From Fusobacterium sp. JB019 (lineage in GTDB: Bacteria; Fusobacteriota; Fusobacteriia; Fusobacteriales; Fusobacteriaceae), in assembly GCA_030673965.1 (NCBI GenBank), contig JAUTCN010000002.1, positions 186,001 to 250,000 on the forward strand: a stretch of 64,000 bases of DNA, written 5' to 3'. This document shows positions 1 to 64,000 of this stretch, in pieces. Both the position numbers and the translations under genes were made by a program. Every line of letters starts with the position of its first letter. Position 1 is the stretch's first letter. Under the pieces are notes generated by a model that worked only from the letters and a program-made list of their open reading frames with translations, was not told where the DNA came from and ran no database searches.

Positions 1-5
1 AATTT

Positions 6-254
6 ATGAAAAATGAAAATATTGCCAGCTTAAAGAAAATAACAGCTGACTATTTGGATATAGATAGTAATATAATAAGGGAAGAATCAAATTACTATAA
101 AGATTTAGACGCTGATTCCTTTGATTTAGCCAATATAATAATAGAATATGAAATATATTTTAATATAAATATTCCTTATTTATATGCTAAAGATATGCTT
201 GAAATTAAAGATGTTATAAAATATATTGATAAAAATTATGAAAATAAATTTTAA
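6..254 (+). CDS. acyl carrier protein-like protein
   Basis: An 82-residue acidic helical protein of carrier-protein size. A DADSFDL stretch near residues 35-41 matches the DSL motif whose serine takes the phosphopantetheine arm, so it probably carries an acyl or aminoacyl group as a thioester in the cytoplasm. It diverges from housekeeping AcpP (Phe replaces Leu after the serine; many Ile/Asn/Tyr), so it more likely serves a specialised acyl or peptide synthesis pathway. The start is at the very edge of the window, so its upstream partner genes cannot be seen. A 108-residue unknown follows 22 bases downstream in the same unit. Confidence 0.7.
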   Translation: MKNENIASLKKITADYLDIDSNIIREESNYYKDLDADSFDLANIIIEYEIYFNINIPYLYAKDMLEIKDVIKYIDKNYENKF

Positions 255-276
255 AATAAAATATTAGAGGAGATGT

Positions 277-603
277 ATGAAAAAACAAGATAGTATTAGG
301 ACAGAATTTGAAGAATTTAAAAAGGAAGCTTTACTTGGAACAAAGGAAAATATATTTAATGAGGCAAGTAAAATATCTTTTTATAAAGAAGTGTGTAAAT
401 ATATTTTAGATTTAAATGAAAATGAAGAAATGTTAAAGGGAGATTTTAGTTTAGGGTTACTTCATGATTTTTATAAAAAAAATGATAACTTAAGTATAAA
501 TGGAAAAGAAAATATAAAAGAATTAATAATTTCTTTTAATCAAAGATTTAAAGTTTCTTTGAATAAAATGATGGCAGAATATTATTTAGGTTCAGACAAG
601 TAG
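277..603 (+). CDS. hypothetical protein downstream of ACP-like gene
   Basis: 108 residues, charged and mostly helical by composition, without signal peptide or membrane segment. I do not recognise a family. The start ATG has an AGAGGAG ribosome site seven bases upstream. It lies 22 bases after the carrier-protein-like gene and ends just before a strong terminator, so the two are probably cotranscribed. A link to acyl transfer is only guilt by association. Confidence 0.55.
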   Translation: MKKQDSIRTEFEEFKKEALLGTKENIFNEASKISFYKEVCKYILDLNENEEMLKGDFSLGLLHDFYKKNDNLSINGKENIKELIISFNQRFKVSLNKMMAEYYLGSDK

Positions 604-608
604 TTTAG

Positions 609-640
609 AGGTATGTTGCAAAGGCAGCATACCTTTTTTT
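609..640 (+). terminator. intrinsic terminator after the ACP-like unit
   Basis: Eleven-base-pair stem (609-619 with 624-634, one G-T wobble), four-base loop and a seven-T run. It ends the first operon. Confidence 0.9.
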
Positions 641-651
641 AAATTTAACTA

Positions 652-680
652 TTGACAATTGAAAGTTTTGGAGGTATCCT
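652..680 (+). promoter_or_regulatory. candidate sigma-70 promoter for the 64-aa gene
   Basis: TTGACA at 652-657, a 17-base spacer, then TATCCT at 675-680, 54 bases upstream of the ATG at 734. The -35 is a full match; the -10 matches four of six. Confidence 0.55.
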
Positions 681-733
681 CATATTAGATAAGGAATTAT
701 CTTACTACATGTATTTTCAGAAAGGAGAACATT

Positions 734-928
734 ATGAAATATTATATTAACAAAAAAACTCAAGAAGTATTTAAGGAATCTTGTAACGAGTGTGGTTGTA
801 CTGATGATATGGTTCTTTTAGGAAATTTTGAATATGTTAGCGAAGCTGTGGAAGCAGCTAAAGCAAAAGGATATCCTAAAGCTGATGGTTCTGCTTACGA
901 TAGTTTAAATTGTCATACCAAAGATTAG
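734..928 (+). CDS. small cysteine-containing hypothetical protein
   Basis: 64 residues with a strong AAAGGAG site before the ATG and its own terminator, so a real monocistronic gene. A CNECGC cluster at about residues 17-22 and one further Cys near the C-terminus could bind a metal or be redox active, but they are too few to call a zinc ribbon. No signal peptide. Family not recognised. The ATG six bases after AAAGGAG decides the start. Confidence 0.6.
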   Translation: MKYYINKKTQEVFKESCNECGCTDDMVLLGNFEYVSEAVEAAKAKGYPKADGSAYDSLNCHTKD

Positions 929-948
929 TTTATTTATAAATTCTTTTT

Positions 949-974
949 AAGGTCTAGTTATCTAGACCTTTTTT
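949..974 (+). terminator. intrinsic terminator
   Basis: Nine-base-pair perfect stem (949-957 with 962-970), four-base loop TTAT, and a six-T run. It separates the 64-aa gene from ldhA. Confidence 0.9.
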
Positions 975-1022
975 GTTTAAATTGATGCGTTATTTAATAT
1001 ACTTGAATAGGAGATGAGCTTC

Positions 1023-2060
1023 ATGAAAAAGATTGCTTTTTTTGATTTTAAGCCTTATGATAAGGAATGGTTTGGGAAACTTAATAAAAATTATGAATTT
1101 ATATTTATTGAAGGAAAATTAAATTCTAGAACAGCTTTATTAGCTAAAGGATGTGAAGCTATTTGTGGATTTGCCCATGATGATATAGGAAAAGAAACTA
1201 TTGATGCTTTATATGACGTTGGTGTTAGAGCAATTGCCTTAAGATGTGCAGGATTTAATAATGTAGATTTCAAAGCAGCTTACGGAAAAATAAATATAAT
1301 GAGAGTTCCAGCTTATTCACCTTATTCAGTGGCAGAACATGCTATGGCATTATTACTTACTTTAAATAGAAAAATACATAAATCATATAACAGAACAAGA
1401 GATTTTAATTTCAGTCTTTCTGGACTTATGGGAATGGATCTTCACGGGAAGACAGTTGGAGTAATAGGAACTGGTAAAATTGGAAAAATATTTATAAATA
1501 TTTGCAAAGGATTTGGAATGAAGGTGCTTGCCTATGATTTATATCCTGATAAAAAAGTGGACATAAATTATGTTGATTTGGATACTATATTTAAAGAAAG
1601 TGATGTTATATCTTTACATTGTCCATTAACAGAGGAAACAAAATATTTATTATCAGAAGAAGCCTTTAATAAAATGAAAGAAGGAGTATATATTATAAAT
1701 ACATCTAGAGGAGGACTTCTTGAAAGTGAAGCTTTACTAAAAGCTTTAACAAGTAAAAAAGTTGCAGGGGCAGGACTTGATGTGTATGAAGAAGAAGGAG
1801 ACTTATTCTATGAAGATTTTTCAAATACAATAATAGATGATGATACTCTATCTCTACTAGTTTCTAAACCAAATGTACTTATGACCTCTCATCAAGGATT
1901 CTTTACTAAGGAAGCTTTAAAAAATATAGCAAAAGTAACAATAGAAAACTTTGATGAATATTTTGCTGGTGGAAAACTAACTAATGAAATTTGTTATCAC
2001 TGTAAGGGAGATCCAAATAGTGAAAATTGTGAGAAAAATGAAAAAGGAAGATGCTTTTAA
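1023..2060 (+). CDS. ldhA: D-lactate dehydrogenase, NAD-dependent
   Basis: Reduces pyruvate to D-lactate with NADH in fermentation. The 345-residue protein follows E. coli LdhA along its length: ALRCAGFNNVD near residue 77, Rossmann motif GVIGTGKIG near 142, and the catalytic Arg in NTSRGG, Glu in DVYEEE and His in SHQGFF. An upstream in-frame ATG at 1014 abuts the AGGAG site (1009-1013), so the ATG at 1023, nine bases from it, is the better start. Odd feature: the C-terminus carries an extra tail of about 22 residues with four cysteines (CYHC, then two more), absent from E. coli LdhA, which suggests metal binding or redox control. Confidence 0.92.
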   Translation: MKKIAFFDFKPYDKEWFGKLNKNYEFIFIEGKLNSRTALLAKGCEAICGFAHDDIGKETIDALYDVGVRAIALRCAGFNNVDFKAAYGKINIMRVPAYSPYSVAEHAMALLLTLNRKIHKSYNRTRDFNFSLSGLMGMDLHGKTVGVIGTGKIGKIFINICKGFGMKVLAYDLYPDKKVDINYVDLDTIFKESDVISLHCPLTEETKYLLSEEAFNKMKEGVYIINTSRGGLLESEALLKALTSKKVAGAGLDVYEEEGDLFYEDFSNTIIDDDTLSLLVSKPNVLMTSHQGFFTKEALKNIAKVTIENFDEYFAGGKLTNEICYHCKGDPNSENCEKNEKGRCF

Positions 2061-2206
2061 AAAATAGATAAATAAAAAAAACAGAAAGGATTAATTTATA
2101 AATTTTATTGTTCTTTTTACAAAGTCCTATAAAATATTAATATATTATTTAATTTTTATAGATAAAAATCTATCATTTTTTGAATTAAATTGCAAGAGAA
2201 AATAAA

Positions 2207-2250
2207 AAAAGGAGCTAAATTCTTTTTACTAGAGTTTAGTTCCTTTTATA
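2207..2250 (+). terminator. probable ldhA terminator
   Basis: Thirteen-base stem 2207-2219 with 2235-2247 (one G-T pair), 15-base loop, short T run. It lies 150 bases past ldhA; between them (2061-2206) I see only AT-rich sequence. Confidence 0.6.
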
Positions 2251-2284
2251 ATCTTTGGAAAATATTTTATAAATTTTTATCCCC

Positions 2285-2478
2285 AAAAACTGTCGACCTC
2301 CGGTAAGGCAAATTTACCTATAGATCGACAGTTTTTTATAAAGCTAACAAAATAAATAATTTATCGAAAAATCATAAGGATAAATAAGAGAAACTTATAG
2401 AAGAAAAGACAAAAATTTAGGGGGTCGACAGAAACGACTTTCTTATGCTATAATTTTAGGGAGGTTACAAGGGTACCT
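2285..2478 (+). promoter_or_regulatory. CRISPR leader 1 (terminator hairpin plus promoter)
   Basis: A leader found again, nearly identical, before arrays 2 and 3. It opens with a hairpin whose arms AAAAACTGTCGA (2285-2296) and TCGACAGTTTTT (2325-2336) enclose a second stem GGTAA/TTACC, and which can end incoming transcription. It closes with a promoter: TCGACA at 2425-2430, 18 bases, TATAAT at 2449-2454 preceded by TG (extended -10). The start point should fall near 2461, about 18 bases before the first repeat. The junction GAGGTTACAAGGGTACCT is fully conserved in all three copies and is the natural candidate for Cas1-Cas2 recognition. Confidence 0.85.
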
Positions 2479-3173
2479 ATTTTAATCTAACCAATGTGGA
2501 ATGTAAATATTTTGATAGGTGACGAAAAAAAAGTTTTAGGTTGGCATTTTAATCTAACCAATGTGGAATGTAAATATTTAAAGTTTTATACTAACCACCT
2601 GGTATCCCTTAAATTTTAATCTAACCAATGTGGAATGTAAATTATGTTGCTACTATTTGAGTCACTCTAGTTTTCAATTTTAATCTAACCAATGTGGAAT
2701 GTAAATGCCAAAGCTTTCTTTTTGATCTGCAAAGAAATTAAATTTTAATCTAACCAATGTGGAATGTAAATGAGTAAATTTCCTCCCAGAAGTTTTCCAT
2801 ATAAATTATTTTAATCTAACCAATGTGGAATGTAAATTTTTCATTAATTTGTATTGCGTGTCTTGTTCTTTCATATTTTAATCTAACCAATGTGGAATGT
2901 AAATAAAAATGAACTTGAAGTAATAATGCGTGAGGACGCATTTAATTTTAATCTAACCAATGTGGAATGTAAATAAAAATGAACTTGAAGTAATAATGCG
3001 TGAGGACGCATTTAATTTTAATCTAACCAATGTGGAATGTAAATCTCCTACTTTTTTAGTAGGACTTGGAATATCAGTTATTTTAATCTAACCAATGTGG
3101 AATGTAAATTTCATTTCTTCCATTAATTTACTTGCTATATCCAATTTTAATCTAACCAATGTGGAATGTAAAT
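2479..3173 (+). CRISPR. CRISPR array 1, 11 repeats, 10 spacers
   Basis: Repeat of 30 bases beginning ATTTTAATCTAACC and ending GGAATGTAAAT. Repeats start at 2479, 2546, 2613, 2677, 2742, 2808, 2875, 2945, 3015, 3080 and 3144. Spacers are 34-40 bases. The 3' end resembles the Clostridioides type I-B repeat, so Cas6 would leave an ATGTAAAT handle. Transcription runs + from the leader at the left. Spacers 7 and 8 are identical. The last repeat is intact; right after it, TGTGGAAT at 3175-3182 looks like a fragment of a further decayed repeat. Confidence 0.98.
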
Positions 3174-3221
3174 TTGTGGAATATATGTAGGGGCAAAACT
3201 ATCTTTATTAGGGGTAGAAAT

Positions 3222-3296
3222 AGCAAAAAACACTTAATTTTATACTAATTAAATGGACAATTGTCTGAATAATAGTAAAAATAGGTGTTTTTTTGC
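3222..3296 (+). terminator. long inverted repeat, probable array 1 terminator
   Basis: AGCAAAAAACACT at 3222-3234 pairs with AGGTGTTTTTTTGCT near 3283-3296, enclosing about 48 bases that include the palindrome GACAATTGTC. It ends in a T run, so it can stop the array transcript; the symmetric arms would also act on the other strand. Confidence 0.6.
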
Positions 3297-3609
3297 TTTT
3301 TTTGGATTTTACGTGCCTTAATTCATTTATAATTAAAGAGTTACGAGGCGGGTTGATAGGGCTATTAAAGGGGTTGTAGAGGATTAAAATTAACCTATGT
3401 AATTACAAGGGGAGAGTGTGAAATTGTTCTTATTTTAAAAATGATAAGCTGATTTTTTCAAGAGAAATAAATATTTAATGATTGTAATTATATAGTGTTA
3501 CAGTTTTTTTGTGTTGGAAATATGTTTGTTTACTAATTTTGAAAACTACATTCTTAAGTGAGCGAAAACTTACAAAATTAACTGGATATTTATATAAATC
3601 AAAAAAAGA

Positions 3610-3637
3610 TTGAAAAATAAAAAAAAGGGGGTATAAT
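3610..3637 (+). promoter_or_regulatory. promoter of the type I-B cas operon
   Basis: TTGAAA at 3610-3615, 16 bases, perfect TATAAT at 3632-3637, 61 bases upstream of the cas6 start. The stretch 3300-3609 before it contains no gene I can support; 3340-3420 is locally richer in G (runs such as GAGGCGGG and AAGGGGAG) without a fold I recognise. Confidence 0.7.
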
Positions 3638-3698
3638 TGTATCGTGTAATAAATCAAACAATAAATAGTTGTTATTTAATAACTTTAAGGAGGACATC

Positions 3699-4406
3699 AT
3701 GAGATACGAGGTGTGTTTTAAATTACAGAAAAAAGAGATTGTAAATGATTATAGAAGGAAGTTCATTTCATATATAAAAAATATTTTAGAAAAATATGAT
3801 AATGATATTAAAGATAAATTTTATAAAACAAATCATGAAAAAGATTTTTCTTTTTCAGTTTATTTTAAAGCTGAAAAATTTACAGATGAAAAAATATATT
3901 TAAAGAGTAACGATATTAAATTATTCATATCTATTTATTCGTTAGAAGGCGCGCTATATTTTACAAATGCAATGCTTGGATCTATTCATAAAAAATATTT
4001 AATAGCAGATAATGAAATGGAAGTAACAAGAATAAGGCCTCTTCCTGAAAAAGAAATAAATAAAGAAGAAGTTATATTTAAAACAATGTCTTCCATTGCT
4101 ATAAGAGAAAAATTAACTGATAAAAAATCTTGGTATCATGATTTTGATGAAAAAGGATTAAAAGTTTTAAAGAAAAATTTAGTAAATAATTTATCAGATA
4201 AATTTCCAACTAAATATTTAGAAGAAATAAATATATACCCTTACGAAATGAAAAGAACTGTTGTAAAAAATTATGGAATAAAATTTCCTGTTTCAATGGG
4301 AGTTTTTAAAGTAGAAGGGAACAAAGAAATATTAAATTATTTATACAAAGCAGGAATAGGAAGTAAAAGCAGTGCAGGATTTGGAATGGTAGATATTTTA
4401 AGTTAA
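3699..4406 (+). CDS. cas6: CRISPR pre-crRNA endoribonuclease Cas6
   Basis: Cuts the repeat RNA to make mature crRNAs, probably for both the type I-B and the type III-B complexes, since no other Cas6 is present. 235 residues, a RAMP-fold protein with the family's C-terminal glycine-rich loop GIGSKSSAGFGMV (about residues 218-230). An earlier in-frame TTG at 3669 lies before the AAGGAGG site (3687-3693), so ATG 3699, five bases from it, is the start. First gene of the I-B operon; cas8b follows after 12 bases. The catalytic His cannot be assigned with certainty. Confidence 0.9.
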   Translation: MRYEVCFKLQKKEIVNDYRRKFISYIKNILEKYDNDIKDKFYKTNHEKDFSFSVYFKAEKFTDEKIYLKSNDIKLFISIYSLEGALYFTNAMLGSIHKKYLIADNEMEVTRIRPLPEKEINKEEVIFKTMSSIAIREKLTDKKSWYHDFDEKGLKVLKKNLVNNLSDKFPTKYLEEINIYPYEMKRTVVKNYGIKFPVSMGVFKVEGNKEILNYLYKAGIGSKSSAGFGMVDILS

Positions 4407-4418
4407 AGGAGGAAAGTC

Positions 4419-6077
4419 ATGGAAGAAGATAATATGATAACTTTAACTTTAGGAGACTGGCTATATAATTCAGGATTAGTTGGTTTTATAAAAATTTTAG
4501 AATATGCTAAAGAAGAAGTTATTTATAAAGAACAAGAAATTTTGTTTAATGTGAAAGCTTTAGATAATTTTGAAGAAAAATATTTTAATTATTTCATAAA
4601 TAAATATGAGAAAAAATTATCTTGGTCAAAAATAGTTTCTTTCAAAGAATCTATTGATAACTGGGAGCAAGAAAATTTTAATAATTTTAACGAGGTTTCT
4701 TTAAATAATCTAAATGATAAAATTGATTTTTTTAAAAAAGTAATAAAAAGTAATAGTCATGTTGCTGCTTATGAATTAATAACAGAAAAAAAAGATATTT
4801 TAAAATTAGAAAAGCAGTTAAAAAAAATAAAACTAAAAAAGAAAGAAAAAATAGCAGATAGATTAGAAGAAATAAAAGAAGTAACTAAATTGATGAAAGA
4901 AATAATTGATTTTTATTCTTTAGAAGAATCTAAAAAATTTATAAGTGCAAAAAATATAATATATACAGTTATTAAAAATGCTTGGGAAGGAGTTTCTTTT
5001 TTAAATACTCAAGCTAAAGAAAAAGATATGTATAAAAACTATAAAAATTATTTTTTAGAAGAATGCAGAGAATATTTGAATGTTGATAAAGAAAAATATA
5101 TTTATAATTGCAGTACTTGTAATAGACCAATTAAAAATTTAGATATAGAAATGAATTTTTTAAATAATATGGGTTTTGATAGTTAAAGAAAACCTTCAAC
5201 TGTATGGAATTATAATAATGATATATCAATATGTCCTTTATGTAGATTGGTTTATTCTTGTGTTCCTGCAGGTTTTATATATGTTTATGATAAAGGAATA
5301 TTTGTAAATAATAATTCTAATATAAAGGATTTAGTTAGAATTGCAGATAAAATAGAAATTGAAATTTTAAAAGAAGAAAGTTTTAATTCAAATACAACTT
5401 TTAAAAGTTTAATTTCAGCATTGATAAAAGAAAATAATTCCAGTGTTAAATATGAATTAGCAGATATTCAAGTGGTTAGATATGAATCTGGAAAATATAG
5501 ATTTAATCTTCTTTCAAAACAAATGCTAGAAGTGCTATATAATTCAAAAGAAGAATTAAATAGAATAATTATGGCTGGCTATAAAGATGGAGATTTATAC
5601 AATAGATTATATGAAATGACAATAAAAAAATTGCTTAATAATGAAAATTTGTTTCTTTTAATTCATAAATTATTTATTATTAAAATGAAAGATAATAATA
5701 AAGATATTTATTTTAATTGTAAAGAAATACAAGAAATTATAAAAATTAATTTTAACTTTTTGAAAGGAGCTGGATATATGGAAGGTCAAGAAAAGAATAT
5801 ACTGAAAACTTATAGTGGAGCAGGATATTATTTAAAACTAGAATATTTAAAGAAAGGTTCTGAAAATAAATTAAATGGAATAGCTTATAAATTATTAAAT
5901 GCTCTTAAAACTAATAATCAAGGAATGTTTATGGATGTAATTATTAATTGTTATTTATACACAGGAAAACAAATTCCAGGATTTTTTACAGATTGTTTAA
6001 AAGATACAGTTAATTTAAAAACTATAGGTTATGCTTTTGTAAGTGGGTTAGTAGATGGAGAAAGTTATAGTAAATAG
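4419..6077 (+). pseudogene. cas8b: cas8b (Cst1/CXXC-CXXC family), split by in-frame stop
   Basis: Large subunit of the type I-B Cascade, which recognises the PAM and recruits Cas3. One continuous frame of 553 codons runs from ATG 4419 (AAAGGAGG at 4405-4412) to TAA 6077, broken only by TAA at 5184-5186. The first half (255 aa) ends after CSTC; the second resumes in the same frame and holds the partner CPLC about 12 codons past the stop, so the stop cuts the zinc ribbon that names the CXXC_CXXC Cst1 family. No frameshift, and no restart with a ribosome site after the stop: the next start codon, TTG 5247, lacks one. A single substitution (for example AAA to TAA) explains it. The remaining codons look undecayed, so the mutation is recent, a readthrough site, or a sequencing error. 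Confidence 0.85.
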
Positions 6078-6094
6078 AATTGGAGGAAATTACA

Positions 6095-7695
<1,601 letters not shown>

Positions 7696-7697
<2 letters not shown>

Positions 7698-7720
7698 AAA
7701 GAGGAGAAATCCTCTTTTTT
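7696..7720 (+). terminator. terminator-like hairpin between cas5 and cas3
   Basis: Perfect ten-base-pair stem AAAAAGAGGA/TCCTCTTTTT with a GAAA tetraloop and an eight-T run (7715-7722). It would reduce cas3-cas4-cas1-cas2 transcription relative to the Cascade genes. I see no clear promoter between it and cas3. Confidence 0.8.
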
Positions 7721-7733
7721 TTGAAAGTAGGTG

Positions 7734-9959
7734 ATGAAAATAGAGTTTTATGCTAAGTCAAATCCAAAAGAAACTATTCAACAGCATACAGATAAGTTAC
7801 TTAAAAATTATAAAATTTTAAATGAGTTATATTATAAAGTTCCAATAAATTGGAATTTATTAAAAGATGCTTGTATTTACCATGATTTAGGAAAAATCAA
7901 TTCTAAATTTCAAAATAAGATATTATATGGTAAAAGAAATGAAAATGAAGTTGCTCATAATTTATTAAGTTTAGCTTTTATAAATACAAAATTATTAAAA
8001 GAAAAATACAGTGAAGATGATATAAAAATTTTGGCTCATGCTGTTGCTTATCATCATGAAAGAGGAATTTATGATAAAGAACTATATGAAGAGGAATTAA
8101 AAGATATAAAAGAAAATGCAAAGGAATTTAAATACGATAAATTAGAAATAACTAGAATAAAAGAAATACCTGCAAAATATTTTAGTAAGGATAGAATCTA
8201 TGATGATAATGAAAATTTTTATAACTATGTTTTAATAAAAGGACTATTAAATAGACTTGATTATGCAGCAAGTGGAGATATAGAAGTTGAACAAAAGAAT
8301 GATTTTTTAAGAGAGTCTCTTTCTAATTTGATGCTATCTTGGAAAAATTTAAATCCCAAATCTCATTGGAATGAACTTCAAAATTTTATGATAAATAATA
8401 AAGAAAAAAATACAATTGTAATTGCTCAAACAGGAATGGGGAAAACTGAAGCTGGACTTTTATGGATAGATAATAATAAAGGATTTTTTATATTACCATT
8501 AAAATCAGCAATTAATGAAATTTATAAAAGAATAACTGGAAATATAGTTTTTAAAAACAAAGTAGGATTACTTCACTCAGATACTTTTAGCAAATATATT
8601 GAATATGAAAAAGAAGAAATAGATATTCAAAAATATTATAATGAAACCAAACAATTATCTTTAGCTTTAACAGTTTGCACTTTAGATCAAATATTTGATT
8701 TTGTATATAGATATAGAGATTTTGAATTAAAATTAGCAACATTATCATATTCAAAAATAGTTATAGATGAGATTCAAATGTATTCTTCAAATCTAGTAGC
8801 GTATATAATAGTAGGATTAAAAATGATAAATGAAGTAGGTGGAAAATTTTCTATTTTAACAGCAACTTTTCCTAAGTTTATAGGAGATTTATTAAAAAAA
8901 TATAATGTTAACTTTGTAGAAAGTGAAAAGCCTTTTATTAATAATCAAATAAGGCATAAAGTAAAAGTATTAGAAGAAGATTTAAATGTTAAAAGGATTT
9001 TAGAAAATTATAAAGAAAATAAGATTTTAATTGTTTGTAATACTGTGAAAAAAGCTCAAAGTATTTATAATGAACTTGTAAAAAATAAAGATATTGAAAA
9101 ACAAAGAGTAAATTTGTTACATTCTAAATTTATAAGGAAAGATAGAAATGAAAAAGAAATAAAAATTATGGAGCTAGGAGATAAAGATAACAAAGATTTT
9201 GGAATTTGGATAGGAACTCAAGTTGTAGAGGCATCTTTAGATATTGATTTTGATTTATTGTTTACAGAATTATCAGATATAAATGGATTTTTTCAAAGAC
9301 TTGGAAGATGCTATAGGAAAAGAGAGTTTAAGGAAGAAGGATATAATTGCTATTTATATGTAGGGAAAGAAAAGCCTTGCAGTGGTATAAGAAATAATGA
9401 AAGATCTATTATAGATTATGATATTTTTAAAGCTTCTAAAGAGATATTATTAAAAGAAAAAATAGATGGTAGCTTATCAGAACAGAAAAAATTAGATTTA
9501 ATTGATAGGATTTATTCTACAGAAAATATAAAAGATACAAAGTATTATGAAAAAGTGATTGAAGGAATAAGATATTTAAATACTATAGATGCGTATGAAT
9601 TAGATAAAAAAGAGGTAAGAAAAAGATTTAGAGATATTAATAGTTTATTAGTTATTCCTCTTCCAGTTTATGAAAGAGAATATAAAATTATAAAAAAATT
9701 AGAAGAAGAAATAAATGTTAAAAAACCTAGTACAAAGGAAAATAAGATTGAAAAATCTAAAAAGCTAGAATTATTAAAGGCTTATACTTTAAATATTAGT
9801 TACGGAGAAGCAAACAAAAGAATAAAAGATGAAGAAACAATAAATTTAGGAAAATTTGAAAAAATATATATTTTAGATTGTGATTATGATATTGATTTAG
9901 GTATTGTTTTAAAAAAAATTGAGAATAATAATCTTGATTTTGATTCTTTACTTATTTAA
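7734..9959 (+). CDS. cas3: CRISPR nuclease-helicase Cas3
   Basis: Recruited by Cascade to unwind and degrade target DNA. About 741 residues: N-terminal HD nuclease (YHDLGK near 50-54, HAVAYHH near 102-108) then a superfamily-2 helicase with Walker A AQTGMGKT (about 231-238), DEIQ box (about 345-348), LTATF, and the C-terminal Q-R-L-G-R arginine finger motif. All catalytic motifs are present, so it should be active if a Cascade is made. ATG 7734 (GTG 7731 is the alternative) follows TAGGTG closely. It lies downstream of a terminator-like hairpin. Confidence 0.95.
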   Translation: MKIEFYAKSNPKETIQQHTDKLLKNYKILNELYYKVPINWNLLKDACIYHDLGKINSKFQNKILYGKRNENEVAHNLLSLAFINTKLLKEKYSEDDIKILAHAVAYHHERGIYDKELYEEELKDIKENAKEFKYDKLEITRIKEIPAKYFSKDRIYDDNENFYNYVLIKGLLNRLDYAASGDIEVEQKNDFLRESLSNLMLSWKNLNPKSHWNELQNFMINNKEKNTIVIAQTGMGKTEAGLLWIDNNKGFFILPLKSAINEIYKRITGNIVFKNKVGLLHSDTFSKYIEYEKEEIDIQKYYNETKQLSLALTVCTLDQIFDFVYRYRDFELKLATLSYSKIVIDEIQMYSSNLVAYIIVGLKMINEVGGKFSILTATFPKFIGDLLKKYNVNFVESEKPFINNQIRHKVKVLEEDLNVKRILENYKENKILIVCNTVKKAQSIYNELVKNKDIEKQRVNLLHSKFIRKDRNEKEIKIMELGDKDNKDFGIWIGTQVVEASLDIDFDLLFTELSDINGFFQRLGRCYRKREFKEEGYNCYLYVGKEKPCSGIRNNERSIIDYDIFKASKEILLKEKIDGSLSEQKKLDLIDRIYSTENIKDTKYYEKVIEGIRYLNTIDAYELDKKEVRKRFRDINSLLVIPLPVYEREYKIIKKLEEEINVKKPSTKENKIEKSKKLELLKAYTLNISYGEANKRIKDEETINLGKFEKIYILDCDYDIDLGIVLKKIENNNLDFDSLLI

Positions 9960-9975
9960 TTCTTGGAGGTTATTT

Positions 9976-10464
9976 ATGAAGATAACTGGAATAATGTTTT
10001 ATTATTATTTTGTATGTCCTAGAAAGCTGTGGCATTTTACTAAAGGAATTTCCCTTGAAGATGAGAGTGAAAATGTTATGCTAGGAAGACTTTTAGATAA
10101 TTCATCTTTTTCTAAAGATAAGAAACATATTATGATTGATGAAACAGTTAATGTTGATTTCATAAGAGACTGGAAGATATTACATGAAATTAAAAAAAGC
10201 AAAAGCATTGAAGAAGCTTCAATTTGGCAGGTTAAATATTATTTATATTTTTTGAAAAAAAGAGGAATAGAAATAGAAAAAGGGATCTTAGATTATCCTA
10301 AAGTAAAAAGAAGAGAAGAAATATTTTTATCAAAGGAAGATGAAGAAAAAATAGAAGGTATACTAAAAGAAATAGAAGAGATAGTTATGAGGGAGAAAGC
10401 TCCTGAAAAAATAAATTCAAAAATTTGCAAAAAATGTGCTTATTACGAGTATTGCTATATCTAG
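9976..10464 (+). CDS. cas4: CRISPR adaptation exonuclease Cas4
   Basis: RecB-like Fe-S exonuclease that trims prespacers and helps select the PAM with Cas1-Cas2. 162 residues from ATG 9976 (TGGAGG at 9964-9969). The first cysteine sits in FVCPRKLWHF near residue 13 and the C-terminal three in CKKCAYYEYC, the expected Fe-S cluster set. An upstream in-frame start inside cas3 lacks a ribosome site. cas1 follows after 12 bases. Confidence 0.93.
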   Translation: MKITGIMFYYYFVCPRKLWHFTKGISLEDESENVMLGRLLDNSSFSKDKKHIMIDETVNVDFIRDWKILHEIKKSKSIEEASIWQVKYYLYFLKKRGIEIEKGILDYPKVKRREEIFLSKEDEEKIEGILKEIEEIVMREKAPEKINSKICKKCAYYEYCYI

Positions 10465-10476
10465 TAGGAGGAGTTT

Positions 10477-11469
10477 ATGAGTGAAACTTATTATTTATTT
10501 TCGGATGGAAGATTGAAAAGAAAAGATAATGTTTTAAGATTAACTACACCAGAGGGACAATACAAGGATATGAAAATAGAAGTAACAAATGAGATTTATA
10601 TTTTTGGAGAAGTTGATTTAAATACCAAATGCTTAAACTATGTGGGACAACTTGGAATAAATTTACACTTTTTTAATTACTATGGTTTTTATACAGGAAG
10701 TTTTTATCCTAAGGAAAGAGCTGTATCAGGAAGACTTTTAGTAAAGCAAGTAAATCATTATGAAGATTCAGATAAAAGAACTATTCTAGCTAAAAAATTA
10801 ATAGAAGGAGCAAGTTTTAACATTAAAAGAAATTTGAGATATTATAACTCTAGAGAAAAAGATTTAGAGGATCCAATTTTTTTAATAAAAAAACTTAGAA
10901 GTGAAATTGATAAATGTAAAGATGTAAAAGAACTTATGGGAATAGAAGGAAATATTAGAAAAGTATATTATAGTACGTGGAATAAAATTGTTAATCAAGA
11001 AATAAATTTTGAAAAAAGAGTTAAAAGGCCACCGGATAATTTAATCAATACTATGATATCATTTATTAATTCTTTAATATATACAACATGTTTAGCTGAA
11101 ATATATAAGACTCAGCTTAATCCAACAATAAGTTATCTTCATGTTCCAGGGGAAAGAAGATTTTCTTTATGCCTAGATCTAGCAGAAATTTTTAAGCCTG
11201 TCCTTGGAGATAGATTGATATTTTCTCTATTAAATAAAAATATTATAACTGAAAAAGATTTTGAAGAAGAATCTAATTTTTACTATATTAAAGAAAAAGG
11301 AAGAAAGAAAATACTTCAGGCATATGATGAAAGACTTAAGATGACAATAAAACACAAAACGTTAAATAGAAATGTGAGCTATAGACATTTGATAAAATTA
11401 GAATGCTATAAGATAATAAAGCATCTGATGGAAGATCAAGAATATATACCTTTTGAAATGTGGTGGTAA
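10477..11469 (+). CDS. cas1: CRISPR integrase Cas1
   Basis: Integrates new spacers at the leader-repeat junction together with Cas2. 330 residues, full length for type I-B Cas1. The N-terminal beta domain opens with YYLFSDGRLKRKDN. Metal-ligand region residues are visible: Glu in MGIEGNIRKVYY (about 145), His in SYLHVPGERR (about 223), and Glu in CLDLAEIFKP (about 238). AGGAGGAG precedes the ATG. It ends two bases before the Cas2 start. Confidence 0.96.
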   Translation: MSETYYLFSDGRLKRKDNVLRLTTPEGQYKDMKIEVTNEIYIFGEVDLNTKCLNYVGQLGINLHFFNYYGFYTGSFYPKERAVSGRLLVKQVNHYEDSDKRTILAKKLIEGASFNIKRNLRYYNSREKDLEDPIFLIKKLRSEIDKCKDVKELMGIEGNIRKVYYSTWNKIVNQEINFEKRVKRPPDNLINTMISFINSLIYTTCLAEIYKTQLNPTISYLHVPGERRFSLCLDLAEIFKPVLGDRLIFSLLNKNIITEKDFEEESNFYYIKEKGRKKILQAYDERLKMTIKHKTLNRNVSYRHLIKLECYKIIKHLMEDQEYIPFEMWW

Positions 11470-11471
11470 TT

Positions 11472-11750
11472 ATGTATGTAATATTAGTTTATGATATAAA
11501 ATTAGATGAAAAGGGAGCAAAAGTTTTAAGAAATGTTTTTAAAATATGTAAAAAATATCTTACTCATATTCAAAATTCTACCTTTGAAGGAGAATTAACA
11601 AAACCTTTACTTGAAAAATTAAGACTTGAATTAAAAGGATATATAAGAGAAGATAGAGATTCTCTTTTAGTTTTTGAAAGTCGTCATGAAAGATTTTTAA
11701 AGAAACATTTCTGGGGAATGAAGGATGATAAAACTTCTAATTTCTTTTAA
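11472..11750 (+). CDS. cas2: CRISPR adaptation protein Cas2
   Basis: Structural dimer that bridges two Cas1 dimers during spacer integration. 92 residues beginning MYVILVYDIKLDEKG, the ferredoxin-like strand typical of Cas2. ATG 11472 lies two bases after the cas1 stop; an in-frame GTG at 11460 inside cas1 is possible but less likely. Last gene of the I-B operon; the leader 2 hairpin starts five bases after the stop and probably terminates it. Confidence 0.95.
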   Translation: MYVILVYDIKLDEKGAKVLRNVFKICKKYLTHIQNSTFEGELTKPLLEKLRLELKGYIREDRDSLLVFESRHERFLKKHFWGMKDDKTSNFF

Positions 11751-11754
11751 ATTC

Positions 11755-11948
11755 AAAAACTGTCGACCTCCGGTAAGGAAGATTTACCTATAGATCGACA
11801 GTTTTTCATAAAGTTAATAAAATAAAAAATTTATAGAAAAACTGAAGAGGCAAATAAGAAAAACTTATAGTAAAATTAATAAAAAATTAGGGGGTCGACA
11901 GAAATGGCTTTCTTATGCTATAATTTTAGGGAGGTTACAAGGGTACCT
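11755..11948 (+). promoter_or_regulatory. CRISPR leader 2 (terminator hairpin plus promoter)
   Basis: Second copy of the shared leader. Hairpin arms 11755-11766 and 11795-11806; the loop of the inner stem reads GGAAGAT rather than GGCAAAT, while both stems are kept, which supports a selected RNA fold. Promoter TCGACA 11895-11900, 18 bases, extended TATAAT 11919-11924. The hairpin doubles as terminator of the cas2 transcript. Confidence 0.85.
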
Positions 11949-12578
11949 AATTTAATCTAACCAATGTGGAATGTAAATATGATAAACCATTTGATAATCT
12001 CAAAGTGTAGGTCAATTTAATCTAACCAATGTGGAATGTAAATGATTCAGGACCATAGTTCCATTTAGAATTAATTGAGATTTTAATCTAACCAATGTGG
12101 AATGTAAATTTTTCTTTTAGTTCATTTATTTTTTCTAATGAACTTACAATTTTAATCTAACCAATGTGGAATGTAAATTCTTTCTTCTGTGACTTTCTTT
12201 TCCACTTCCCCAGTATTTTAATCTAACCAATGTGGAATGTAAATATATATTTCTATATCTATAGAATATAATTCTTTAAATTTTAATCTAACCAATGTGG
12301 AATGTAAATGTTTCTGTATCAAATGCTATATAATCTTTCATTTGTTCAATTTAATCTAACCAATGTGGAATGTAAATCTTTGAGTTTTTATGTTACACAA
12401 CTTCTTTAAATTATTTTAATCTAACCAATGTGGAATGTAAATTTTTCTAATAAATTTTCTATTCTTTTCATTCTAAATCCATTTTAATCTAACCAATGTG
12501 GAATGTAAATGGCTATAAAATATTTAACCAATAAAAATATAACCTATGATTTTAATCTAACCAATGTGGAATATAAAA
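11949..12578 (+). CRISPR. CRISPR array 2, 10 repeats, 9 spacers
   Basis: Same 30-base repeat as array 1, second base T or A. Repeats start at 11949, 12014, 12080, 12149, 12215, 12280, 12348, 12413, 12481 and 12549; spacers are 35-39 bases. The last repeat is decayed at its 3' end (ATATAAAA), which marks the leader-distal side and confirms + orientation. Confidence 0.98.
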
Positions 12579-12604
12579 AGGCAAGTTTTTAAGCTTGCCT
12601 TTTT
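12575..12604 (+). terminator. array 2 terminator
   Basis: Eleven-base-pair perfect stem (12575-12585 with 12594-12604), eight-base loop, T run. It partly uses the decayed 3' end of the last repeat. A possible promoter for the next operon follows: TTGAAT 12620-12625, 16 bases, TATATT 12642-12647. Confidence 0.88.
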
Positions 12605-12781
12605 AATATGAATTTAATTTTGAATTTTTGAAATTTTATGGTATATTTAAGTGTAAGTTTTTGATAAATGAGCATTTAAAAACAGATGTTATATAAAAAA
12701 TTTAAAAAAGATTAATTTTCTTTTTTAAAAAACTTTTAAATTTTGATAATCAAAAAATAAGAGAATCAAGAAAGGTTGAGC

Positions 12782-14503
12782 ATGAAAGATAAAAAAATAT
12801 ATAGTTATCATACTTTTATGTTTCCATTTAGTATAGAATTCGATACTGATAAAAGTAGTGATGATTTTTTAAGTAGAATACATAATTTAATTAAAGATGA
12901 AAACTGGAAGTATGAGGAATTTAAAGTAAATGGTTTTAATGGCGAAATTCCAAATTATAATGAATGGGTATATTTTTATAAACCTGTTCAAAAATTATTA
13001 TATAATCAAAAAAATCTTAAAGATTTAACTAAAAAAGAATTGAAGGAAAAATTAAAAAATGAATTAAGTTTATATTATTCTTATGAAGGTTTTGATGAAA
13101 ATAAAGAAAATATTTATACTATACTTATTAGAAAAAAAGATAAAAAATTAAAAATAGATAGTTTAAAAATATATAATTTAAAAATTGTAGGAATATCTCT
13201 TAGAATATTTAGAACTGGTGTTGGAATATTATCTTTTAATTTAGAAAATTATAACTATAGTGACTTAAAAGATATAAATTTGATTAATGATTATGGGAGA
13301 AGAATTTATCCTCAGTATATAAGTGAATCTGAAGATTGTAGAGAAAAAATTTCTTTAGAAAAAGTCAAAAATAGTTTTTTAGCAGATAAAATTAAAATTA
13401 AGGTTGATAAAAAAAATAGAGAGTATTCGGAAAATTTTGAATCATGGGACTATAAAAATAAAAAAATATCAAAAGTTATATTGGATATTTTAGGAAAAAA
13501 ATTTCAATTGAAAAAAGAAAAAAAAGATAATGAAAGTATTGAAATAGAAACAATTATAGATGATAGAATGTTTACTATTTGTTGGACAGGAAATAATTAT
13601 TATTCAAAAGAATTTTCGACTATAAGAAATAACGACTATAGTTACTGTAACAATCAAGAATGGGAACAATATATTTTTATAGATGGAAATGGCAGTACAT
13701 GTCAAAGTAAAAATATGTTGAAAGAACTTTTGAAGAAGAGTACTTATGAAAGATGGATAGATTACGGGACACTTTATGGAATTAGTAGATATTCATTTGT
13801 TTTATTAACATCTGATTATGAAACTTTAAAAGAAAATCATGCATTATATTTGACAGAGCACATTAGAACTATGTATTATCAATTAAATGTAATTTGTTTA
13901 ATGCAAAGAGCAACTATCCTTAATTTTAAAAAGAGAATATCAGAATTTTTAGAAGATAATGGAAGAGATTATAAAAAAATTCAGATAATTCAAAAAGATT
14001 ATTTGAAATTTGTAAATGCTATGTGTTTTAGAGAAATTACAGCTCAAGAACAAGGAATAGAGTTATATAATATGTCAAAAGAAATTATGGAAATAGATCA
14101 ATCTCTAAGAGAGCTAGAAAGCGAAATATCAGAATTAAATAATTTTTATGCTTTGAAAAAATCAGAAGAAGATAACGAAAGAGAAAGAAAAAAATCAGAA
14201 GAAGAAAAAAGGAAAGAAAAAAGAATTAATTATTTAACAGTAATTGGTGGATCATTAGTCTTGCCTAGTTTTTCTATAGGAATAATTAGTTTAGACAAAT
14301 ATAAGAACATATTAAATATTTATCCGTTTAGTATTTTTAACGGGTTATTAGGAGGAATTCTTTTTATAATAATTCCACTTTTATTTTATCTTATATTTAT
14401 TAACAATTATATAAGCAAAGATCTTGAAAAAAAAGAAGTTGAAAAAGTTTCAATGTTTACTTTTATATTTATAGTGATTATTTATTTAATTATAGTAGCA
14501 TAA
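12782..14503 (+). CDS. CorA-like membrane protein of the type III CRISPR locus
   Basis: 573 residues. A large N-terminal soluble part (to about 400) with no motif I recognise; then a long helical region, ending in a very charged coiled coil rich in Glu/Lys/Arg (about 440-480); then hydrophobic segments near 484-503, 519-541 and 557-572. This is CorA-like topology, without the GMN signature of Mg channels. Some type III-B loci (Bacteroides kind) encode a CorA-family effector opened by SAM-AMP made by Cas10, and placement as the first gene of the cmr operon fits that role: a membrane channel that stops growth on infection. Three rather than two hydrophobic segments is unusual. ATG 12782 is six bases after AAAGG; TTG 12776 abuts it and is rejected. 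Confidence 0.7.
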   Translation: MKDKKIYSYHTFMFPFSIEFDTDKSSDDFLSRIHNLIKDENWKYEEFKVNGFNGEIPNYNEWVYFYKPVQKLLYNQKNLKDLTKKELKEKLKNELSLYYSYEGFDENKENIYTILIRKKDKKLKIDSLKIYNLKIVGISLRIFRTGVGILSFNLENYNYSDLKDINLINDYGRRIYPQYISESEDCREKISLEKVKNSFLADKIKIKVDKKNREYSENFESWDYKNKKISKVILDILGKKFQLKKEKKDNESIEIETIIDDRMFTICWTGNNYYSKEFSTIRNNDYSYCNNQEWEQYIFIDGNGSTCQSKNMLKELLKKSTYERWIDYGTLYGISRYSFVLLTSDYETLKENHALYLTEHIRTMYYQLNVICLMQRATILNFKKRISEFLEDNGRDYKKIQIIQKDYLKFVNAMCFREITAQEQGIELYNMSKEIMEIDQSLRELESEISELNNFYALKKSEEDNERERKKSEEEKRKEKRINYLTVIGGSLVLPSFSIGIISLDKYKNILNIYPFSIFNGLLGGILFIIIPLLFYLIFINNYISKDLEKKEVEKVSMFTFIFIVIIYLIIVA

Positions 14504-14517
14504 AAAGGAGGCAAGAA

Positions 14518-15804
14518 TTGGCAAAGTTAGAAGTTACATTAAAGCAGCACACACCGTTAATTCATTTTGAAAGTGATATTGAAGGAGCAACGCTTAGAGC
14601 AACAGAATTAAAATCTAAGTTAGATAAGTTTTTAATAGAACATTTTCAAAAGGAAAGTATTGATTATAGTAATTATTTAATAAAAGGACAAAAGAAATCT
14701 TTTAATTATAAGGTGAAAATTAAAAATGTGAAAAATTATGATAAAGAAGATATAGAAAAAAATAAAATTAAAAATGGAAAAATTGAATATAAAAGAAGTG
14801 GACAGCCTAAAAAAATAAATTTTCCACTATTTTTTGCAAATCTTGGAGAAGAAAATAAAGATAAGTTTTTTTCTTATTGCGACAATTTAGAGGTGGAATT
14901 TTTTTCATTTAAAAAAGAAGTTATAGAAAAAATAAGAGATCTTTTACCAGAATTTTTATTTTTAAATAATTTTGGAACAAGACAAAGTAAAGGCTTTGGA
15001 AGCTTTTTTATAAATGATGAATTAATTTATAAATTAAATCAAGAAAATAAAAAATATGAAGAAAATGTAATGAAAAAATTAAAAGAATCTTATCCCTATT
15101 TTGAAGTGAAAACCGATAAAGAAGGTATTGAAGTTTATAAAAATTATAAAAAATTATTTTATAAAATAGAATTGTTTTATAAATCTTTAAGAAGTGGAAT
15201 CAATCAAGTTAAAAATGGTGAAAGTGTTTTTTATTTTAAATCTTTAATATTTTTGTATGCAAAAGATAAAAATATACAGTGGGATAAAAAAAGTATAAAA
15301 GAGGCATATTTTTCTAAAAATTTAAAAAAAGAACAAACTAAGCATAAAGGAAATAAAGAATTAGAAAAATATTTGATCAAAGATTTATTGGGACTATCAA
15401 AAGAAGAAAGTTGGATGACATATAATGGTAACATAACTAAAGAGAACAATTGTAGTGACAAAAAAAAATCTATTGATAGATTTCAGTCTCCAATTTTTTT
15501 TAAGCCTATTAGGGCAAAAAATGAAAATAAATTTCAAGTATTCTTTAAAGGAAATAATAATTCTCAAATTTTGGACAAAGAATTTATTATAAAAAATAAT
15601 GGAGTTGGAAATTTGAAGTTATCTACACCTAAAAAATTTGATATTAATGATTTTTTTAAATGTATTTTTGAAAAAAATATATTTGATGAAGGTGAAGATA
15701 AATATGTTGAAAAAAAATTTCAAAATAGATCAGAATTTAAAGAACTGAGAGAAATATATGAAAAAATAAGAAATAAAAAGTATAAAAGATTGGGTGATAA
15801 ATAA
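14518..15804 (+). CDS. cmr1: type III-B RAMP protein Cmr1
   Basis: Cas7-like subunit capping the 3' end of the type III-B effector. 428 residues; the N-terminal strand EVTLKQHTPLIHF and an EGATLRATELK helix fit Cmr1, and GTRQSKGFGSF near residues 153-163 is a RAMP glycine-rich loop. The start is TTG at 14518, six bases after AAAAGGAGG; no suitable ATG is nearby. It lies 14 bases after the CorA-like gene and its stop overlaps the cmr2 start by one base. Confidence 0.85.
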   Translation: MAKLEVTLKQHTPLIHFESDIEGATLRATELKSKLDKFLIEHFQKESIDYSNYLIKGQKKSFNYKVKIKNVKNYDKEDIEKNKIKNGKIEYKRSGQPKKINFPLFFANLGEENKDKFFSYCDNLEVEFFSFKKEVIEKIRDLLPEFLFLNNFGTRQSKGFGSFFINDELIYKLNQENKKYEENVMKKLKESYPYFEVKTDKEGIEVYKNYKKLFYKIELFYKSLRSGINQVKNGESVFYFKSLIFLYAKDKNIQWDKKSIKEAYFSKNLKKEQTKHKGNKELEKYLIKDLLGLSKEESWMTYNGNITKENNCSDKKKSIDRFQSPIFFKPIRAKNENKFQVFFKGNNNSQILDKEFIIKNNGVGNLKLSTPKKFDINDFFKCIFEKNIFDEGEDKYVEKKFQNRSEFKELREIYEKIRNKKYKRLGDK

Positions 15805-17330
15805 TGACTAAATATATAGGGGCAACAATAGGTCCAATTTTTGCTACATTGATGGAAGCTAAAACAACAAAAGAGATGTGGGGATCAAGTTATTTATTTT
15901 CTTATATTATGAAAAAAATAATAGAAGAGATAAAAGAAAAAGAATTTTTGATTCCATATAAAGGGACTGAATATTTAAAAAAAGAAAATCAAGCAGGATT
16001 ATATCATGACAGATTTATAATAAAATTAAATAGTGAAGAAGATTTTGATGATATTATAAAAGCTAAAGAAAAAATATTTGAAAATTTAGCCGAAGCTATT
16101 AGTGAAGAAAATATTGTAGAATATTTAAATAAGTATATTAAATTTAATATAGTAGAAGTAGATGTTAAGGAAGATGAAAATCCAATATTTAAAGTTTCTA
16201 ACTATTTAGATGTTTTAGAACTACAACCTCAATTGTGTACAAATAAATTAAAACAAGATTATATAATGAACTATTTTAATGAAAAAGAAAATAATATATT
16301 TACTGAAGATGCTTTTGGTGAAGAAAAAGATAAATTTAAAATTAAAAGCCTTCCTGAAATAGCTATAAAAGCCATTTTAGATAATGAAAATATTAAATTA
16401 GAAGAAAAAAACAAGATAGAAAAAAACTTTGAAAATCATGTAGAAAATGATGACGACGAAGCATATAAAATTTTAAGTAAATATAAAGATATATTTAGAA
16501 AACATCATAAATATTATGCAACAATTAGATGTGATGGTGATAATATTGGAAAAATAATTAGAACTATTTCAAAAAATAAATATCAAGATTTTTCAGAAAA
16601 TTTATTTAAGTTTTCTGAAAACAATGTAAAGTTAATCAATACTTATGGAGGATTAACTATATATGCTGGAGGGGATGATTTATTATTGTTTGCTCCAATT
16701 ATTAATGGTGAAAAAAATATATTTACTTTAATTGAAGAAATATCAGATAATTTTCAAAAAACTATAAAACGTGAATATGATGAAATTTTAAAAGAAGAAG
16801 AAAGACCTACTTTATCTTTTGGTGTAGACATAAGATACTATAAAGATTCAATGTCTAAATCAATTTCTGAATCAGCTAATATGTTATTTGTAAAAGCTAA
16901 AAAATATGAAGGAAAATATAAAGAAAGTAATGCCAAAAAAAAAGAAAATGAAAAAAAAGATTATGAGAAAAATGCAATAGGAATTAAAGTAAATAAACAT
17001 AGCGGAAGTGAAATTGAATTTGTAGTAAGCAAAGAAAAAGGGTCTTTTTATACAGAATTAAAAAATATGTTAAATATAAATTATGAAAATAACCTTTTAA
17101 AAAGTATGATATATACATTAGAAGAACAAATTATACTTTTGGAACAAATTATAAATAATGAAGAAAAAATAGAGGAATTTTTTAATAATAAATTTAAAAA
17201 AGAATGTCATGAAAATTTGGATAAGATTAAAGATTTATTTAAAACATGCAAAAAAGATGAAGATATAAAAACTAGTATAAATATTTTGAAATTTATGGCA
17301 TTTTTAAGTGAGAAAGGAGGAGAAGAATAG
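15804..17330 (+). CDS. cmr2: type III-B Cas10 (Cmr2), HD-less, GGDD intact
   Basis: Large subunit and nucleotide cyclase of the Cmr complex; on target RNA binding it makes a signal molecule (cyclic oligoadenylate or, in CorA-linked systems, SAM-AMP). 508 residues. The N-terminus starts directly with the Cmr2 segment around MWGSSYLFSYIM (25-36) and has no HD nuclease domain, so it should not cut DNA. Palm motifs are intact: CDGDNIG (243-249) and YAGGDDLL (287-294). TAATG overlap with cmr1 and TAGTG overlap with cmr3 imply tight coupling. A Lys/Glu-rich linker lies near 370-395. Confidence 0.95.
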   Translation: MTKYIGATIGPIFATLMEAKTTKEMWGSSYLFSYIMKKIIEEIKEKEFLIPYKGTEYLKKENQAGLYHDRFIIKLNSEEDFDDIIKAKEKIFENLAEAISEENIVEYLNKYIKFNIVEVDVKEDENPIFKVSNYLDVLELQPQLCTNKLKQDYIMNYFNEKENNIFTEDAFGEEKDKFKIKSLPEIAIKAILDNENIKLEEKNKIEKNFENHVENDDDEAYKILSKYKDIFRKHHKYYATIRCDGDNIGKIIRTISKNKYQDFSENLFKFSENNVKLINTYGGLTIYAGGDDLLLFAPIINGEKNIFTLIEEISDNFQKTIKREYDEILKEEERPTLSFGVDIRYYKDSMSKSISESANMLFVKAKKYEGKYKESNAKKKENEKKDYEKNAIGIKVNKHSGSEIEFVVSKEKGSFYTELKNMLNINYENNLLKSMIYTLEEQIILLEQIINNEEKIEEFFNNKFKKECHENLDKIKDLFKTCKKDEDIKTSINILKFMAFLSEKGGEE

Positions 17331-18409
17331 TGAAATATTTAGTTAGATTAAAACCTTTAGATTCATTTTTCTTTTCTGGCAAAAATACTTTTAGATTTAG
17401 AAATGGAGAAAAAAGAAAAGAAGCAAACCACTATATTGAATCTGAATATTATCCTCAGCAAACGACTTTATTAGGAGTAATAAGAAAGGAACTTCTTATA
17501 AAAAAAGGATGGTTTAGAGAAAATAGGAATGATTATGCAAAAGATATTAGAGATAAAAAATTAAATTCATCTAAATTATATAGCTTAGTTGGAAAAGGAA
17601 GTTTTAATGCTAAAGGAAAAAATGATTTTGGTGTAATAAAAAACATATCTCCTTTATTTTTATATAATGATGGGAAATTATATAAAGAAAATTCATTAAA
17701 GGAACAATTAGGGAAGAAAAAATATGATAATTTTAAAGATAAAAATATAAAATTTAAAGTTAGTGATAAAACTGCTAGAGTTTACTTAGGAAACCAAAAA
17801 AAAGAAGGAACTTTTTTATTAGAAGAATATGACCAAAAAGAAGAAGGAGTAAAAGAAGTAGTTTCTATAAAAAATTCAGGTGAAAAAATAAAATTATCAA
17901 CTATCTTTAAAGATGATTTAAGAGTAGGAATAGATGTAAATAAGAAAGAAGCTTTTTATAAACAAAAATTTTTAAGATTAGAAAAAAACTGGGAATTTTC
18001 TTTTATATTAGATTTGTCAGAAGAAATTTTTGATAGCAATTATGAAAACATAGTTTATATAGGAGCTGAAAGTAAACCTTTTAAAATGAGCATAGAAAAG
18101 ACAGAAGAATCTTTAAATGATTTCTTGCCTGATAAGGGAGAAATAGAATTATTAAGTGATAGCATAATAAAACAAGAAGATTATAATACAATAGTTGAAA
18201 ATTCATATTTTATTTTAGGTGAATTTAAATATTTCAAAAATTTTAGAGTGGAAGATGGAAAATATCAAAAATCTAATCCTATGTTGATATTAAAAAAAGG
18301 TTCAATTATTTTCTATAAAAAAGATAAAAGTAAAATTATAAAGGAAAAATTAGAAAATAAAGAATATAAAAAAATAGGATATAACTATATTATAGGGGGA
18401 GAGGAATAA
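17330..18409 (+). CDS. cmr3: type III-B RAMP protein Cmr3
   Basis: Cas5-like subunit binding the crRNA 5' handle beside Cas10. 359 residues; the N-terminus reads LVRLKPLDSFFFSGKNTFRF, then YPQQTTLLGVIRKELL (about 42-57), both typical of Cmr3. It starts at GTG 17330, overlapping the cmr2 stop by one base (TAGTG), with GGAGGAG just upstream. Its stop overlaps the cmr4 ATG. Confidence 0.9.
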   Translation: MKYLVRLKPLDSFFFSGKNTFRFRNGEKRKEANHYIESEYYPQQTTLLGVIRKELLIKKGWFRENRNDYAKDIRDKKLNSSKLYSLVGKGSFNAKGKNDFGVIKNISPLFLYNDGKLYKENSLKEQLGKKKYDNFKDKNIKFKVSDKTARVYLGNQKKEGTFLLEEYDQKEEGVKEVVSIKNSGEKIKLSTIFKDDLRVGIDVNKKEAFYKQKFLRLEKNWEFSFILDLSEEIFDSNYENIVYIGAESKPFKMSIEKTEESLNDFLPDKGEIELLSDSIIKQEDYNTIVENSYFILGEFKYFKNFRVEDGKYQKSNPMLILKKGSIIFYKKDKSKIIKEKLENKEYKKIGYNYIIGGEE

Positions 18410-19239
18410 TGAGTACTGAAATGAATAGAGATTTATATATAATAGAATGTGTAACAAATTTACATGTGGGTAGTGGCGATAATGATTTTGGACTTATAGA
18501 TAATAGAGTACAAAGAGATGTAATAACTGGTTATCCTACTATTAATGCTTCTAGTTTAAAAGGAGCTTTTGCAAGTCACTTTAATAATGAAAAAGATAAA
18601 AAAAGAACAAAAGAAGGGGAAGCTATATTTGGAAGAGGGAATGATACTAAAAAAGATGAAGATAAAAACTTTATAGGTCAAGGAAAATATAAATTTTTTC
18701 CAGCTAACTTACTTGCAATCCCTGTAAGAAGTTCAAGTAGACCTTACTATCTAGTTACTTCAGATCAAATTATAGAAGATTATAATGAAATACATACTTT
18801 ATTTAAAGGTGAAGAGTCTAATTTAAAATCAAATAAAGATAATAAAAAAGAAAATTTAGATTTAGAGGGTGAAGAAGTAAAAGCAGAGAAAATAAATTTT
18901 AGAGAGAAAGATATATATGTAATAGAAGATAAAGAATTTTCTAAGATTGTTGAAAATCTACCTGTAATAGCTAGAAATCATCTTGATAATGGAGAAAGCA
19001 AAAACTTATGGTATGAAGAAATAGTTCCAAGAAAATCAATTTTTTACTTTGGTATTGACAAAGGAGTAGCTGAGGAAGGAACAAAATATGAGGAAGATTT
19101 TAATAACGAAATATTATTTGAATATAAAGACAGTGAAGGAAATAAAAAAGGGGAGAAAAATATAATCCATATAGGGGGAAATGTAACTGTAGGATTTGGA
19201 GCTTGTAAAATAATGAAATTAGGTGATATTAATGATTAA
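18409..19239 (+). CDS. cmr4: type III-B backbone RNase Cmr4
   Basis: Cas7-like backbone subunit that cleaves target RNA every six bases. 276 residues: NLHVGSGDNDFG near 18-29, then NRVQRDVITGYPTINASSLKGAF, the Cmr4 signature with the catalytic Asp region; the C-terminal glycine-rich loop is NVTVGFGACK. TAATG overlap with cmr3. The 3' end carries AGGTGATATTAATGA, which serves as ribosome site and start for cmr5. Confidence 0.93.
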   Translation: MSTEMNRDLYIIECVTNLHVGSGDNDFGLIDNRVQRDVITGYPTINASSLKGAFASHFNNEKDKKRTKEGEAIFGRGNDTKKDEDKNFIGQGKYKFFPANLLAIPVRSSSRPYYLVTSDQIIEDYNEIHTLFKGEESNLKSNKDNKKENLDLEGEEVKAEKINFREKDIYVIEDKEFSKIVENLPVIARNHLDNGESKNLWYEEIVPRKSIFYFGIDKGVAEEGTKYEEDFNNEILFEYKDSEGNKKGEKNIIHIGGNVTVGFGACKIMKLGDIND

Positions 19240-19633
19240 TAAAAAGAAAGTAGAAGAATATATACCTAAGGTAATAAAATTAATAGAAGAAGAATTTAAA
19301 GATAGTAATAAAGGATTGCCGAAAGAATTAACAGGATATATAACAAGTTTTGGAGCAGCAATAATTCAAAGTGGTTTGATACCTGCTGTAGCTTTTTATG
19401 AAAGAGAAGAGTCAAATGGTAGTGATGAAACATCTAAAAATAGAAAAAAATTAATGAGAATAATAGGGAAATTATTATATGAAGATTTCAAACAAGATAA
19501 TTTGTTATTAGAAAAATTAATTGATGAGCATAACAAAATAAAAAAAGATGATATAATTAATGCTTCAGTAGCTATAAAATTAGTGATAAGATTATATAAA
19601 AAACTTGATGAAACAGGTGATATTAATGAATGA
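19232..19633 (+). CDS. cmr5: type III-B small subunit Cmr5
   Basis: Small helical subunit stacking along the complex. 133 residues, all-helical, with ELTGYITSFGAAIIQSGLIP (about 33-52), a hallmark of Cmr5. ATG 19232 uses AGGTG at 19221-19225 inside cmr4; an in-frame GTG at 19223 lies within that site and is rejected. It overlaps cmr4 by eight bases and cmr6 by eight bases, with nearly the same junction sequence at both ends. Confidence 0.9.
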   Translation: MINKKKVEEYIPKVIKLIEEEFKDSNKGLPKELTGYITSFGAAIIQSGLIPAVAFYEREESNGSDETSKNRKKLMRIIGKLLYEDFKQDNLLLEKLIDEHNKIKKDDIINASVAIKLVIRLYKKLDETGDINE

Positions 19634-20753
19634 TATCAAGGAATATAAAGGAAATATTGGTTACCTTTTTTATAAAAAAATGTATAATGAACTTTCTGAA
19701 AAAGGACAAGTAAAAAATGATTTTTGGAAAGAATTAAATAAATTAAGAAAAGAAAAAGATAATAAAGAAAAAGTAAAAAAAGAAATTAAAGATATTTTAA
19801 ATCCCACAAGGAAACCTAATGAAGATTTTTTTGTTGTTAAAACAAATGAAATCAAAAATTATAAAGTCAAGAATTCAGAAATCATAGAGTTAGGAAATAG
19901 CTCTTTAAAATTAAAGACTACTTATCCTGGACTTTTACTTGGAAGTGGCTACTCTCATGACACAGGATTAGAGGGAGATTTTAAATTAGGATTTTATTTT
20001 GACTATACTACAGGACTTCCAATTATACCAGGATCATCTATAAAGGGAGTATTAAGAAGTGTATTTAAACATGAAGATTATATAAAAGATTTATTAATAA
20101 ATAAAGAAAATCTAGATATAAAAAAATTAGAACAAGAAATATTTGATTATAGAGATATTTTTTATGATGCTGAAATAGAAACTGAAGATAAAAAAATATT
20201 TGGTGAAGATTACTTGTGTCCTCATGGGGAAAATCCTTTAAAAAATCCGACACCTCTAAAATTTTTAAAAGTGTTGCCAGGGATAACTTTTAAATTTCAA
20301 TTTGAATTAAAAAATGGTTTAATAACAGCAGAAGAAAAGAATGAATTATTTAGAAAAATTTTATTAGATATAGGAGTTGGGGCTAAAACAAATGTTAGTT
20401 ATGGTCAATTTGATAGAAAGGCTTCAGATGAAGAAAAAGAAAAAGAGAAAAAATTAAAAGAAGAAGCTGATAAAAAAAAGCAAGAGGAAGCAGCAAAAAA
20501 AAAGCAAGAAGAAATAAAAAAATTATCACAACCTGATCAAGATATATATTACTTGAATTTAGAAGAATTTAGAGATGAAAATAAATTAAAAGGTATTCTT
20601 GATAGATTAAAAGATTATAATTCAGAAGATAAAAAAAGAGTAGCGTTTTCACTAAAAGAAAAATATAAATCTTTAGGAAAATGGGATGGAAAACAAAGTA
20701 AAAAACAAACTGAAAAAAAGAATTTAATTGAGTCTATATTGAAGGAGGAATAA
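19626..20753 (+). CDS. cmr6: type III-B RAMP protein Cmr6, with C-terminal extension
   Basis: Cas7-like subunit next to Cmr1 at the complex head. 375 residues from ATG 19626. Cmr6 motifs: PGLLLGSGYSHDTG (about 101-114), PIIPGSSIKGVLRS (132-145), and glycine-rich loop GVGAKTNVSYGQFD (250-263). Residues 264-375 form an extra tail: a charged coiled coil of Lys/Glu/Ala repeats and a small C-terminal helical piece, beyond the usual family length. The tail may be an adaptor to another protein. It overlaps cmr5 by eight bases; the four-TM gene follows after one base. Confidence 0.88.
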   Translation: MNDIKEYKGNIGYLFYKKMYNELSEKGQVKNDFWKELNKLRKEKDNKEKVKKEIKDILNPTRKPNEDFFVVKTNEIKNYKVKNSEIIELGNSSLKLKTTYPGLLLGSGYSHDTGLEGDFKLGFYFDYTTGLPIIPGSSIKGVLRSVFKHEDYIKDLLINKENLDIKKLEQEIFDYRDIFYDAEIETEDKKIFGEDYLCPHGENPLKNPTPLKFLKVLPGITFKFQFELKNGLITAEEKNELFRKILLDIGVGAKTNVSYGQFDRKASDEEKEKEKKLKEEADKKKQEEAAKKKQEEIKKLSQPDQDIYYLNLEEFRDENKLKGILDRLKDYNSEDKKRVAFSLKEKYKSLGKWDGKQSKKQTEKKNLIESILKEE

Positions 20754-20754
20754 A

Positions 20755-21513
20755 ATGGCAAAATCTTCACCACAAACAAATTATTTTATGAAGGCTTTGA
20801 CCTTAAATAAATATTATGAAAAATTACTAATTATAGCAATGGTTTTGTCTTTAATTTTTATTTATATAGGAGAAAATAAGCTATTAATACTTTTAAGTAT
20901 TCTAAGTATTGTTGGTTTTATAGCTTTAGAACACGTAATTTCTAATTATCAGGCAAAAGCTGAAACAATTAGAAGAAAAGATTTTATAGATAATGCTTTT
21001 GGAACAAAATTATTAAATGAAAATTCAGAAGGATATTATGATAATGAAGAAATAGAAAAAGGTCTTTATAAAGCATTATTAAATTTATTTGAAAATTCTT
21101 TATTTTCTAAAGAAATTTCAGAAAAAATGCTAGAACAAAAGTTAAAAAAATCGATAATACCAGCCTTAATATTAATGATTTCAGCTGTATATGGATTTTT
21201 AGGAAATCAATTAATGATTCCAATTTTACAATTATTTTTATCAAAAGAGTTTTTATGTAAAAATATAAAATTAAATAATTATAATAAAAAGGTAGAAAAT
21301 ATATATAATAATATTGCTACTTTATGTGACACAGCTAAATTAAACAGCAAAAATATTTTAAAATATGAACCACATATCTTAAATATTTGGATAGAATATG
21401 AAGCTAATATATCTAATTCTAAATTATTTTTAGATGGGAAAATATATAATGAATTAAATCCTAGTTTAACTAAAAAGTGGGAAAAAATAAAAACAGACTA
21501 TAAATTTAATTAG
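20755..21513 (+). CDS. four-TM membrane protein, putative type III accessory effector
   Basis: 252 residues with hydrophobic pairs at about 24-39 and 43-63, a soluble helical linker of about 70 residues (ETIRRKDFIDNAF near 70-82), a second pair at about 134-149 and 151-165, and a soluble C-terminal domain of about 85 residues. The 2TM-linker-2TM plan resembles the S-4TM putative pore-forming effectors known from nucleotide-signalling defence loci, but I cannot confirm homology by eye. It starts one base after cmr6 with AAGGAGG overlapping the cmr6 end, so it is an integral part of the operon. A role as second membrane effector or as regulator of the CorA-like protein is inference. Confidence 0.6.
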   Translation: MAKSSPQTNYFMKALTLNKYYEKLLIIAMVLSLIFIYIGENKLLILLSILSIVGFIALEHVISNYQAKAETIRRKDFIDNAFGTKLLNENSEGYYDNEEIEKGLYKALLNLFENSLFSKEISEKMLEQKLKKSIIPALILMISAVYGFLGNQLMIPILQLFLSKEFLCKNIKLNNYNKKVENIYNNIATLCDTAKLNSKNILKYEPHILNIWIEYEANISNSKLFLDGKIYNELNPSLTKKWEKIKTDYKFN

Positions 21514-21517
21514 TTTC

Positions 21518-21711
21518 AAAAACTGTCGACCTCCGGTAAGGCAAATTTACCTATAGATCGACAGTTTTTCATAAAATTAACAAAATAAATATTTTACATA
21601 AAAATTGAAGAAGTAAATAAGAAAAACTTATAGTAAAAATTATAAAAATTTAGGGGGTCGACAGAAACGGCTTTCTTATGCTATAATTTTAGGGAGGTTA
21701 CAAGGGTACCT
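21518..21711 (+). promoter_or_regulatory. CRISPR leader 3 (terminator hairpin plus promoter)
   Basis: Third leader copy. Hairpin arms 21518-21529 and 21558-21569, starting four bases after the four-TM gene, so it also ends the cmr operon. Promoter TCGACA 21658-21663, 18 bases, extended TATAAT 21682-21687. The junction to the first repeat is as in array 2. Confidence 0.85.
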
Positions 21712-22352
21712 AATTTAATCTAACCAGTGTGGAATGTAAATTAAGGACAAAAAGGTTGACGGGGCATATTATGGAGTATCAATTTAATCTAACCAGTGTG
21801 GAATGTAAATTCTTTCACAACTTCAACTTCATTTTTTTCAGCTGCTTTAGAATTTAATCTAACCAGTGTGGAATGTAAATGATATTTACAGTAAATATGT
21901 AACAACTTCAGCTAAAAATTTAATCTAACCAGTGTGGAATGTAAATCTGTTTATTCTGAACTTATCTATAAGCCCATAATTTAACAATTTAATCTAACCA
22001 GTGTGGAATGTAAATTTTTTTCAACTTCAATTTCATATGATCCTTCAGGAACTTCAATTTAATCTAACCAGTGTGGAATGTAAATAACTTATCAAATTGA
22101 CCGTCAAGATCTGTATTTTCCAAATTTAATCTAACCAGTGTGGAATGTAAATACATTAGGCATTGTTAGTGTGAATTTTATAAACATAATTTAATCTAAC
22201 CACTATGGAATGTAAATTCTGGCATAGTATATTGAGGTGGCACGTAAGGTTTTTCATTTTAATCTAACCACTATGGAATGTAAATATGGGTGATGGAAAA
22301 ACAGAGTTTGTAATACCATAAAAATTTAATCTAACCAATGTGGAATACAATG
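21712..22352 (+). CRISPR. CRISPR array 3, 10 repeats, 9 spacers, three repeat variants
   Basis: Thirty-base repeats start at 21712, 21781, 21851, 21917, 21986, 22056, 22123, 22188, 22256 and 22323; spacers are 35-40 bases. The seven leader-proximal repeats have CCAGTGTGG, the next two CCACTATGG, and the last one CCAATGTGG as in arrays 1 and 2 but with a decayed 3' end. Leader at the left, + orientation. Confidence 0.98.
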
Positions 22353-22356
22353 TAAT

Positions 22357-22388
22357 AAGGAATAGAGTTTTTGCTCTATTCCTTTTTT
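22357..22388 (+). terminator. array 3 terminator
   Basis: Perfect 11-base-pair stem 22357-22367 with 22374-22384, six-base loop, six-T run. The following 22390-22690 is AT-rich with no gene I can support. Confidence 0.92.
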
Positions 22389-22690
22389 CTATTTCTTTTA
22401 AATTTTAGATTTTTTTTACTTCTTTTAAATATATATGTAGTATACTTAAATTAATGTAATTATTTTTTTAAATAATGAGTAAACTTTTACAGAACATCCG
22501 TGTATTATTAACAAGCGTAAAAATATATAGAGGAATATATTATATGTCTGAAAAAATTAAATTTAAAATTAAAGCTTGAAAGATGCTTGTCCTTGAAAAT
22601 AAAAGAGTTTTGAAATAAAAAAAGTGTGGGTAATTAGTCTAAATACTTGACTTAAAATCAATCCATATAAAAAATAATGCCTAATTATAA

Positions 22691-22719
22691 TTGACATTAG
22701 AGCAAAATAAGTGTATAAT
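22691..22719 (+). promoter_or_regulatory. consensus sigma-70 promoter of the DUF3798 operon
   Basis: Exact TTGACA (22691-22696), 17-base spacer, exact TATAAT (22714-22719); 81 bases before the ATG. The perfect match predicts high expression of the binding protein. Confidence 0.9.
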
Positions 22720-22800
22720 TTTTTAAACATTGTAGAAAATAATATTTGTTAGTGACTGCAGTGCTAAAAAAATAAACAAAATTAAAGGGAGGGTGTTTTT

Positions 22801-23979
22801 ATGAAGAAAATATTAGTAACTTTGTTATTATCGCTTATGTCTATTGTTTCTTTTGCTGAAGCTAAATTTCATGTTGGAATAGTTTCAGGAACAGTTTCAC
22901 AGTCAGAGGATGCATTAAGAGGTGCAGAAGCGGTTATTGAAAAATATGGTGATTCTAAAAATGGAGGTATGATAACTCATATAACTTATCCAGATAATTT
23001 CATGCAAGAAATGGAAACAACAATTTCTCAAATAACAGCATTAGCTTCAGATCCTAAAATGAAAGCTATAGTTGTAACAGAAGCAATTCCAGGAACTGTT
23101 GAGGCTTTTAGAAGAGTAAGAGCAAAAAGACCAGATATATTATTATTTGATAACTCAACTCATGAAGATCCAGAAATGGTATCAGAAGTAGCGGACTTAT
23201 CTTTATATCCTGATGCAGTTGCAAGAGGATATTTAATAGTAAAAGCTGCTAAAGAAATGGGAGCAGATAAATTTGCACATATTTCATTCCCTAGACATTT
23301 AAGTTATGAAATGTTATCTAGAAGAAGAAATATAATGAAAGAAACAGCTAAAGATTTAGGAATGGAATTTATTGATATTTCAGCACCTGATCCTGTAAGT
23401 GATGTTGGAGTAGCTGGAGCTCAACAATATATATTAGAGCAAGTTCCTAACTGGTTAAATAAATATGGTAAGAAAACAGCATTCTTTGCAACAAATGATG
23501 CTCATACAGAACCATTATTAAAAAGAATAGCTGAAGAGGGTGGATATTTTGTAGAAGCAGATATGCCTTCTCCAACAATGGGATATCCTGGAGCATTAGG
23601 AATAAAATTTGATGATTCTGAAAAAGGAAACTGGCCTAAGATTTTAGATAAAGTTGAAAAAACTGTTCTTGCAAAAGGAGCAGCAGGAAGAATGGGTACA
23701 TGGGCTTATTCATATAACTTCTCTTGTGCAGTAGCTTTAGTTGATCATGCAGTAAATGTAATAGAAGGAAAATCTGAGCTTTTAGACTTTGATTCTATCA
23801 TGGAAACTTTAGGTGCAGCAACTCCAGGTGCTGGATGGAATGGAAGTTACTTAACAGATAGTGACGATATAGAAAAAGAAAACTTTTTATTAATATATCA
23901 AGATACTTATGTTTTTGGAAAAGGATATCTAGGAATGACAGATGTTGAAGTTCCTGAAAAATATTTTGGTGTAAAATAA
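22801..23979 (+). CDS. DUF3798-family ABC substrate-binding protein
   Basis: 392 residues with a signal peptide (basic start, hydrophobic core, SFAEA cleavage region near 17-21), so periplasmic. The rest reads as a periplasmic-binding-protein-like alpha/beta fold and I recognise it as the DUF3798 family; the ligand is unknown. It heads an operon with a double-ATPase of the sugar/nucleoside type and two permeases, so it is presumably the solute-binding component. GGGAGGG ribosome site and a consensus promoter. A long hairpin after the stop should give more of this protein than of the membrane parts. Confidence 0.85.
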   Translation: MKKILVTLLLSLMSIVSFAEAKFHVGIVSGTVSQSEDALRGAEAVIEKYGDSKNGGMITHITYPDNFMQEMETTISQITALASDPKMKAIVVTEAIPGTVEAFRRVRAKRPDILLFDNSTHEDPEMVSEVADLSLYPDAVARGYLIVKAAKEMGADKFAHISFPRHLSYEMLSRRRNIMKETAKDLGMEFIDISAPDPVSDVGVAGAQQYILEQVPNWLNKYGKKTAFFATNDAHTEPLLKRIAEEGGYFVEADMPSPTMGYPGALGIKFDDSEKGNWPKILDKVEKTVLAKGAAGRMGTWAYSYNFSCAVALVDHAVNVIEGKSELLDFDSIMETLGAATPGAGWNGSYLTDSDDIEKENFLLIYQDTYVFGKGYLGMTDVEVPEKYFGVK

Positions 23980-23997
23980 AATTTTAATAAAATAAAG

Positions 23998-24035
23998 AAT
24001 AATGACAAATGTGCAAAGGTACATTTGTCATTATT
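23998..24035 (+). terminator. intercistronic hairpin after the binding protein
   Basis: Fifteen perfect base pairs (23998-24012 with 24021-24035), eight-base loop, then only a broken T tract (TTATTTCTATT). Probably a partial terminator or mRNA-stabilising stem that lowers expression of the transporter genes relative to the binding protein. Confidence 0.75.
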
Positions 24036-24088
24036 TCTATTATTAGATATTGATAAAAAAGTTTTTAGAATTAGAAAGGGGTAACCTT

Positions 24089-25675
24089 ATGGAAGAAAAA
24101 TTATTGGAAATAAAGAATTTATCTAAATCTTTTGGTGAAAATACAGTTTTAAAAGATATAAATTTTAATATAAAAGAGGGAGAAATAATAGGGCTTGTTG
24201 GAGAAAATGGAGCTGGAAAATCAACATTAATGAAAATAATCTTCGGTATGTCTGTTATAAAAGATACAGGAGGATATAAAGGGGAAATAAAAGTAAATGG
24301 AAAAGTTGTTAATTTTAGTAATCCTTTTGAAGCCTTAGAAGAAGGGATTGGAATGGTTCACCAAGAATTTTCTTTGATCCCTGGATTCAAAGCTAGTGAA
24401 AATATAGTTTTAAATAGAGAAAGCACAAAAAAAAGTTTTTTAGAGAATTTTTTTGGAGAAGGTGTAACAAGACTAGATGTTGACGCAAATACAAATAGAT
24501 CAGAAAAAGCAATCGATAAATTAGGATTAAAGATTAATAGTGAAGAAGTTATAACAAATATGCCTGTAGCTCATATGCAATTTATAGAGATAGCTAGAGA
24601 AATAGAAAGAGAAAAAACAAAACTGCTAATACTAGATGAACCAACAGCAGTATTAACAGAAAAAGAATCTGAAATCTTAATAGAAACTATAAAAAAATTG
24701 TCTAAAAAAGGGATTTCTATTATTTTTATAACTCATAGATTAGATGAAATAATTGAAGCATGTGATAAAGTTGTAGTTTTAAGAGATGGTTTAATGATAA
24801 AATCAATTCCAACAAGTGAGACTAATGTTGAAGAGATAACTCAATGGATGATTGGAAGAAAAGTAGAATCAAATAAAGAAAAAACTAGTGATAAAGAAAT
24901 AGATGAAGAAAATATTATTTTAGAATTGAAAAATTTTAATGTTGATATGCCAGGAGAAAGAGTTAAAAATTTAAACTTGAAAGTTAGAAAAGGAGAAATT
25001 TTAGGACTAGCAGGAATGGCAGGACAAGGGAAAATTGGTATAGCAAATGGAGTTATGGGATTATATTTATCTAGCGGAGAAGTAAAATTTAAAGGAGAAG
25101 ATATAAAAACTAATCTTCCAGCAGAACCTCTTAAAAAAGGAATGTTTTTTGTATCGGAAGACAGAAAAGGTGTGGGATTAATTCTTGATGAATCAATATC
25201 AATGAACATAGCTTATCCTTCAATCCAAATAAAAAAACAATTTTTAAAATCATTTGGAAAAGTTTTTAATTATAGAGATATAAAAGAAATAACAAATAAT
25301 GCCAATGATTATATTAAAAAATTAAAAATAAAATGTATGGACAGTGAGCAAAGAGTAGCAGAACTTAGTGGTGGAAATCAACAAAAAGTATGTTTAGCTA
25401 AAGCGTTTACAATGGATCCAGAATTAATGTTTGTTTCAGAACCAACAAGAGGGATTGATGTAGGAGCAAAAAAATTAGTATTAGATATTCTAGAAAAATA
25501 TAACAAAGAAAATAAAACAACAATCATAATTACTTCATCTGAAGTTGAAGAATTAAGAATGATTTGTGATAGAATAGCTGTAGTAAATGAGGGTAAGGTC
25601 GCCGCAATATTACCTGCAACAGCTGATATTATTGAAATTGGAAAACATATGGTTGGTGTAGGGGGTGATAAATAA
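24089..25675 (+). CDS. ABC transporter, duplicated ATPase (RbsA/YufO type)
   Basis: 528 residues with two ATP-binding domains. First: Walker A GENGAGKST near 40-48 and LILDEPTA. Second: degenerate Walker A region GMAGQGKIG near 310, signature LSGGNQQKV and SEPTRGIDVGA. This layout is typical of simple sugar and nucleoside importers. ATG 24089 with GAAAGGGG eight bases upstream; an in-frame TTG at 24050 lies before that site. The stop overlaps the permease ATG (TAATG). Confidence 0.9.
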   Translation: MEEKLLEIKNLSKSFGENTVLKDINFNIKEGEIIGLVGENGAGKSTLMKIIFGMSVIKDTGGYKGEIKVNGKVVNFSNPFEALEEGIGMVHQEFSLIPGFKASENIVLNRESTKKSFLENFFGEGVTRLDVDANTNRSEKAIDKLGLKINSEEVITNMPVAHMQFIEIAREIEREKTKLLILDEPTAVLTEKESEILIETIKKLSKKGISIIFITHRLDEIIEACDKVVVLRDGLMIKSIPTSETNVEEITQWMIGRKVESNKEKTSDKEIDEENIILELKNFNVDMPGERVKNLNLKVRKGEILGLAGMAGQGKIGIANGVMGLYLSSGEVKFKGEDIKTNLPAEPLKKGMFFVSEDRKGVGLILDESISMNIAYPSIQIKKQFLKSFGKVFNYRDIKEITNNANDYIKKLKIKCMDSEQRVAELSGGNQQKVCLAKAFTMDPELMFVSEPTRGIDVGAKKLVLDILEKYNKENKTTIIITSSEVEELRMICDRIAVVNEGKVAAILPATADIIEIGKHMVGVGGDK

Positions 25676-26700
25676 TGAATGTTAAAGCTCATATTAATAA
25701 ATTAGGGTGGCCAAGGATAATTATAGGATTATTTTTAGCTTCAATGTATATAAGTTGTCCTTTTCTAGGATTAGATTTGAAAGCAGCATTGAACGATACA
25801 TTTATTAGATTTGGAATGAACGCTGTTCTAGTATTATCTTTAGTTCCAATGATACAGGCAGGAACAGGTTTAAATTTTGGAATGCCTCTTGGAGTTGAAG
25901 CAGGATTATTAGGAGCAACAATAAGTATTGAACTAGGAGCTAAAGGATTTAATGGTTTCTTAGTAGCAATTCTATTTGCAATAATTTTCGGTATTATTTT
26001 TGGATGGATATATGGTCTTATCCTAAATAAAGCTAAAGGCGGAGAAATGATGATAGCAACATATGTTGGATTTTCATCAGTAGCTTTAATGTGTATAATG
26101 TGGTTAATTTTACCTTTTAAAAGCCAAGATATGATATGGGCTTATGGGGGATCAGGATTAAGAACAACAATAAGTGTAGAAAATTATTGGTACAGAATTT
26201 TAGAGAAAGTATTGAATTTAAAAAATATTAATTTTCCAATAGGAGAAGTTATTATTTTTATTATCTTTGCTTTTATTATAAGTATGTTTTTTAAAACAAA
26301 GTCAGGTTTAGCAATGAAAGCTGTTGGAACAAATGAAAAATTTGCAAAGGCTACAGGAATAAATATAGAAAAAGAAAGAATAAAATCAGTTGTACTTTCT
26401 AGTATGTTAGCAGCAATAGGAATAGTTATTTATCAACAAAGTTTTGGTTTTGTTCAATTATATTTAGCGCCATTCTATATGGCTTTTCCAGCTATAGCAG
26501 CAATATTAATCGGAGGAGCATCTGTAAAAAAAGCGACAATTTTAAATGTTGTAATTGGAACTTTTCTTTTTCAAGGAATTTTAACTATGACCCCAAGTGT
26601 TGTAAATGGAATCATAAAGACAGATATGTCTGAAACTATTAGGATTATAGTTTCTAATGGAATGATACTATATGCTCTTACAAGAAAGGGGGAGTTATAA
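25675..26700 (+). CDS. ABC transporter permease, sugar/nucleoside type, subunit 1
   Basis: 341 residues with about eight to ten hydrophobic segments of the BPD_transp_2 family (RbsC/YufP kind), pairing with the double ATPase. Conserved-looking stretches are AGTGLNFGMPLGVEAG (about 62-77) and FPAIAAILIGGASVKKAT (about 274-291). Translationally coupled to the ATPase gene by a one-base overlap. The second permease begins one base after its stop. Confidence 0.88.
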   Translation: MNVKAHINKLGWPRIIIGLFLASMYISCPFLGLDLKAALNDTFIRFGMNAVLVLSLVPMIQAGTGLNFGMPLGVEAGLLGATISIELGAKGFNGFLVAILFAIIFGIIFGWIYGLILNKAKGGEMMIATYVGFSSVALMCIMWLILPFKSQDMIWAYGGSGLRTTISVENYWYRILEKVLNLKNINFPIGEVIIFIIFAFIISMFFKTKSGLAMKAVGTNEKFAKATGINIEKERIKSVVLSSMLAAIGIVIYQQSFGFVQLYLAPFYMAFPAIAAILIGGASVKKATILNVVIGTFLFQGILTMTPSVVNGIIKTDMSETIRIIVSNGMILYALTRKGEL

Positions 26701-26701
26701 A

Positions 26702-27805
26702 ATGAAAAAGAATTTAATAAATAATATAGTTCCTATATTAATTTTAACTTTAATAGCGGTAGTTTTTCCTTTATCTGGTCTTAGAGTAATTCCTACTATT
26801 CAAGAAATAGTTTTAAGATTATCAAGAAATCTTTTTCTAGTTTTATCTTTGCTAATTCCTATAGTAGCAGGAATGGGATTAAATTTTGGAATAGTTTTAG
26901 GTGCCATGGCAGGACAGATAGCTTTAATATTTATAACAGATTGGCAGATAATTGGAATTCAAGGAATATTTTTAGCAACTATTATTTCAATTCCTTTCTC
27001 AGTTTTACTTGGAATTTTAGCAGGTAAAATATTAAATAAAGCTAAGGGAAGAGAAATGATAACCTCTATGATATTAGGGTTTTTTATAAATGGAGTTTAT
27101 CAACTTGTAGTTCTTTATGGTATGGGAAATATAATTCACATAACAGATAAAAAATTATTATTATCTAGAGGTTACGGAGTAAGAAATGCAGTTGATTTAA
27201 TAAATGTTAGAAGAGCCTTAGATTCTTTGATTAATTTAAAAATATATAATGTTGAAATTCCAATCTTCACATTATTAATAATAGTAGGATTAGGATTTTT
27301 CACAATATGGTTTAGAAAAACTAAATTAGGTCAAGATATGAGAGCTGTAGGACAAGACATGGAAGTTGCTAGAAGTTCAGGAATAAATGTACCAAAGACT
27401 AGAGTGCTTGCAATAGTAATATCAACTGTTTTAGCAGGATTTGGTCAAATAATATATTTACAAAATATAGGAACAATGAATACTTATAACAGTCATGAAC
27501 AAATAGGAATGTTTTCTATAGCAGCTTTACTAGTAGGAGGAGCAAGTTCTTCAAAGGCTACAATATTCAATGCTATCAGTGGAGTTATCTTATTTCATAT
27601 GCTATTTATTGTATCACCAAATGCAGGAAAAAATATAATGGGATCTGCAGAGATAGGAGAATATTTTAGAGTATTTATTTCTTATGGTATTGTTGCTTTA
27701 ACACTAGTGTTACATCAATGGAGAAGAAAAAAAGAAAAAGAATATAAAAGAAAAAAAGAAATGGAAGCAATTATGAAAGGAGAATTAAATGAAAAAAGTA
27801 TTTAA
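26702..27805 (+). CDS. ABC transporter permease, sugar/nucleoside type, subunit 2
   Basis: 367 residues, a paralogue of the preceding permease: AGMGLNFGIVLGAMAGQ corresponds to the first subunit's AGTGLNFG segment, and ALLVGGASSSKATIFNA to its IGGASVKKAT segment. The pair makes a heterodimeric channel. ATG 26702 follows GGGGGAG; an upstream frame extension is inside the first permease. A charged Lys/Glu cytoplasmic tail ends the protein, and the next gene overlaps it by 17 bases. Confidence 0.88.
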   Translation: MKKNLINNIVPILILTLIAVVFPLSGLRVIPTIQEIVLRLSRNLFLVLSLLIPIVAGMGLNFGIVLGAMAGQIALIFITDWQIIGIQGIFLATIISIPFSVLLGILAGKILNKAKGREMITSMILGFFINGVYQLVVLYGMGNIIHITDKKLLLSRGYGVRNAVDLINVRRALDSLINLKIYNVEIPIFTLLIIVGLGFFTIWFRKTKLGQDMRAVGQDMEVARSSGINVPKTRVLAIVISTVLAGFGQIIYLQNIGTMNTYNSHEQIGMFSIAALLVGGASSSKATIFNAISGVILFHMLFIVSPNAGKNIMGSAEIGEYFRVFISYGIVALTLVLHQWRRKKEKEYKRKKEMEAIMKGELNEKSI

Positions 27806-28157
27806 TTGGATTTTCTTATTAATATTTGTACTAATATTGTCAGCGATATTTTTCTTTACTGGAAAACAACATAAGGTTTTATTAACAAATAAAGGAAAAG
27901 GAGAAAATGCTATAAAGACAAATGTTGTTTATAGTATAGATAATCTTAAAACTAAAAAGATAAGGTATGGAAAGAAAAGTGCTTACTATATAAAAGGTAT
28001 TAATCATGTTATTGAAATTAGTTACAAAACTGAAGACAAAAAAGAAGTTAAAGTAGAAAAAGAATTTAAAGCTAAAATTTCTGCTATAGAGCAAATAGAT
28101 ATTCAAAAGATTATAAGAAATGAAAAAGATTGGATTACTTATAAGAAATCTAAATAA
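27789..28157 (+). CDS. membrane-anchored hypothetical protein of the DUF3798 ABC operon
   Basis: 122 residues: an uncleaved-looking N-terminal hydrophobic helix (about 7-24) and a basic extracytoplasmic domain rich in Lys. I do not assign a family with confidence. It overlaps the second permease by 17 bases, so it belongs to the transporter; it may assist binding-protein docking or cargo handling. A strong terminator follows. Confidence 0.7.
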   Translation: MKKVFNWIFLLIFVLILSAIFFFTGKQHKVLLTNKGKGENAIKTNVVYSIDNLKTKKIRYGKKSAYYIKGINHVIEISYKTEDKKEVKVEKEFKAKISAIEQIDIQKIIRNEKDWITYKKSK

Positions 28158-28169
28158 ATAAGATATTAA

Positions 28170-28207
28170 AAATTCCTTCAGCATTAATGCTGAAGGAATT
28201 TATTTTT
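28170..28207. terminator. bidirectional terminator
   Basis: Fourteen-base-pair palindrome 28170-28183 with 28188-28201 and TTAA loop, then ATTTTTT. It ends the ABC operon and, read on the other strand, lies just past the NhaC-family gene end. Confidence 0.9.
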
Positions 28208-28219
28208 TAATTGTTTGTC

Positions 28220-29554
28220 TTAATTTTTTTCTAAAAACTTTTTTTCTTCTGGAGTTCTTAATAACCCAAATTGTATAGTTATACTAGTCATTATTATTAA
28301 AGCAAACATATAGAACATATATTTCATAACCTCTAAAGGAGATACTGTCTTTGCTAATCCTGTAACAATTAACATTCCTCCATCATAAGGTAATACTGAT
28401 ATAAAAGCACAAGCAAAAATATCTATTAAACTTGCTAATCTTTTTGGAGCAATACCATAATTTTTACCTATTTCCTTAGCTATTGGAGCTGAAATAATTA
28501 TCGCAATAGTATTATTTACTAAAGCTGCAGATAAAATACCTGATAACAGTCCTATTCCATATTCTGCACCTTTACGATCTTTAATTCTAGAAGTTATTCC
28601 TTTAACCATCCAATCTACTCCACCATTTTCTTTCACAATTCCAAGAATACCAGAAACAAGAATAGCTACTATTGTAATACTAAACATATCTGACATTCCT
28701 CCACCTATAGCTGATATCCAGCCTAAAAAATCCACCGTTCCTTGCATTATTCCAATTATACCAGTCATTCCAATTCCTATAAATAGAACTCCAGCTACAT
28801 TAAATCCTGAAAGAGCTGCTGCTAAAACAACAAAATATGGAATTATTCTTATTATATGAAATGGATATTCTCCTGTTAAATCTGCGCCACCACTAAATAC
28901 ACCGTATAAAATAGCTGCAATTATTGCTGCTGGTAATGCAATAAAGAAATTCATTTTAAATTTATCTTTCATTTCAGATCCAACCCCTTTAGCAGCAGAG
29001 ATAGTTGTATCAGAAATCATTGATAAATTATCACCAAAATAAGCTCCACATATAACAGCTGCACAAGTAACTGGCAAATTAAGTTTTGCTGTTGTTGCTA
29101 ATCCTATAGCTATAGGAGCCATTGCTGCAACTGTTCCCATAGAAGTTCCAATCGCTGTTGAAATTATAGCTGACATTATAAATATTCCTGGAACTAATGC
29201 AAATCCTGGTATAAAAGTTAAACCTAAATTTACTACTGATTGAACTCCTCCCATTGCTTTTGCTGCTCCTTGAAATCCACCTGCAAGCAAATAAATAAGA
29301 CCTATTGTCATAACTCCTGGATTCCCAGAATTTTTAGCAAATATCTCTAACTTTTCTTCCATTGATTTAGATCTATTCATTACCATACCTACAACTACAC
29401 CTGCAAGCAATGCAACATGTCTAGGAAATTTTTTAAATGCTCCTTCTGCTCCTATTGCTGTAAAAAATAATCCACTGCCTATATAAAGTACTAAAAATAC
29501 TACTAACGGTAAAAATGATGACGCTCCATATTTTTTTTCAATTTTACTTTTCAT
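28220..29554 (-). CDS. NhaC-family Na+/H+ antiporter
   Basis: 444 residues, about eleven hydrophobic segments. STAIGTSMGTVAAMAPIAIG (about 132-151) followed by GAYFGDNLSMISDTT (about 172-186) is the NhaC-type core. Family members exchange Na+ for protons, or a dicarboxylate or amino-acid product. The gene starts inside the end of the upstream C-S lyase gene (11-base overlap), so it probably moves a substrate or product of that enzyme rather than acting only in salt homeostasis. GGGGGGAC precedes the ATG. Confidence 0.85.
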   Translation of the reverse strand: MKSKIEKKYGASSFLPLVVFLVLYIGSGLFFTAIGAEGAFKKFPRHVALLAGVVVGMVMNRSKSMEEKLEIFAKNSGNPGVMTIGLIYLLAGGFQGAAKAMGGVQSVVNLGLTFIPGFALVPGIFIMSAIISTAIGTSMGTVAAMAPIAIGLATTAKLNLPVTCAAVICGAYFGDNLSMISDTTISAAKGVGSEMKDKFKMNFFIALPAAIIAAILYGVFSGGADLTGEYPFHIIRIIPYFVVLAAALSGFNVAGVLFIGIGMTGIIGIMQGTVDFLGWISAIGGGMSDMFSITIVAILVSGILGIVKENGGVDWMVKGITSRIKDRKGAEYGIGLLSGILSAALVNNTIAIIISAPIAKEIGKNYGIAPKRLASLIDIFACAFISVLPYDGGMLIVTGLAKTVSPLEVMKYMFYMFALIIMTSITIQFGLLRTPEEKKFLEKN

Positions 29555-30755
29555 AACGTGTCCCCCCTTTAATTTTTCTCCATTTTAATATTGCATTTTC
29601 TATTCTTTTCATTCCTTCTTCAACCATATATCTAGGACATGCAATATTCATTCGCTCATAGCCTTCTCCCTTTTCTCCAAACCAATAACCATCATCTAAA
29701 GCTATCTTTGCTTCTATTTGTAAAAATTTAGATAATTCTTCTTTAGTCATTCCTAAATTGCTAAAATCCAACCACATTAAATAAGTTCCTTCTGGTTTGT
29801 TGCATTTAACCTCTGGTATTTTTTCCTCTAAATAAGTAATTACATAATCCATATTACCGTTTAAATGTTCTATTAATTCTTCTAACCAATTTTCACACTT
29901 TGTATATCCTGTTTCAAAAGCTACTAAACTAAAAGGACTATTCCTTTTAATATCTAATATTCCTAATTCTCTATCAAAAGTAAGCCATTCTTCTTTATTA
30001 GGAAAAGTTACAAATGAAGCCTGAAGTCCCGCTATATTAAATGTTTTTGTTGGAGAAAAACAAGTTATTGTATTTTTTTCACATTCCTTATTAATAGAAG
30101 CCATTGGAATATGTTTATATCCAGGCATTATTAAATCTCTCCATATTTCATCTGCTATAATCCTTACATTATATTTTAAACATAAATTTGATATTTTTTC
30201 TAATTCCTCTCTTTTCCAAACTCTTCCAACAGGATTATGAGGAGAACAAAGTATAAATAATGTTACTTTTTCATCTGATAATTTTTTTTCTAAATCTTCA
30301 AAATTTATTGTATAATAATTATTCTCATCTTTAATTAAATCATTAATCACTAATTGTCTATTATTATCTTTAACTACGCTTGAAAAAGGATAATAAACTG
30401 GAGATTGAATCAATATTTTTTCATCCTCCTTTGTCATTAATCTAACTAATATAGATAAAGTTGGTACTACCCCTGGACTATTAATTAAAGTTTTAGGACT
30501 TATCTTATATTCAAATCTTTTATTAATCCAATTTGTTGCTGCTTCATAATAAGAGTCAGGTCTATAAACATAACCAAATATTCCTTGCTCTAATTTATCT
30601 TTCATAGCTTTAATAATTTCTGGAGCCGTTTTTAAATCCATGTCTGCAATCCACATTGGCCATAAATCATTAGAAATATATTTATTCCCCATTTCTTCCC
30701 ATTTTGCTGCATGATTGTTACTTCTATCAATTTTACTATCAAAATAATGTTTCAT
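29544..30755 (-). CDS. MalY/PatB-family PLP C-S lyase or aminotransferase
   Basis: 403 residues, fold type I PLP enzyme. MWIADMDLKTAPEI near the N-terminus and the PLP-lysine region SPTKTFNIAGLQ (about 233-244) are typical of the MalY/PatB group, which cleaves cystathionine or cysteine to thiol (or H2S), ammonia and a keto acid. SPHNPVGRVW and ADEIWRDL are the expected cofactor-binding segments. First gene of a two-gene operon with the antiporter. Promoter candidate on the minus strand: TTGCCA at 30825-30820, 18 bases, TATACT at 30791-30786. Confidence 0.88.
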   Translation of the reverse strand: MKHYFDSKIDRSNNHAAKWEEMGNKYISNDLWPMWIADMDLKTAPEIIKAMKDKLEQGIFGYVYRPDSYYEAATNWINKRFEYKISPKTLINSPGVVPTLSILVRLMTKEDEKILIQSPVYYPFSSVVKDNNRQLVINDLIKDENNYYTINFEDLEKKLSDEKVTLFILCSPHNPVGRVWKREELEKISNLCLKYNVRIIADEIWRDLIMPGYKHIPMASINKECEKNTITCFSPTKTFNIAGLQASFVTFPNKEEWLTFDRELGILDIKRNSPFSLVAFETGYTKCENWLEELIEHLNGNMDYVITYLEEKIPEVKCNKPEGTYLMWLDFSNLGMTKEELSKFLQIEAKIALDDGYWFGEKGEGYERMNIACPRYMVEEGMKRIENAILKWRKIKGGTRYEK

Positions 30756-30785
30756 TAAAATATTCTCCTTTCTATAATTTTATAG

Positions 30786-30825
30786 AGTATATACTATCCT
30801 GCAACAGATTGGCAACTAAAAAAAA
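30786..30825 (-). promoter_or_regulatory. candidate promoter for the C-S lyase operon
   Basis: On the minus strand TTGCCA, 18 bases, TATACT, about 31 bases upstream of the start codon. Further upstream, 30922-30942, is an eight-base-pair hairpin (AAAGTTCT/AGAACTTT) of unknown role. Confidence 0.5.
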
Positions 30826-31039
30826 ACAAAAGGTTAACATTTGCTAAAAAACCAAATTTTTTAATATTTATAATGTATAAATTAATAGTTATTTTAATTT
30901 AGTTCTACATTTTTAACAATAAAAGTTCTGAAAAAGAACTTTATAGTTGTCATGTATTGCTTTCACCTAACATATAAAAAAAATATAATATGCATTAACA
31001 AAAAAATGAACAAAAATATCAAAAAAATAGGAATTCCCC

Positions 31040-31210
31040 TTGACAAAAAAGAGAGGATACAGTATAATTCATTATAGGCAAATGCAGACATACTGTCAGC
31101 ATCCTTGAGACTTAGTTTATCACTAAGTCTCCTCCATTTATTTTACCCATTCAAAAATATTTAAATTTTAATAAAAAAATTCTTAATTAAAAAAATTAGG
31201 GATTTTTTTA
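31040..31210 (+). ncRNA. candidate small RNA with consensus promoter and terminator
   Basis: Exact TTGACA (31040-31045), 17 bases, exact TATAAT (31063-31068) with no proper gene behind it. The predicted transcript from about 31075 has a nine-base-pair hairpin (31107-31115 with 31123-31131, GAGACTTAG arms), a small GACA/TGTC stem before it, and a terminator stem 31175-31206 with G-T pairs and a seven-T run. An eight-codon ORF (ATG 31082 to TGA) lacks a clear ribosome site. The GntR gene downstream has its own promoter, so this is more likely a free sRNA of about 135 bases than its leader. No family recognised. Confidence 0.55.
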
Positions 31211-31211
31211 T

Positions 31212-31255
31212 TTGACTTTTCCACACCTATAGTGTATTATCTAACTATAACACTA
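31212..31255 (+). promoter_or_regulatory. promoter and operator of the YtrA-type operon
   Basis: TTGACT 31212-31217, 17 bases, TATTAT 31235-31240. An inverted repeat TAGTGT (31230-31235) and ACACTA (31250-31255) brackets the -10 and start point, placed for autorepression by the GntR protein encoded next. Confidence 0.65.
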
Positions 31256-31268
31256 GTGAGGAGGTTCT

Positions 31269-31610
31269 ATGGAATATCATAATAACTTGCCAATATATGT
31301 GCAAATTAAAGATCTTATAAAAAAAGATATTGTTAAAAAGAAAATTTTGTTAGGGGAAAAACTTCCTTCAACAAGAGAAATGGCATTGAAACTTAAAGTT
31401 AATCCTAATACAATAGCTAGAGTATATAAAGAATTAGAGCAAGAAAAAATTACATTTACAAAAAGAGGACTAGGGACATTTATAACAGAGGAAGAAGTAA
31501 TTTTAAATGAGCTAAAAAATATTATGGCAAACAAAATAATTGAAGATTTCTTTAATGGTATGTATGATTTAGGATACAGCAAAGAAGAAATACTAGAAAT
31601 GTTAAAATAG
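31269..31610 (+). CDS. GntR-family regulator, YtrA subfamily
   Basis: 113 residues: a winged helix (GEKLPSTREMALKLKVNPNTIARVYKEL spans about 35-62 and is the GntR recognition motif) with only a short C-terminal dimerisation helix, the YtrA type that lacks a ligand domain. It precedes an ABC ATPase and a membrane protein in the same operon, the usual partnership. GAGGAGG before the ATG. Probably represses its own operon through the operator over the promoter. Confidence 0.9.
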   Translation: MEYHNNLPIYVQIKDLIKKDIVKKKILLGEKLPSTREMALKLKVNPNTIARVYKELEQEKITFTKRGLGTFITEEEVILNELKNIMANKIIEDFFNGMYDLGYSKEEILEMLK

Positions 31611-31619
31611 GAGGCATTC

Positions 31620-32309
31620 ATGTTACTTGAAATTAAGAGTTTAGAAAAAGGATTTTTCAAGAAAAAAGTTTTAGATGATTTTAATCTTGAAATAAAAAAA
31701 GGATATATTTATGGATTAGTTGGTCCAAATGGAAGCGGTAAATCGACTTTTATGAAAATTTTAGCTGGTTTAGTTCAAAAGACAAAGGGTGAAATTTATT
31801 TTAAAGGTGAAAAATATAATTTAAAAACAAGATATAATATTTCTTATCAACCAACAGAAGATTATTTTTATAAATGGATGAAGGTTGAAGATGCTATTAA
31901 TTTTTATAAAGATTTTTATAGTGACTTTGATAAAGAAAAAGCACTTGGAATAACAGAAATGATGCAATTAGAATTTAATCAAAAAATATCTTCTTTAAGT
32001 ACAGGGGAAAAGGTTAGATTAAAGGTAGCACTAGCTTTATCAAGAAATGTTCCTTTATATCTTTTGGATGAGCCTTTAAATGGGGTGGATCCAATTAGTA
32101 GAGAAAAAATAGTTGAGGTAATTTCTGGTGAGCTAAATCAGGATAAAACAATTATTATATCTAGTCATTTAATTAAAGAATTTGAAACTATTTTAGATAG
32201 AGTTTTATTTTTAAAGGATGGTAAAATTTTATTAAATGAAGATTGTGAAGAATTACGTTTTGAAAGAAATATGTCTATCAATGATTTATACAAAGAAATA
32301 TACGATTAG
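31620..32309 (+). CDS. ABC transporter ATP-binding protein (YtrB-like)
   Basis: 229 residues: Walker A GPNGSGKST (about 37-45), signature LSTGEKVRL, Walker B LYLLDEPLNGVD, and the switch His in SSHLIKE. It partners with the adjacent six-TM protein. In related YtrA-controlled operons the pump responds to cell-envelope stress or antimicrobial peptides; the substrate here is unknown. AGGAGG overlaps the end of the regulator gene. Confidence 0.88.
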   Translation: MLLEIKSLEKGFFKKKVLDDFNLEIKKGYIYGLVGPNGSGKSTFMKILAGLVQKTKGEIYFKGEKYNLKTRYNISYQPTEDYFYKWMKVEDAINFYKDFYSDFDKEKALGITEMMQLEFNQKISSLSTGEKVRLKVALALSRNVPLYLLDEPLNGVDPISREKIVEVISGELNQDKTIIISSHLIKEFETILDRVLFLKDGKILLNEDCEELRFERNMSINDLYKEIYD

Positions 32310-32318
32310 GAGGATGTC

Positions 32319-33065
32319 ATGTTTAATTTAATAAAATATGATTTTAAAAGTAAAAGCAAAGTATTATTAAGTCTTGGAGTCTTATTTATTATAGAAAATA
32401 TTTATGTGATTTTAAAAAGTAAGGAAAATTTTCAAATGAATGAATTACTTTTTGTTAATATGATATTTATGGTTTTAATATTTATATCTTTTTCATTCTT
32501 TATGAATTTAATTTCATTTAGAAATCATCTTTCACCAAAGCCAGGGTATATGATATTTATGGCAAATGTTAGTAGAAAAAAATATATATTAACCAAGATA
32601 TTTACATTTTTTATAGAAAGCTTTGTTATAGAAACATTTGCCATGGGACTATTTCTTATAGAACTAAAAATATTAAATATTGATTTAGAAGTTTTTTATC
32701 TTATTAGAAATATTCAAGGAGTTAATAATTCAGCCTTTTTCATACAGATATTTAAGATAATTTCTTATCTATCATTACAGTATTTGACATTAATTACTAT
32801 ATTTATGTTAGCTATAACAATTAGAAACTTTTTAATTAAAGATATAAAATTTAAAGGTTTAATAACTTTTATAATTGCAAATATACTATTCTTTTTAAGA
32901 GGTTATGTATATAGAATTTTAAATGTTGGATTTTATGGGAAGTTTAATATAGGAGATAATGTATTTAGTACAGTAAGTACTACTATGATTTTTACAGATA
33001 TACTTTATTTAGTAATTATTGTTTACGCTCTTATCTATTTAATAGAAAGAAAATTAAGTATATAA
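32319..33065 (+). CDS. ABC transporter membrane protein of the YtrA-type operon
   Basis: 248 residues with about six hydrophobic segments (ABC-2-like layout) and no signal peptide. Sequence conservation in such permeases is low, so the call rests on topology and on its position nine bases after the ATPase gene. A long bidirectional terminator follows. Confidence 0.75.
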   Translation: MFNLIKYDFKSKSKVLLSLGVLFIIENIYVILKSKENFQMNELLFVNMIFMVLIFISFSFFMNLISFRNHLSPKPGYMIFMANVSRKKYILTKIFTFFIESFVIETFAMGLFLIELKILNIDLEVFYLIRNIQGVNNSAFFIQIFKIISYLSLQYLTLITIFMLAITIRNFLIKDIKFKGLITFIIANILFFLRGYVYRILNVGFYGKFNIGDNVFSTVSTTMIFTDILYLVIIVYALIYLIERKLSI

Positions 33066-33088
33066 ACAACGTATTAGTAAAATTAATA

Positions 33089-33126
33089 AAAAAGAGAGAT
33101 TTACACGTGTAAATCTCTCTTTTATT
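33089..33126. terminator. bidirectional terminator
   Basis: Near-perfect palindrome centred between 33106 and 33107 (core ACACGTGT, arms to AAAGAGAG/CTCTCTTT), T-rich on both strands. It separates the ABC operon from tdk, which converges on it. Confidence 0.9.
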
Positions 33127-33140
33127 TTTTATAAATTATT

Positions 33141-33689
33141 TTAATTTTTATGCATTTTATTAAAGCATTCCCTACATAAAGCTATGTAAGAATCACTAGC
33201 TCCAACTTCTATTTCTTCTTTACTAGGAATTAATCTATATGATTTATTAGCATTTTTCCCACATTTACAACAAACAGCCTTTAGTTTTAAAATTTCATCA
33301 GCATATGGCATAAGCTTTTCAATGCTTTTAAAAGATTTATTATCAGAAGTTAAATCTAATCCTGCTACAGTAACTGAATATCCTTTTTTTTCTACTAAAG
33401 AGATTATTAATTGTGAAAACTCTTCTTGAAAAAATTGAAATTCATCAATATAGATATTTTTAATTTCATTATTTTCATTTAAAATAGAAATCATTTCATC
33501 TATCTTAGAGATAGAATAAGCTTTCTCTTGATCTTGAAGATGTGTTGAAACAACACTTTCTCCATATCTTTTATCTAAAGAATGATTAAAAAGTAGTGCT
33601 TTTCTTTTAGCGTACTTATTTCTTTGGTATCTTCTTAAAAGCTCAGTACTTTTACCAGAATACATCCCACCACAGATTATATTAAGCAT
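33141..33689 (-). CDS. tdk: thymidine kinase
   Basis: Phosphorylates thymidine to dTMP in the salvage pathway. 182 residues of the TK1/type II family: P-loop GGMYSGKST (7-15), Walker B IDEFQFF (about 82-88), zinc-binding CCKCG (about 140-144) and CRECF near the C-terminus, and the lasso region before VGASDSY. AGGAGG site before the ATG. It lies 23 bases downstream of dnaN on the same strand, so the two are probably cotranscribed. Confidence 0.95.
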   Translation of the reverse strand: MLNIICGGMYSGKSTELLRRYQRNKYAKRKALLFNHSLDKRYGESVVSTHLQDQEKAYSISKIDEMISILNENNEIKNIYIDEFQFFQEEFSQLIISLVEKKGYSVTVAGLDLTSDNKSFKSIEKLMPYADEILKLKAVCCKCGKNANKSYRLIPSKEEIEVGASDSYIALCRECFNKMHKN

Positions 33690-33712
33690 ATTTATGTCCT
33701 CCTAAATAATAA

Positions 33713-34804
33713 TTAATCTCTAAGAGCAAGTGGCATTAAGATATATATATAATCTTCATTTTCAAACTCTTCCATTTTAAACATAGAAGATGAATTAGTT
33801 GCTTTTATAACAAGATTTTTAGATATATTATTTAAAAATTCTAATATAAATTTAATATTTAAAGAACCTTTAAAATCTTCTCCATCCTTTAACATATTAA
33901 CCTTTTGAACTGTCTTCCCTCTTCCTGACTGAGATTCTATTTTTAACATTTTACCTTTGAAATCAAAGATAGCTCCATATTTTTTATCATAACTTGTTCT
34001 TGCAACAGTAAGAACTTTTTTTAAAGCACTTTTATATTCTGAAGTATTAAATTCAAGGAATTTATCAAAACTATCATAACCTAAAATTTGATTAAAATCA
34101 GGATAAGGTAATTCTATTATTCTAGTTGCATAGTAGTTGTTTTCCCATGTGAAAAGTAAGTATTTATCGCTGAATCCAACAGTTACTTCCTTATCAATAT
34201 CCTTTAAAAGTTTCATAAGAGCATTTACACTTTCTAAAGGAATAGAAAACTCTTTATTCATAATAGCTTTTACTGTTTCTTTTAAATAAGTTAATCTATA
34301 AGAATCAGTTGATACAAATTCTGTTTTCTCTTGTGAAAAAATTACTCTTACACAGTTAAGAGCTAAATTGTCAGCAGTTTGATATGCTGAAAATTTAGTT
34401 TTTTCTAGTGCTTTAGAAAAATTATCTGAATTATATTTACAAACTTCAATAGGTAAATATTCTGTAATTTTTGGATATTCTTCTGTATCCATTGTAACAA
34501 ATTCCGCTTGATGAACAAATAGTGAATTGTTATTAGAATAAATTTCAAGATCTTGGATCTCTAAAAGTTTTATATAATCTAACATAAGTTGAGGCTTAAT
34601 GATTATAGTTCCCTCTTCTAATATTTCTCCTGGTACTCTTTTAATTAATGTAGACTCTAAGTTTGTCCCAGTAAGTATTATCTCTTCATTAGTAACTTCT
34701 ATTTTTAATCCAACTATTATTGGTTTAATTGGATTTTCTTTCAATATTAGTAAAAAATCTGAAAGTACGCTTGCAAACTCTTCTCTGTTTACTTTAAATC
34801 TCAT
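33713..34804 (-). CDS. dnaN: DNA polymerase III beta sliding clamp
   Basis: Ring-shaped processivity clamp for replication. 363 residues, full length, with three clamp-fold repeats; the N-terminus MRFKVNREEF, FVSTDSYRLTYL (second domain) and the C-terminal MPLALRD, equivalent to the MPMR end of other clamps, support the call. It is not next to dnaA or recF in this window but in a pair with tdk. It may be the only clamp gene or a second copy; the window cannot tell. AGGGGGC site before the ATG. Confidence 0.93.
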   Translation of the reverse strand: MRFKVNREEFASVLSDFLLILKENPIKPIIVGLKIEVTNEEIILTGTNLESTLIKRVPGEILEEGTIIIKPQLMLDYIKLLEIQDLEIYSNNNSLFVHQAEFVTMDTEEYPKITEYLPIEVCKYNSDNFSKALEKTKFSAYQTADNLALNCVRVIFSQEKTEFVSTDSYRLTYLKETVKAIMNKEFSIPLESVNALMKLLKDIDKEVTVGFSDKYLLFTWENNYYATRIIELPYPDFNQILGYDSFDKFLEFNTSEYKSALKKVLTVARTSYDKKYGAIFDFKGKMLKIESQSGRGKTVQKVNMLKDGEDFKGSLNIKFILEFLNNISKNLVIKATNSSSMFKMEEFENEDYIYILMPLALRD

Positions 34805-34941
34805 TTTCTGCCCCCTAAAATCTTTTTATACATATAAATTATACAGTATAATGACTAAATATTCTAGGAATTTTTTAATAATAATTAGAAAATATGTTAT
34901 ACTTATGTAACGCAGAAAATTACTAATCGGGGGAGGAATCT

Positions 34942-36153
34942 ATGCTTGAAGAAAAAATTTATAACACTTTAGATAAATTAGGAGAAATAACCATTGAAGG
35001 AGAAGGGGTTACTAGAATTTCTTTTACCAAAGAGCATAAAAAGGCTAATAAGTTTATTGGTGATATAATGAAGGAAAATGGATTAGAAGTAAGGGAAGAT
35101 AACGCTGGAAATATGATAGGTGAATATTTTTCAAAAAATAAAAATGCAAAAACTCTAGTTATTGGATCCCATGAAGATAGTGTTAAAAATGGTGGAAAGT
35201 ATGATGGACCTCTAGGAATAATTTTACCTATAATTTCTTTTGGTGAATATTTAAAGGAAGAAAAAGAACTACCTTATAATGTAAAGATAATTTCTTTTGG
35301 TGATGAAGAGGGAATCAGATTTGCAATGCCTTTTATAAGCAGTTCTGTTATCGCTGGAACATTTGACCATAAAAATTTAAATAGAGTAGGAATATATAAC
35401 AAAACATTAGGAGAAGCCTTAAAAGATTTTGGAGGAGATCCAACTAGATTAAATGAAGATAAGATAGATGATATTTCTGATTTTTTAGAAATACATATAG
35501 AGCAAGGACCAATTCTTTTTAATGAAAATATTTCTCTTGGAATAGTAAATGCAATTCAAGGATTTAAAAGATATGAAGTGAATATATTTGGAGAAGCAGG
35601 ACATTCAGGAACAATTCCAATGGATATGAGATATGACGCTGGAGTTGGAGCTAGTGAAATAGTATACAAATTAAATGAACTAATTAGAAAGAAAGAAAAA
35701 ATAGTAGCTACAGTTGGAAAAATGAAATTTTTACCTGGTTCAGAAAATGTTATCCCAAGCAAAGCAACTTTTTCAATAGATATTAGATCTTTATCAGAAG
35801 AGCTATTAGTTTCTTCTATGGAAGAAATAGAAAAGCTAATACAAGATGTTTGCAAAAAATTAGAATTAACATATAGCTTAAAGATAAAAACAGAAAACAA
35901 ACCAACTCTTTGTAATGAAAATATAATTTCAAAATTAAAAGATTCATTTATAGAAAATGAATTGCATCCTAGAATTATTTCTAGTGGAGCAGGACATGAC
36001 GCACAAGAAATGTCAAAGGTCACAAATATTGGAATGATATTTGTAAGATGTGAAAATGGGATCAGTCACAATCCAAAAGAAAGTGTTTCTTTAAGTGATA
36101 TCAATGATTGTGTGAAGGTTCTTAAAAGCTTCTTTTGCAGGTATTTTAAATAA
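34942..36153 (+). CDS. M20 amidohydrolase, AllC/N-carbamoyl-amino-acid hydrolase type
   Basis: 403 residues. Metal-site motifs in order: IGSHEDSVKNGGKYDG (about 74-89), GDEEG (about 120-124), HIEQGP (about 184-189) with the hydantoinase/carbamoylase family hallmark, GHSGTIPMDMR, and SGAGHDAQEM near 350. Family members hydrolyse allantoate, ureidoglycine or N-carbamoyl amino acids, releasing ammonia. Stands alone; no allantoin or hydantoin genes are nearby, so the substrate is open. GGGGAGG site before the ATG. Divergent from dnaN. Confidence 0.87.
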   Translation: MLEEKIYNTLDKLGEITIEGEGVTRISFTKEHKKANKFIGDIMKENGLEVREDNAGNMIGEYFSKNKNAKTLVIGSHEDSVKNGGKYDGPLGIILPIISFGEYLKEEKELPYNVKIISFGDEEGIRFAMPFISSSVIAGTFDHKNLNRVGIYNKTLGEALKDFGGDPTRLNEDKIDDISDFLEIHIEQGPILFNENISLGIVNAIQGFKRYEVNIFGEAGHSGTIPMDMRYDAGVGASEIVYKLNELIRKKEKIVATVGKMKFLPGSENVIPSKATFSIDIRSLSEELLVSSMEEIEKLIQDVCKKLELTYSLKIKTENKPTLCNENIISKLKDSFIENELHPRIISSGAGHDAQEMSKVTNIGMIFVRCENGISHNPKESVSLSDINDCVKVLKSFFCRYFK

Positions 36154-36176
36154 TATATCAATCTGTTATTTTAAGG

Positions 36177-36205
36177 TTTACTTTTTAGTGAAATTTTAGT
36201 ACAAT
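36177..36205 (+). promoter_or_regulatory. candidate promoter of the corA transcript
   Basis: TTTACT 36177-36182, 17 bases, TACAAT 36200-36205. This gives a leader of about 140 bases before corA that contains a short ORF and a hairpin. Confidence 0.55.
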
Positions 36206-36255
36206 ATAGTGAAAAGACTTTAATAATTATAATATTTTAAGAGGTGAATATAAAA

Positions 36256-36294
36256 ATGGACACGTATTCCTGGTGGAATAATAAAAAAAACTAA
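36256..36294 (+). CDS. possible 12-residue leader peptide upstream of corA
   Basis: A short ORF reading MDTYSWWNNKKN with a good GAGGTG site (36241-36246) nine bases before its ATG. It is followed by a hairpin (TAAACC.. at about 36294 pairing with ..GGTTTA near 36327, with two G-T pairs) in the untranslated leader of corA. The ribosome site and the two Trp codons suggest translation-dependent control, as leader peptides of other Mg transporters do, but this is inference from one sequence. Confidence 0.4.
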   Translation: MDTYSWWNNKKN

Positions 36295-36350
36295 TAAACC
36301 TTTATTACTTTTCATAATAGGGGTTTAGTATATTATGGAAGGTGAAATTA

Positions 36351-37325
36351 ATGTTACAAGTTATTAAAACTAATGATGATTTTAAGTTGGATTATCTTTA
36401 CTTTAGAGGCGAAGATAGTAATAAAGCAATAGATCCAACGATTTTAAAAGAAAAAAATACATGGATATCTTTAACAGATCCAGATGAAGAAGAAATTTTA
36501 GCATTACAGAATATATTAGAAATACCAGAAGAACATATTAAAGCAGCGCTAGATGAAGAAGAAAAATCTCGTTTGGAGATTGACGGAGATATATTATTAC
36601 TTATTATAGATGTCCCTCTTCATAGTGAAGGAAATAAATGTTCCTTTACAACACTACCTCTAGGAATTATTTTATTAAAAGATAATATTGTTACTATATC
36701 AACAGAGAGATTTCCTCTTGTAGATGAATTTGTAAAAGGAAGAATTAAAGAATTTTTTACTTATAAGAAAACAAGATTTATACTTCAACTTCTTTTTAGA
36801 AATACATCTTATTATTTGTTCTACTTGAGACAGATAGGTCGTGTAAGTGATGTTGTTGAATCTACATTAAAGAAAAATATGCAAAATGAAGAATTATTAT
36901 TACTTTTAGATTTAGAGAAGAGTTTGGTTTATTTTAAAACTTCATTAAAATCAAATGAGCTAGTTTTAGATAAAATCATGAGAATGCAATTTGTAAAAAA
37001 ATATCCAGATGATATGGAACTCTTAGATGACGTAATTATCGATACTAAACAGGCCATAGAAATGGCAAATATTTATTCTAGTATCTTGAGTGGTACAAGA
37101 GATGCTTTTTCAACAATTATGTCAAATAACTTGAATAATGTAATGAAAAGACTAACATCAATCACAGTTGTTCTAGCGATACCTACTATCATATCAGGGA
37201 TTTGGGGAATGAATGTTTCTGTTCCATTCGCAAGAAATAATTTTGGTTTTGGTTTAGTGATACTTTTATCAATTGCTATAAGTGGATTTATTGCATACTG
37301 GTTAAATAAAAACAAAATGTTATAA
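36351..37325 (+). CDS. corA: CorA-family magnesium/cobalt transporter
   Basis: 324 residues: N-terminal alpha/beta cytoplasmic domain, long stalk helices, and two C-terminal membrane helices with the signature GIWGMNV (about 288-294) between them. It forms a pentameric divalent cation channel. ATG 36351 is six bases after GGAAGGTG; an in-frame start at 36342 overlaps that site. It is a true GMN CorA, unlike the CRISPR-linked CorA-like protein at 12782-14503. Leader peptide and hairpin upstream hint at attenuation. Confidence 0.93.
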   Translation: MLQVIKTNDDFKLDYLYFRGEDSNKAIDPTILKEKNTWISLTDPDEEEILALQNILEIPEEHIKAALDEEEKSRLEIDGDILLLIIDVPLHSEGNKCSFTTLPLGIILLKDNIVTISTERFPLVDEFVKGRIKEFFTYKKTRFILQLLFRNTSYYLFYLRQIGRVSDVVESTLKKNMQNEELLLLLDLEKSLVYFKTSLKSNELVLDKIMRMQFVKKYPDDMELLDDVIIDTKQAIEMANIYSSILSGTRDAFSTIMSNNLNNVMKRLTSITVVLAIPTIISGIWGMNVSVPFARNNFGFGLVILLSIAISGFIAYWLNKNKML

Positions 37326-37352
37326 AGAATATAATAAAATATAAAATAATAG

Positions 37353-37384
37353 AAAAATCCTTGAGCTTTCGCTCAAGGATTTTT
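37353..37384. terminator. bidirectional terminator between corA and potD-like gene
   Basis: Fourteen perfect base pairs (37353-37366 with 37371-37384), TTTC loop, T run on each strand. Confidence 0.93.
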
Positions 37385-37411
37385 AATATATAATAGTTAA
37401 TATGTTGGTGC

Positions 37412-38497
37412 CTAATTTCTCATTTTCACATTTTCCCAAACTTCATTTTGCATATCTAAAGTTTTACTTGTATCTCTTAAAAGAGCAGCGTCCTTTAAGG
37501 CTTCAATTGTAAAGATTGGATCTTCCTCAACTAATTTTCTTGCTGGGACATTTATACAAGGTAGCATTAAATAATCAGCTACTAATTTATAAACTTCAGG
37601 TCTATGAATATATTCAATAAACTTATATGCATTTTCTTTATTTGGGGCTGACTTTAAAATAACAAATGAATCTATGGAAAAACTTCCAGCATTTTCAGGT
37701 ATGAAAAATTCTGTATGTTCTATTTGTTCATCTGAAAGTTCAAAATATATATTTTCCGCATAACCTTGTACTACTAAAAAATCTTCAGAAGCAAAGTTCT
37801 TTCCAAAGGAATCAGAATCAAATTTTGCTAGATTTTTTCTCCATTTAAAAAGTCTCTCTTCAGCTTTTTTAAAAGCTTCTTTGTCTGTAGTAGTTTGAGG
37901 ATATCCCTCATAGGCAAGGGCAGCTATAATATTTTCTTTTAAATCATCTAAAAGAGTCATTCTTCCACGTAAACTTTCCATTTCATATATATCATAATTT
38001 CTAGGAAAATCTTTAACATATTTAGTGTTAACAGCTATTACCGTAGCGCTAATTGCGTAGGGAATAGCATATTCATTATTTTTATCAAAAGATCTTAATT
38101 TTTTCATCATATTATTATCTAAATTTTTAAAAGTAGATATTTTATTTTTATCGATCTTTTCAAGCATATTTTCTTTCATCATAATTTCCACATAATCAGG
38201 AGAAGGAAGGGCAATATCATATCCAGTTGCTCCAGACCTAAGTTTTGTAAACATCTCTTCATTTGTAGAATATATATCTTCAATTACTTTTATACCAGTT
38301 TCTTTTTCAAAATTATCAAAAACTTCAGGGGGAATATATTCAGCCCAAGAATATAAATGAACCACATTTTTATTAGATAGTTTTTTCTCTGTAGAATTTG
38401 TATTTTCATTAGAACCCATACAAGAAATAAGACCTAAAGATAAACTTCCTATTAAAAGTGATTTAGACAAATATTTTAATAAACCTTTTTTAAACAT
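37412..38497 (-). CDS. potD: spermidine/putrescine-binding lipoprotein (PotD/PotF family)
   Basis: 361 residues. A basic start, hydrophobic core and LISC lipobox give lipidation at about Cys 26. The mature part reads VVHLYSWAEYIPPEVFDNFE, then IYSTNEEMFTKL and YDIALPSPDYVEIMM, all typical of PotD/PotF polyamine receptors. No potABC genes are adjacent, so it must share a transporter encoded elsewhere. ATG 38497 is five bases after AGGAGG; the longer frame to 38515 starts before that site. Confidence 0.9.
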   Translation of the reverse strand: MFKKGLLKYLSKSLLIGSLSLGLISCMGSNENTNSTEKKLSNKNVVHLYSWAEYIPPEVFDNFEKETGIKVIEDIYSTNEEMFTKLRSGATGYDIALPSPDYVEIMMKENMLEKIDKNKISTFKNLDNNMMKKLRSFDKNNEYAIPYAISATVIAVNTKYVKDFPRNYDIYEMESLRGRMTLLDDLKENIIAALAYEGYPQTTTDKEAFKKAEERLFKWRKNLAKFDSDSFGKNFASEDFLVVQGYAENIYFELSDEQIEHTEFFIPENAGSFSIDSFVILKSAPNKENAYKFIEYIHRPEVYKLVADYLMLPCINVPARKLVEEDPIFTIEALKDAALLRDTSKTLDMQNEVWENVKMRN

Positions 38498-38522
38498 TAT
38501 ACCTCCTAAAATCAAAATTAAA

Positions 38523-39443
38523 TTATCCTAAGAATCCTTTTATGATAATTTCTTCAGCTTCTTCTTCATTTATTCCTATTGTCATTAATTTAGTTAATTG
38601 ATCAGATGCAATTCTTCCAACAGTAGCCTCATGGATAAGTTCTGCTTCAGAATGAATAGCAGAAATCCTAGGAGAAGAAGAAACTTTAGCATTTCCAGTT
38701 ATGATAGAATCACATTGAATATGTCCTCTAGATTTATGTTTTCCGATTAACTCCATATTGAAGTTTTGAACAGAATTTCCTTGTGCAACAGAACGAGATA
38801 TAATCTGTGCAGAAGAATCTTCTCCTTCTAAAGTAACAATTATATTAGATTCTGCTTTTTGTTCTCCATCAGTTAAAAGTCTTTCTGTAATTATTAATTT
38901 AGCATTTTTATGTAAAATAATTTCAGTATCTCTTATAGTAGAGTCTATTCCTTTGATTTGATCCATTTCTAATTCAATAACACTATTATCAAAAGCTTCT
39001 ATGAAAGTTTTAGGATTCATAATTCTTTCTCCACTTCCATTTCCATCTCCATAATGTTTTTCAACATATTTCATTTTAGCATTTTCTCTAACGAAAAATT
39101 CATGAACACCACTATGTTCTGAGTTTTGTGTACCACAGCTATGAATTCCACATCCAGCTATAATAACAACATCAGAGTTAGCTCCAACTTCAAAAGTATT
39201 ATAAACCATATCATTTAACCCTTCCTTAGAAAGAATTACAGGAATATGAACACTTTCATTTACTGTATTTGGTTTGATTATAATATCAATACCAGGTTTA
39301 TCTGTTTTATTTATGATGTCTATATTAGCAGTAGTTTTTCTAGATTCACCACCACCATTTTTTCTTATATTATAAGCACCTGTAGGCACTTCGTGTAAGT
39401 CTGCGATTTTCTCTAAAAGTTCTTTATCAACATTATCTAACAT
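38523..39443 (-). CDS. sufB: SufB/SufD-like scaffold of a minimal Fe-S system
   Basis: 306 residues, shorter than E. coli SufB (about 495). A beta-helix protein with VIIAGCGIHSCGTQNSEHSG (about 92-111) and the C-terminal core HIQCDSIITGNAKVSS with IHSEAELIHEATVGRI. With SufC alone beside it, this matches the two-gene SMS/minimal SUF systems, thought to be ancestral, that assemble Fe-S clusters in anaerobes. AGGAGA site; 14 bases after sufC. Confidence 0.85.
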   Translation of the reverse strand: MLDNVDKELLEKIADLHEVPTGAYNIRKNGGGESRKTTANIDIINKTDKPGIDIIIKPNTVNESVHIPVILSKEGLNDMVYNTFEVGANSDVVIIAGCGIHSCGTQNSEHSGVHEFFVRENAKMKYVEKHYGDGNGSGERIMNPKTFIEAFDNSVIELEMDQIKGIDSTIRDTEIILHKNAKLIITERLLTDGEQKAESNIIVTLEGEDSSAQIISRSVAQGNSVQNFNMELIGKHKSRGHIQCDSIITGNAKVSSSPRISAIHSEAELIHEATVGRIASDQLTKLMTIGINEEEAEEIIIKGFLG

Positions 39444-39457
39444 ATATAATCTCTCCT

Positions 39458-40180
39458 TTATAAGCTACAACATTTTTTGCACGAATCTTTTCCATGAGTC
39501 ATGCTTTCTAAGAATTTTTTATTTGTTGTTCTCTCTATTACTTTTCCTTTATCTAGTACAATAATTTCGTCTGCAAGGGCCATAATACGTTCTTGGTGAG
39601 AAATTATAATGATACAAGTGTCTGTATTTTGATTTAATTCTTTAAAAGTTTCAGTCATTCTTTGGAAACTCCATAAATCTATTCCTGCTTCAGGCTCATC
39701 AAAAACAGCTACTTTTAAATCTCTAATTAGAACAGAAGCTATTTCAACTCTCTTTATTTCTCCACCAGAGAAACTTCCATCCATAGTTCTTTCAAGATAA
39801 TCTTCAGGACAAAGTCCAACGTCTTTTAAAGCTTTATATATATTTTTCTCTCCCTCTCCCTTTGAAAGTTCAAGTAATTTTTTAACTTTTAAACCTTTGA
39901 ATCTAGCTGGAGTTTGAAAAGCATATCCAATTCCTTTTTTACTTCTCTCTACAATGTTAAGATCAGTGATATCTTCACCGTTAAGAGCAATTTTTCCCTC
40001 TTCTCCTTGCTTAATTCCCATAATATATTTTGCTAATGTAGATTTTCCTCCACCATTTGGTCCTGTAATAACATATATTTTCTTTGGATCAAAAGATAAA
40101 GAAACATCATCTAATATTTTATTTTTTCCTAATTCATCATTCATAGTAAGATGAACGTTGTTTAATGACAAAACTGCCAT
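39458..40180 (-). CDS. sufC: SufC-like Fe-S assembly ATPase
   Basis: 240 residues, ABC ATPase: Walker A GPNGGGKST (about 39-47), signature FSGGEIKR, Walker B VAVFDEPEAGID, switch His in ISHQER. DEPEAGIDL is the SufC-type form. It drives conformational change in the SufB-like partner. The last ten residues, KDSCKKCCSL, add three cysteines in a CxxCC cluster not seen in classical SufC. GGGAGG before the ATG. Confidence 0.88.
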   Translation of the reverse strand: MAVLSLNNVHLTMNDELGKNKILDDVSLSFDPKKIYVITGPNGGGKSTLAKYIMGIKQGEEGKIALNGEDITDLNIVERSKKGIGYAFQTPARFKGLKVKKLLELSKGEGEKNIYKALKDVGLCPEDYLERTMDGSFSGGEIKRVEIASVLIRDLKVAVFDEPEAGIDLWSFQRMTETFKELNQNTDTCIIIISHQERIMALADEIIVLDKGKVIERTTNKKFLESMTHGKDSCKKCCSL

Positions 40181-40267
40181 GTTAATTCCTCCCTTTAGTT
40201 GTGTAATTTTGTAAGTTTTCCTTTATTTTCCCTAACATATTATTATACCAACTCTAATATTTACTTG

Positions 40268-41326
40268 TCAACGGGTCATTTTTAATTTTAATTGTCTAGT
40301 CTCTTCTTTGACTAAATTTTTAAAAGAAATTCCAAGAAGTCTGATTTTCGTGTTAGTGAAATCAATGCTTTCTAGAAGCTCGTCAACTAAGAACCTTAAA
40401 AATTCCTTATCTTTAGTTGGAATATTAATTGTCTTTGATTTACTGATAGTTTTCATATTATCATATCTTACTTTTATAGAAACAGTGTGAACAAGAAAAT
40501 TCTTCTTTATAAGTCTATTAAAACTTTTATTATAAATATCATCTATATTTTTAGCTATTTCCTCTTCAGTTGATATGGGGAAAGAAAAGGTGGATTCATT
40601 TCCTATTGAATGAGTAGGTCTATTATATTTAACCTCTCTATGATCAATGCCTCTAGCGGATAAATATAGAAGTTGTCCTCTAGATTGGCCATATTTTGTT
40701 ATAAGTTCATTATATGTATATTTTAAAATATCTTCTACTTTATAAATATTATCTTTATTCAAAAGCTTTTCAAATTTCTTTCCAACTCCTTGTATCTTTC
40801 TAATTGATTTATCTTTCATGTAATTAATGAAATCTTCTTCATTTTTAAAGACGTATTGCCCTCCTGGTTTATTAATATCGCTTGCTATCTTAGCCGTAAG
40901 CTTATTAAATCCAATTCCAACAGAACAAGTTAAGCCAGTTATTTCAAATATTCTTTTTCTAAAAATATCACAAAATTTTTCTATAGAATCATAATTATGA
41001 ATAATATCAGTCATATCTATATATCCTTCATCAAGAGCTATAAATTCAATTTTATGAGTTATTTTTAAAACAAGTTCATGAATTCTATTTGATTCATAGG
41101 CATATTTTTTCTTATTTACAGGAACAATTACAAGATTTGGGCAAAGTTTCTTTGCTTCATAAGTAGACATTGCAGAATGAATACCAAATTCTCTAGCTTC
41201 ATAACTAGCTGTTGTAACAACTCCCCCAGCAACAACTAGGGGTCTATTTTTATATTTTTTATTGTCTCTTATCTCTATGGAAGCATAGAAAGAATCCATA
41301 TCAAAATGAACTATTGTTTTATTCAT
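40268..41326 (-). CDS. dinB: DNA polymerase IV (Y family)
   Basis: 352 residues, full length for DinB. Catalytic motif FDMDSFYASIE at the N-terminus, second motif ALDEGYIDMT (about 100-109), GIGFNKLTAKIASDINKP (about 138-155), then the little-finger domain. An error-prone translesion polymerase. The C-terminal end lacks an obvious clamp-binding QLSLF-type peptide, though QLKLKMTR at the end may serve. Monocistronic; AGGGGTAG site. Confidence 0.95.
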   Translation of the reverse strand: MNKTIVHFDMDSFYASIEIRDNKKYKNRPLVVAGGVVTTASYEAREFGIHSAMSTYEAKKLCPNLVIVPVNKKKYAYESNRIHELVLKITHKIEFIALDEGYIDMTDIIHNYDSIEKFCDIFRKRIFEITGLTCSVGIGFNKLTAKIASDINKPGGQYVFKNEEDFINYMKDKSIRKIQGVGKKFEKLLNKDNIYKVEDILKYTYNELITKYGQSRGQLLYLSARGIDHREVKYNRPTHSIGNESTFSFPISTEEEIAKNIDDIYNKSFNRLIKKNFLVHTVSIKVRYDNMKTISKSKTINIPTKDKEFLRFLVDELLESIDFTNTKIRLLGISFKNLVKEETRQLKLKMTR

Positions 41327-41461
41327 ATCTACCCCTAATAATATATTATACTCACTAAATATATTTTAACTTCTTTTCCAAAATAAATCAAATGTATAAA
41401 AGATAGATTTTATTTTACTAGTGTTATATAATAGATTTAAAAGAATACTTAGGAGGAGATT

Positions 41462-42097
41462 ATGAATATAGTGATTAGACATGAAGAAGAAAAAGATTTT
41501 TATAAGGTTGAAGAGTTAGCTAGAGAATCTTTTTATAATCTTTATTTTCCTGGTTGTGAAGAACATTTAGTAATAAATAAAATGAGAAATCATCGGGATT
41601 ATATAAAAAATCTATCTTATATATTAGAAATAGACGGAAAAATTATTGGAGGAATATTTTATACTAAATCTAGGATTATAGGAAAAGATAATAAAATAGT
41701 TGAAACTATTTCTTTTGGTCCGGTATTTATAAAGCCAGGGTATCAAAGACAAGGTTTTGGAAAAAAATTAATAGAATATTCTATTAAGGAAGCTAAAAAA
41801 GAAGGTTATAGAGCAATATTAACGTTGGGTTATCCTCATCACTATAAACCTTATGGATTTTTAGGAGGGAAAAATTATAATGTTTCCATGGAAGATGGGA
41901 AATTTTATGTTGGATTATTAGTGCTTCCTTTATATAAAGATGCCCTAAAAAATATTTCAGGTTATGCTAGTTTTTCAGATGTTTTTAATATTTCTAGGGA
42001 AGAATTAGATGAATTTGATAAAAATTTTCCTGAAAAAAAGAAAGTTGTTTTGGAAAGTCAAAAGGAATTTGAAATTGCTTGTAGTATGACTGAATAG
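41462..42097 (+). CDS. GNAT-family N-acetyltransferase
   Basis: 211 residues with the acetyl-CoA-binding loop GYQRQGFGKKL (about 98-108) in a GNAT fold and a YhbS-like C-terminal half (GYPHHYKPYGF near 127-137). Acceptor unknown. AGGAGGAG site before the ATG. It lies 12 bases before the SDR gene, so they form an operon. Confidence 0.85.
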   Translation: MNIVIRHEEEKDFYKVEELARESFYNLYFPGCEEHLVINKMRNHRDYIKNLSYILEIDGKIIGGIFYTKSRIIGKDNKIVETISFGPVFIKPGYQRQGFGKKLIEYSIKEAKKEGYRAILTLGYPHHYKPYGFLGGKNYNVSMEDGKFYVGLLVLPLYKDALKNISGYASFSDVFNISREELDEFDKNFPEKKKVVLESQKEFEIACSMTE

Positions 42098-42109
42098 AGG
42101 AGGGGCATT

Positions 42110-42964
42110 ATGAAAAAAATTCTTTTAACAGGTGGAGATGGATTTTTTTGCTCAAGATTTAAAAAAGAATATGAAAATAAGTATGAGATAATATCAACTA
42201 ATAGAAAAAGTTTAGATGTTACAAATAAAGAAAATGTTTTAAAAATATTTGAAAAATATAGACCTGATTATGTTATTCACGGAGCAGCTATAGCTGTTAC
42301 AGATTTTTGTAATGATAATCCTAAGATAGCTTATAATATAAATGTTGAGGGAGCTTTAAATGTTGGAAAAGCATGTAAAAAAATTGGAGCAAAACTTATA
42401 TTTTTAAGTTCTGAGCAAGTTTTTAATGGAAATAGAGAAAGTGGTCCTTACAGTGAAGAAGATAAAGCTTTTCCAAATACAGTTTATGGTGAAAATAAGT
42501 TAGAAGCTGAAAACTTACTTAAAGACATAATTCCTGAGATGTGGATAATTAGATTCACTTGGCTATTTGGACTTCCTGAAAGAAACTTAAAAACATCAGA
42601 AAATATTTTATGGGGTACTTTTAAAAATCTTTTGAAGAGGGAAAGAATATTAGCTAGTCCAAATGAATTTAGGGGAATGACCTATGTATATGAAATAATA
42701 GAAGAATTTCCAAAAATATTTAATATTCCTTACGGGACTTATCATTTAGGTTCAACTAATAATCTTAGTAGGTATGACATAGTTAAGTTAATTTTAAATA
42801 GATTAGGAAATAAAAATATAGAGGGGATTTTAATTAAAGATAATAAATATTCTAATAATAAGAGAGATATTAGACTAGATACATCTAAAGCTTCTGAATT
42901 TGGAATTAAATTTACTGACACAGATAAAATTATTGAAAAAGTTATATCAGATTTAAAAATATAA
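42110..42964 (+). CDS. NAD(P)-dependent sugar epimerase/reductase, RmlD-like SDR
   Basis: 284 residues, extended SDR: N-terminal TGGDGFFCSRF (about 7-17; a variant of TGGxGxxG), FLSSEQVFNG (about 104-113) and catalytic YGENK (about 129-133). Overall closest by eye to dTDP-4-dehydrorhamnose reductase-type enzymes, but no other deoxysugar genes are nearby, so the substrate is unassigned. GAGGAGGGG site. Followed by a bidirectional terminator. Confidence 0.82.
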   Translation: MKKILLTGGDGFFCSRFKKEYENKYEIISTNRKSLDVTNKENVLKIFEKYRPDYVIHGAAIAVTDFCNDNPKIAYNINVEGALNVGKACKKIGAKLIFLSSEQVFNGNRESGPYSEEDKAFPNTVYGENKLEAENLLKDIIPEMWIIRFTWLFGLPERNLKTSENILWGTFKNLLKRERILASPNEFRGMTYVYEIIEEFPKIFNIPYGTYHLGSTNNLSRYDIVKLILNRLGNKNIEGILIKDNKYSNNKRDIRLDTSKASEFGIKFTDTDKIIEKVISDLKI

Positions 42965-42967
42965 TTA

Positions 42968-43001
42968 AAAAGTCAGCTTAAAAAATAATAAGCTGACTTT
43001 T
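42968..43001. terminator. bidirectional terminator
   Basis: Thirteen perfect base pairs (42968-42980 with 42989-43001) with an eight-base A-rich loop; shared by the convergent SDR and VOC genes. Confidence 0.9.
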
Positions 43002-43002
43002 G

Positions 43003-43389
43003 TTATTTATTTGCAACAAGCTCAATAGTATTTCCTTCAGGATCAAGTATAACGCTTTCGTAATACCCATCTCCTGTAACTCTAGGTTCACCAACTATTT
43101 CTATATTATTAGATCTAAAAAACTCAGTCATTTCATTTACTTTGTTTTTATCTCCTACAACAAAGGCAATATGTGCAATTCCAAAAGTTAGATTACTAGT
43201 TGTTTCATTTATATTTATAGAATTCATTAATTCTAGTCTACAGCCATCTGAAAATTTAATGAAATAAGATTTAAAACCTTTTTTTTCATTGATATATATA
43301 GCATTAGATTCCCCTTTAAAAAATTCACAGTAAAATTTTTTCATTTTTTCAATATCTTTAGTCCAAATTGCGATATGCTCTATTTTCAT
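43003..43389 (-). CDS. VOC-family (glyoxalase-like) protein
   Basis: 128 residues, two beta-alpha-beta-beta-beta halves: IEHIAIWTKDIEKMKKFY at the start, FGIAHIAFVV in the middle (about 68-77), DPEGNTIELVANK at the end. The His and Glu positions fit the metal site of VOC proteins such as the YaeR/SMU1112c group. Function beyond the fold is unassigned. AGGAGAA site, monocistronic. Confidence 0.85.
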   Translation of the reverse strand: MKIEHIAIWTKDIEKMKKFYCEFFKGESNAIYINEKKGFKSYFIKFSDGCRLELMNSININETTSNLTFGIAHIAFVVGDKNKVNEMTEFFRSNNIEIVGEPRVTGDGYYESVILDPEGNTIELVANK

Positions 43390-43634
43390 ATAAGCTATTC
43401 TCCTTTTTAATTATTTATCAATATTATAGCATATAAAGACAGATGTGTAATATTATATATTCTGTTGATAGTTATAACGCTTTTATTCTACTTGTTTTTT
43501 TTGAAATTATGAGGTATGATATTATTATAGTAAGTGTTTTATATATGAAATAAGAATTCTATTATATTTATTGATACAAATATTTTGCATAGAAATTTAC
43601 AAAAATAATAAATTTTAATTTAGGAGGTAGAAGA

Positions 43635-44285
43635 ATGAAGAAAATATTAATCGGTTGTTTTGTATTATCGGCTATATCTTTTGCAAATACCTTGAATAAT
43701 GCAGATAAGTATTTGGAAGTTAGAGCTGGATGGGATGTTAACGCTGAGTATGATTCTGTTGATATTGGTGGAACTGAATTTATTGCAAATGATGCTAAGT
43801 CAGATGGTTTTGAACTTGCTTTAGAAGGAATGATGAAATATAATAATAATTGGGATTTAGGTATAGGTATTGCATATCAAGATCATGCAGATAGAAAAAC
43901 TGCTAATCCTATGGTTTATAATGTTGACGGAGCAGATTATGATTCGATACCGATATATTTTGTAGCTAAATATAAATTTAATTCAGGATATAATTACGTT
44001 CCATATTTAAAAGCTAATTTAGGTTATGCTTTTAATTTTGACGAAGATGATATTGTTGGAAAAGCTCCAGATGGGTCTATTGTAAAAAAAGTAGGTGTAA
44101 GCGTAGATGACGGAATGTATTTTGCAATAGGTGGAGGATTAGAATATGATAACTTTACTGTAGATTTAATGTATGGAGTTGTAAAAGCGGATATTTCTCT
44201 TACAGGAAATACTTTAGGAAATGATAAGTATTCAGCTGACTATGAAAAGTTAACATTATCAGTAGGTTATAAATTTGATATGTAG
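43635..44285 (+). CDS. outer-membrane beta-barrel protein (OmpW/OmpA-barrel-like)
   Basis: 216 residues: signal peptide (SAISFA cleavage near residue 17), then alternating beta strands such as YLEVRAGWDVN, WDLGIGIAYQDH, YVPYLKANLGYAF and FAIGGGLEY, ending in a strand with an aromatic third from last (KFDM). An eight-stranded barrel is likely. The acidic loops are typical of surface loops. Supports a diderm host. GGAGG site; terminator follows. Upstream it shares a 14-mer promoter segment with the YwqK gene. Confidence 0.82.
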   Translation: MKKILIGCFVLSAISFANTLNNADKYLEVRAGWDVNAEYDSVDIGGTEFIANDAKSDGFELALEGMMKYNNNWDLGIGIAYQDHADRKTANPMVYNVDGADYDSIPIYFVAKYKFNSGYNYVPYLKANLGYAFNFDEDDIVGKAPDGSIVKKVGVSVDDGMYFAIGGGLEYDNFTVDLMYGVVKADISLTGNTLGNDKYSADYEKLTLSVGYKFDM

Positions 44286-44312
44286 ATAATAAAAATAATG
44301 AATTTAATTAAG

Positions 44313-44338
44313 AGCGTGATTTTAAATCACGCTTTTTT
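44313..44338 (+). terminator. intrinsic terminator
   Basis: Ten-base-pair stem 44313-44322 with 44324-44333, T run to 44338. Confidence 0.88.
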
Positions 44339-44444
44339 ATATTAGAAAGAAAAGTTATGAAAGGAAAGGATAGATTTAATTGAAATCTTACAGATTTAAT
44401 GATACAATAAGATTATACTTAAAAAAGATTATAAAGGAAAAAAT

Positions 44445-45212
44445 ATGCTATATATAAACAGTAAAGAAAATAATACTTTCAAAAAAATAAAGAAGTTAAA
44501 GCAAAAAAAATATAGAGAACAAGATAAATTATTCTTGGCAGAGGGAATTAAATTTTTAGATTTTAAAGAAATTCCAAAATATATTTTAATAGATGAAGAC
44601 TTTGATTATAAAATAATAGAAGATAAAATAGAAGAATTTAATTGCGAAAAAATTATACTTCCCTCTTCTTTATATTCAAATATTTCTTCACAAGAACATT
44701 CTCAAGGAATTATTCTAGTATATTCCTATGAATCAAAAAATATAGAAGATATAGAAAATAATGTTATTGTTTTAGATAAAATTGCTGATCCTGGAAATTT
44801 AGGGACTATAATAAGAACAGTTGATGCAGCTGGTTTTAAGGATATTATCCTTACCAAAGGTAGTGTAGATTGTTATAATGAAAAAACTATAAGAAGTACA
44901 ATGGGATCAATATTTAATGTGAATTTACATTATATAGAGGATGATAAATTAATCTTATTTTTAAAGGAAAATAATTATAAGATGATATCAGCTACTTTGG
45001 AAAAAGATTCTGTTCTATATAATAAGATGAAGATAAAAGAAAAAAATGCTATTATTTTTGGAAACGAAGGTAATGGAATTTCTAGAAAGATAATAGATGC
45101 TTCAGATGAGAAGATAATCATTCCAATATATGGAAGTGCTGAATCACTTAATGTAGCAATGGCTTGTGGTATTATAATTTATAAAGCTAAAGAATTAATG
45201 GAGGAAAGATAA
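44445..45212 (+). CDS. TrmH/SpoU-family RNA 2'-O-methyltransferase
   Basis: 255 residues. N-terminal substrate-binding domain (KYREQDKLFLAEG, about 25-37) then the knotted SPOUT domain: motif 1 DKIADPGNLGTIIRT (about 110-124), motif 2 IFGNEGNGIS (about 205-214), motif 3 IPIYGSAESLNVAMACGI (about 225-242). It methylates rRNA or tRNA ribose with SAM (RlmB/TsnR-like). Same unit as the Cof phosphatase that starts two bases after its stop. Confidence 0.9.
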   Translation: MLYINSKENNTFKKIKKLKQKKYREQDKLFLAEGIKFLDFKEIPKYILIDEDFDYKIIEDKIEEFNCEKIILPSSLYSNISSQEHSQGIILVYSYESKNIEDIENNVIVLDKIADPGNLGTIIRTVDAAGFKDIILTKGSVDCYNEKTIRSTMGSIFNVNLHYIEDDKLILFLKENNYKMISATLEKDSVLYNKMKIKEKNAIIFGNEGNGISRKIIDASDEKIIIPIYGSAESLNVAMACGIIIYKAKELMEER

Positions 45213-45213
45213 C

Positions 45214-46017
45214 TTGAATAAATATAAAGCAGTAGTATGTGACTTAGATGGAACTTTATTAAATTCCAATCATAAAATTTCTGATTATACAAGAAGAGTA
45301 ATAAAAAGAATAATTCAAAAAGGAATTAAAGTTATTATAGCAACTGGAAGACATTATAAAGATGCTATACATTATAAAGATATATTAGAATGTGAATCTT
45401 ATTTAATAGCTTTAAATGGTGCTGTAATTTTAAATGAAGATAACGAGATTATAAGAACTTGTACAATTCCTTGTAAATACGGAGATAAAATATTAGATTT
45501 TCCTAGAGATAAGGACATATTTATGAATATTTCTCAAGGTGAAAATTGGTATTCATCTAAATTAAGAGAACAAGATAAGAAATTTATAAATGAATCTGGT
45601 TTTACTCAGGAAGTTGTAGAATGTTTTGATAAAGCTAAGGGAAAAGAGATTTCAAAAGTATTTTATATGTGTGATGATTTAAATAAGATTCAATGCTTGG
45701 AAAATAAATTACATGAATCTTTTGGGAAAAATTTAAATATAACATCTTCTTTCCCTCAATGTATTGAAGTTATGGCAGAAGATGCAAATAAAGGAAATGC
45801 AATTAAAGAAATATTAAAAGATATAAATTGTTCTGAAGAAGAAGTAGTAGCTTTTGGAGATGGACTTAATGATTATGAAATGCTTTCTGTTGCAGGAAAG
45901 GGTTTTATTATGGAAAATGCAAATCCAAAATTAAAAGAAATGTTACCTGAATGCGAAGTTATTGGAAACAATAATGAAGATGCAATAGGTATACACTTAG
46001 CAAAATTATTTTTATAA
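45214..46017 (+). CDS. Cof-type HAD-IIB phosphatase
   Basis: 267 residues: motif I DLDGTLLNSNH (about 10-20), motif II ATGR (about 43-46), motif IV GDGLNDYEML (about 218-227), with the Cof cap domain between. It dephosphorylates sugar phosphates or similar metabolites; substrate unknown. Start codon is TTG 45214, with GGAGGAAAG about six bases upstream inside the end of the methyltransferase gene. Confidence 0.9.
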   Translation: MNKYKAVVCDLDGTLLNSNHKISDYTRRVIKRIIQKGIKVIIATGRHYKDAIHYKDILECESYLIALNGAVILNEDNEIIRTCTIPCKYGDKILDFPRDKDIFMNISQGENWYSSKLREQDKKFINESGFTQEVVECFDKAKGKEISKVFYMCDDLNKIQCLENKLHESFGKNLNITSSFPQCIEVMAEDANKGNAIKEILKDINCSEEEVVAFGDGLNDYEMLSVAGKGFIMENANPKLKEMLPECEVIGNNNEDAIGIHLAKLFL

Positions 46018-46022
46018 ATAGT

Positions 46023-46058
46023 AAATGCTGTAGGAATTAACCTACAGCATTTTTTTTA
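46023..46058. terminator. terminator overlapping the rubredoxin 3' end
   Basis: Twelve-base-pair stem 46023-46034 with 46041-46052 and T run. It serves the Cof gene; the rubredoxin stop codon (minus strand) lies in its loop, so the two convergent genes share it. Confidence 0.9.
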
Positions 46059-46231
46059 TCTTTCGTTTCTATTGTATGTAGTTCTTCAAATGATTTTTTA
46101 CATGCTCCGCATACTGGACAAACCCAATCTTCATCTAGAAGAGCAAATGGTGTTTTTGGATTAACTTTGTTTTTATCTCCTGCTTTAGGATCATAAATAT
46201 AACCACAAGACTGACATTCCCACTTTTTCAT
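46037..46231 (-). CDS. rubredoxin
   Basis: 64 residues: CQSCGY (6-11) and CPVCG (about 39-43) hold the single iron in an FeS4 site. A small electron carrier in the cytoplasm, often for oxygen or peroxide detoxification in anaerobes. It has a C-terminal extension (HTIETKDKKNAVG) past the usual 52-54 residues. ATG 46231 is seven bases after GAGAGGTG; GTG 46240 lies within that site. Confidence 0.95.
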   Translation of the reverse strand: MKKWECQSCGYIYDPKAGDKNKVNPKTPFALLDEDWVCPVCGACKKSFEELHTIETKDKKNAVG

Positions 46232-46279
46232 AAAAATCACCTCTCACCATTATGACGATTTTTATTTGTTAAAAGTCTT

Positions 46280-46741
46280 TTATTTTGTAATATTTACCCA
46301 AGTTCCATTTGTAATTTTAGATAACATTTCAACAGAAACTTTAACTGCTGAGTGAGGAGTTCCTCCTGCAGGATACATAATTTCAAATTCTTTTAAAGTT
46401 TCATCTAAATATATTTTAAGAGGATTAGCTAGTCCGAAAGGACAAACTCCCCCAGGTTCATGTCCTGTTAATTCTTCCACTTCATCAAAGGGAATCATTT
46501 TAGCTTTTTCATGAAAAACTTTTTTAAATTTTTTGTTATCCACTCTCGCAGTTCCTTTCATAAGTATCAGAATACAGCTACCATCTTTTAATAAAAATCC
46601 CATGGTTTTAGCAATTTCATCTTCTAATATTCCAAAAGCCTTAGCTGCTTCACTAACAGTACCAGTAGGTTTTTCTGTTTCTATAACAGATAATGGTAAT
46701 TCATTTTCTTTAAAAAATTCTTGTACAGTTCTTAAACTCAT
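46280..46741 (-). CDS. YbaK/ProX-type aminoacyl-tRNA deacylase
   Basis: 153 residues of the YbaK/EbsC fold. MKGTARVDNKKFKK (about 66-79) and the GHEPGGVCPFGL loop (about 96-107) are the editing-site segments. It hydrolyses mischarged Cys- or Ala-tRNA(Pro) in trans. ATG 46741 has AGGAGGG just upstream; a longer frame to 46771 starts before that site. Confidence 0.88.
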   Translation of the reverse strand: MSLRTVQEFFKENELPLSVIETEKPTGTVSEAAKAFGILEDEIAKTMGFLLKDGSCILILMKGTARVDNKKFKKVFHEKAKMIPFDEVEELTGHEPGGVCPFGLANPLKIYLDETLKEFEIMYPAGGTPHSAVKVSVEMLSKITNGTWVNITK

Positions 46742-46882
46742 TTTGTCCCTCCTAATAAAATTTATTAACAAAGATTATATCAAATTTTTAAATAAAAAAC
46801 TAGAATAAAATTTAATTTAAATATTTTGATTTTATAAAAAAAGATGTATAATATAGATATATTAAAGAAAGAGGTGATACAA

Positions 46883-47065
46883 ATGACATTAGAAGATTTA
46901 AGGAATTATCAGGGACAGCAAGTGTCAGAAGATGAATTTAAAGAAATTGATAACTGTGAATTAGTAAAAGATATTATTGATAATGGAACTTCACCAATGT
47001 ATCCACAATTAAAGTGGTATGTTCTAGATTTAGGGGCTGGTGAAGAGATTAATATTTTCATGTAA
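46883..47065 (+). CDS. small hypothetical protein
   Basis: 60 residues starting MTLEDLRNYQGQQVSEDEFK. Acidic, no Cys, no membrane segment. GAGGTG six bases before ATG 46883 supports translation, and TATAAT at 46847-46852 a promoter. The longer frame from 46844 begins before that ribosome site. I do not recognise the family. Confidence 0.6.
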   Translation: MTLEDLRNYQGQQVSEDEFKEIDNCELVKDIIDNGTSPMYPQLKWYVLDLGAGEEINIFM

Positions 47066-47169
47066 ATTTTTTTACAGTAGTTTTTTTATAAATTATGAGG
47101 TATACTCATAATAAGAGGATATAATTTTATTCAAGCACATATACTATCTATAAGAGGAGGCGGTCTGAC

Positions 47170-47715
47170 ATGTTTAATCAGTACAATGCACAAGGAAAAA
47201 AAGAAGGTTTATGGGTAAAAAAATTTGAGACTGGGAAAGTCAAAGAAGAAAAAAATTATGTTAACGGAATTAGAGAGGGTGAATATAGATGTTATTATTC
47301 TAATGGACAAATAGAAACTAGAAAATTTTATAAAAATGGTAATCTTCATGGAAAATATGAAACATTTTTATCAAATGGAGCAAGAGATGTTTGTTATAAT
47401 TTAGTTGATGGAGAAATGGTTGGAAGATATGAAAGTTATTATCCAAATGGGCAAGTGAAAAAATTAAAGGTTCATATTAATAATCATACAACATCTACTA
47501 ATATTCAATTCTATATTGATGGGAAAGTTAAAATAGATAAGAATTACAAGGATGATAAATTATCAGGACCATATAAAGAATATTATCCTGATGGACAAAT
47601 ATATATAGATGCAAATTATATAGCTGGAGAATTAGATGGGCCATATAAAGAATACGCTGAGGACGGGACTCTTATTGCTAAGCATATCTATAAGAATGGT
47701 AAAATTGCTGAATAA
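47170..47715 (+). CDS. YwqK/MORN-type repeat protein
   Basis: 181 residues made of about seven repeats with the pattern G-x-YxxYYxNGQ-x(4)-Y-x-NG, for example YYSNGQIETRKFYKNGNLHGK and YYPDGQIYIDANY. This is the MORN/YwqK antitoxin-type repeat, a beta sheet stack. Some relatives act as antitoxins in YwqK-type pairs, but no toxin gene is adjacent, so the role is open. AGGAGGCGG site; terminator follows. Confidence 0.82.
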   Translation: MFNQYNAQGKKEGLWVKKFETGKVKEEKNYVNGIREGEYRCYYSNGQIETRKFYKNGNLHGKYETFLSNGARDVCYNLVDGEMVGRYESYYPNGQVKKLKVHINNHTTSTNIQFYIDGKVKIDKNYKDDKLSGPYKEYYPDGQIYIDANYIAGELDGPYKEYAEDGTLIAKHIYKNGKIAE

Positions 47716-47732
47716 ATTAAATAAATTGAAAG

Positions 47733-47759
47733 AGCAGAGAGGAAAAGCTCTGCTTTTTA
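47733..47759 (+). terminator. intrinsic terminator
   Basis: Seven-base-pair GC-rich stem 47733-47739 with 47748-47754, eight-base loop, T run to 47759. Confidence 0.75.
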
Positions 47760-47777
47760 TGACTGAAAGGAGAAAAT

Positions 47778-48296
47778 ATGAATTTTTTAGGAAAAAGAAC
47801 AATCAGAAAATTTAAAGATAAACCTATAGAAAAGGAAAAATTAGATGCAATTATAAAATCAGTTTTAACAGCTCCTACTGGTATGGGCAAAAATTCTTGT
47901 GAATTTTTAGTTTTTGATACAAAGGAAGAAGTTGAAAAATTAGTTGGAATTAAACCTCATGGAGGAAGTTGCCTTAAAACTGCAACAGCAGTAATTGCTA
48001 CTTTAATTAACAAAGATGAAGCTTATACACCTGTTGAAGATGGATCAGTTGCAACACATACAATAGGATTAAAAGCTTATGATTTAGGACTTGGTTCTTG
48101 TTGGGTTCATATAATTGGAAGAAAAGCTTCAGAAACTGAAACTTCAGAAGAATTTTTTAAAAAAGTTGTAGATATACCTAATAATTTAATGGTGTTTTCT
48201 TTAGTAGCTTTAGGTTATGCAGATGAAGAAAAGCCAGCCTACACAGATGAAGATTTAGATTTTTCTAAAGTAAGTTATAACAAATACAAAAAATAA
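47778..48296 (+). CDS. nitroreductase-family protein
   Basis: 172 residues, small FMN-dependent oxidoreductase fold: RRTIRKFKD-like start (KRTIRKFKDKPIEKEKL, about 6-22), TAPTGMGKNSCEFLVFD (about 31-47), and the dimer-cofactor helix near AYDLGLGSCWVHIIG (about 100-114). Probably uses NAD(P)H and FMN to reduce nitro or quinone groups. GAAAGGAG before the ATG. Confidence 0.87.
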   Translation: MNFLGKRTIRKFKDKPIEKEKLDAIIKSVLTAPTGMGKNSCEFLVFDTKEEVEKLVGIKPHGGSCLKTATAVIATLINKDEAYTPVEDGSVATHTIGLKAYDLGLGSCWVHIIGRKASETETSEEFFKKVVDIPNNLMVFSLVALGYADEEKPAYTDEDLDFSKVSYNKYKK

Positions 48297-48301
48297 AATA
48301 A

Positions 48302-48338
48302 AGAAGAGGGAAGCAATTTTAAACTGCTTCCCTCTTCT
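48302..48338. terminator. bidirectional terminator-like hairpin
   Basis: Fourteen perfect base pairs (48302-48315 with 48325-48338), nine-base loop. The T tract is weak on the + strand. Confidence 0.8.
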
Positions 48339-48349
48339 ATTAATTTTAA

Positions 48350-49210
48350 TTATTTATTTTGATTAAATTTAAACATTGTATAAGCCATTAGTAGTATAAT
48401 AATATATCCAATTACACTGTAAATATCTGGTATTTGTCCAAGGAAAGTAAATCCTAGAATTGCTGCAAATATTATACTTGAGTAATTATAAACAGATATA
48501 TCCTTTGCAGGGGCACTATAATATGCTGTTGTCATTGTAAATTGACCACCACATGCAAATAGTCCTGCAAATAAAAGATATATTATTTGGCTTGTTGACA
48601 TTGGCACATATGACATAATTGCAAAGGGTAAAATACTAAGGCAAGAAAATGCTGAGAAGAAAAAGACTATGAAAGGTCCTGCCATTCCCATTCCTCCTAA
48701 TTTTCTAACATAAGTATATGCAAGTCCTGCAAACATTCCTCCGCAAACTCCTGCTAAAGATGGAATCATACTCATTGATGTAAAAGAAGGTTTTATTACA
48801 AATAATGCTCCTATAAATGCAAAAATAACAATTAACATTTGTTTTGTAACAACTCTTTCTTTTAAAATAAGAAAGCTAAATACAATTGCAAAGAAGGGAC
48901 TAAGTTGTAATAACATAGTAGCATCTGATAATAATAAATGATCAACAGCGTAGTAGTTACATAAAATTCCTAGAGTTCCAAAGGAAGACCTAAAAATTAA
49001 AGTTCCCAAAGCTTTTGGTTCAATTTTTTTAATTGAATCTTTTTTTCTAATTAAAATAAAAAATGCAAAGATAGCTGAAATGGCATTTCTAAAAACAGAT
49101 TTTTGCATTACAGGTAGTTCCCCGCTGAGTCTGATAAAAAGACCCATAGTAGTAAAACAAAGAGCAGAAAGAATAATAAATATTATTCCTTTTTTCATTT
49201 TTTTATCCAC
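48350..49210 (-). CDS. EamA/DMT-family transporter
   Basis: 286 residues with ten hydrophobic segments in two EamA halves; the ends QLSPFFAIVFSFLILKERV (about 103-121) and YNYSSIIFAAILGFTFLGQIPD mark the two repeats. Likely exports a metabolite or amino acid; substrate unknown. The start is GTG 49210, five bases from AGGAGG; the next Met codon is 12 bases further and too distant. Monocistronic. Confidence 0.87.
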   Translation of the reverse strand: MDKKMKKGIIFIILSALCFTTMGLFIRLSGELPVMQKSVFRNAISAIFAFFILIRKKDSIKKIEPKALGTLIFRSSFGTLGILCNYYAVDHLLLSDATMLLQLSPFFAIVFSFLILKERVVTKQMLIVIFAFIGALFVIKPSFTSMSMIPSLAGVCGGMFAGLAYTYVRKLGGMGMAGPFIVFFFSAFSCLSILPFAIMSYVPMSTSQIIYLLFAGLFACGGQFTMTTAYYSAPAKDISVYNYSSIIFAAILGFTFLGQIPDIYSVIGYIIILLMAYTMFKFNQNK

Positions 49211-49396
49211 AAAATCCTCCTAAATATATTAAGTAATAATTTTAAATATCTACTTTTATAGTAACAAATATTAGAAAATAACTCAAGAATTAAATAATTT
49301 AATTCTTGTTGAAATTGACAAAGGGTAATTTATGTTATATCCTTATATTAAGATATTAACTTTTTTAATTATTCTAATTTACATGGGAGGTTAAAC

Positions 49397-49849
49397 ATGA
49401 AAAAAAATTTAACTTTGATATTTTTAAGTTTATCAACATTAATTTTAGCTGCCTCAAACAATGTGGAAACAGGAGTAGATGTAAGTGGTGAATTGAAAAT
49501 TAATGCCAATGTTCTCGCACCTTTGGAAATAAAAGAACAAACTCCTATGGAATTTGGAGATATAATTATTGGAAAAGCTGCAGAATCAACTACTCATGGT
49601 CAAATGAAAGTAGAAGGAGCTCCTGGAAATAATGTTATTGTTACAGTACCAGCTTCTGCTACTATTGAAAGAGTTGGAATTAGTGGTTCAACAGCAACAG
49701 TAACTTTAAGTTCTGATGTTGAAGGAACTCAAAATTTAGGTGAGGATGGTGAAATCATTCATACTATAAAAGGAAATATTGCAGAGGGTGAAACTACTAA
49801 AGCAGGTGAACATACAGGTACAGTTACTATTTCAGTTAAATATAATTAG
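49397..49849 (+). CDS. secreted DUF4402-family protein
   Basis: 150 residues: signal peptide (cleavage near LILAAS, about 16-21), then a beta-rich DUF4402-like domain: INANVLAPLEIKEQTPMEFGDIIIG-type start (the P-x-x-FG-x-I-x-x-G pattern), GAPGNNVIVTVP in the middle, AGEHTGTVTISVKYN at the C-terminus. Such proteins resemble pilin-like or surface beta-sandwich subunits; exact role unknown. A distant paralogue lies at 57910-58407. GGGAGG site; strong terminator follows. Confidence 0.82.
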   Translation: MKKNLTLIFLSLSTLILAASNNVETGVDVSGELKINANVLAPLEIKEQTPMEFGDIIIGKAAESTTHGQMKVEGAPGNNVIVTVPASATIERVGISGSTATVTLSSDVEGTQNLGEDGEIIHTIKGNIAEGETTKAGEHTGTVTISVKYN

Positions 49850-49855
49850 TATTAA

Positions 49856-49884
49856 AAAAAGCCTATTTTATAAATAGGCTTTTT
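49856..49884. terminator. bidirectional terminator
   Basis: AAAAAGCCTATTT paired with AAATAGGCTTTTT around a three-base loop; T run on the + strand. Confidence 0.88.
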
Positions 49885-49894
49885 ATTTATTTAT

Positions 49895-51214
49895 CTATTT
49901 TTTAATTGTCTTATCATTAGAATTCATAAATTCTAAATATTCTTCCTTAGTCATAAGAGGTTTAAAATCTTTTAAAATTTCATTAGCTTTATTAGCATTA
50001 TCAAATAATAAATCTACAACAGTTAAAGCCATTGCCTTTGCAGGATATAAATAAGCTTTTTCCTCATCTACTATTTTATAATTTCTTGTATGTAAAGCTC
50101 CTTTAATTCCTCCAAACATAGGATGAAGAGTAGGCATTATATGAGAAACATCTCCAAAATCAAATGATCCTGTGAAATCTCCCCCATCAATTATTTCATC
50201 ATTTCCTATTCCCATATAATTAAGATTTTCTTTTAAAACATCTTCCATATTATCATGTCTTAATATAGGTAAGTATCCAGGTAATTCAGTTATTTCAATT
50301 TCAGCTCCAACAGCCATAGCTCCAGCTATTAATCCTCTATTAACTTTTTTGTTAGCATCAATCATACTTTCAATAGTTCTAGCTCTAACATAAGATTCCA
50401 TTCTTACATCTGCAGGAACAACATTTACAATGTCTCCCCCCTTAGTTATAATTGGATGAAATCTAACTCTATCTGCTTCTTTGAAAGTTTCCCTTTGAGC
50501 ATTAACATTATTAATTGCAAGCATTGCAGCATTTAAAGCATTTATTCCTTCATATGGAGCAGAACCTGCGTGGGCTTCTTTACCAATAAATTTTATTTGT
50601 TTTCCTATAAATCCATTACTTACAGGACCAACTAAAACTTTTTTATCATCAAGAGCCTGAGCATGAAACATAATACTCATATTAACATCGTCAAAAGCAC
50701 CTTTTCTTATAAGTTCTTGTTTCCCACCAAAGAATTTAATTTTTCCCTCTTCTTTTAGTTTACTTCTATATTCAAGTTGAACAAACTCTTCAGCAGGTGT
50801 AGCCATAAAATCAATTTTTCCATCTAAATGTTTATAAACTCCTGATTTTATTAAACCAACTGCAGCTCCAAGCATTCCAGCAATTTGAATATTATGTCCA
50901 CAAGTATGACTTGCTCCATTTTCTAAAGCATCCACATGTTCGTTACAAGAAATACCATCAAGTTCTCCTAGTATAGCAACTTTAGGTCCTTTTTTTTCAG
51001 AATTTAATCTAGCTCTACATCCAGTATAAGCTATATTTTCTGAAGTTTCTAAGTTTAATTCATTTTTCAAGAAATTTGCAACTTTCTTAGTAGTTTCAAA
51101 TTCTTTGTATCCATATTCAGGATTTTTATAAATATCTCTACCAATGTTAATAATTAAGTCCTTGTTTTCTTCAATAACTTTTAAAACCTGTTGTTTTAAT
51201 TCTTCTTTTGTCAT
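49895..51214 (-). CDS. M20 amidohydrolase (AbgB/carboxypeptidase type)
   Basis: 439 residues: PEYGYKEFETT (about 33-43), the metal-binding GHNIQIAGMLGAAVGL (about 105-120; normally GHDxH, here GHNIQ), TPAEEF (about 138-143) and a lid domain with HAGSAPYEGINALNA. It probably hydrolyses N-acyl or aminobenzoyl amino acids. It follows the DUF3100 pair on the same strand, an arrangement suggesting uptake of the substrate by those proteins. TGGAGATGA site. Asn for Asp and Gln for His in the first metal motif are worth noting. Confidence 0.85.
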   Translation of the reverse strand: MTKEELKQQVLKVIEENKDLIINIGRDIYKNPEYGYKEFETTKKVANFLKNELNLETSENIAYTGCRARLNSEKKGPKVAILGELDGISCNEHVDALENGASHTCGHNIQIAGMLGAAVGLIKSGVYKHLDGKIDFMATPAEEFVQLEYRSKLKEEGKIKFFGGKQELIRKGAFDDVNMSIMFHAQALDDKKVLVGPVSNGFIGKQIKFIGKEAHAGSAPYEGINALNAAMLAINNVNAQRETFKEADRVRFHPIITKGGDIVNVVPADVRMESYVRARTIESMIDANKKVNRGLIAGAMAVGAEIEITELPGYLPILRHDNMEDVLKENLNYMGIGNDEIIDGGDFTGSFDFGDVSHIMPTLHPMFGGIKGALHTRNYKIVDEEKAYLYPAKAMALTVVDLLFDNANKANEILKDFKPLMTKEEYLEFMNSNDKTIKK

Positions 51215-51248
51215 TATATGTCATCTCCATTTTTAAATTGTTTCTATT

Positions 51249-51704
51249 TTATATAATTCCTTGAGCTTTAAGAACTGCTTGGGCAATTAATGCAGAACCG
51301 AAGAAAGTTCCAGTAAATACTACTAAAGCTGTTAGAACTATTTTCCAACTTAATTTTTTAATATCATTTAATTTATTTCCAACTGATATTCCAGCAGCAC
51401 CAAGTATTACTGTAGAAACTGCAGAAAATCCAAATCCTTTAGTCATATCAAGAAAGAATCCTTGAACTGGACTTATAGGTGTAGTTATTACAAAGGCAAG
51501 TAGAGAAGCCCATGCAAATGCAGGAATTTTTAAAGGAAGTTTTTCTCTTATTTTTATAGCTAGGAAAGAGACAAGAATAATTAATAATATTCCAACAAAT
51601 CCTTTTCCTAAATCCATATTTCCTTTAGAACCAACAAATTGAGCTATAAAAGCTGTTATTCCACATAATATAAATACTTTAATTTCATTCATAGTTTTTT
51701 CCAT
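51249..51704 (-). CDS. small membrane partner of the DUF3100 protein
   Basis: 151 residues with four to five hydrophobic segments, for example IKVFILCGITAFIAQFVG (about 8-25) and FVGILLIILVSFLAI (about 36-50). It starts one base inside the DUF3100 stop (TAATG overlap), so the two are made together and probably form one transporter. A second in-frame ATG is four codons in. Family not assigned by me. Confidence 0.75.
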   Translation of the reverse strand: MEKTMNEIKVFILCGITAFIAQFVGSKGNMDLGKGFVGILLIILVSFLAIKIREKLPLKIPAFAWASLLAFVITTPISPVQGFFLDMTKGFGFSAVSTVILGAAGISVGNKLNDIKKLSWKIVLTALVVFTGTFFGSALIAQAVLKAQGII

Positions 51705-52567
51705 TAGTTATTCACCTCTTCTTTATTTAAATCTTCTTTAATTCCAAATAATTTAGTATATACTGCATAAAGTTTATTTGCTATAGGTAATGAAACAAAT
51801 AATACCATATAAAGCCCAGTGATACTAGTCATAATATTTGAAGTTGCTGCGTAAGCAAGTATTTCATCTTGCATTCCAGGTACACTTGCTGCAAGAGATT
51901 GAGATGCTGCAGTCATCATAGATCCACTTCCCATTCCACTAGCCATAGCAAGTGCATAAGGATGAATACTTGTATTAGAAGCTAAAGATCCAAGTAATCC
52001 GAAGAAAATAGTTCCAAAAACTGTTCCTGTAATATAAGTTCCCATAACTCCAATTCCTTCTTGTGAATTAATTCCATATTTTTCTCCAATTAATCCTAAA
52101 GTAGGTTCTCTACAAATACTAACTGTTGCTCCAACTGCTCCTCTTTTCATTCCAAGGGCAATAGCTATTGGAAGTCCAATTAACATTGTTCCTAAATTTC
52201 CAAATTCTTGTAATAATAATGCTGGTCCTGCTTCAATAACTTTTCCAACCTTAGGTCCTGCACTTGCTCCTAGTTTAACTCCTAAGAAAAGTAATGAAAA
52301 CATAACTACTTGCTCAGCAAGTTCAATTTCTTTTTCATCACAAATATTTCTTAATGCTGGTAAAACTTGTCCAAGAGCATGAGGTGTAATTAATGTTGCA
52401 ATTACCATTGCAAACAACATAGGTAATAAAACAATTTTTCCACTAGTACCTAGTAATATAATTTTTGCACCTATTCCCTCTGCAATAATACTGATAACTA
52501 TTAAAGAAGCAAATAATTTAATAAATATCGGCGCCCTTCCATTTTTCATACTTAAAACATTTTCCAT
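51704..52567 (-). CDS. DUF3100-family membrane protein
   Basis: 287 residues with about eight hydrophobic segments; TPHALGQVLPALRNI (about 62-76), FLGVKLGASAGPKVGKVIEAGPA (about 93-115) and MASGMGSGSMMTAASQSLAA. I recognise it as DUF3100, typically found with an M20 amidohydrolase, as here. Probably an importer (or half of one) for the amidohydrolase substrate. First gene of the three-gene operon; GGGAGG before the ATG. Confidence 0.8.
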   Translation of the reverse strand: MENVLSMKNGRAPIFIKLFASLIVISIIAEGIGAKIILLGTSGKIVLLPMLFAMVIATLITPHALGQVLPALRNICDEKEIELAEQVVMFSLLFLGVKLGASAGPKVGKVIEAGPALLLQEFGNLGTMLIGLPIAIALGMKRGAVGATVSICREPTLGLIGEKYGINSQEGIGVMGTYITGTVFGTIFFGLLGSLASNTSIHPYALAMASGMGSGSMMTAASQSLAASVPGMQDEILAYAATSNIMTSITGLYMVLFVSLPIANKLYAVYTKLFGIKEDLNKEEVNN

Positions 52568-52697
52568 AAAAATCCTCCCTGTTATATTCTTTAAATCTAA
52601 TGAGTTATAGTATCATGTTTCCCGTATGAAGTCAACTGTTTTTCTTATGTGAACAAAATTTCAGTAAACTAGAAAAAATGGAGGTTAGGAGCCTTAT

Positions 52698-53249
52698 TTA
52701 TTGTCTATTTAGCTTTCTTATTGCACGAAGTAAATGTCTATTATTTTCTATTTTTTTAAATTTAGTAAGTAACCAGTTTAAATCATCCTCATCCATTCTT
52801 AATTCTTCCTTTACAAATTCTTCTAATTTTTTTATTTCTTCAGGAAATAACTGAACCTTAGTGGAATTATTAATTTCTTCAATTGTCTTATCTCCTCCAA
52901 GATAACTGATTAATCTTTTCCAGTTACTTATAAGGTCAACTTTTCTAACTAGAGTTATTATTGTAAAATTTAATTGAGGAATTTCTCTATATCCTTTTCT
53001 TTTTAAAAAAGTAGTAACTTCTCCATTAGAGTCTTTATAAGTATCTGTAAGAATTTCACCAGCCTTTTTCATATTCATTATTTTAGGTAATTTTTTATGT
53101 TTATTCTTATTTCTTAAATATTTTGAAAGAGGAATAATTTTTGCTTCCTTGTAGAAATCCATTGCAAATTCATTAAAAGTCATTTCTCCTGGGATATTTC
53201 CCTCTTCAATTAATTCAATATATTCATCTAATTTATTAAAATCTATCAT
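52698..53249 (-). CDS. hypothetical protein
   Basis: 183 residues, charged, mostly helical, no membrane segment or signal. Family unknown to me. NMKKAGEILTDTY (about 58-70) and RHLLRAIRKLNRQ (C-terminal) show the basic-amphipathic character, which could mean nucleic acid binding, but that is weak. AGGAGG before the ATG supports expression. Monocistronic, divergent from the queuosine operon. Confidence 0.6.
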   Translation of the reverse strand: MIDFNKLDEYIELIEEGNIPGEMTFNEFAMDFYKEAKIIPLSKYLRNKNKHKKLPKIMNMKKAGEILTDTYKDSNGEVTTFLKRKGYREIPQLNFTIITLVRKVDLISNWKRLISYLGGDKTIEEINNSTKVQLFPEEIKKLEEFVKEELRMDEDDLNWLLTKFKKIENNRHLLRAIRKLNRQ

Positions 53250-53371
53250 GTATAAATCCTCCTAAGTTATTAAGATATGTATAATATAGTTAAATTATAC
53301 AGTATAAAAAATAAAAAAGCAATTATTAATAATTATTTTTATTAATTATTAATTTTATAAAAATACAAAAC

Positions 53372-53400
53372 TTGACAATAAGCTCAAAATATGATATTTT
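53372..53400 (+). promoter_or_regulatory. promoter of the queuosine operon
   Basis: TTGACA 53372-53377, 17 bases, TATTTT 53395-53400; start near 53407, immediately before the preQ1 aptamer. Confidence 0.75.
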
Positions 53401-53411
53401 GTAATTAACCA

Positions 53412-53456
53412 AAAGACAGTTCATTTGTACCATCCTGTCTCTAAACAAAACTAGGG
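53412..53456 (+). promoter_or_regulatory. preQ1-I riboswitch
   Basis: P1 stem GACAG (53415-53419) with CTGTC (53435-53439); loop opening with TTC as in known preQ1-I aptamers; A-rich tail CTAAACAAAACTAGG (53441-53455). This is the compact class I preQ1 aptamer layout, and it precedes the preQ1 synthesis operon. Expression platform: a T-rich stretch then the GAAGGGGGA ribosome site of queD, so control may be translational or by termination. Confidence 0.85.
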
Positions 53457-53494
53457 CTATTTTTTAATGCAAAAAAATAAGTGAAGGGGGAATT

Positions 53495-53932
53495 ATGTAT
53501 TTTTTAACAGTAGAACATAGTATGGACGCAGCTCATTTTTTATCTGGATACAATGGAAAATGTTCTAACATACATGGACATAGATGGAGAGTTATAGTAA
53601 ATGTTATGAAAGAAGAATTGAAAAAAGAAGGACCTGAAAGAGGAATGGTTTTTGATTTTAAGGAATTAAAAGATATTATAAAAAAGGAAGTAGATTTTTT
53701 TGATCACTCTTTAATAGTAGAAGAGGGAAGTTTAAAGAAAAAAACAATTGATGCTCTTTTAGATGAAGAATTTAAAATAGAATTTGTTAAATTTAGACCA
53801 ACTGCAGAGGAATTTGCTAAATACTTTTTTGATAAAATAGAAAGCAAAGGGTATAAAGTGAGTAAGGTACAAGTTTATGAAACACCTAACAATTGTGCTA
53901 CTTATACAAAAGGAGAAAACTTTGGAATATAA
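53495..53932 (+). CDS. queD: 6-carboxytetrahydropterin synthase QueD
   Basis: Converts dihydroneopterin triphosphate to 6-carboxytetrahydropterin in preQ1/queuosine synthesis. 145 residues: zinc His in DAAHFLSGYNGKCSNIHGHRW (His 14, 28, 30 region), catalytic Cys 24 in GKCSNIHGH, and FDHSLIVE (about 70-77), and the C-terminal Glu in VYETP (about 127-131). First gene after the riboswitch; the next gene starts inside its end. Confidence 0.95.
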   Translation: MYFLTVEHSMDAAHFLSGYNGKCSNIHGHRWRVIVNVMKEELKKEGPERGMVFDFKELKDIIKKEVDFFDHSLIVEEGSLKKKTIDALLDEEFKIEFVKFRPTAEEFAKYFFDKIESKGYKVSKVQVYETPNNCATYTKGENFGI

Positions 53933-54599
53933 AATTGCTGAAAAATTTGTAAGTATTAATGGTGAAGGGCCAAAGGCTGGAGAGTTAGCTATTTTTATTA
54001 GATTTATAAATTGTAATTTAGATTGTAGCTATTGTGATACTAAATGGGCAAATTCTTCTGATGCTTCTTATAAAATAGAAACTGAAGAAAGTTTAGTTAA
54101 TTATATAAGGAAGGAAAACATAAAAAATATAACTATAACTGGAGGAGAACCCCTTCTTCAAAAACATATACAATTTTTAATTGAAAATATTTTAAAAATA
54201 AAAGATACAAAAATTGAGATAGAAACAAATGGAAGTATAAGTATAGAAGAATTAGTTAATTATAGAAATGAAACAAATGCTAATATTTCCTTTACAATAG
54301 ATTATAAATCACCATCTAGTAATATGGAAAAATATATGCACTTAGATAATTATAATCTTATAGATCAAAGAGACAGTATTAAGTTTGTAGTAGGAAGTAT
54401 GAAAGATTTAATTTGTGGAAAAGATGTAATAGATAAATTTAACCTAATAAATAAATGTAATATATTTTTTAGTCCAATATTTAGTTTAATTGAGCCACAA
54501 GATATAGTTAAATTTTTAATAGAGGAAAACTTAAATAATGTAAGATTACAATTACAGTTACATAAATATATTTGGGATCCTAATAAAAAAGGAGTATAA
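53922..54599 (+). CDS. queE: 7-carboxy-7-deazaguanine synthase QueE (radical SAM)
   Basis: 225 residues. N-terminal KFVSINGEGPKAG (about 8-20) then the radical-SAM CxxxCxxC cluster in CNLDCSYCD (about 33-41), followed by ITGGEPLLQ (about 77-85). Ring contraction of 6-carboxytetrahydropterin to CDG. The start is TTG 53922, six bases after AAGGAG within queD; an in-frame ATG at 53877 lies deep inside queD without a ribosome site. Eleven-base overlap with queD. Confidence 0.93.
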   Translation: MEYKIAEKFVSINGEGPKAGELAIFIRFINCNLDCSYCDTKWANSSDASYKIETEESLVNYIRKENIKNITITGGEPLLQKHIQFLIENILKIKDTKIEIETNGSISIEELVNYRNETNANISFTIDYKSPSSNMEKYMHLDNYNLIDQRDSIKFVVGSMKDLICGKDVIDKFNLINKCNIFFSPIFSLIEPQDIVKFLIEENLNNVRLQLQLHKYIWDPNKKGV

Positions 54600-54602
54600 G
54601 AT

Positions 54603-55145
54603 ATGAAAATAGATAGGGGTAAAATAGAATTTCATATAGGGGAAATATTAAAAGCTATTGGAGAAGATCCAAATAGAGAAGGATTAATTGAGACTCCAAA
54701 GCGTGTCGCTAAAATGTACGAAGAAGTTTTTCAAGGTATTAAATATACCAATAGAGAAATAGCAGATATGTTTAATAAAACCTTTGAAGAAGATTTAACA
54801 TATAATAAAAATGATATGGTCACTGTTAAAGATATTGAAATTTTTAGTTTTTGTGAGCATCACATGGCACTTATGTATAATATGAAAGTTAGTATTTCTT
54901 ATTTTCCAAAGGATAAAGTTATAGGAATTAGTAAATTTGCTAGGATAGCAGATATGGTTGGAAAAAGACTTCAGCTTCAAGAAAGAATTGGATCAGATAT
55001 AGCTGAAATTATAGAAATGATTACTGGAAGTAAAGATATAGAAGTTATAATTGAAGGAAACCATAGTTGTATGAGTGCTAGGGGAATTAAAAAAACTAAT
55101 GCTAAGACAGTTACAAAAACTTTAAGAGGAAGATTTGAAATTTAA
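54603..55145 (+). CDS. folE: GTP cyclohydrolase I
   Basis: Opens GTP to dihydroneopterin triphosphate, the precursor for QueD and folate. 180 residues with [22 protein letters not shown] (about 19-40), zinc and catalytic FCEHHMALM (about 83-91), GISKFARI (about 105-112) and [13 protein letters not shown] (about 153-165). Complete; placed between queE and queC so it is dedicated, at least partly, to preQ1. Three bases after queE. Confidence 0.96.
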
Positions 55146-55175
55146 AGAAGAGGGAAAATATATTGGAGGTAATGT

Positions 55176-55853
55176 ATGAAGGTAATGGTTTTATCAAGTG
55201 GGGGAGTAGATTCATCAACTTGTCTAGGAATGGCAGTTAATAAATACGGGAATGAAAATGTGATTTCTCTTTCTATGTTTTACGGACAAAAACATGATAA
55301 GGAAATAATAAGTGCAAGGAAAGTTGCGGATTTTTATAAGGTAGAACATATTGAAATGGATTTAACTAAAATTTTTGCAGCAAGTGATTGTACTTTATTA
55401 AAAAAGAATAATGCAGAAATTCCAACGAAATCATATAAGGAACAAATTGATGAAAATAATGGAGGAACAGTTTCAACTTATGTTCCCTTTAGAAATGGAT
55501 TATTTTTATCAACTGCAGCAAGTTTAGCTCTTTCTAAAAAATGTGAAATTATTTTTTATGGAGCTCATAGTGATGATGCTGCTCATAATGCATATCCTGA
55601 TTGTTCTAAAAAATTTAATGATGCTATGAATGAAGCAATTTATGAAGGATCTGGGAGACAAGTAAAAATAGAAGCCCCCTTTGTAGAAATGACAAAAAAA
55701 GACATTGTAAAAAAAGGTTTAGAATTAAAGGTTCCCTATGAACTTACTTGGAGTTGTTATGAAGGAAATGATGTTCCATGTGGGAAATGTGGAACTTGTA
55801 TAGATAGAATACAAGCTTTTACTTTAAATGGAGTAAAAGATCCAATATTATAA
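55176..55853 (+). CDS. queC: 7-cyano-7-deazaguanine synthase QueC
   Basis: 225 residues. ATP PP-loop SSGGVDSST (7-15); the C-terminal zinc site is formed by SCYEGNDVPCGKCGTC (about 196-211) with four cysteines. It makes preQ0 from CDG with ammonia and ATP. GGAGG before the ATG; 30 bases after folE. Confidence 0.95.
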   Translation: MKVMVLSSGGVDSSTCLGMAVNKYGNENVISLSMFYGQKHDKEIISARKVADFYKVEHIEMDLTKIFAASDCTLLKKNNAEIPTKSYKEQIDENNGGTVSTYVPFRNGLFLSTAASLALSKKCEIIFYGAHSDDAAHNAYPDCSKKFNDAMNEAIYEGSGRQVKIEAPFVEMTKKDIVKKGLELKVPYELTWSCYEGNDVPCGKCGTCIDRIQAFTLNGVKDPIL

Positions 55854-55871
55854 TTATAAAAGGAGAATAGT

Positions 55872-56372
55872 ATGGAAACAGGTAGAAAAGAAAAAGATTT
55901 AAAAAATATATCGCATTTAGGGTGCATGAATACAAAATATCCAACTGATTATGCTCCAGAAGTTCTTGAAACTTTTGAGAATAAGCATCAAGATAATGAT
56001 TATTTTGTGAAATTCAATGCTCCTGAATTTACAAGTTTATGCCCAATCACAGGTCAACCAGATTTTGCTACAATTTATATTTCTTATGTTCCCAATGTAA
56101 ATATGGTGGAAAGTAAGTCTTTAAAGCTTTATTTATTTAGCTTTAGAAATCATGGAGATTTTCATGAAGATTGTATGAATATTATAATGAAGGATTTGAT
56201 AAAATTAATGGATCCTAAATATATTGAAGTATGGGGGAAATTTACCCCAAGAGGTGGAATTTCTATAGATCCATATTGTAATTACGGAATGAAAGATACT
56301 AAATGGGAAAAGGTAGCAGAAGATAGATTATTTAATCATGATATGTATCCTGAAAAAATAGATAATAGATAA
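55872..56372 (+). CDS. queF: NADPH-dependent preQ0 reductase QueF
   Basis: Reduces the nitrile of preQ0 to the amine preQ1. 166 residues, unimodular type: catalytic Cys in [13 protein letters not shown] (about 54-66) and the QueF motif [16 protein letters not shown] (about 80-95), then HEDC with the second acid. End product matches the riboswitch ligand, closing a feedback loop. Last gene of the operon. Confidence 0.95.
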
Positions 56373-56394
56373 ATAATAATTTACTTCCCTCTTC

Positions 56395-56423
56395 TTGACA
56401 TAAATAATTAAAAGGAATATAAT
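56395..56423 (+). promoter_or_regulatory. consensus sigma-70 promoter of the MATE gene
   Basis: Exact TTGACA (56395-56400), 17 bases, exact TATAAT (56418-56423), 45 bases before the ATG. Confidence 0.9.
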
Positions 56424-56468
56424 GAAAGACAGACTTTAATTATTATATATAAGGAGGAAAAAATAATT

Positions 56469-57800
56469 ATGAATAACAACTTAGGGAAAACTTATAATTT
56501 TCTTTCTTTGATGAAATTTGTTTTTCCTAATATATTAATGATGCTAATATTATCTATTTATGTAAATGTAGATGGAATATTTGTATCTAGATATGTTGGA
56601 ACAACAGCTTTATCTTCTATGAATATTATGTTTCCAGGATGTTTAAGTTTAGTTTTTGCAATCGGAATTATGCTTGGAACTGGTGGAGGTGCTATTGTAG
56701 CTAGAAAGTTAGGGGAAAGAAAGGTAGAGGAAGCTAGAAAAAATTTCACATTAATTATAATTTTAGGAATTGGGATTGGAATGATATTCTCATTAATTGG
56801 AACAAATTTCATTCATTCTATTGCTAAATTATTAGGAGCAAGTGATATACAACTTCCTTTTAGTATTGCTTATGGAAAGATATTATTTTTATTTGCACCA
56901 TTTTTATTTTTGCAAGTTATGTTTCAGACATTTTTTATAACTGCAGGAGTTCCAACTCTTGGATTAATTAGTACACTTGGAGGAGGGATATTAAATATAA
57001 TATTAGATTATTTTTTTATTGTAATATTAAAATTTGGTGTTGGTGGAGCTGCACTTGCAAGTGGACTTGGATATCTTGTTCCCTCTTCCATTGGATTAAT
57101 CTATTTTGGATTATTGAAGAGGGGAGAATTACATTTTGCTAAGACTTGTTTTGATAGATGCTTTGTATTCAAATCATTAGTGAATGGATCTTCTGAAATG
57201 GTAACTAATTTAGCTTACGGTATTACAACTTTTTTATTTAATATATCTTTCTTAAAATATTATGGTGAAGATGGAGTTGCTGCAATAACAATTGCATTAT
57301 ATTTGGAATTTATATTTATGGCTATATATCTAGGATATTCAATGGGAGTATCTCCTTTAATTAGTTATAAATATGGAAGTAGAGATTGTGATCAATTAAA
57401 AAAATTATTTAAGTATAGTATTATATTTACTGGAATTAGTTCTTTATTTATATTTTCATTTTCAAGAATATTTTTACCAAATATAGTAGAGATATTCACA
57501 CACGAAGGAACTAATGTATATAATATTATCTTAAAAGGATTTCCATTATTTTCATTCTCATTTCTAATTATTGGATATAATGTATTTGCTTCTAATTTGT
57601 TTACTGCTCTATCAAATGGAAAGATATCAGCAATAATTTCATTTTCAAGAACATTAATATTTTTAGTTGGGACAATATTATTATTACCTTTAATATTAAA
57701 TGAAAAAGGATTATGGCTTGCTATTCCTGTGGCAGAAGCCTTTGGTTTAACAGTTTCAATATTTTTTATACTAATAAAAAAAGGGAGATACAAGTATTAA
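56469..57800 (+). CDS. MATE-family efflux transporter
   Basis: 443 residues with twelve hydrophobic segments in two halves; early SIYVNVDGIFVSRYVGTTALSS (about 25-46) is the MATE N-terminal motif, and GTGGGAIVARKLGERK (about 72-87) follows. Exports cationic drugs or metabolites using Na+ or H+. AAGGAGG about eleven bases before the ATG. Behind a consensus promoter. Confidence 0.9.
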   Translation: MNNNLGKTYNFLSLMKFVFPNILMMLILSIYVNVDGIFVSRYVGTTALSSMNIMFPGCLSLVFAIGIMLGTGGGAIVARKLGERKVEEARKNFTLIIILGIGIGMIFSLIGTNFIHSIAKLLGASDIQLPFSIAYGKILFLFAPFLFLQVMFQTFFITAGVPTLGLISTLGGGILNIILDYFFIVILKFGVGGAALASGLGYLVPSSIGLIYFGLLKRGELHFAKTCFDRCFVFKSLVNGSSEMVTNLAYGITTFLFNISFLKYYGEDGVAAITIALYLEFIFMAIYLGYSMGVSPLISYKYGSRDCDQLKKLFKYSIIFTGISSLFIFSFSRIFLPNIVEIFTHEGTNVYNIILKGFPLFSFSFLIIGYNVFASNLFTALSNGKISAIISFSRTLIFLVGTILLLPLILNEKGLWLAIPVAEAFGLTVSIFFILIKKGRYKY

Positions 57801-57852
57801 AAGTTTCAACAAAAAAATATTATTTCAACAATTAAATTTGTATAACCCCGGG

Positions 57853-57899
57853 AAAATCAGCATTTTTTTAAACTTTGTTTAATAAATTATGTTGATTTT
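57853..57899. terminator. inverted repeat, possible bidirectional terminator
   Basis: AAAATCAGCAT (57853-57863) with ATGTTGATTTT (57889-57899), one G-T pair, 25-base loop, T run on the + strand. Lies between convergent genes. Confidence 0.5.
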
Positions 57900-57909
57900 T
57901 TTTATTTTC

Positions 57910-58407
57910 TTAATCATATCTAGCAACAAATACTAAAGTTTGTGAATAATTACCAGCTTTAGTGCTTGAAGGTAAATGAATATAACCATCTATTACCATT
58001 TCTATAATTCCATTTTCATTGGATAAGATACTTTCTTTATCACCAGTAGAATAATAAGGATATCCTTGAATAAAATCATAAAATACACGAGTGTATATTG
58101 TATCATTATATTTATTTTTTAAAGGAATACGACTTCCTGATTGATTATGAATACTTTGATTTTTAATTTTAATTTGTAAATTTATCAAGGTATATGGAAC
58201 TCCTAAGATTTTAACTCTTCCTTTTTGAACTGGATAATTATTAGATGTCCCTGCTATAATATTCCCATAATTTAAATCACTTTCAACCTTTACAGCTAAT
58301 GATTGCACCAACTCAACTTGAGCATGAAATTGGTTTGGCTCATTATCATTACTGAAACTAAAAGAGCTAATAGCTAAAAAAAGACTGATTAATAATTTTT
58401 TATTCAT
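57910..58407 (-). CDS. secreted DUF4402-like protein, second copy
   Basis: 165 residues: signal peptide with SSFSFS near 14-19; beta-rich domain with VESDLNYGNIIAGT (about 41-54, the FG-x-I-x-x-G region in altered form), LGVPYTLINLQIKIK, and the C-terminal AGNYSQTLVFVARYD, the same family end as the protein at 49397-49849. Probably a surface or pilus-like beta-sandwich. ATG 58407 with AAGGAGAA upstream; the longer frame to 58428 starts before that site. Confidence 0.72.
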   Translation of the reverse strand: MNKKLLISLFLAISSFSFSNDNEPNQFHAQVELVQSLAVKVESDLNYGNIIAGTSNNYPVQKGRVKILGVPYTLINLQIKIKNQSIHNQSGSRIPLKNKYNDTIYTRVFYDFIQGYPYYSTGDKESILSNENGIIEMVIDGYIHLPSSTKAGNYSQTLVFVARYD

Positions 58408-58540
58408 AAAATTCTCCTTAGTATACACGTTTATTATAAGTTATTATAACATCTTGTCATATCTAAAACAAATAAATATATAAATATTTGTAAAATTAAT
58501 GTATAATAGTAATATAGAATAAATTTAAAAAGGGAGATAT

Positions 58541-59221
58541 ATGAGATTAGATAAATTTTTAACAGAATGTGGACTTGGAACAAGAAGTGAAGTAAAAAAA
58601 TTAATTGATGAAAATGCAATAAGGGTTAATGGGACTTGTAAAGTTTATCCAAAAACTAGCATCAATGAAAAGGAAGATATTATCTTATTTAGAGGAGAAC
58701 CAATAACTTACAAAGAGTTTAGGTATTATGTTTTAAATAAAAAAGCTGGATTTGTAACAGCAGTTGAAGATTATAGAGATCAAACTGTAATGGATCTTTT
58801 ACCTGATTGGGTAGTTAGAAAGAATCTTGTTCCAGTTGGAAGACTTGATAAAGATACTGAAGGACTTTTACTTTTTACAAATAATGGTAAATTAAATCAT
58901 AAATTGCTTTCTCCAAAGAGTCATGTTGATAAAACTTATTATGTAGAAGCTAAAAACATAATAAGTCAAAATGACATTAAGAAATTAGAAGAGGGAATAG
59001 ATATTGGAGGATATATAACTTTACCAGGAAAAGTTGAAGCTTTAGAAAGTAAAAAAATATTGCTTACTATTAATGAGGGTAAATTTCATCAAGTGAAAAA
59101 AATGTTAGAGCAAATAGATAATGAAGTAACATATTTAAAAAGAATTTCATTTGGAAAATTAAAATTAGATGATTTAGAATTAGGTGAAGTTAAGGAAGTA
59201 GAATTAGAAGATATCATCTAA
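58541..59221 (+). CDS. RsuA/RluB-family pseudouridine synthase
   Basis: 226 residues: S4 RNA-binding domain (MRLDKFLTECGLGTRSEVK), then catalytic VGRLDKDTEGLLLFTNNG (about 106-123, the RLD catalytic Asp) and KTYYVEAKN (about 134-142). Isomerises a uridine in 16S or 23S rRNA. AAAGGGAG before the ATG; monocistronic. Confidence 0.93.
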   Translation: MRLDKFLTECGLGTRSEVKKLIDENAIRVNGTCKVYPKTSINEKEDIILFRGEPITYKEFRYYVLNKKAGFVTAVEDYRDQTVMDLLPDWVVRKNLVPVGRLDKDTEGLLLFTNNGKLNHKLLSPKSHVDKTYYVEAKNIISQNDIKKLEEGIDIGGYITLPGKVEALESKKILLTINEGKFHQVKKMLEQIDNEVTYLKRISFGKLKLDDLELGEVKEVELEDII

Positions 59222-59464
59222 AAAATAGAATTATTTAACAAAAAAATTATTTTTTATAGTTTTTAATTTATCTTTTATGCAACATTAAAAATAACTTAGG
59301 ATTAATAAGTCAATAAAAAATATAAAACTCAAAATAATAGAAATCACATAAAAAAGCGTCCTATAACTAAGTATATAAAAGAATTATTTGTAAAAATGAA
59401 TATTTCACTAAATATAGTTTTTAATAGGACCTTTTTCATTAAAGAAGAATTTGGAGGTGATAAA

Positions 59465-60430
59465 ATGGATTTGATAGTAAAAGATAAAAATGAAGTGAGT
59501 ACTAGGCGAAGAAAAAAGAAAGAAAAAAAATCTAGGAAATCAATATTTGAAATTTACAAAAGTGAAAAGACCATGAAAGATTATCTTTTTTATTTAAATG
59601 ACTTTTTATCATTTGTTTATGATGGGGACAGCATTCAACCAGATGAAATAGTGGAGTTAATGTCGGATATAACAGAGGAAGATGTTGAGGATTATTTATC
59701 TCATTTATTATATGAGAGAAAATTAAAAAAAACATCTGTAAATAAAATTATATCAGCTTTAAAATCATTATATAAAGAATTAGAAAAACATAAGGTAAAT
59801 AATCCTTTTAAATTTATAAAGTTATTTAAAACAACTAGAAATTTAGATAATATATTAAAGGTTTCTTTCGAGGATATTAAAGATATATTAGCTACTTATA
59901 AAGTTACAAATGAAAAAGAGTATAGAAATACCATCATTCTATATGCATTGTTTTATACTGGAATGAGAAGTCAGGAATTAATTAATGTCCGATATAAAAA
60001 TATACTTAAAAGAAACAATGATTACTTCATAAAAATAGAAAAATCAAAAAATGGAAGAGAACAGTATAAACCATTGCATTCTATTTTAGTTGAGAAAATT
60101 CAAGAGTATAAAAATTATGTATTTAATGTATATGAATATGATGAGGAAGAAATTGGAGAGCTTTTTCTTTTTCCAAGTTCATTTGAAAAAAACACGCAAC
60201 TTTCATATAGGGCGTTATATAGTCTAGTTCAAGAAATGGGGAAAAGCATAAATTTAGATATCAGTCCTCATAATATTAGACACGCAATTGCAACAGAACT
60301 TTCTGCCAATGGAGCAGATCTTTTAGAAATTAGAGATTTTCTTGGTCATTCAGATAGTAAGGTTACAGAAATTTATATAAACGCAAAATCACTATTAGAC
60401 AAAAAAGTTATCTCTAAAATACCAGATTAA
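59465..60430 (+). CDS. tyrosine recombinase (XerC/XerD-like)
   Basis: 321 residues. A polybasic start (RRRKKKEKKSRK at about 14-25), SAM-like N-terminal arm-binding domain (DYLFYLNDFLSFVYD), then the catalytic domain with YTGMRSQELINVRY (Arg about 165), HNIRHAIATEL (His-x-x-Arg about 274), LGHSDSKVTEIYI with His and the nucleophile Tyr near 307. ATG 59465 follows GGAGGTG; longer frame from 59396 has no site. A lone Xer-type gene with a dif-like palindrome downstream; could be the chromosome dimer recombinase or an integron/phage relic. Confidence 0.85.
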   Translation: MDLIVKDKNEVSTRRRKKKEKKSRKSIFEIYKSEKTMKDYLFYLNDFLSFVYDGDSIQPDEIVELMSDITEEDVEDYLSHLLYERKLKKTSVNKIISALKSLYKELEKHKVNNPFKFIKLFKTTRNLDNILKVSFEDIKDILATYKVTNEKEYRNTIILYALFYTGMRSQELINVRYKNILKRNNDYFIKIEKSKNGREQYKPLHSILVEKIQEYKNYVFNVYEYDEEEIGELFLFPSSFEKNTQLSYRALYSLVQEMGKSINLDISPHNIRHAIATELSANGADLLEIRDFLGHSDSKVTEIYINAKSLLDKKVISKIPD

Positions 60431-60435
60431 GAATT

Positions 60436-60488
60436 AAAGTCCTATTAACAAATATATTTACTGTATAGTTGTTTTTCTAGGACTTTTT
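60436..60488 (+). terminator. possible terminator of the recombinase gene
   Basis: AAAGTCCTA (60436-60444) with TAGGACTTT (60478-60486), 33-base loop, T run. Same GTCCTA core as in the inverted repeat upstream of the gene. The rest of 60431-60783 carries inverted repeats described as separate entries and no gene I can support. Confidence 0.5.
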
Positions 60489-60638
60489 TATTAAATAAGC
60501 TATAATTTAGATTTTAAGAAAAAGTAGTATAACAATCATATAAATTGTAATTGCCTAGATTTATAAATGATTAAACACTTAAATTAAAAACTATGAAAAA
60601 TAACAAAGAATATAAATAACAATTATTATTGCGTGTGA

Positions 60639-60666
60639 AAAGCATATAATTAACATTATATGATAG
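60639..60666. other. dif-like 28-base palindrome near the recombinase
   Basis: Arms CATATAAT (60643-60650) and ATTATATG (60655-60662) separated by TAAC; read as 11-6-11 the site is AAAGCATATAA / TTAACA / TTATATGATAG, the layout of an Xer core site. It lies about 210 bases past the recombinase stop. A second inverted repeat ATAATTA/TAATTAT lies at 60691-60711. Confidence 0.4.
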
Positions 60667-60783
60667 TTGTTCAGATAATTGTACAGAATAATAATTACGA
60701 GAAATAATTATGTGGCAGATTTAAAGAGCGTGGGTTAAATATAAAATATAATAGGACTTAATGTATAAAATAAGAGGAGAGGA

Positions 60784-62034
60784 ATGAAAGTGGATTTTAA
60801 TTACATAAATATTTACAAAAATGAATTTAAGGATTATTCTTTGAAATTTTTCATAAAAGATTTACTAGCTGGATTTACAATTGTGGCAGTAGCTTTACCT
60901 TTAGGACTTAGTTATGGAATTACTAGTGGAACTGGAGCAATTTCAGGATTATATAGCTTTCTATTTGGGGGAGTAATTATAGCTGCCATGTCAAATGTAA
61001 GTTTTCAAGTTAATGGATCAACTGCAGTTACTTTAGGAATTCTTGCAAGTTTAACTTCCATGTATGGACTTCAAGCAGTTTTTTTAACAGGATTAATTTC
61101 AGGTTTTATCATTTTATTATGCAGTATATTTAATCTAGGTAGATATATAAACTATACTCCAAATGAAATTGTACTTGGTTTAAATTCTGGAATATCCATA
61201 TTATTAATAGCTAATCAATTAAATAAACTTTTTGGAGTTCCAGGAATTCATGGAAGTTCAATAGAAAAAATTATATTTGCTTTTTCTAATATACAGGATT
61301 CTAATTTAATTTCTTTAGGTATGGGACTTTGTACAATTATTATATTGTTTTTATATCCTAGAAAACTAAATAATATTTTCCCTGCTTCTTTAGTTGTAAT
61401 TATGCTTTTCTTAATCATAAATATTATTTTCAAATTGGATATAGCTACAATAGGGGAAATACCAAAATCTATATTTAATGCTATTTCCTTGAATTTTAAT
61501 TATATAAGTTTTAAAAATATATTGCCTTTAATAGCTCCTAGTTTTTCAATAGGATTTCTATTAATTTTAAAATCCATATCTTGTGGTCTTGCTTCAGCAA
61601 AACAAAAAGATGAAACTTTAGATTCTAATAATGAATTATTTGCCCTTGGAATAGGAAATATGATATTACCTTTTATAGGAGCAATTCCCACAGCAGCTTC
61701 AATTTCATGTACTCAAGTTGGAATTATGAATAATCAAAAAACTAGAGTTTCTGTTCTTATTCATTCAATAACAATTTTATTTATAATTTTATTCTTTGGG
61801 AATTACATGTCAAAAATTCCATTAACTGTTTTAGCTGGAATTTTAATAACAACAGGAATTAAAATGAATAAAATAAAAATATTAAAAGAAGTATTTAAAA
61901 ATCCTAAAAAGCATTTACCTTTTATAATTACTGCTGTAACTGTTTTAATAAAAAATGTTTCTTTAGGAATAATTTTAGGTTTAGTTTCTTACTATATATT
62001 AAATAAGATTAGGAGGGGTTCTCTTGAAAAATAA
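60784..62034 (+). CDS. SulP-family anion permease without STAS domain
   Basis: 416 residues, about eleven hydrophobic segments. LAGFTIVAVALPLGLSYGI (about 29-47), FQVNGSTAVTLGILASL (about 75-91; the SulP core) and SCGLASAKQKDETLDSNNE then GAIPTAASISCTQVGI (about 299-314). Transports sulfate, bicarbonate or dicarboxylates. Most bacterial SulP proteins have about 550 residues with a C-terminal STAS regulatory domain; it is missing here. Overlaps ogt by 11 bases. Confidence 0.85.
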   Translation: MKVDFNYINIYKNEFKDYSLKFFIKDLLAGFTIVAVALPLGLSYGITSGTGAISGLYSFLFGGVIIAAMSNVSFQVNGSTAVTLGILASLTSMYGLQAVFLTGLISGFIILLCSIFNLGRYINYTPNEIVLGLNSGISILLIANQLNKLFGVPGIHGSSIEKIIFAFSNIQDSNLISLGMGLCTIIILFLYPRKLNNIFPASLVVIMLFLIINIIFKLDIATIGEIPKSIFNAISLNFNYISFKNILPLIAPSFSIGFLLILKSISCGLASAKQKDETLDSNNELFALGIGNMILPFIGAIPTAASISCTQVGIMNNQKTRVSVLIHSITILFIILFFGNYMSKIPLTVLAGILITTGIKMNKIKILKEVFKNPKKHLPFIITAVTVLIKNVSLGIILGLVSYYILNKIRRGSLEK

Positions 62035-62500
62035 GTATCACTTTTTTTACACGTGTTCCTTTGGTGACTTTTTAGTTATTCATTCTGAAGATAAAGTTTT
62101 AGGTTTGAACTTTATTTCTCCAGAACATACTTATCTCCCTGAAGAATGTAAGAATGATTTTTCTGAAAAAATAATTTCTCAGTTAAATGAGTATTTTAAA
62201 GGAGAAAGAAAACATTTTGATTTACCTTTAAAACCTTTAGGTACTGAATTTCAAAAAAGAGTTTGGAAGGCATTAATTAATATTCCATACGGAGAAACTA
62301 AAAGTTATAAAGAAATTGCAATTGAAGTTGGAAGTCCAAAAGCCTGTAGAGCAGTGGGTTCTGCAAATAATAAAAATCCAATTCCAATTATAATTCCTTG
62401 TCACAGAGTTATTGGGAGCACAGGAAAATTAGTTGGGTTTGCAGGTGGATTAAATTTGAAAGAAAAATTATTAAATTTAGAACAAAAGCAAAAAAACTAA
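62024..62500 (+). CDS. ogt: methylated-DNA-protein-cysteine methyltransferase
   Basis: 158 residues: winged-helix GETKSYKEIAIEVGSPKACRAVG (about 85-107) and active-site IPCHRVIGSTGKLVGFAGG (about 123-141, Cys nucleophile) identify Ogt, which repairs O6-methylguanine by suicide transfer. The start is TTG 62024 inside the SulP gene end, with AGGAGGGG about seven bases upstream. Probably cotranscribed with SulP. Confidence 0.93.
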   Translation: MKNKYHFFYTCSFGDFLVIHSEDKVLGLNFISPEHTYLPEECKNDFSEKIISQLNEYFKGERKHFDLPLKPLGTEFQKRVWKALINIPYGETKSYKEIAIEVGSPKACRAVGSANNKNPIPIIIPCHRVIGSTGKLVGFAGGLNLKEKLLNLEQKQKN

Positions 62501-62838
62501 TAAATTACTTGCGTAATTTGGTATAATTTGTTATTATTATTTTAGTTAGTGTTTTATATGCTATAATATTCATTTTGAACTTTTACAAAAACATATGATT
62601 GAGATATTGACAGAAATATAGGAATTGGTGAAATTAATATATGGACAAGATAATAGCTTAAAATATAAAAGCAAAAAAATCTAGTTGGTATCTTTGGTTT
62701 GTAAATAGTATTAAAAACATATAAATTCCTAATAAATTTATATTATTTTATGTATATCGATCTACTTTGAGTTTATTATATAACTATTGTAAATGGAAAT
62801 ATGCTTAAATATGTAGGATGATGTAAAGAGGAGAAGGA
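62501..62838. other. non-coding gap before panC
   Basis: 338 bases of AT-rich DNA. I see an extended -10 TGCTATAAT at 62560-62568 without a good -35, and a weak TTGAGT-17-TAAATG close to the panC start. No ORF or hairpin array I can support. Confidence 0.5.
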
Positions 62839-63687
62839 ATGAATATCGTTTCAAAAGTTTCAAAAGTAAGAGGTTTAGTAAGAGGTTGGAAAAAAGAAGG
62901 ATTATCAGTTGGATTAGTTCCAACTATGGGATATCTTCATGAAGGACATTTAAGTCTTATAAAAAAATGTAGAGAGGAAAACGATTTAGTTGTAGTTTCA
63001 ATTTTCGTTAATCCTACTCAGTTTGGAGAAAATGAAGATTTATCTTCTTATCCAAGAGATTTAAAAGCAGATTCTGCTTTATGTAAATCTGCAGGTGTTG
63101 ATTTAATTTTTAATCCATCACCAGAAGAAATGTATATAGATCCATGTGCTTATGTTAATATTAATGGTTTATCAAAAAATTTATGTGGTAAATCTAGACC
63201 AATTCATTTTAAGGGAGTTTGTACTGTTGTTTCAAAATTATTAAACATAGTTACTCCTGATAAAGCATACTTTGGTGAAAAAGATGCACAACAATTGGCT
63301 ATTATTAAAAAAATGGTAAAAGATCTAAATTTTGATGTAAAAATAGTTGGATGTCCTATTGTTAGAGAAAAGGATAATTTAGCTAAAAGTAGTAGAAATT
63401 TTTATCTTAATGAAGAGGAAAGACAAGCAGCACTTATTTTAAGTAAAGCTCTTGAATTAGGTAAAGATTATTTAAAAAAAGATAATAATGTAAATCATTT
63501 AAAAGAAGTTATTGTTAATAAAATTAATAGTGAACCTCTAGCAAAAATTGACTATGTTGAAGTAGTGGACAGTTTAAATATAGAGCCTGTTTCTGAAATA
63601 AAAAAAGATATTTTAGTTGCTGTGGCTGTATATATTGGAAATACTCGTTTAATAGACAATTTTACATTTAATGGAGGTAAAAGATAA
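62839..63687 (+). CDS. panC: pantothenate synthetase
   Basis: Joins pantoate and beta-alanine with ATP. 282 residues: [19 protein letters not shown] (about 26-44; the HxGH ATP site), [19 protein letters not shown] (about 56-74), and ATP-site ending [15 protein letters not shown] (about 187-201). GAGGAGAAGG before the ATG. It is coupled to panD by a TAATG overlap, so beta-alanine and its user are made together. Confidence 0.95.
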
Positions 63688-64000
63688 TGGAATTAACAAT
63701 GCTAAAAGGAAAAATACATCGTGCTACAGTGAAACAAGCAGCTCTTGATTACGTTGGAAGTATTACTATTGATGAAGATTTAATGGATGCAAGTGGTATT
63801 ATTGAATATGAAAAAGTTCAAATTTCAGATGTAAATAACGGAAGTAGATTTGAAACTTATGTTATAGCAGGTGAAAGAGGATCTGGTTTAATTTGTTTAA
63901 ATGGATCTGCTGCTAGATGTGTAAGTGTGAATGATAAAATAATTATAATGTGTTATGCTAGTATGTCTGTTGAAGAAGCAAAAGCAGTTAAACCAAAAGT
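63687..64000 (+). CDS. panD: aspartate 1-decarboxylase (partial, cut by window end)
   Basis: Makes beta-alanine from aspartate. 104 residues visible from ATG 63687; GGAGGT at 63674-63679. The self-cleavage Gly-Ser in YVGSITID (about 22-29) gives the pyruvoyl group; [17 protein letters not shown] and [17 protein letters not shown] are PanD hallmarks. A second ATG four codons in could also start it. The stop lies beyond the window. Confidence 0.93.

Follow-up and report, generated by a model that had tools for sequence, protein, structure and literature searches.

The large-subunit gene cas8b1 of the type I-B CRISPR-Cas system in Fusobacterium sp. JB019 is interrupted by one in-frame TAA, and we consider it likely that a recent single-codon nonsense mutation has made this gene a pseudogene, with the loss of full-length Cas8b1. 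The gene is located in a stretch of 64,000 nucleotides (contig JAUTCN010000002.1), which is called the window in this report; all positions are counted from its first letter. The following features of the gene are used in the argument.

4419..6077, + strand: cas8b1/cst1, large subunit of the type I-B Cascade, with one in-frame stop
4419..5186, + strand: ORF of the N-terminal fragment of Cas8b1, 255 aa, containing the first CXXC only; Shine-Dalgarno AAAGGAGG 5' of ATG 4419
5109..5120, + strand: first CXXC of the zinc ribbon, CSTC (C231/C234)
5184..5186, + strand: lone in-frame TAA
5232..5243, + strand: second CXXC of the zinc ribbon, CPLC (C272/C275)
5762..5769, + strand: Shine-Dalgarno gaaaggag of the Cas11b start
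5778..6077, + strand: Cas11b, internal in-frame ORF, 99 aa, with its own Shine-Dalgarno and a weak match to PDLC01541 (4.7e-5)

The frame at 4419-6077 consists of 553 codons, namely 551 sense codons, the TAA at 5184-5186 and the terminal stop (6075-6077), and translation from 4419 ends at 5184 after 255 residues, giving a product with half of the zinc ribbon and no C-terminal domain. A first-pass annotation of this DNA had described a lone TAA in an otherwise open frame of 553 codons, placed between the two CXXC motifs of a type I-B Cas8b. This is confirmed, with Cas8b1 as the family (Cas8b1/Cst1, PF09706), by the motif positions and by TIGR01908 of NCBIfam, for which the frame, if read through, scores 44.8 bits and passes the cut-off of 19.4. 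The distance of about 25 codons given there for the first CXXC agrees with the 22-25 codons found 5' of the stop, while the distance of about 12 codons given for the second has to be corrected to 16-19 codons 3' of it.

Taken alone, the N half matches positions 2-212 of the PADLOC Cas8b profile PDLC02050 (4.8e-57), and the C half matches positions 215-487 (1.6e-81). Codon-usage scores of both halves are within the range of the adjoining cas genes, and the two alternative frames of the C half have negative scores. A G+C content of 26.8% and the set of genes would suit a Fusobacterium-like host. Because the two halves match one profile end to end and both look coding, as had also been noted at first pass, cas8b1 is a single gene cut by a single stop and not two chance ORFs.

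The window Cas8b1 was aligned with 12 homologues, of which two are partial, and its identity to most of the near-full-length ones is about 42-58%. A sense codon is present in the stop column in all 12 homologues (Ser in five, Ala in five, Asn in one and Lys in one), and the column lies inside the conserved motif GFD..RK.SHVW. Since this column is variable among the homologues, the TAA has fallen on a site between the zinc knuckles at which substitutions are tolerated. The gene is present in 5 of the 61 genomes of the family and in 9 of the 98 of the phylum, and it was found in none of the six other genomes of the genus that were examined. The window copy is the only one with an internal stop, both among the phylum's TIGR01908 matches and among the family's P0001 matches. 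No solved structure related to Cas8b1 by sequence was found, and a sequence search of viral contigs gave no homologue.

The state of the C half provides information on the age of the stop. The two nearest homologues are 60.5% and 58.2% identical to it, compared with 52.5% and 56.5% for the N half, and of the residues that are constant in nine other near-full-length sequences, the C half has altered 1 of 51 and the N half 3 of 33. Relative-rate counts for the window protein are no different between the halves (p 0.25-0.42), and the frame contains neither a second stop nor a frameshift 3' of the TAA. In the second half, 184 of 2664 single-base changes (about 6.9%) create a stop, and none has been fixed in 888 bases; if this half has evolved neutrally, it has therefore diverged by at most about 5% since inactivation (3 / (888 x 0.069)), and zero is equally compatible. 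Because the C half keeps coding usage and conserved residues, the stop appears to be a recent mutation, or else its base is a sequence error. An undecayed C half is also expected from a gene that still functions by readthrough or from an erroneous base.

An error in sequence or assembly, or a minority variant in a mixed sample, would mean that the true gene is intact and that type I-B immunity is normal. The perfect coding state on either side of one codon would fit such an error, and the genome is a draft assembly of 22 contigs with an estimated contamination of 4.15%. However, the TAA is a base substitution in a non-repetitive stretch, which is a rare type of consensus error in short-read data. 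As a control, 444 kb of the same genome was scanned for adjacent ORFs that share a frame and show coding usage both before and after the intervening stop. Of the 29 pairs obtained, 27 have a start with a ribosome site at the junction. The two exceptions are cas8b1 itself and a pair at 61500 that is antisense to another ORF, leaving cas8b1 as the only coding-strand pair without a ribosome site there. The 444 kb contain no further lone in-frame stop like that of cas8b1, so the assembly is not generally error-prone, and we regard an error as unlikely. The same control tells us that the host genome does not read TAA as sense and that the lone stop of cas8b1 is exceptional.

Two routes by which Cas8b1 activity could still be obtained from the interrupted gene, stop readthrough and two chains that rejoin, had been offered at first pass, and neither is supported. 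Programmed or leaky readthrough of the TAA would give some full-length Cas8b1 and low-level type I-B interference; the range of residues accepted in the stop column suits it, as a variable site would tolerate several insertions, and so does the undecayed C half. Against this, UAA leaks least of the stop codons and is recognised by both bacterial release factors, a UAA-reading (TTA) anticodon is absent from all 47 typed tRNA matches of the genome, RNA structure around the TAA is no better than in shuffles (z -0.07 and -0.67), and no homologue has a stop at this site. Readthrough is thus very improbable. In the second route, a split Cas8b1 would form from the N fragment and a C fragment made by restart. 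Split cas genes are reported for Ligilactobacillus salivarius, in which a split Cas9 was partly active in a cell-free system (PMC11288051). In the window, however, the TAA separates the two motifs and no start codon lies between it and the second CXXC, so that CXXC...CXXC is not encoded as a single chain. The first in-frame start 3' of the TAA is TTG 5247; it follows the second CXXC and lacks a Shine-Dalgarno, and the sole well-spaced Shine-Dalgarno and start is at ATG 5778 (AAAGGAG). Because no start with a ribosome site is placed before the second CXXC, we give the rejoining of two chains the lowest probability of all the explanations considered.

The nonsense mutation that we favour would have a direct consequence for interference. 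In a solved type I-B Cascade, the PAM is read by the N-terminal domain of the large subunit together with Cas5, the displaced strand is supported by the C-terminal domain of the large subunit and Cas11b, and Cas3 docks on the large subunit (PMC11096372). A Cascade without Cas8b1 would lack PAM reading, holding of the non-target strand and docking of Cas3, and type I-B DNA interference would then be off. Because a fragment of 255 residues with half of a zinc ribbon cannot supply these roles, type I-B interference has probably been lost. The first-pass annotation had given this loss as the first of three alternatives, and we infer the same from solved and reconstituted type I-B Cascades (PMC11096372, PMC13199841).

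Cas11b, which is encoded inside cas8b1 3' of the stop with its own ribosome site, had been overlooked at first pass. An ATG, GTG or TTG with a Shine-Dalgarno is present at the Cas11b column in 12 of the 12 sequences that reach it (the window and the 11 homologues L002-L006, L009-L011, L015, L018 and L019), and the runner-up among 545 columns has only 2 of 12. At the level of sequence, an in-frame start with a ribosome site near the 3' end of cas8b, the mark of internal Cas11b translation, is therefore present. Such internal translation is known in other type I-B systems (PMC11899642, PMC11096372). In T. maritima, Cas8b1 leaves the complex when Cas11 is missing, and Cascade requires Cas11 (PMC13199841). 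Since 591 bases separate the TAA from the Cas11b start further downstream, Cas11b should survive the stop and would still be made from the internal Shine-Dalgarno and ATG 5778, unless polarity reduces the mRNA.

The remainder of the type I-B locus, with three CRISPR arrays, is as follows.

2268..3173, + strand: leader and CRISPR array 1, 11 repeats and 10 spacers (two identical)
3699..4406, + strand: cas6 of the I-B operon (TIGR01877, 2e-26)
6095..6958, + strand: cas7/cst2 (TIGR02585, 5.9e-64), ATG with Shine-Dalgarno
6945..7697, + strand: cas5t/cas5b (TIGR01895, 6.6e-29)
7731..9959, + strand: cas3 (HD nuclease and helicase), the only cas3 of the genome over the cut-off
9976..10464, + strand: cas4 (TIGR00372, 2e-24)
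10477..11469, + strand: cas1, I-B type (TIGR03641, 3.9e-135)
11472..11750, + strand: cas2 (TIGR01573, 5.6e-12)
11738..12578, + strand: leader and CRISPR array 2, 10 repeats and 9 spacers
21501..22352, + strand: leader and CRISPR array 3, 10 repeats and 9 spacers

The gene run is complete in the order cas6, cas8b1, cas7, cas5, cas3, cas4, cas1 and cas2, and in the interference set (cas8b, cas7, cas5, cas6 and cas3) the interruption is confined to cas8b1. A search of the genome gave no other TIGR01908 or TIGR02591 gene, and hence no second Cas8b of these families, and no second cas3 over the cut-off. Since Cas6, Cas7, Cas5, Cas3, Cas4, Cas1 and Cas2 have frames of their own, crRNA processing and possibly spacer uptake may continue. 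An orphan cas6-cas1 pair is located about 32-34 kb upstream of the window (L120:10376-12095; G000:C2 about 152.4-154.1 kb), and neither effector genes nor a CRISPR array accompany it within the 20 kb stretch read.

The three arrays share a repeat with a few base differences and are placed before cas8b1, between cas8b1 and a type III-B module, and after that module. Their leaders (2268-2478, 11738-11948 and 21501-21711) are about 210 bases long and 85-91% identical, and array 3 has a slightly different repeat, AATTTAATCTAACCAGTGTGG... In array 1, one repeat-spacer unit is exactly duplicated at 2875-3014, and the duplicated spacer of 40 nt contains a 7-bp hairpin (AATGCGTGAGGACGCATT).

The III-B module is listed here.

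12776..14503, + strand: CorA-like membrane effector of the III-B module (PADLOC PDLC01174, 2.6e-108)
14518..20753, + strand: cmr1, cmr2/cas10, cmr3, cmr4, cmr5 and cmr6, the III-B effector, uninterrupted (PADLOC, Pfam)

All frames for Cas10/Cmr2 and for cmr1 and cmr3-6 are open, as in a type III-B system, and the CorA-like effector beside the cmr genes would fit a SAM-AMP/CorA III-B system; no gene of the island is annotated as an NrN, DEDD or SAM-lyase partner, although PADLOC may lack models for some of these. Cmr2 has 508 aa and no HD-nuclease match. A protein of 252 aa with four membrane helices is encoded 3' of cmr6 in the III-B gene run (20755-21513) and matches the CBASS 4TM effector (PADLOC, 1e-45). 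Its closest plasmid relative, at 42%, is on C. difficile pCd18_2, where it adjoins a nucleotidyltransferase, and none of the family's other 60 genomes yielded such a gene. This 4TM protein may be a CBASS effector recruited to a type III system, which would make it a new type III effector.

What the stop probably leaves in place is thus processing by Cas6, the genes for Cas4-Cas1-Cas2 and a III-B module comprising Cmr1-6 and the CorA-like effector; the III-B/CorA arm, being able to use the same repeats, may continue. In its first alternative, the first-pass annotation had predicted that adaptation and the type III arm are kept; their genes are indeed intact in sequence, but retained adaptation is a guess, because cas4-cas1-cas2 are downstream in the same gene run and polarity is possible.

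Autoimmunity is a usual explanation for disabled cas genes. As a cause of the stop in cas8b1 it was rejected, because the 27 unique spacers gave no credible self-target in the own genome. The best match outside the arrays is 91% over 32 positions, all such matches are weak, AT-rich and partial, and most of them span spacer joins or involve one T-rich spacer. In phage and plasmid records no credible target was found for the spacers, and a scan of viral contigs with three of them was likewise negative.

Selection of the stop can be considered, in which I-B interference was switched off because of autoimmunity or cost and the operon was kept as a supplier of Cas6 and adaptation to III-B/CorA. It would accord with the III-B module, which has no cas6, cas1 or cas2 of its own in the island and shares its repeats with the I-B arrays, and with a type III-B system of Marinomonas that is able to use type I crRNAs (PMC5576922). 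However, besides the lack of a credible self-target, cas7, cas5 and cas3 are still intact and give no sign of a long-standing state, and selection cannot be demonstrated from one genome. We therefore think it quite improbable that the stop was selected. An equally low probability is given to a stable Cas8-less I-B state, in which the operon would supply Cas6 crRNAs, spacer uptake and Cas11b to a signalling III-B/CorA arm and the TAA would be a selected or reversible off-switch. Disabling I-B while retaining spacer gain, in a host that keeps the type III arm, had been called a meaningful regulatory state at first pass, and positive evidence for this was not obtained. Most simply, the cause is mutation and drift in one strain.

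For annotation of the strain, we suggest that type I-B be marked as interference-negative until tested, while the arrays, Cas6, the adaptation genes and III-B/CorA look usable. A useful by-product is the strictly conserved internal ribosome site for Cas11b in Cas8b1 genes (12/12). A nonsense codon 5' of this site should delete the large subunit and spare Cas11b, which makes a clean test possible. If the Cas8-less state is stable in the species, it would offer a natural test of how far the type III arm depends on a type I locus.

Among characterized systems, the locus is similar to the type I-B1 Cascade of T. maritima (TIGR01908, PMC13199841) in the family name of the large subunit, the set cas6-cas8b1-cas7-cas5-cas3 and the position of Cas11 inside cas8b1. 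Unlike the reconstituted T. maritima complex, its large-subunit frame is broken by the TAA. A strong Shine-Dalgarno is present at the Cas11b site inside the gene, while that of T. maritima failed in E. coli (PMC13199841). An in-frame start near the 3' end of cas8b that gives a separate small subunit is shared with Haloferax volcanii (PMC11899642) and Synechocystis 6714 (PMC11096372), but these have other Cas8b families, and here the upstream large-subunit chain is truncated.

Interruption of effector cas genes in a locus that is otherwise kept has been described for Ligilactobacillus salivarius, the strains of which had self-targeting spacers (PMC11288051), while none was found in the present genome. 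Another comparison is provided by the second I-B locus (L007) of the relative G037, in which cas8b1 is likewise broken and a CRISPR array is kept. That locus differs in that a deletion fuses cas8b1 to a cas5-like remnant and that an intact second copy (L006) is present in the same genome. The degraded G037 copy shows that cas8b1 decay occurs in this bacterial family, and the data call for nothing beyond drift or a recent mutation at strain level.
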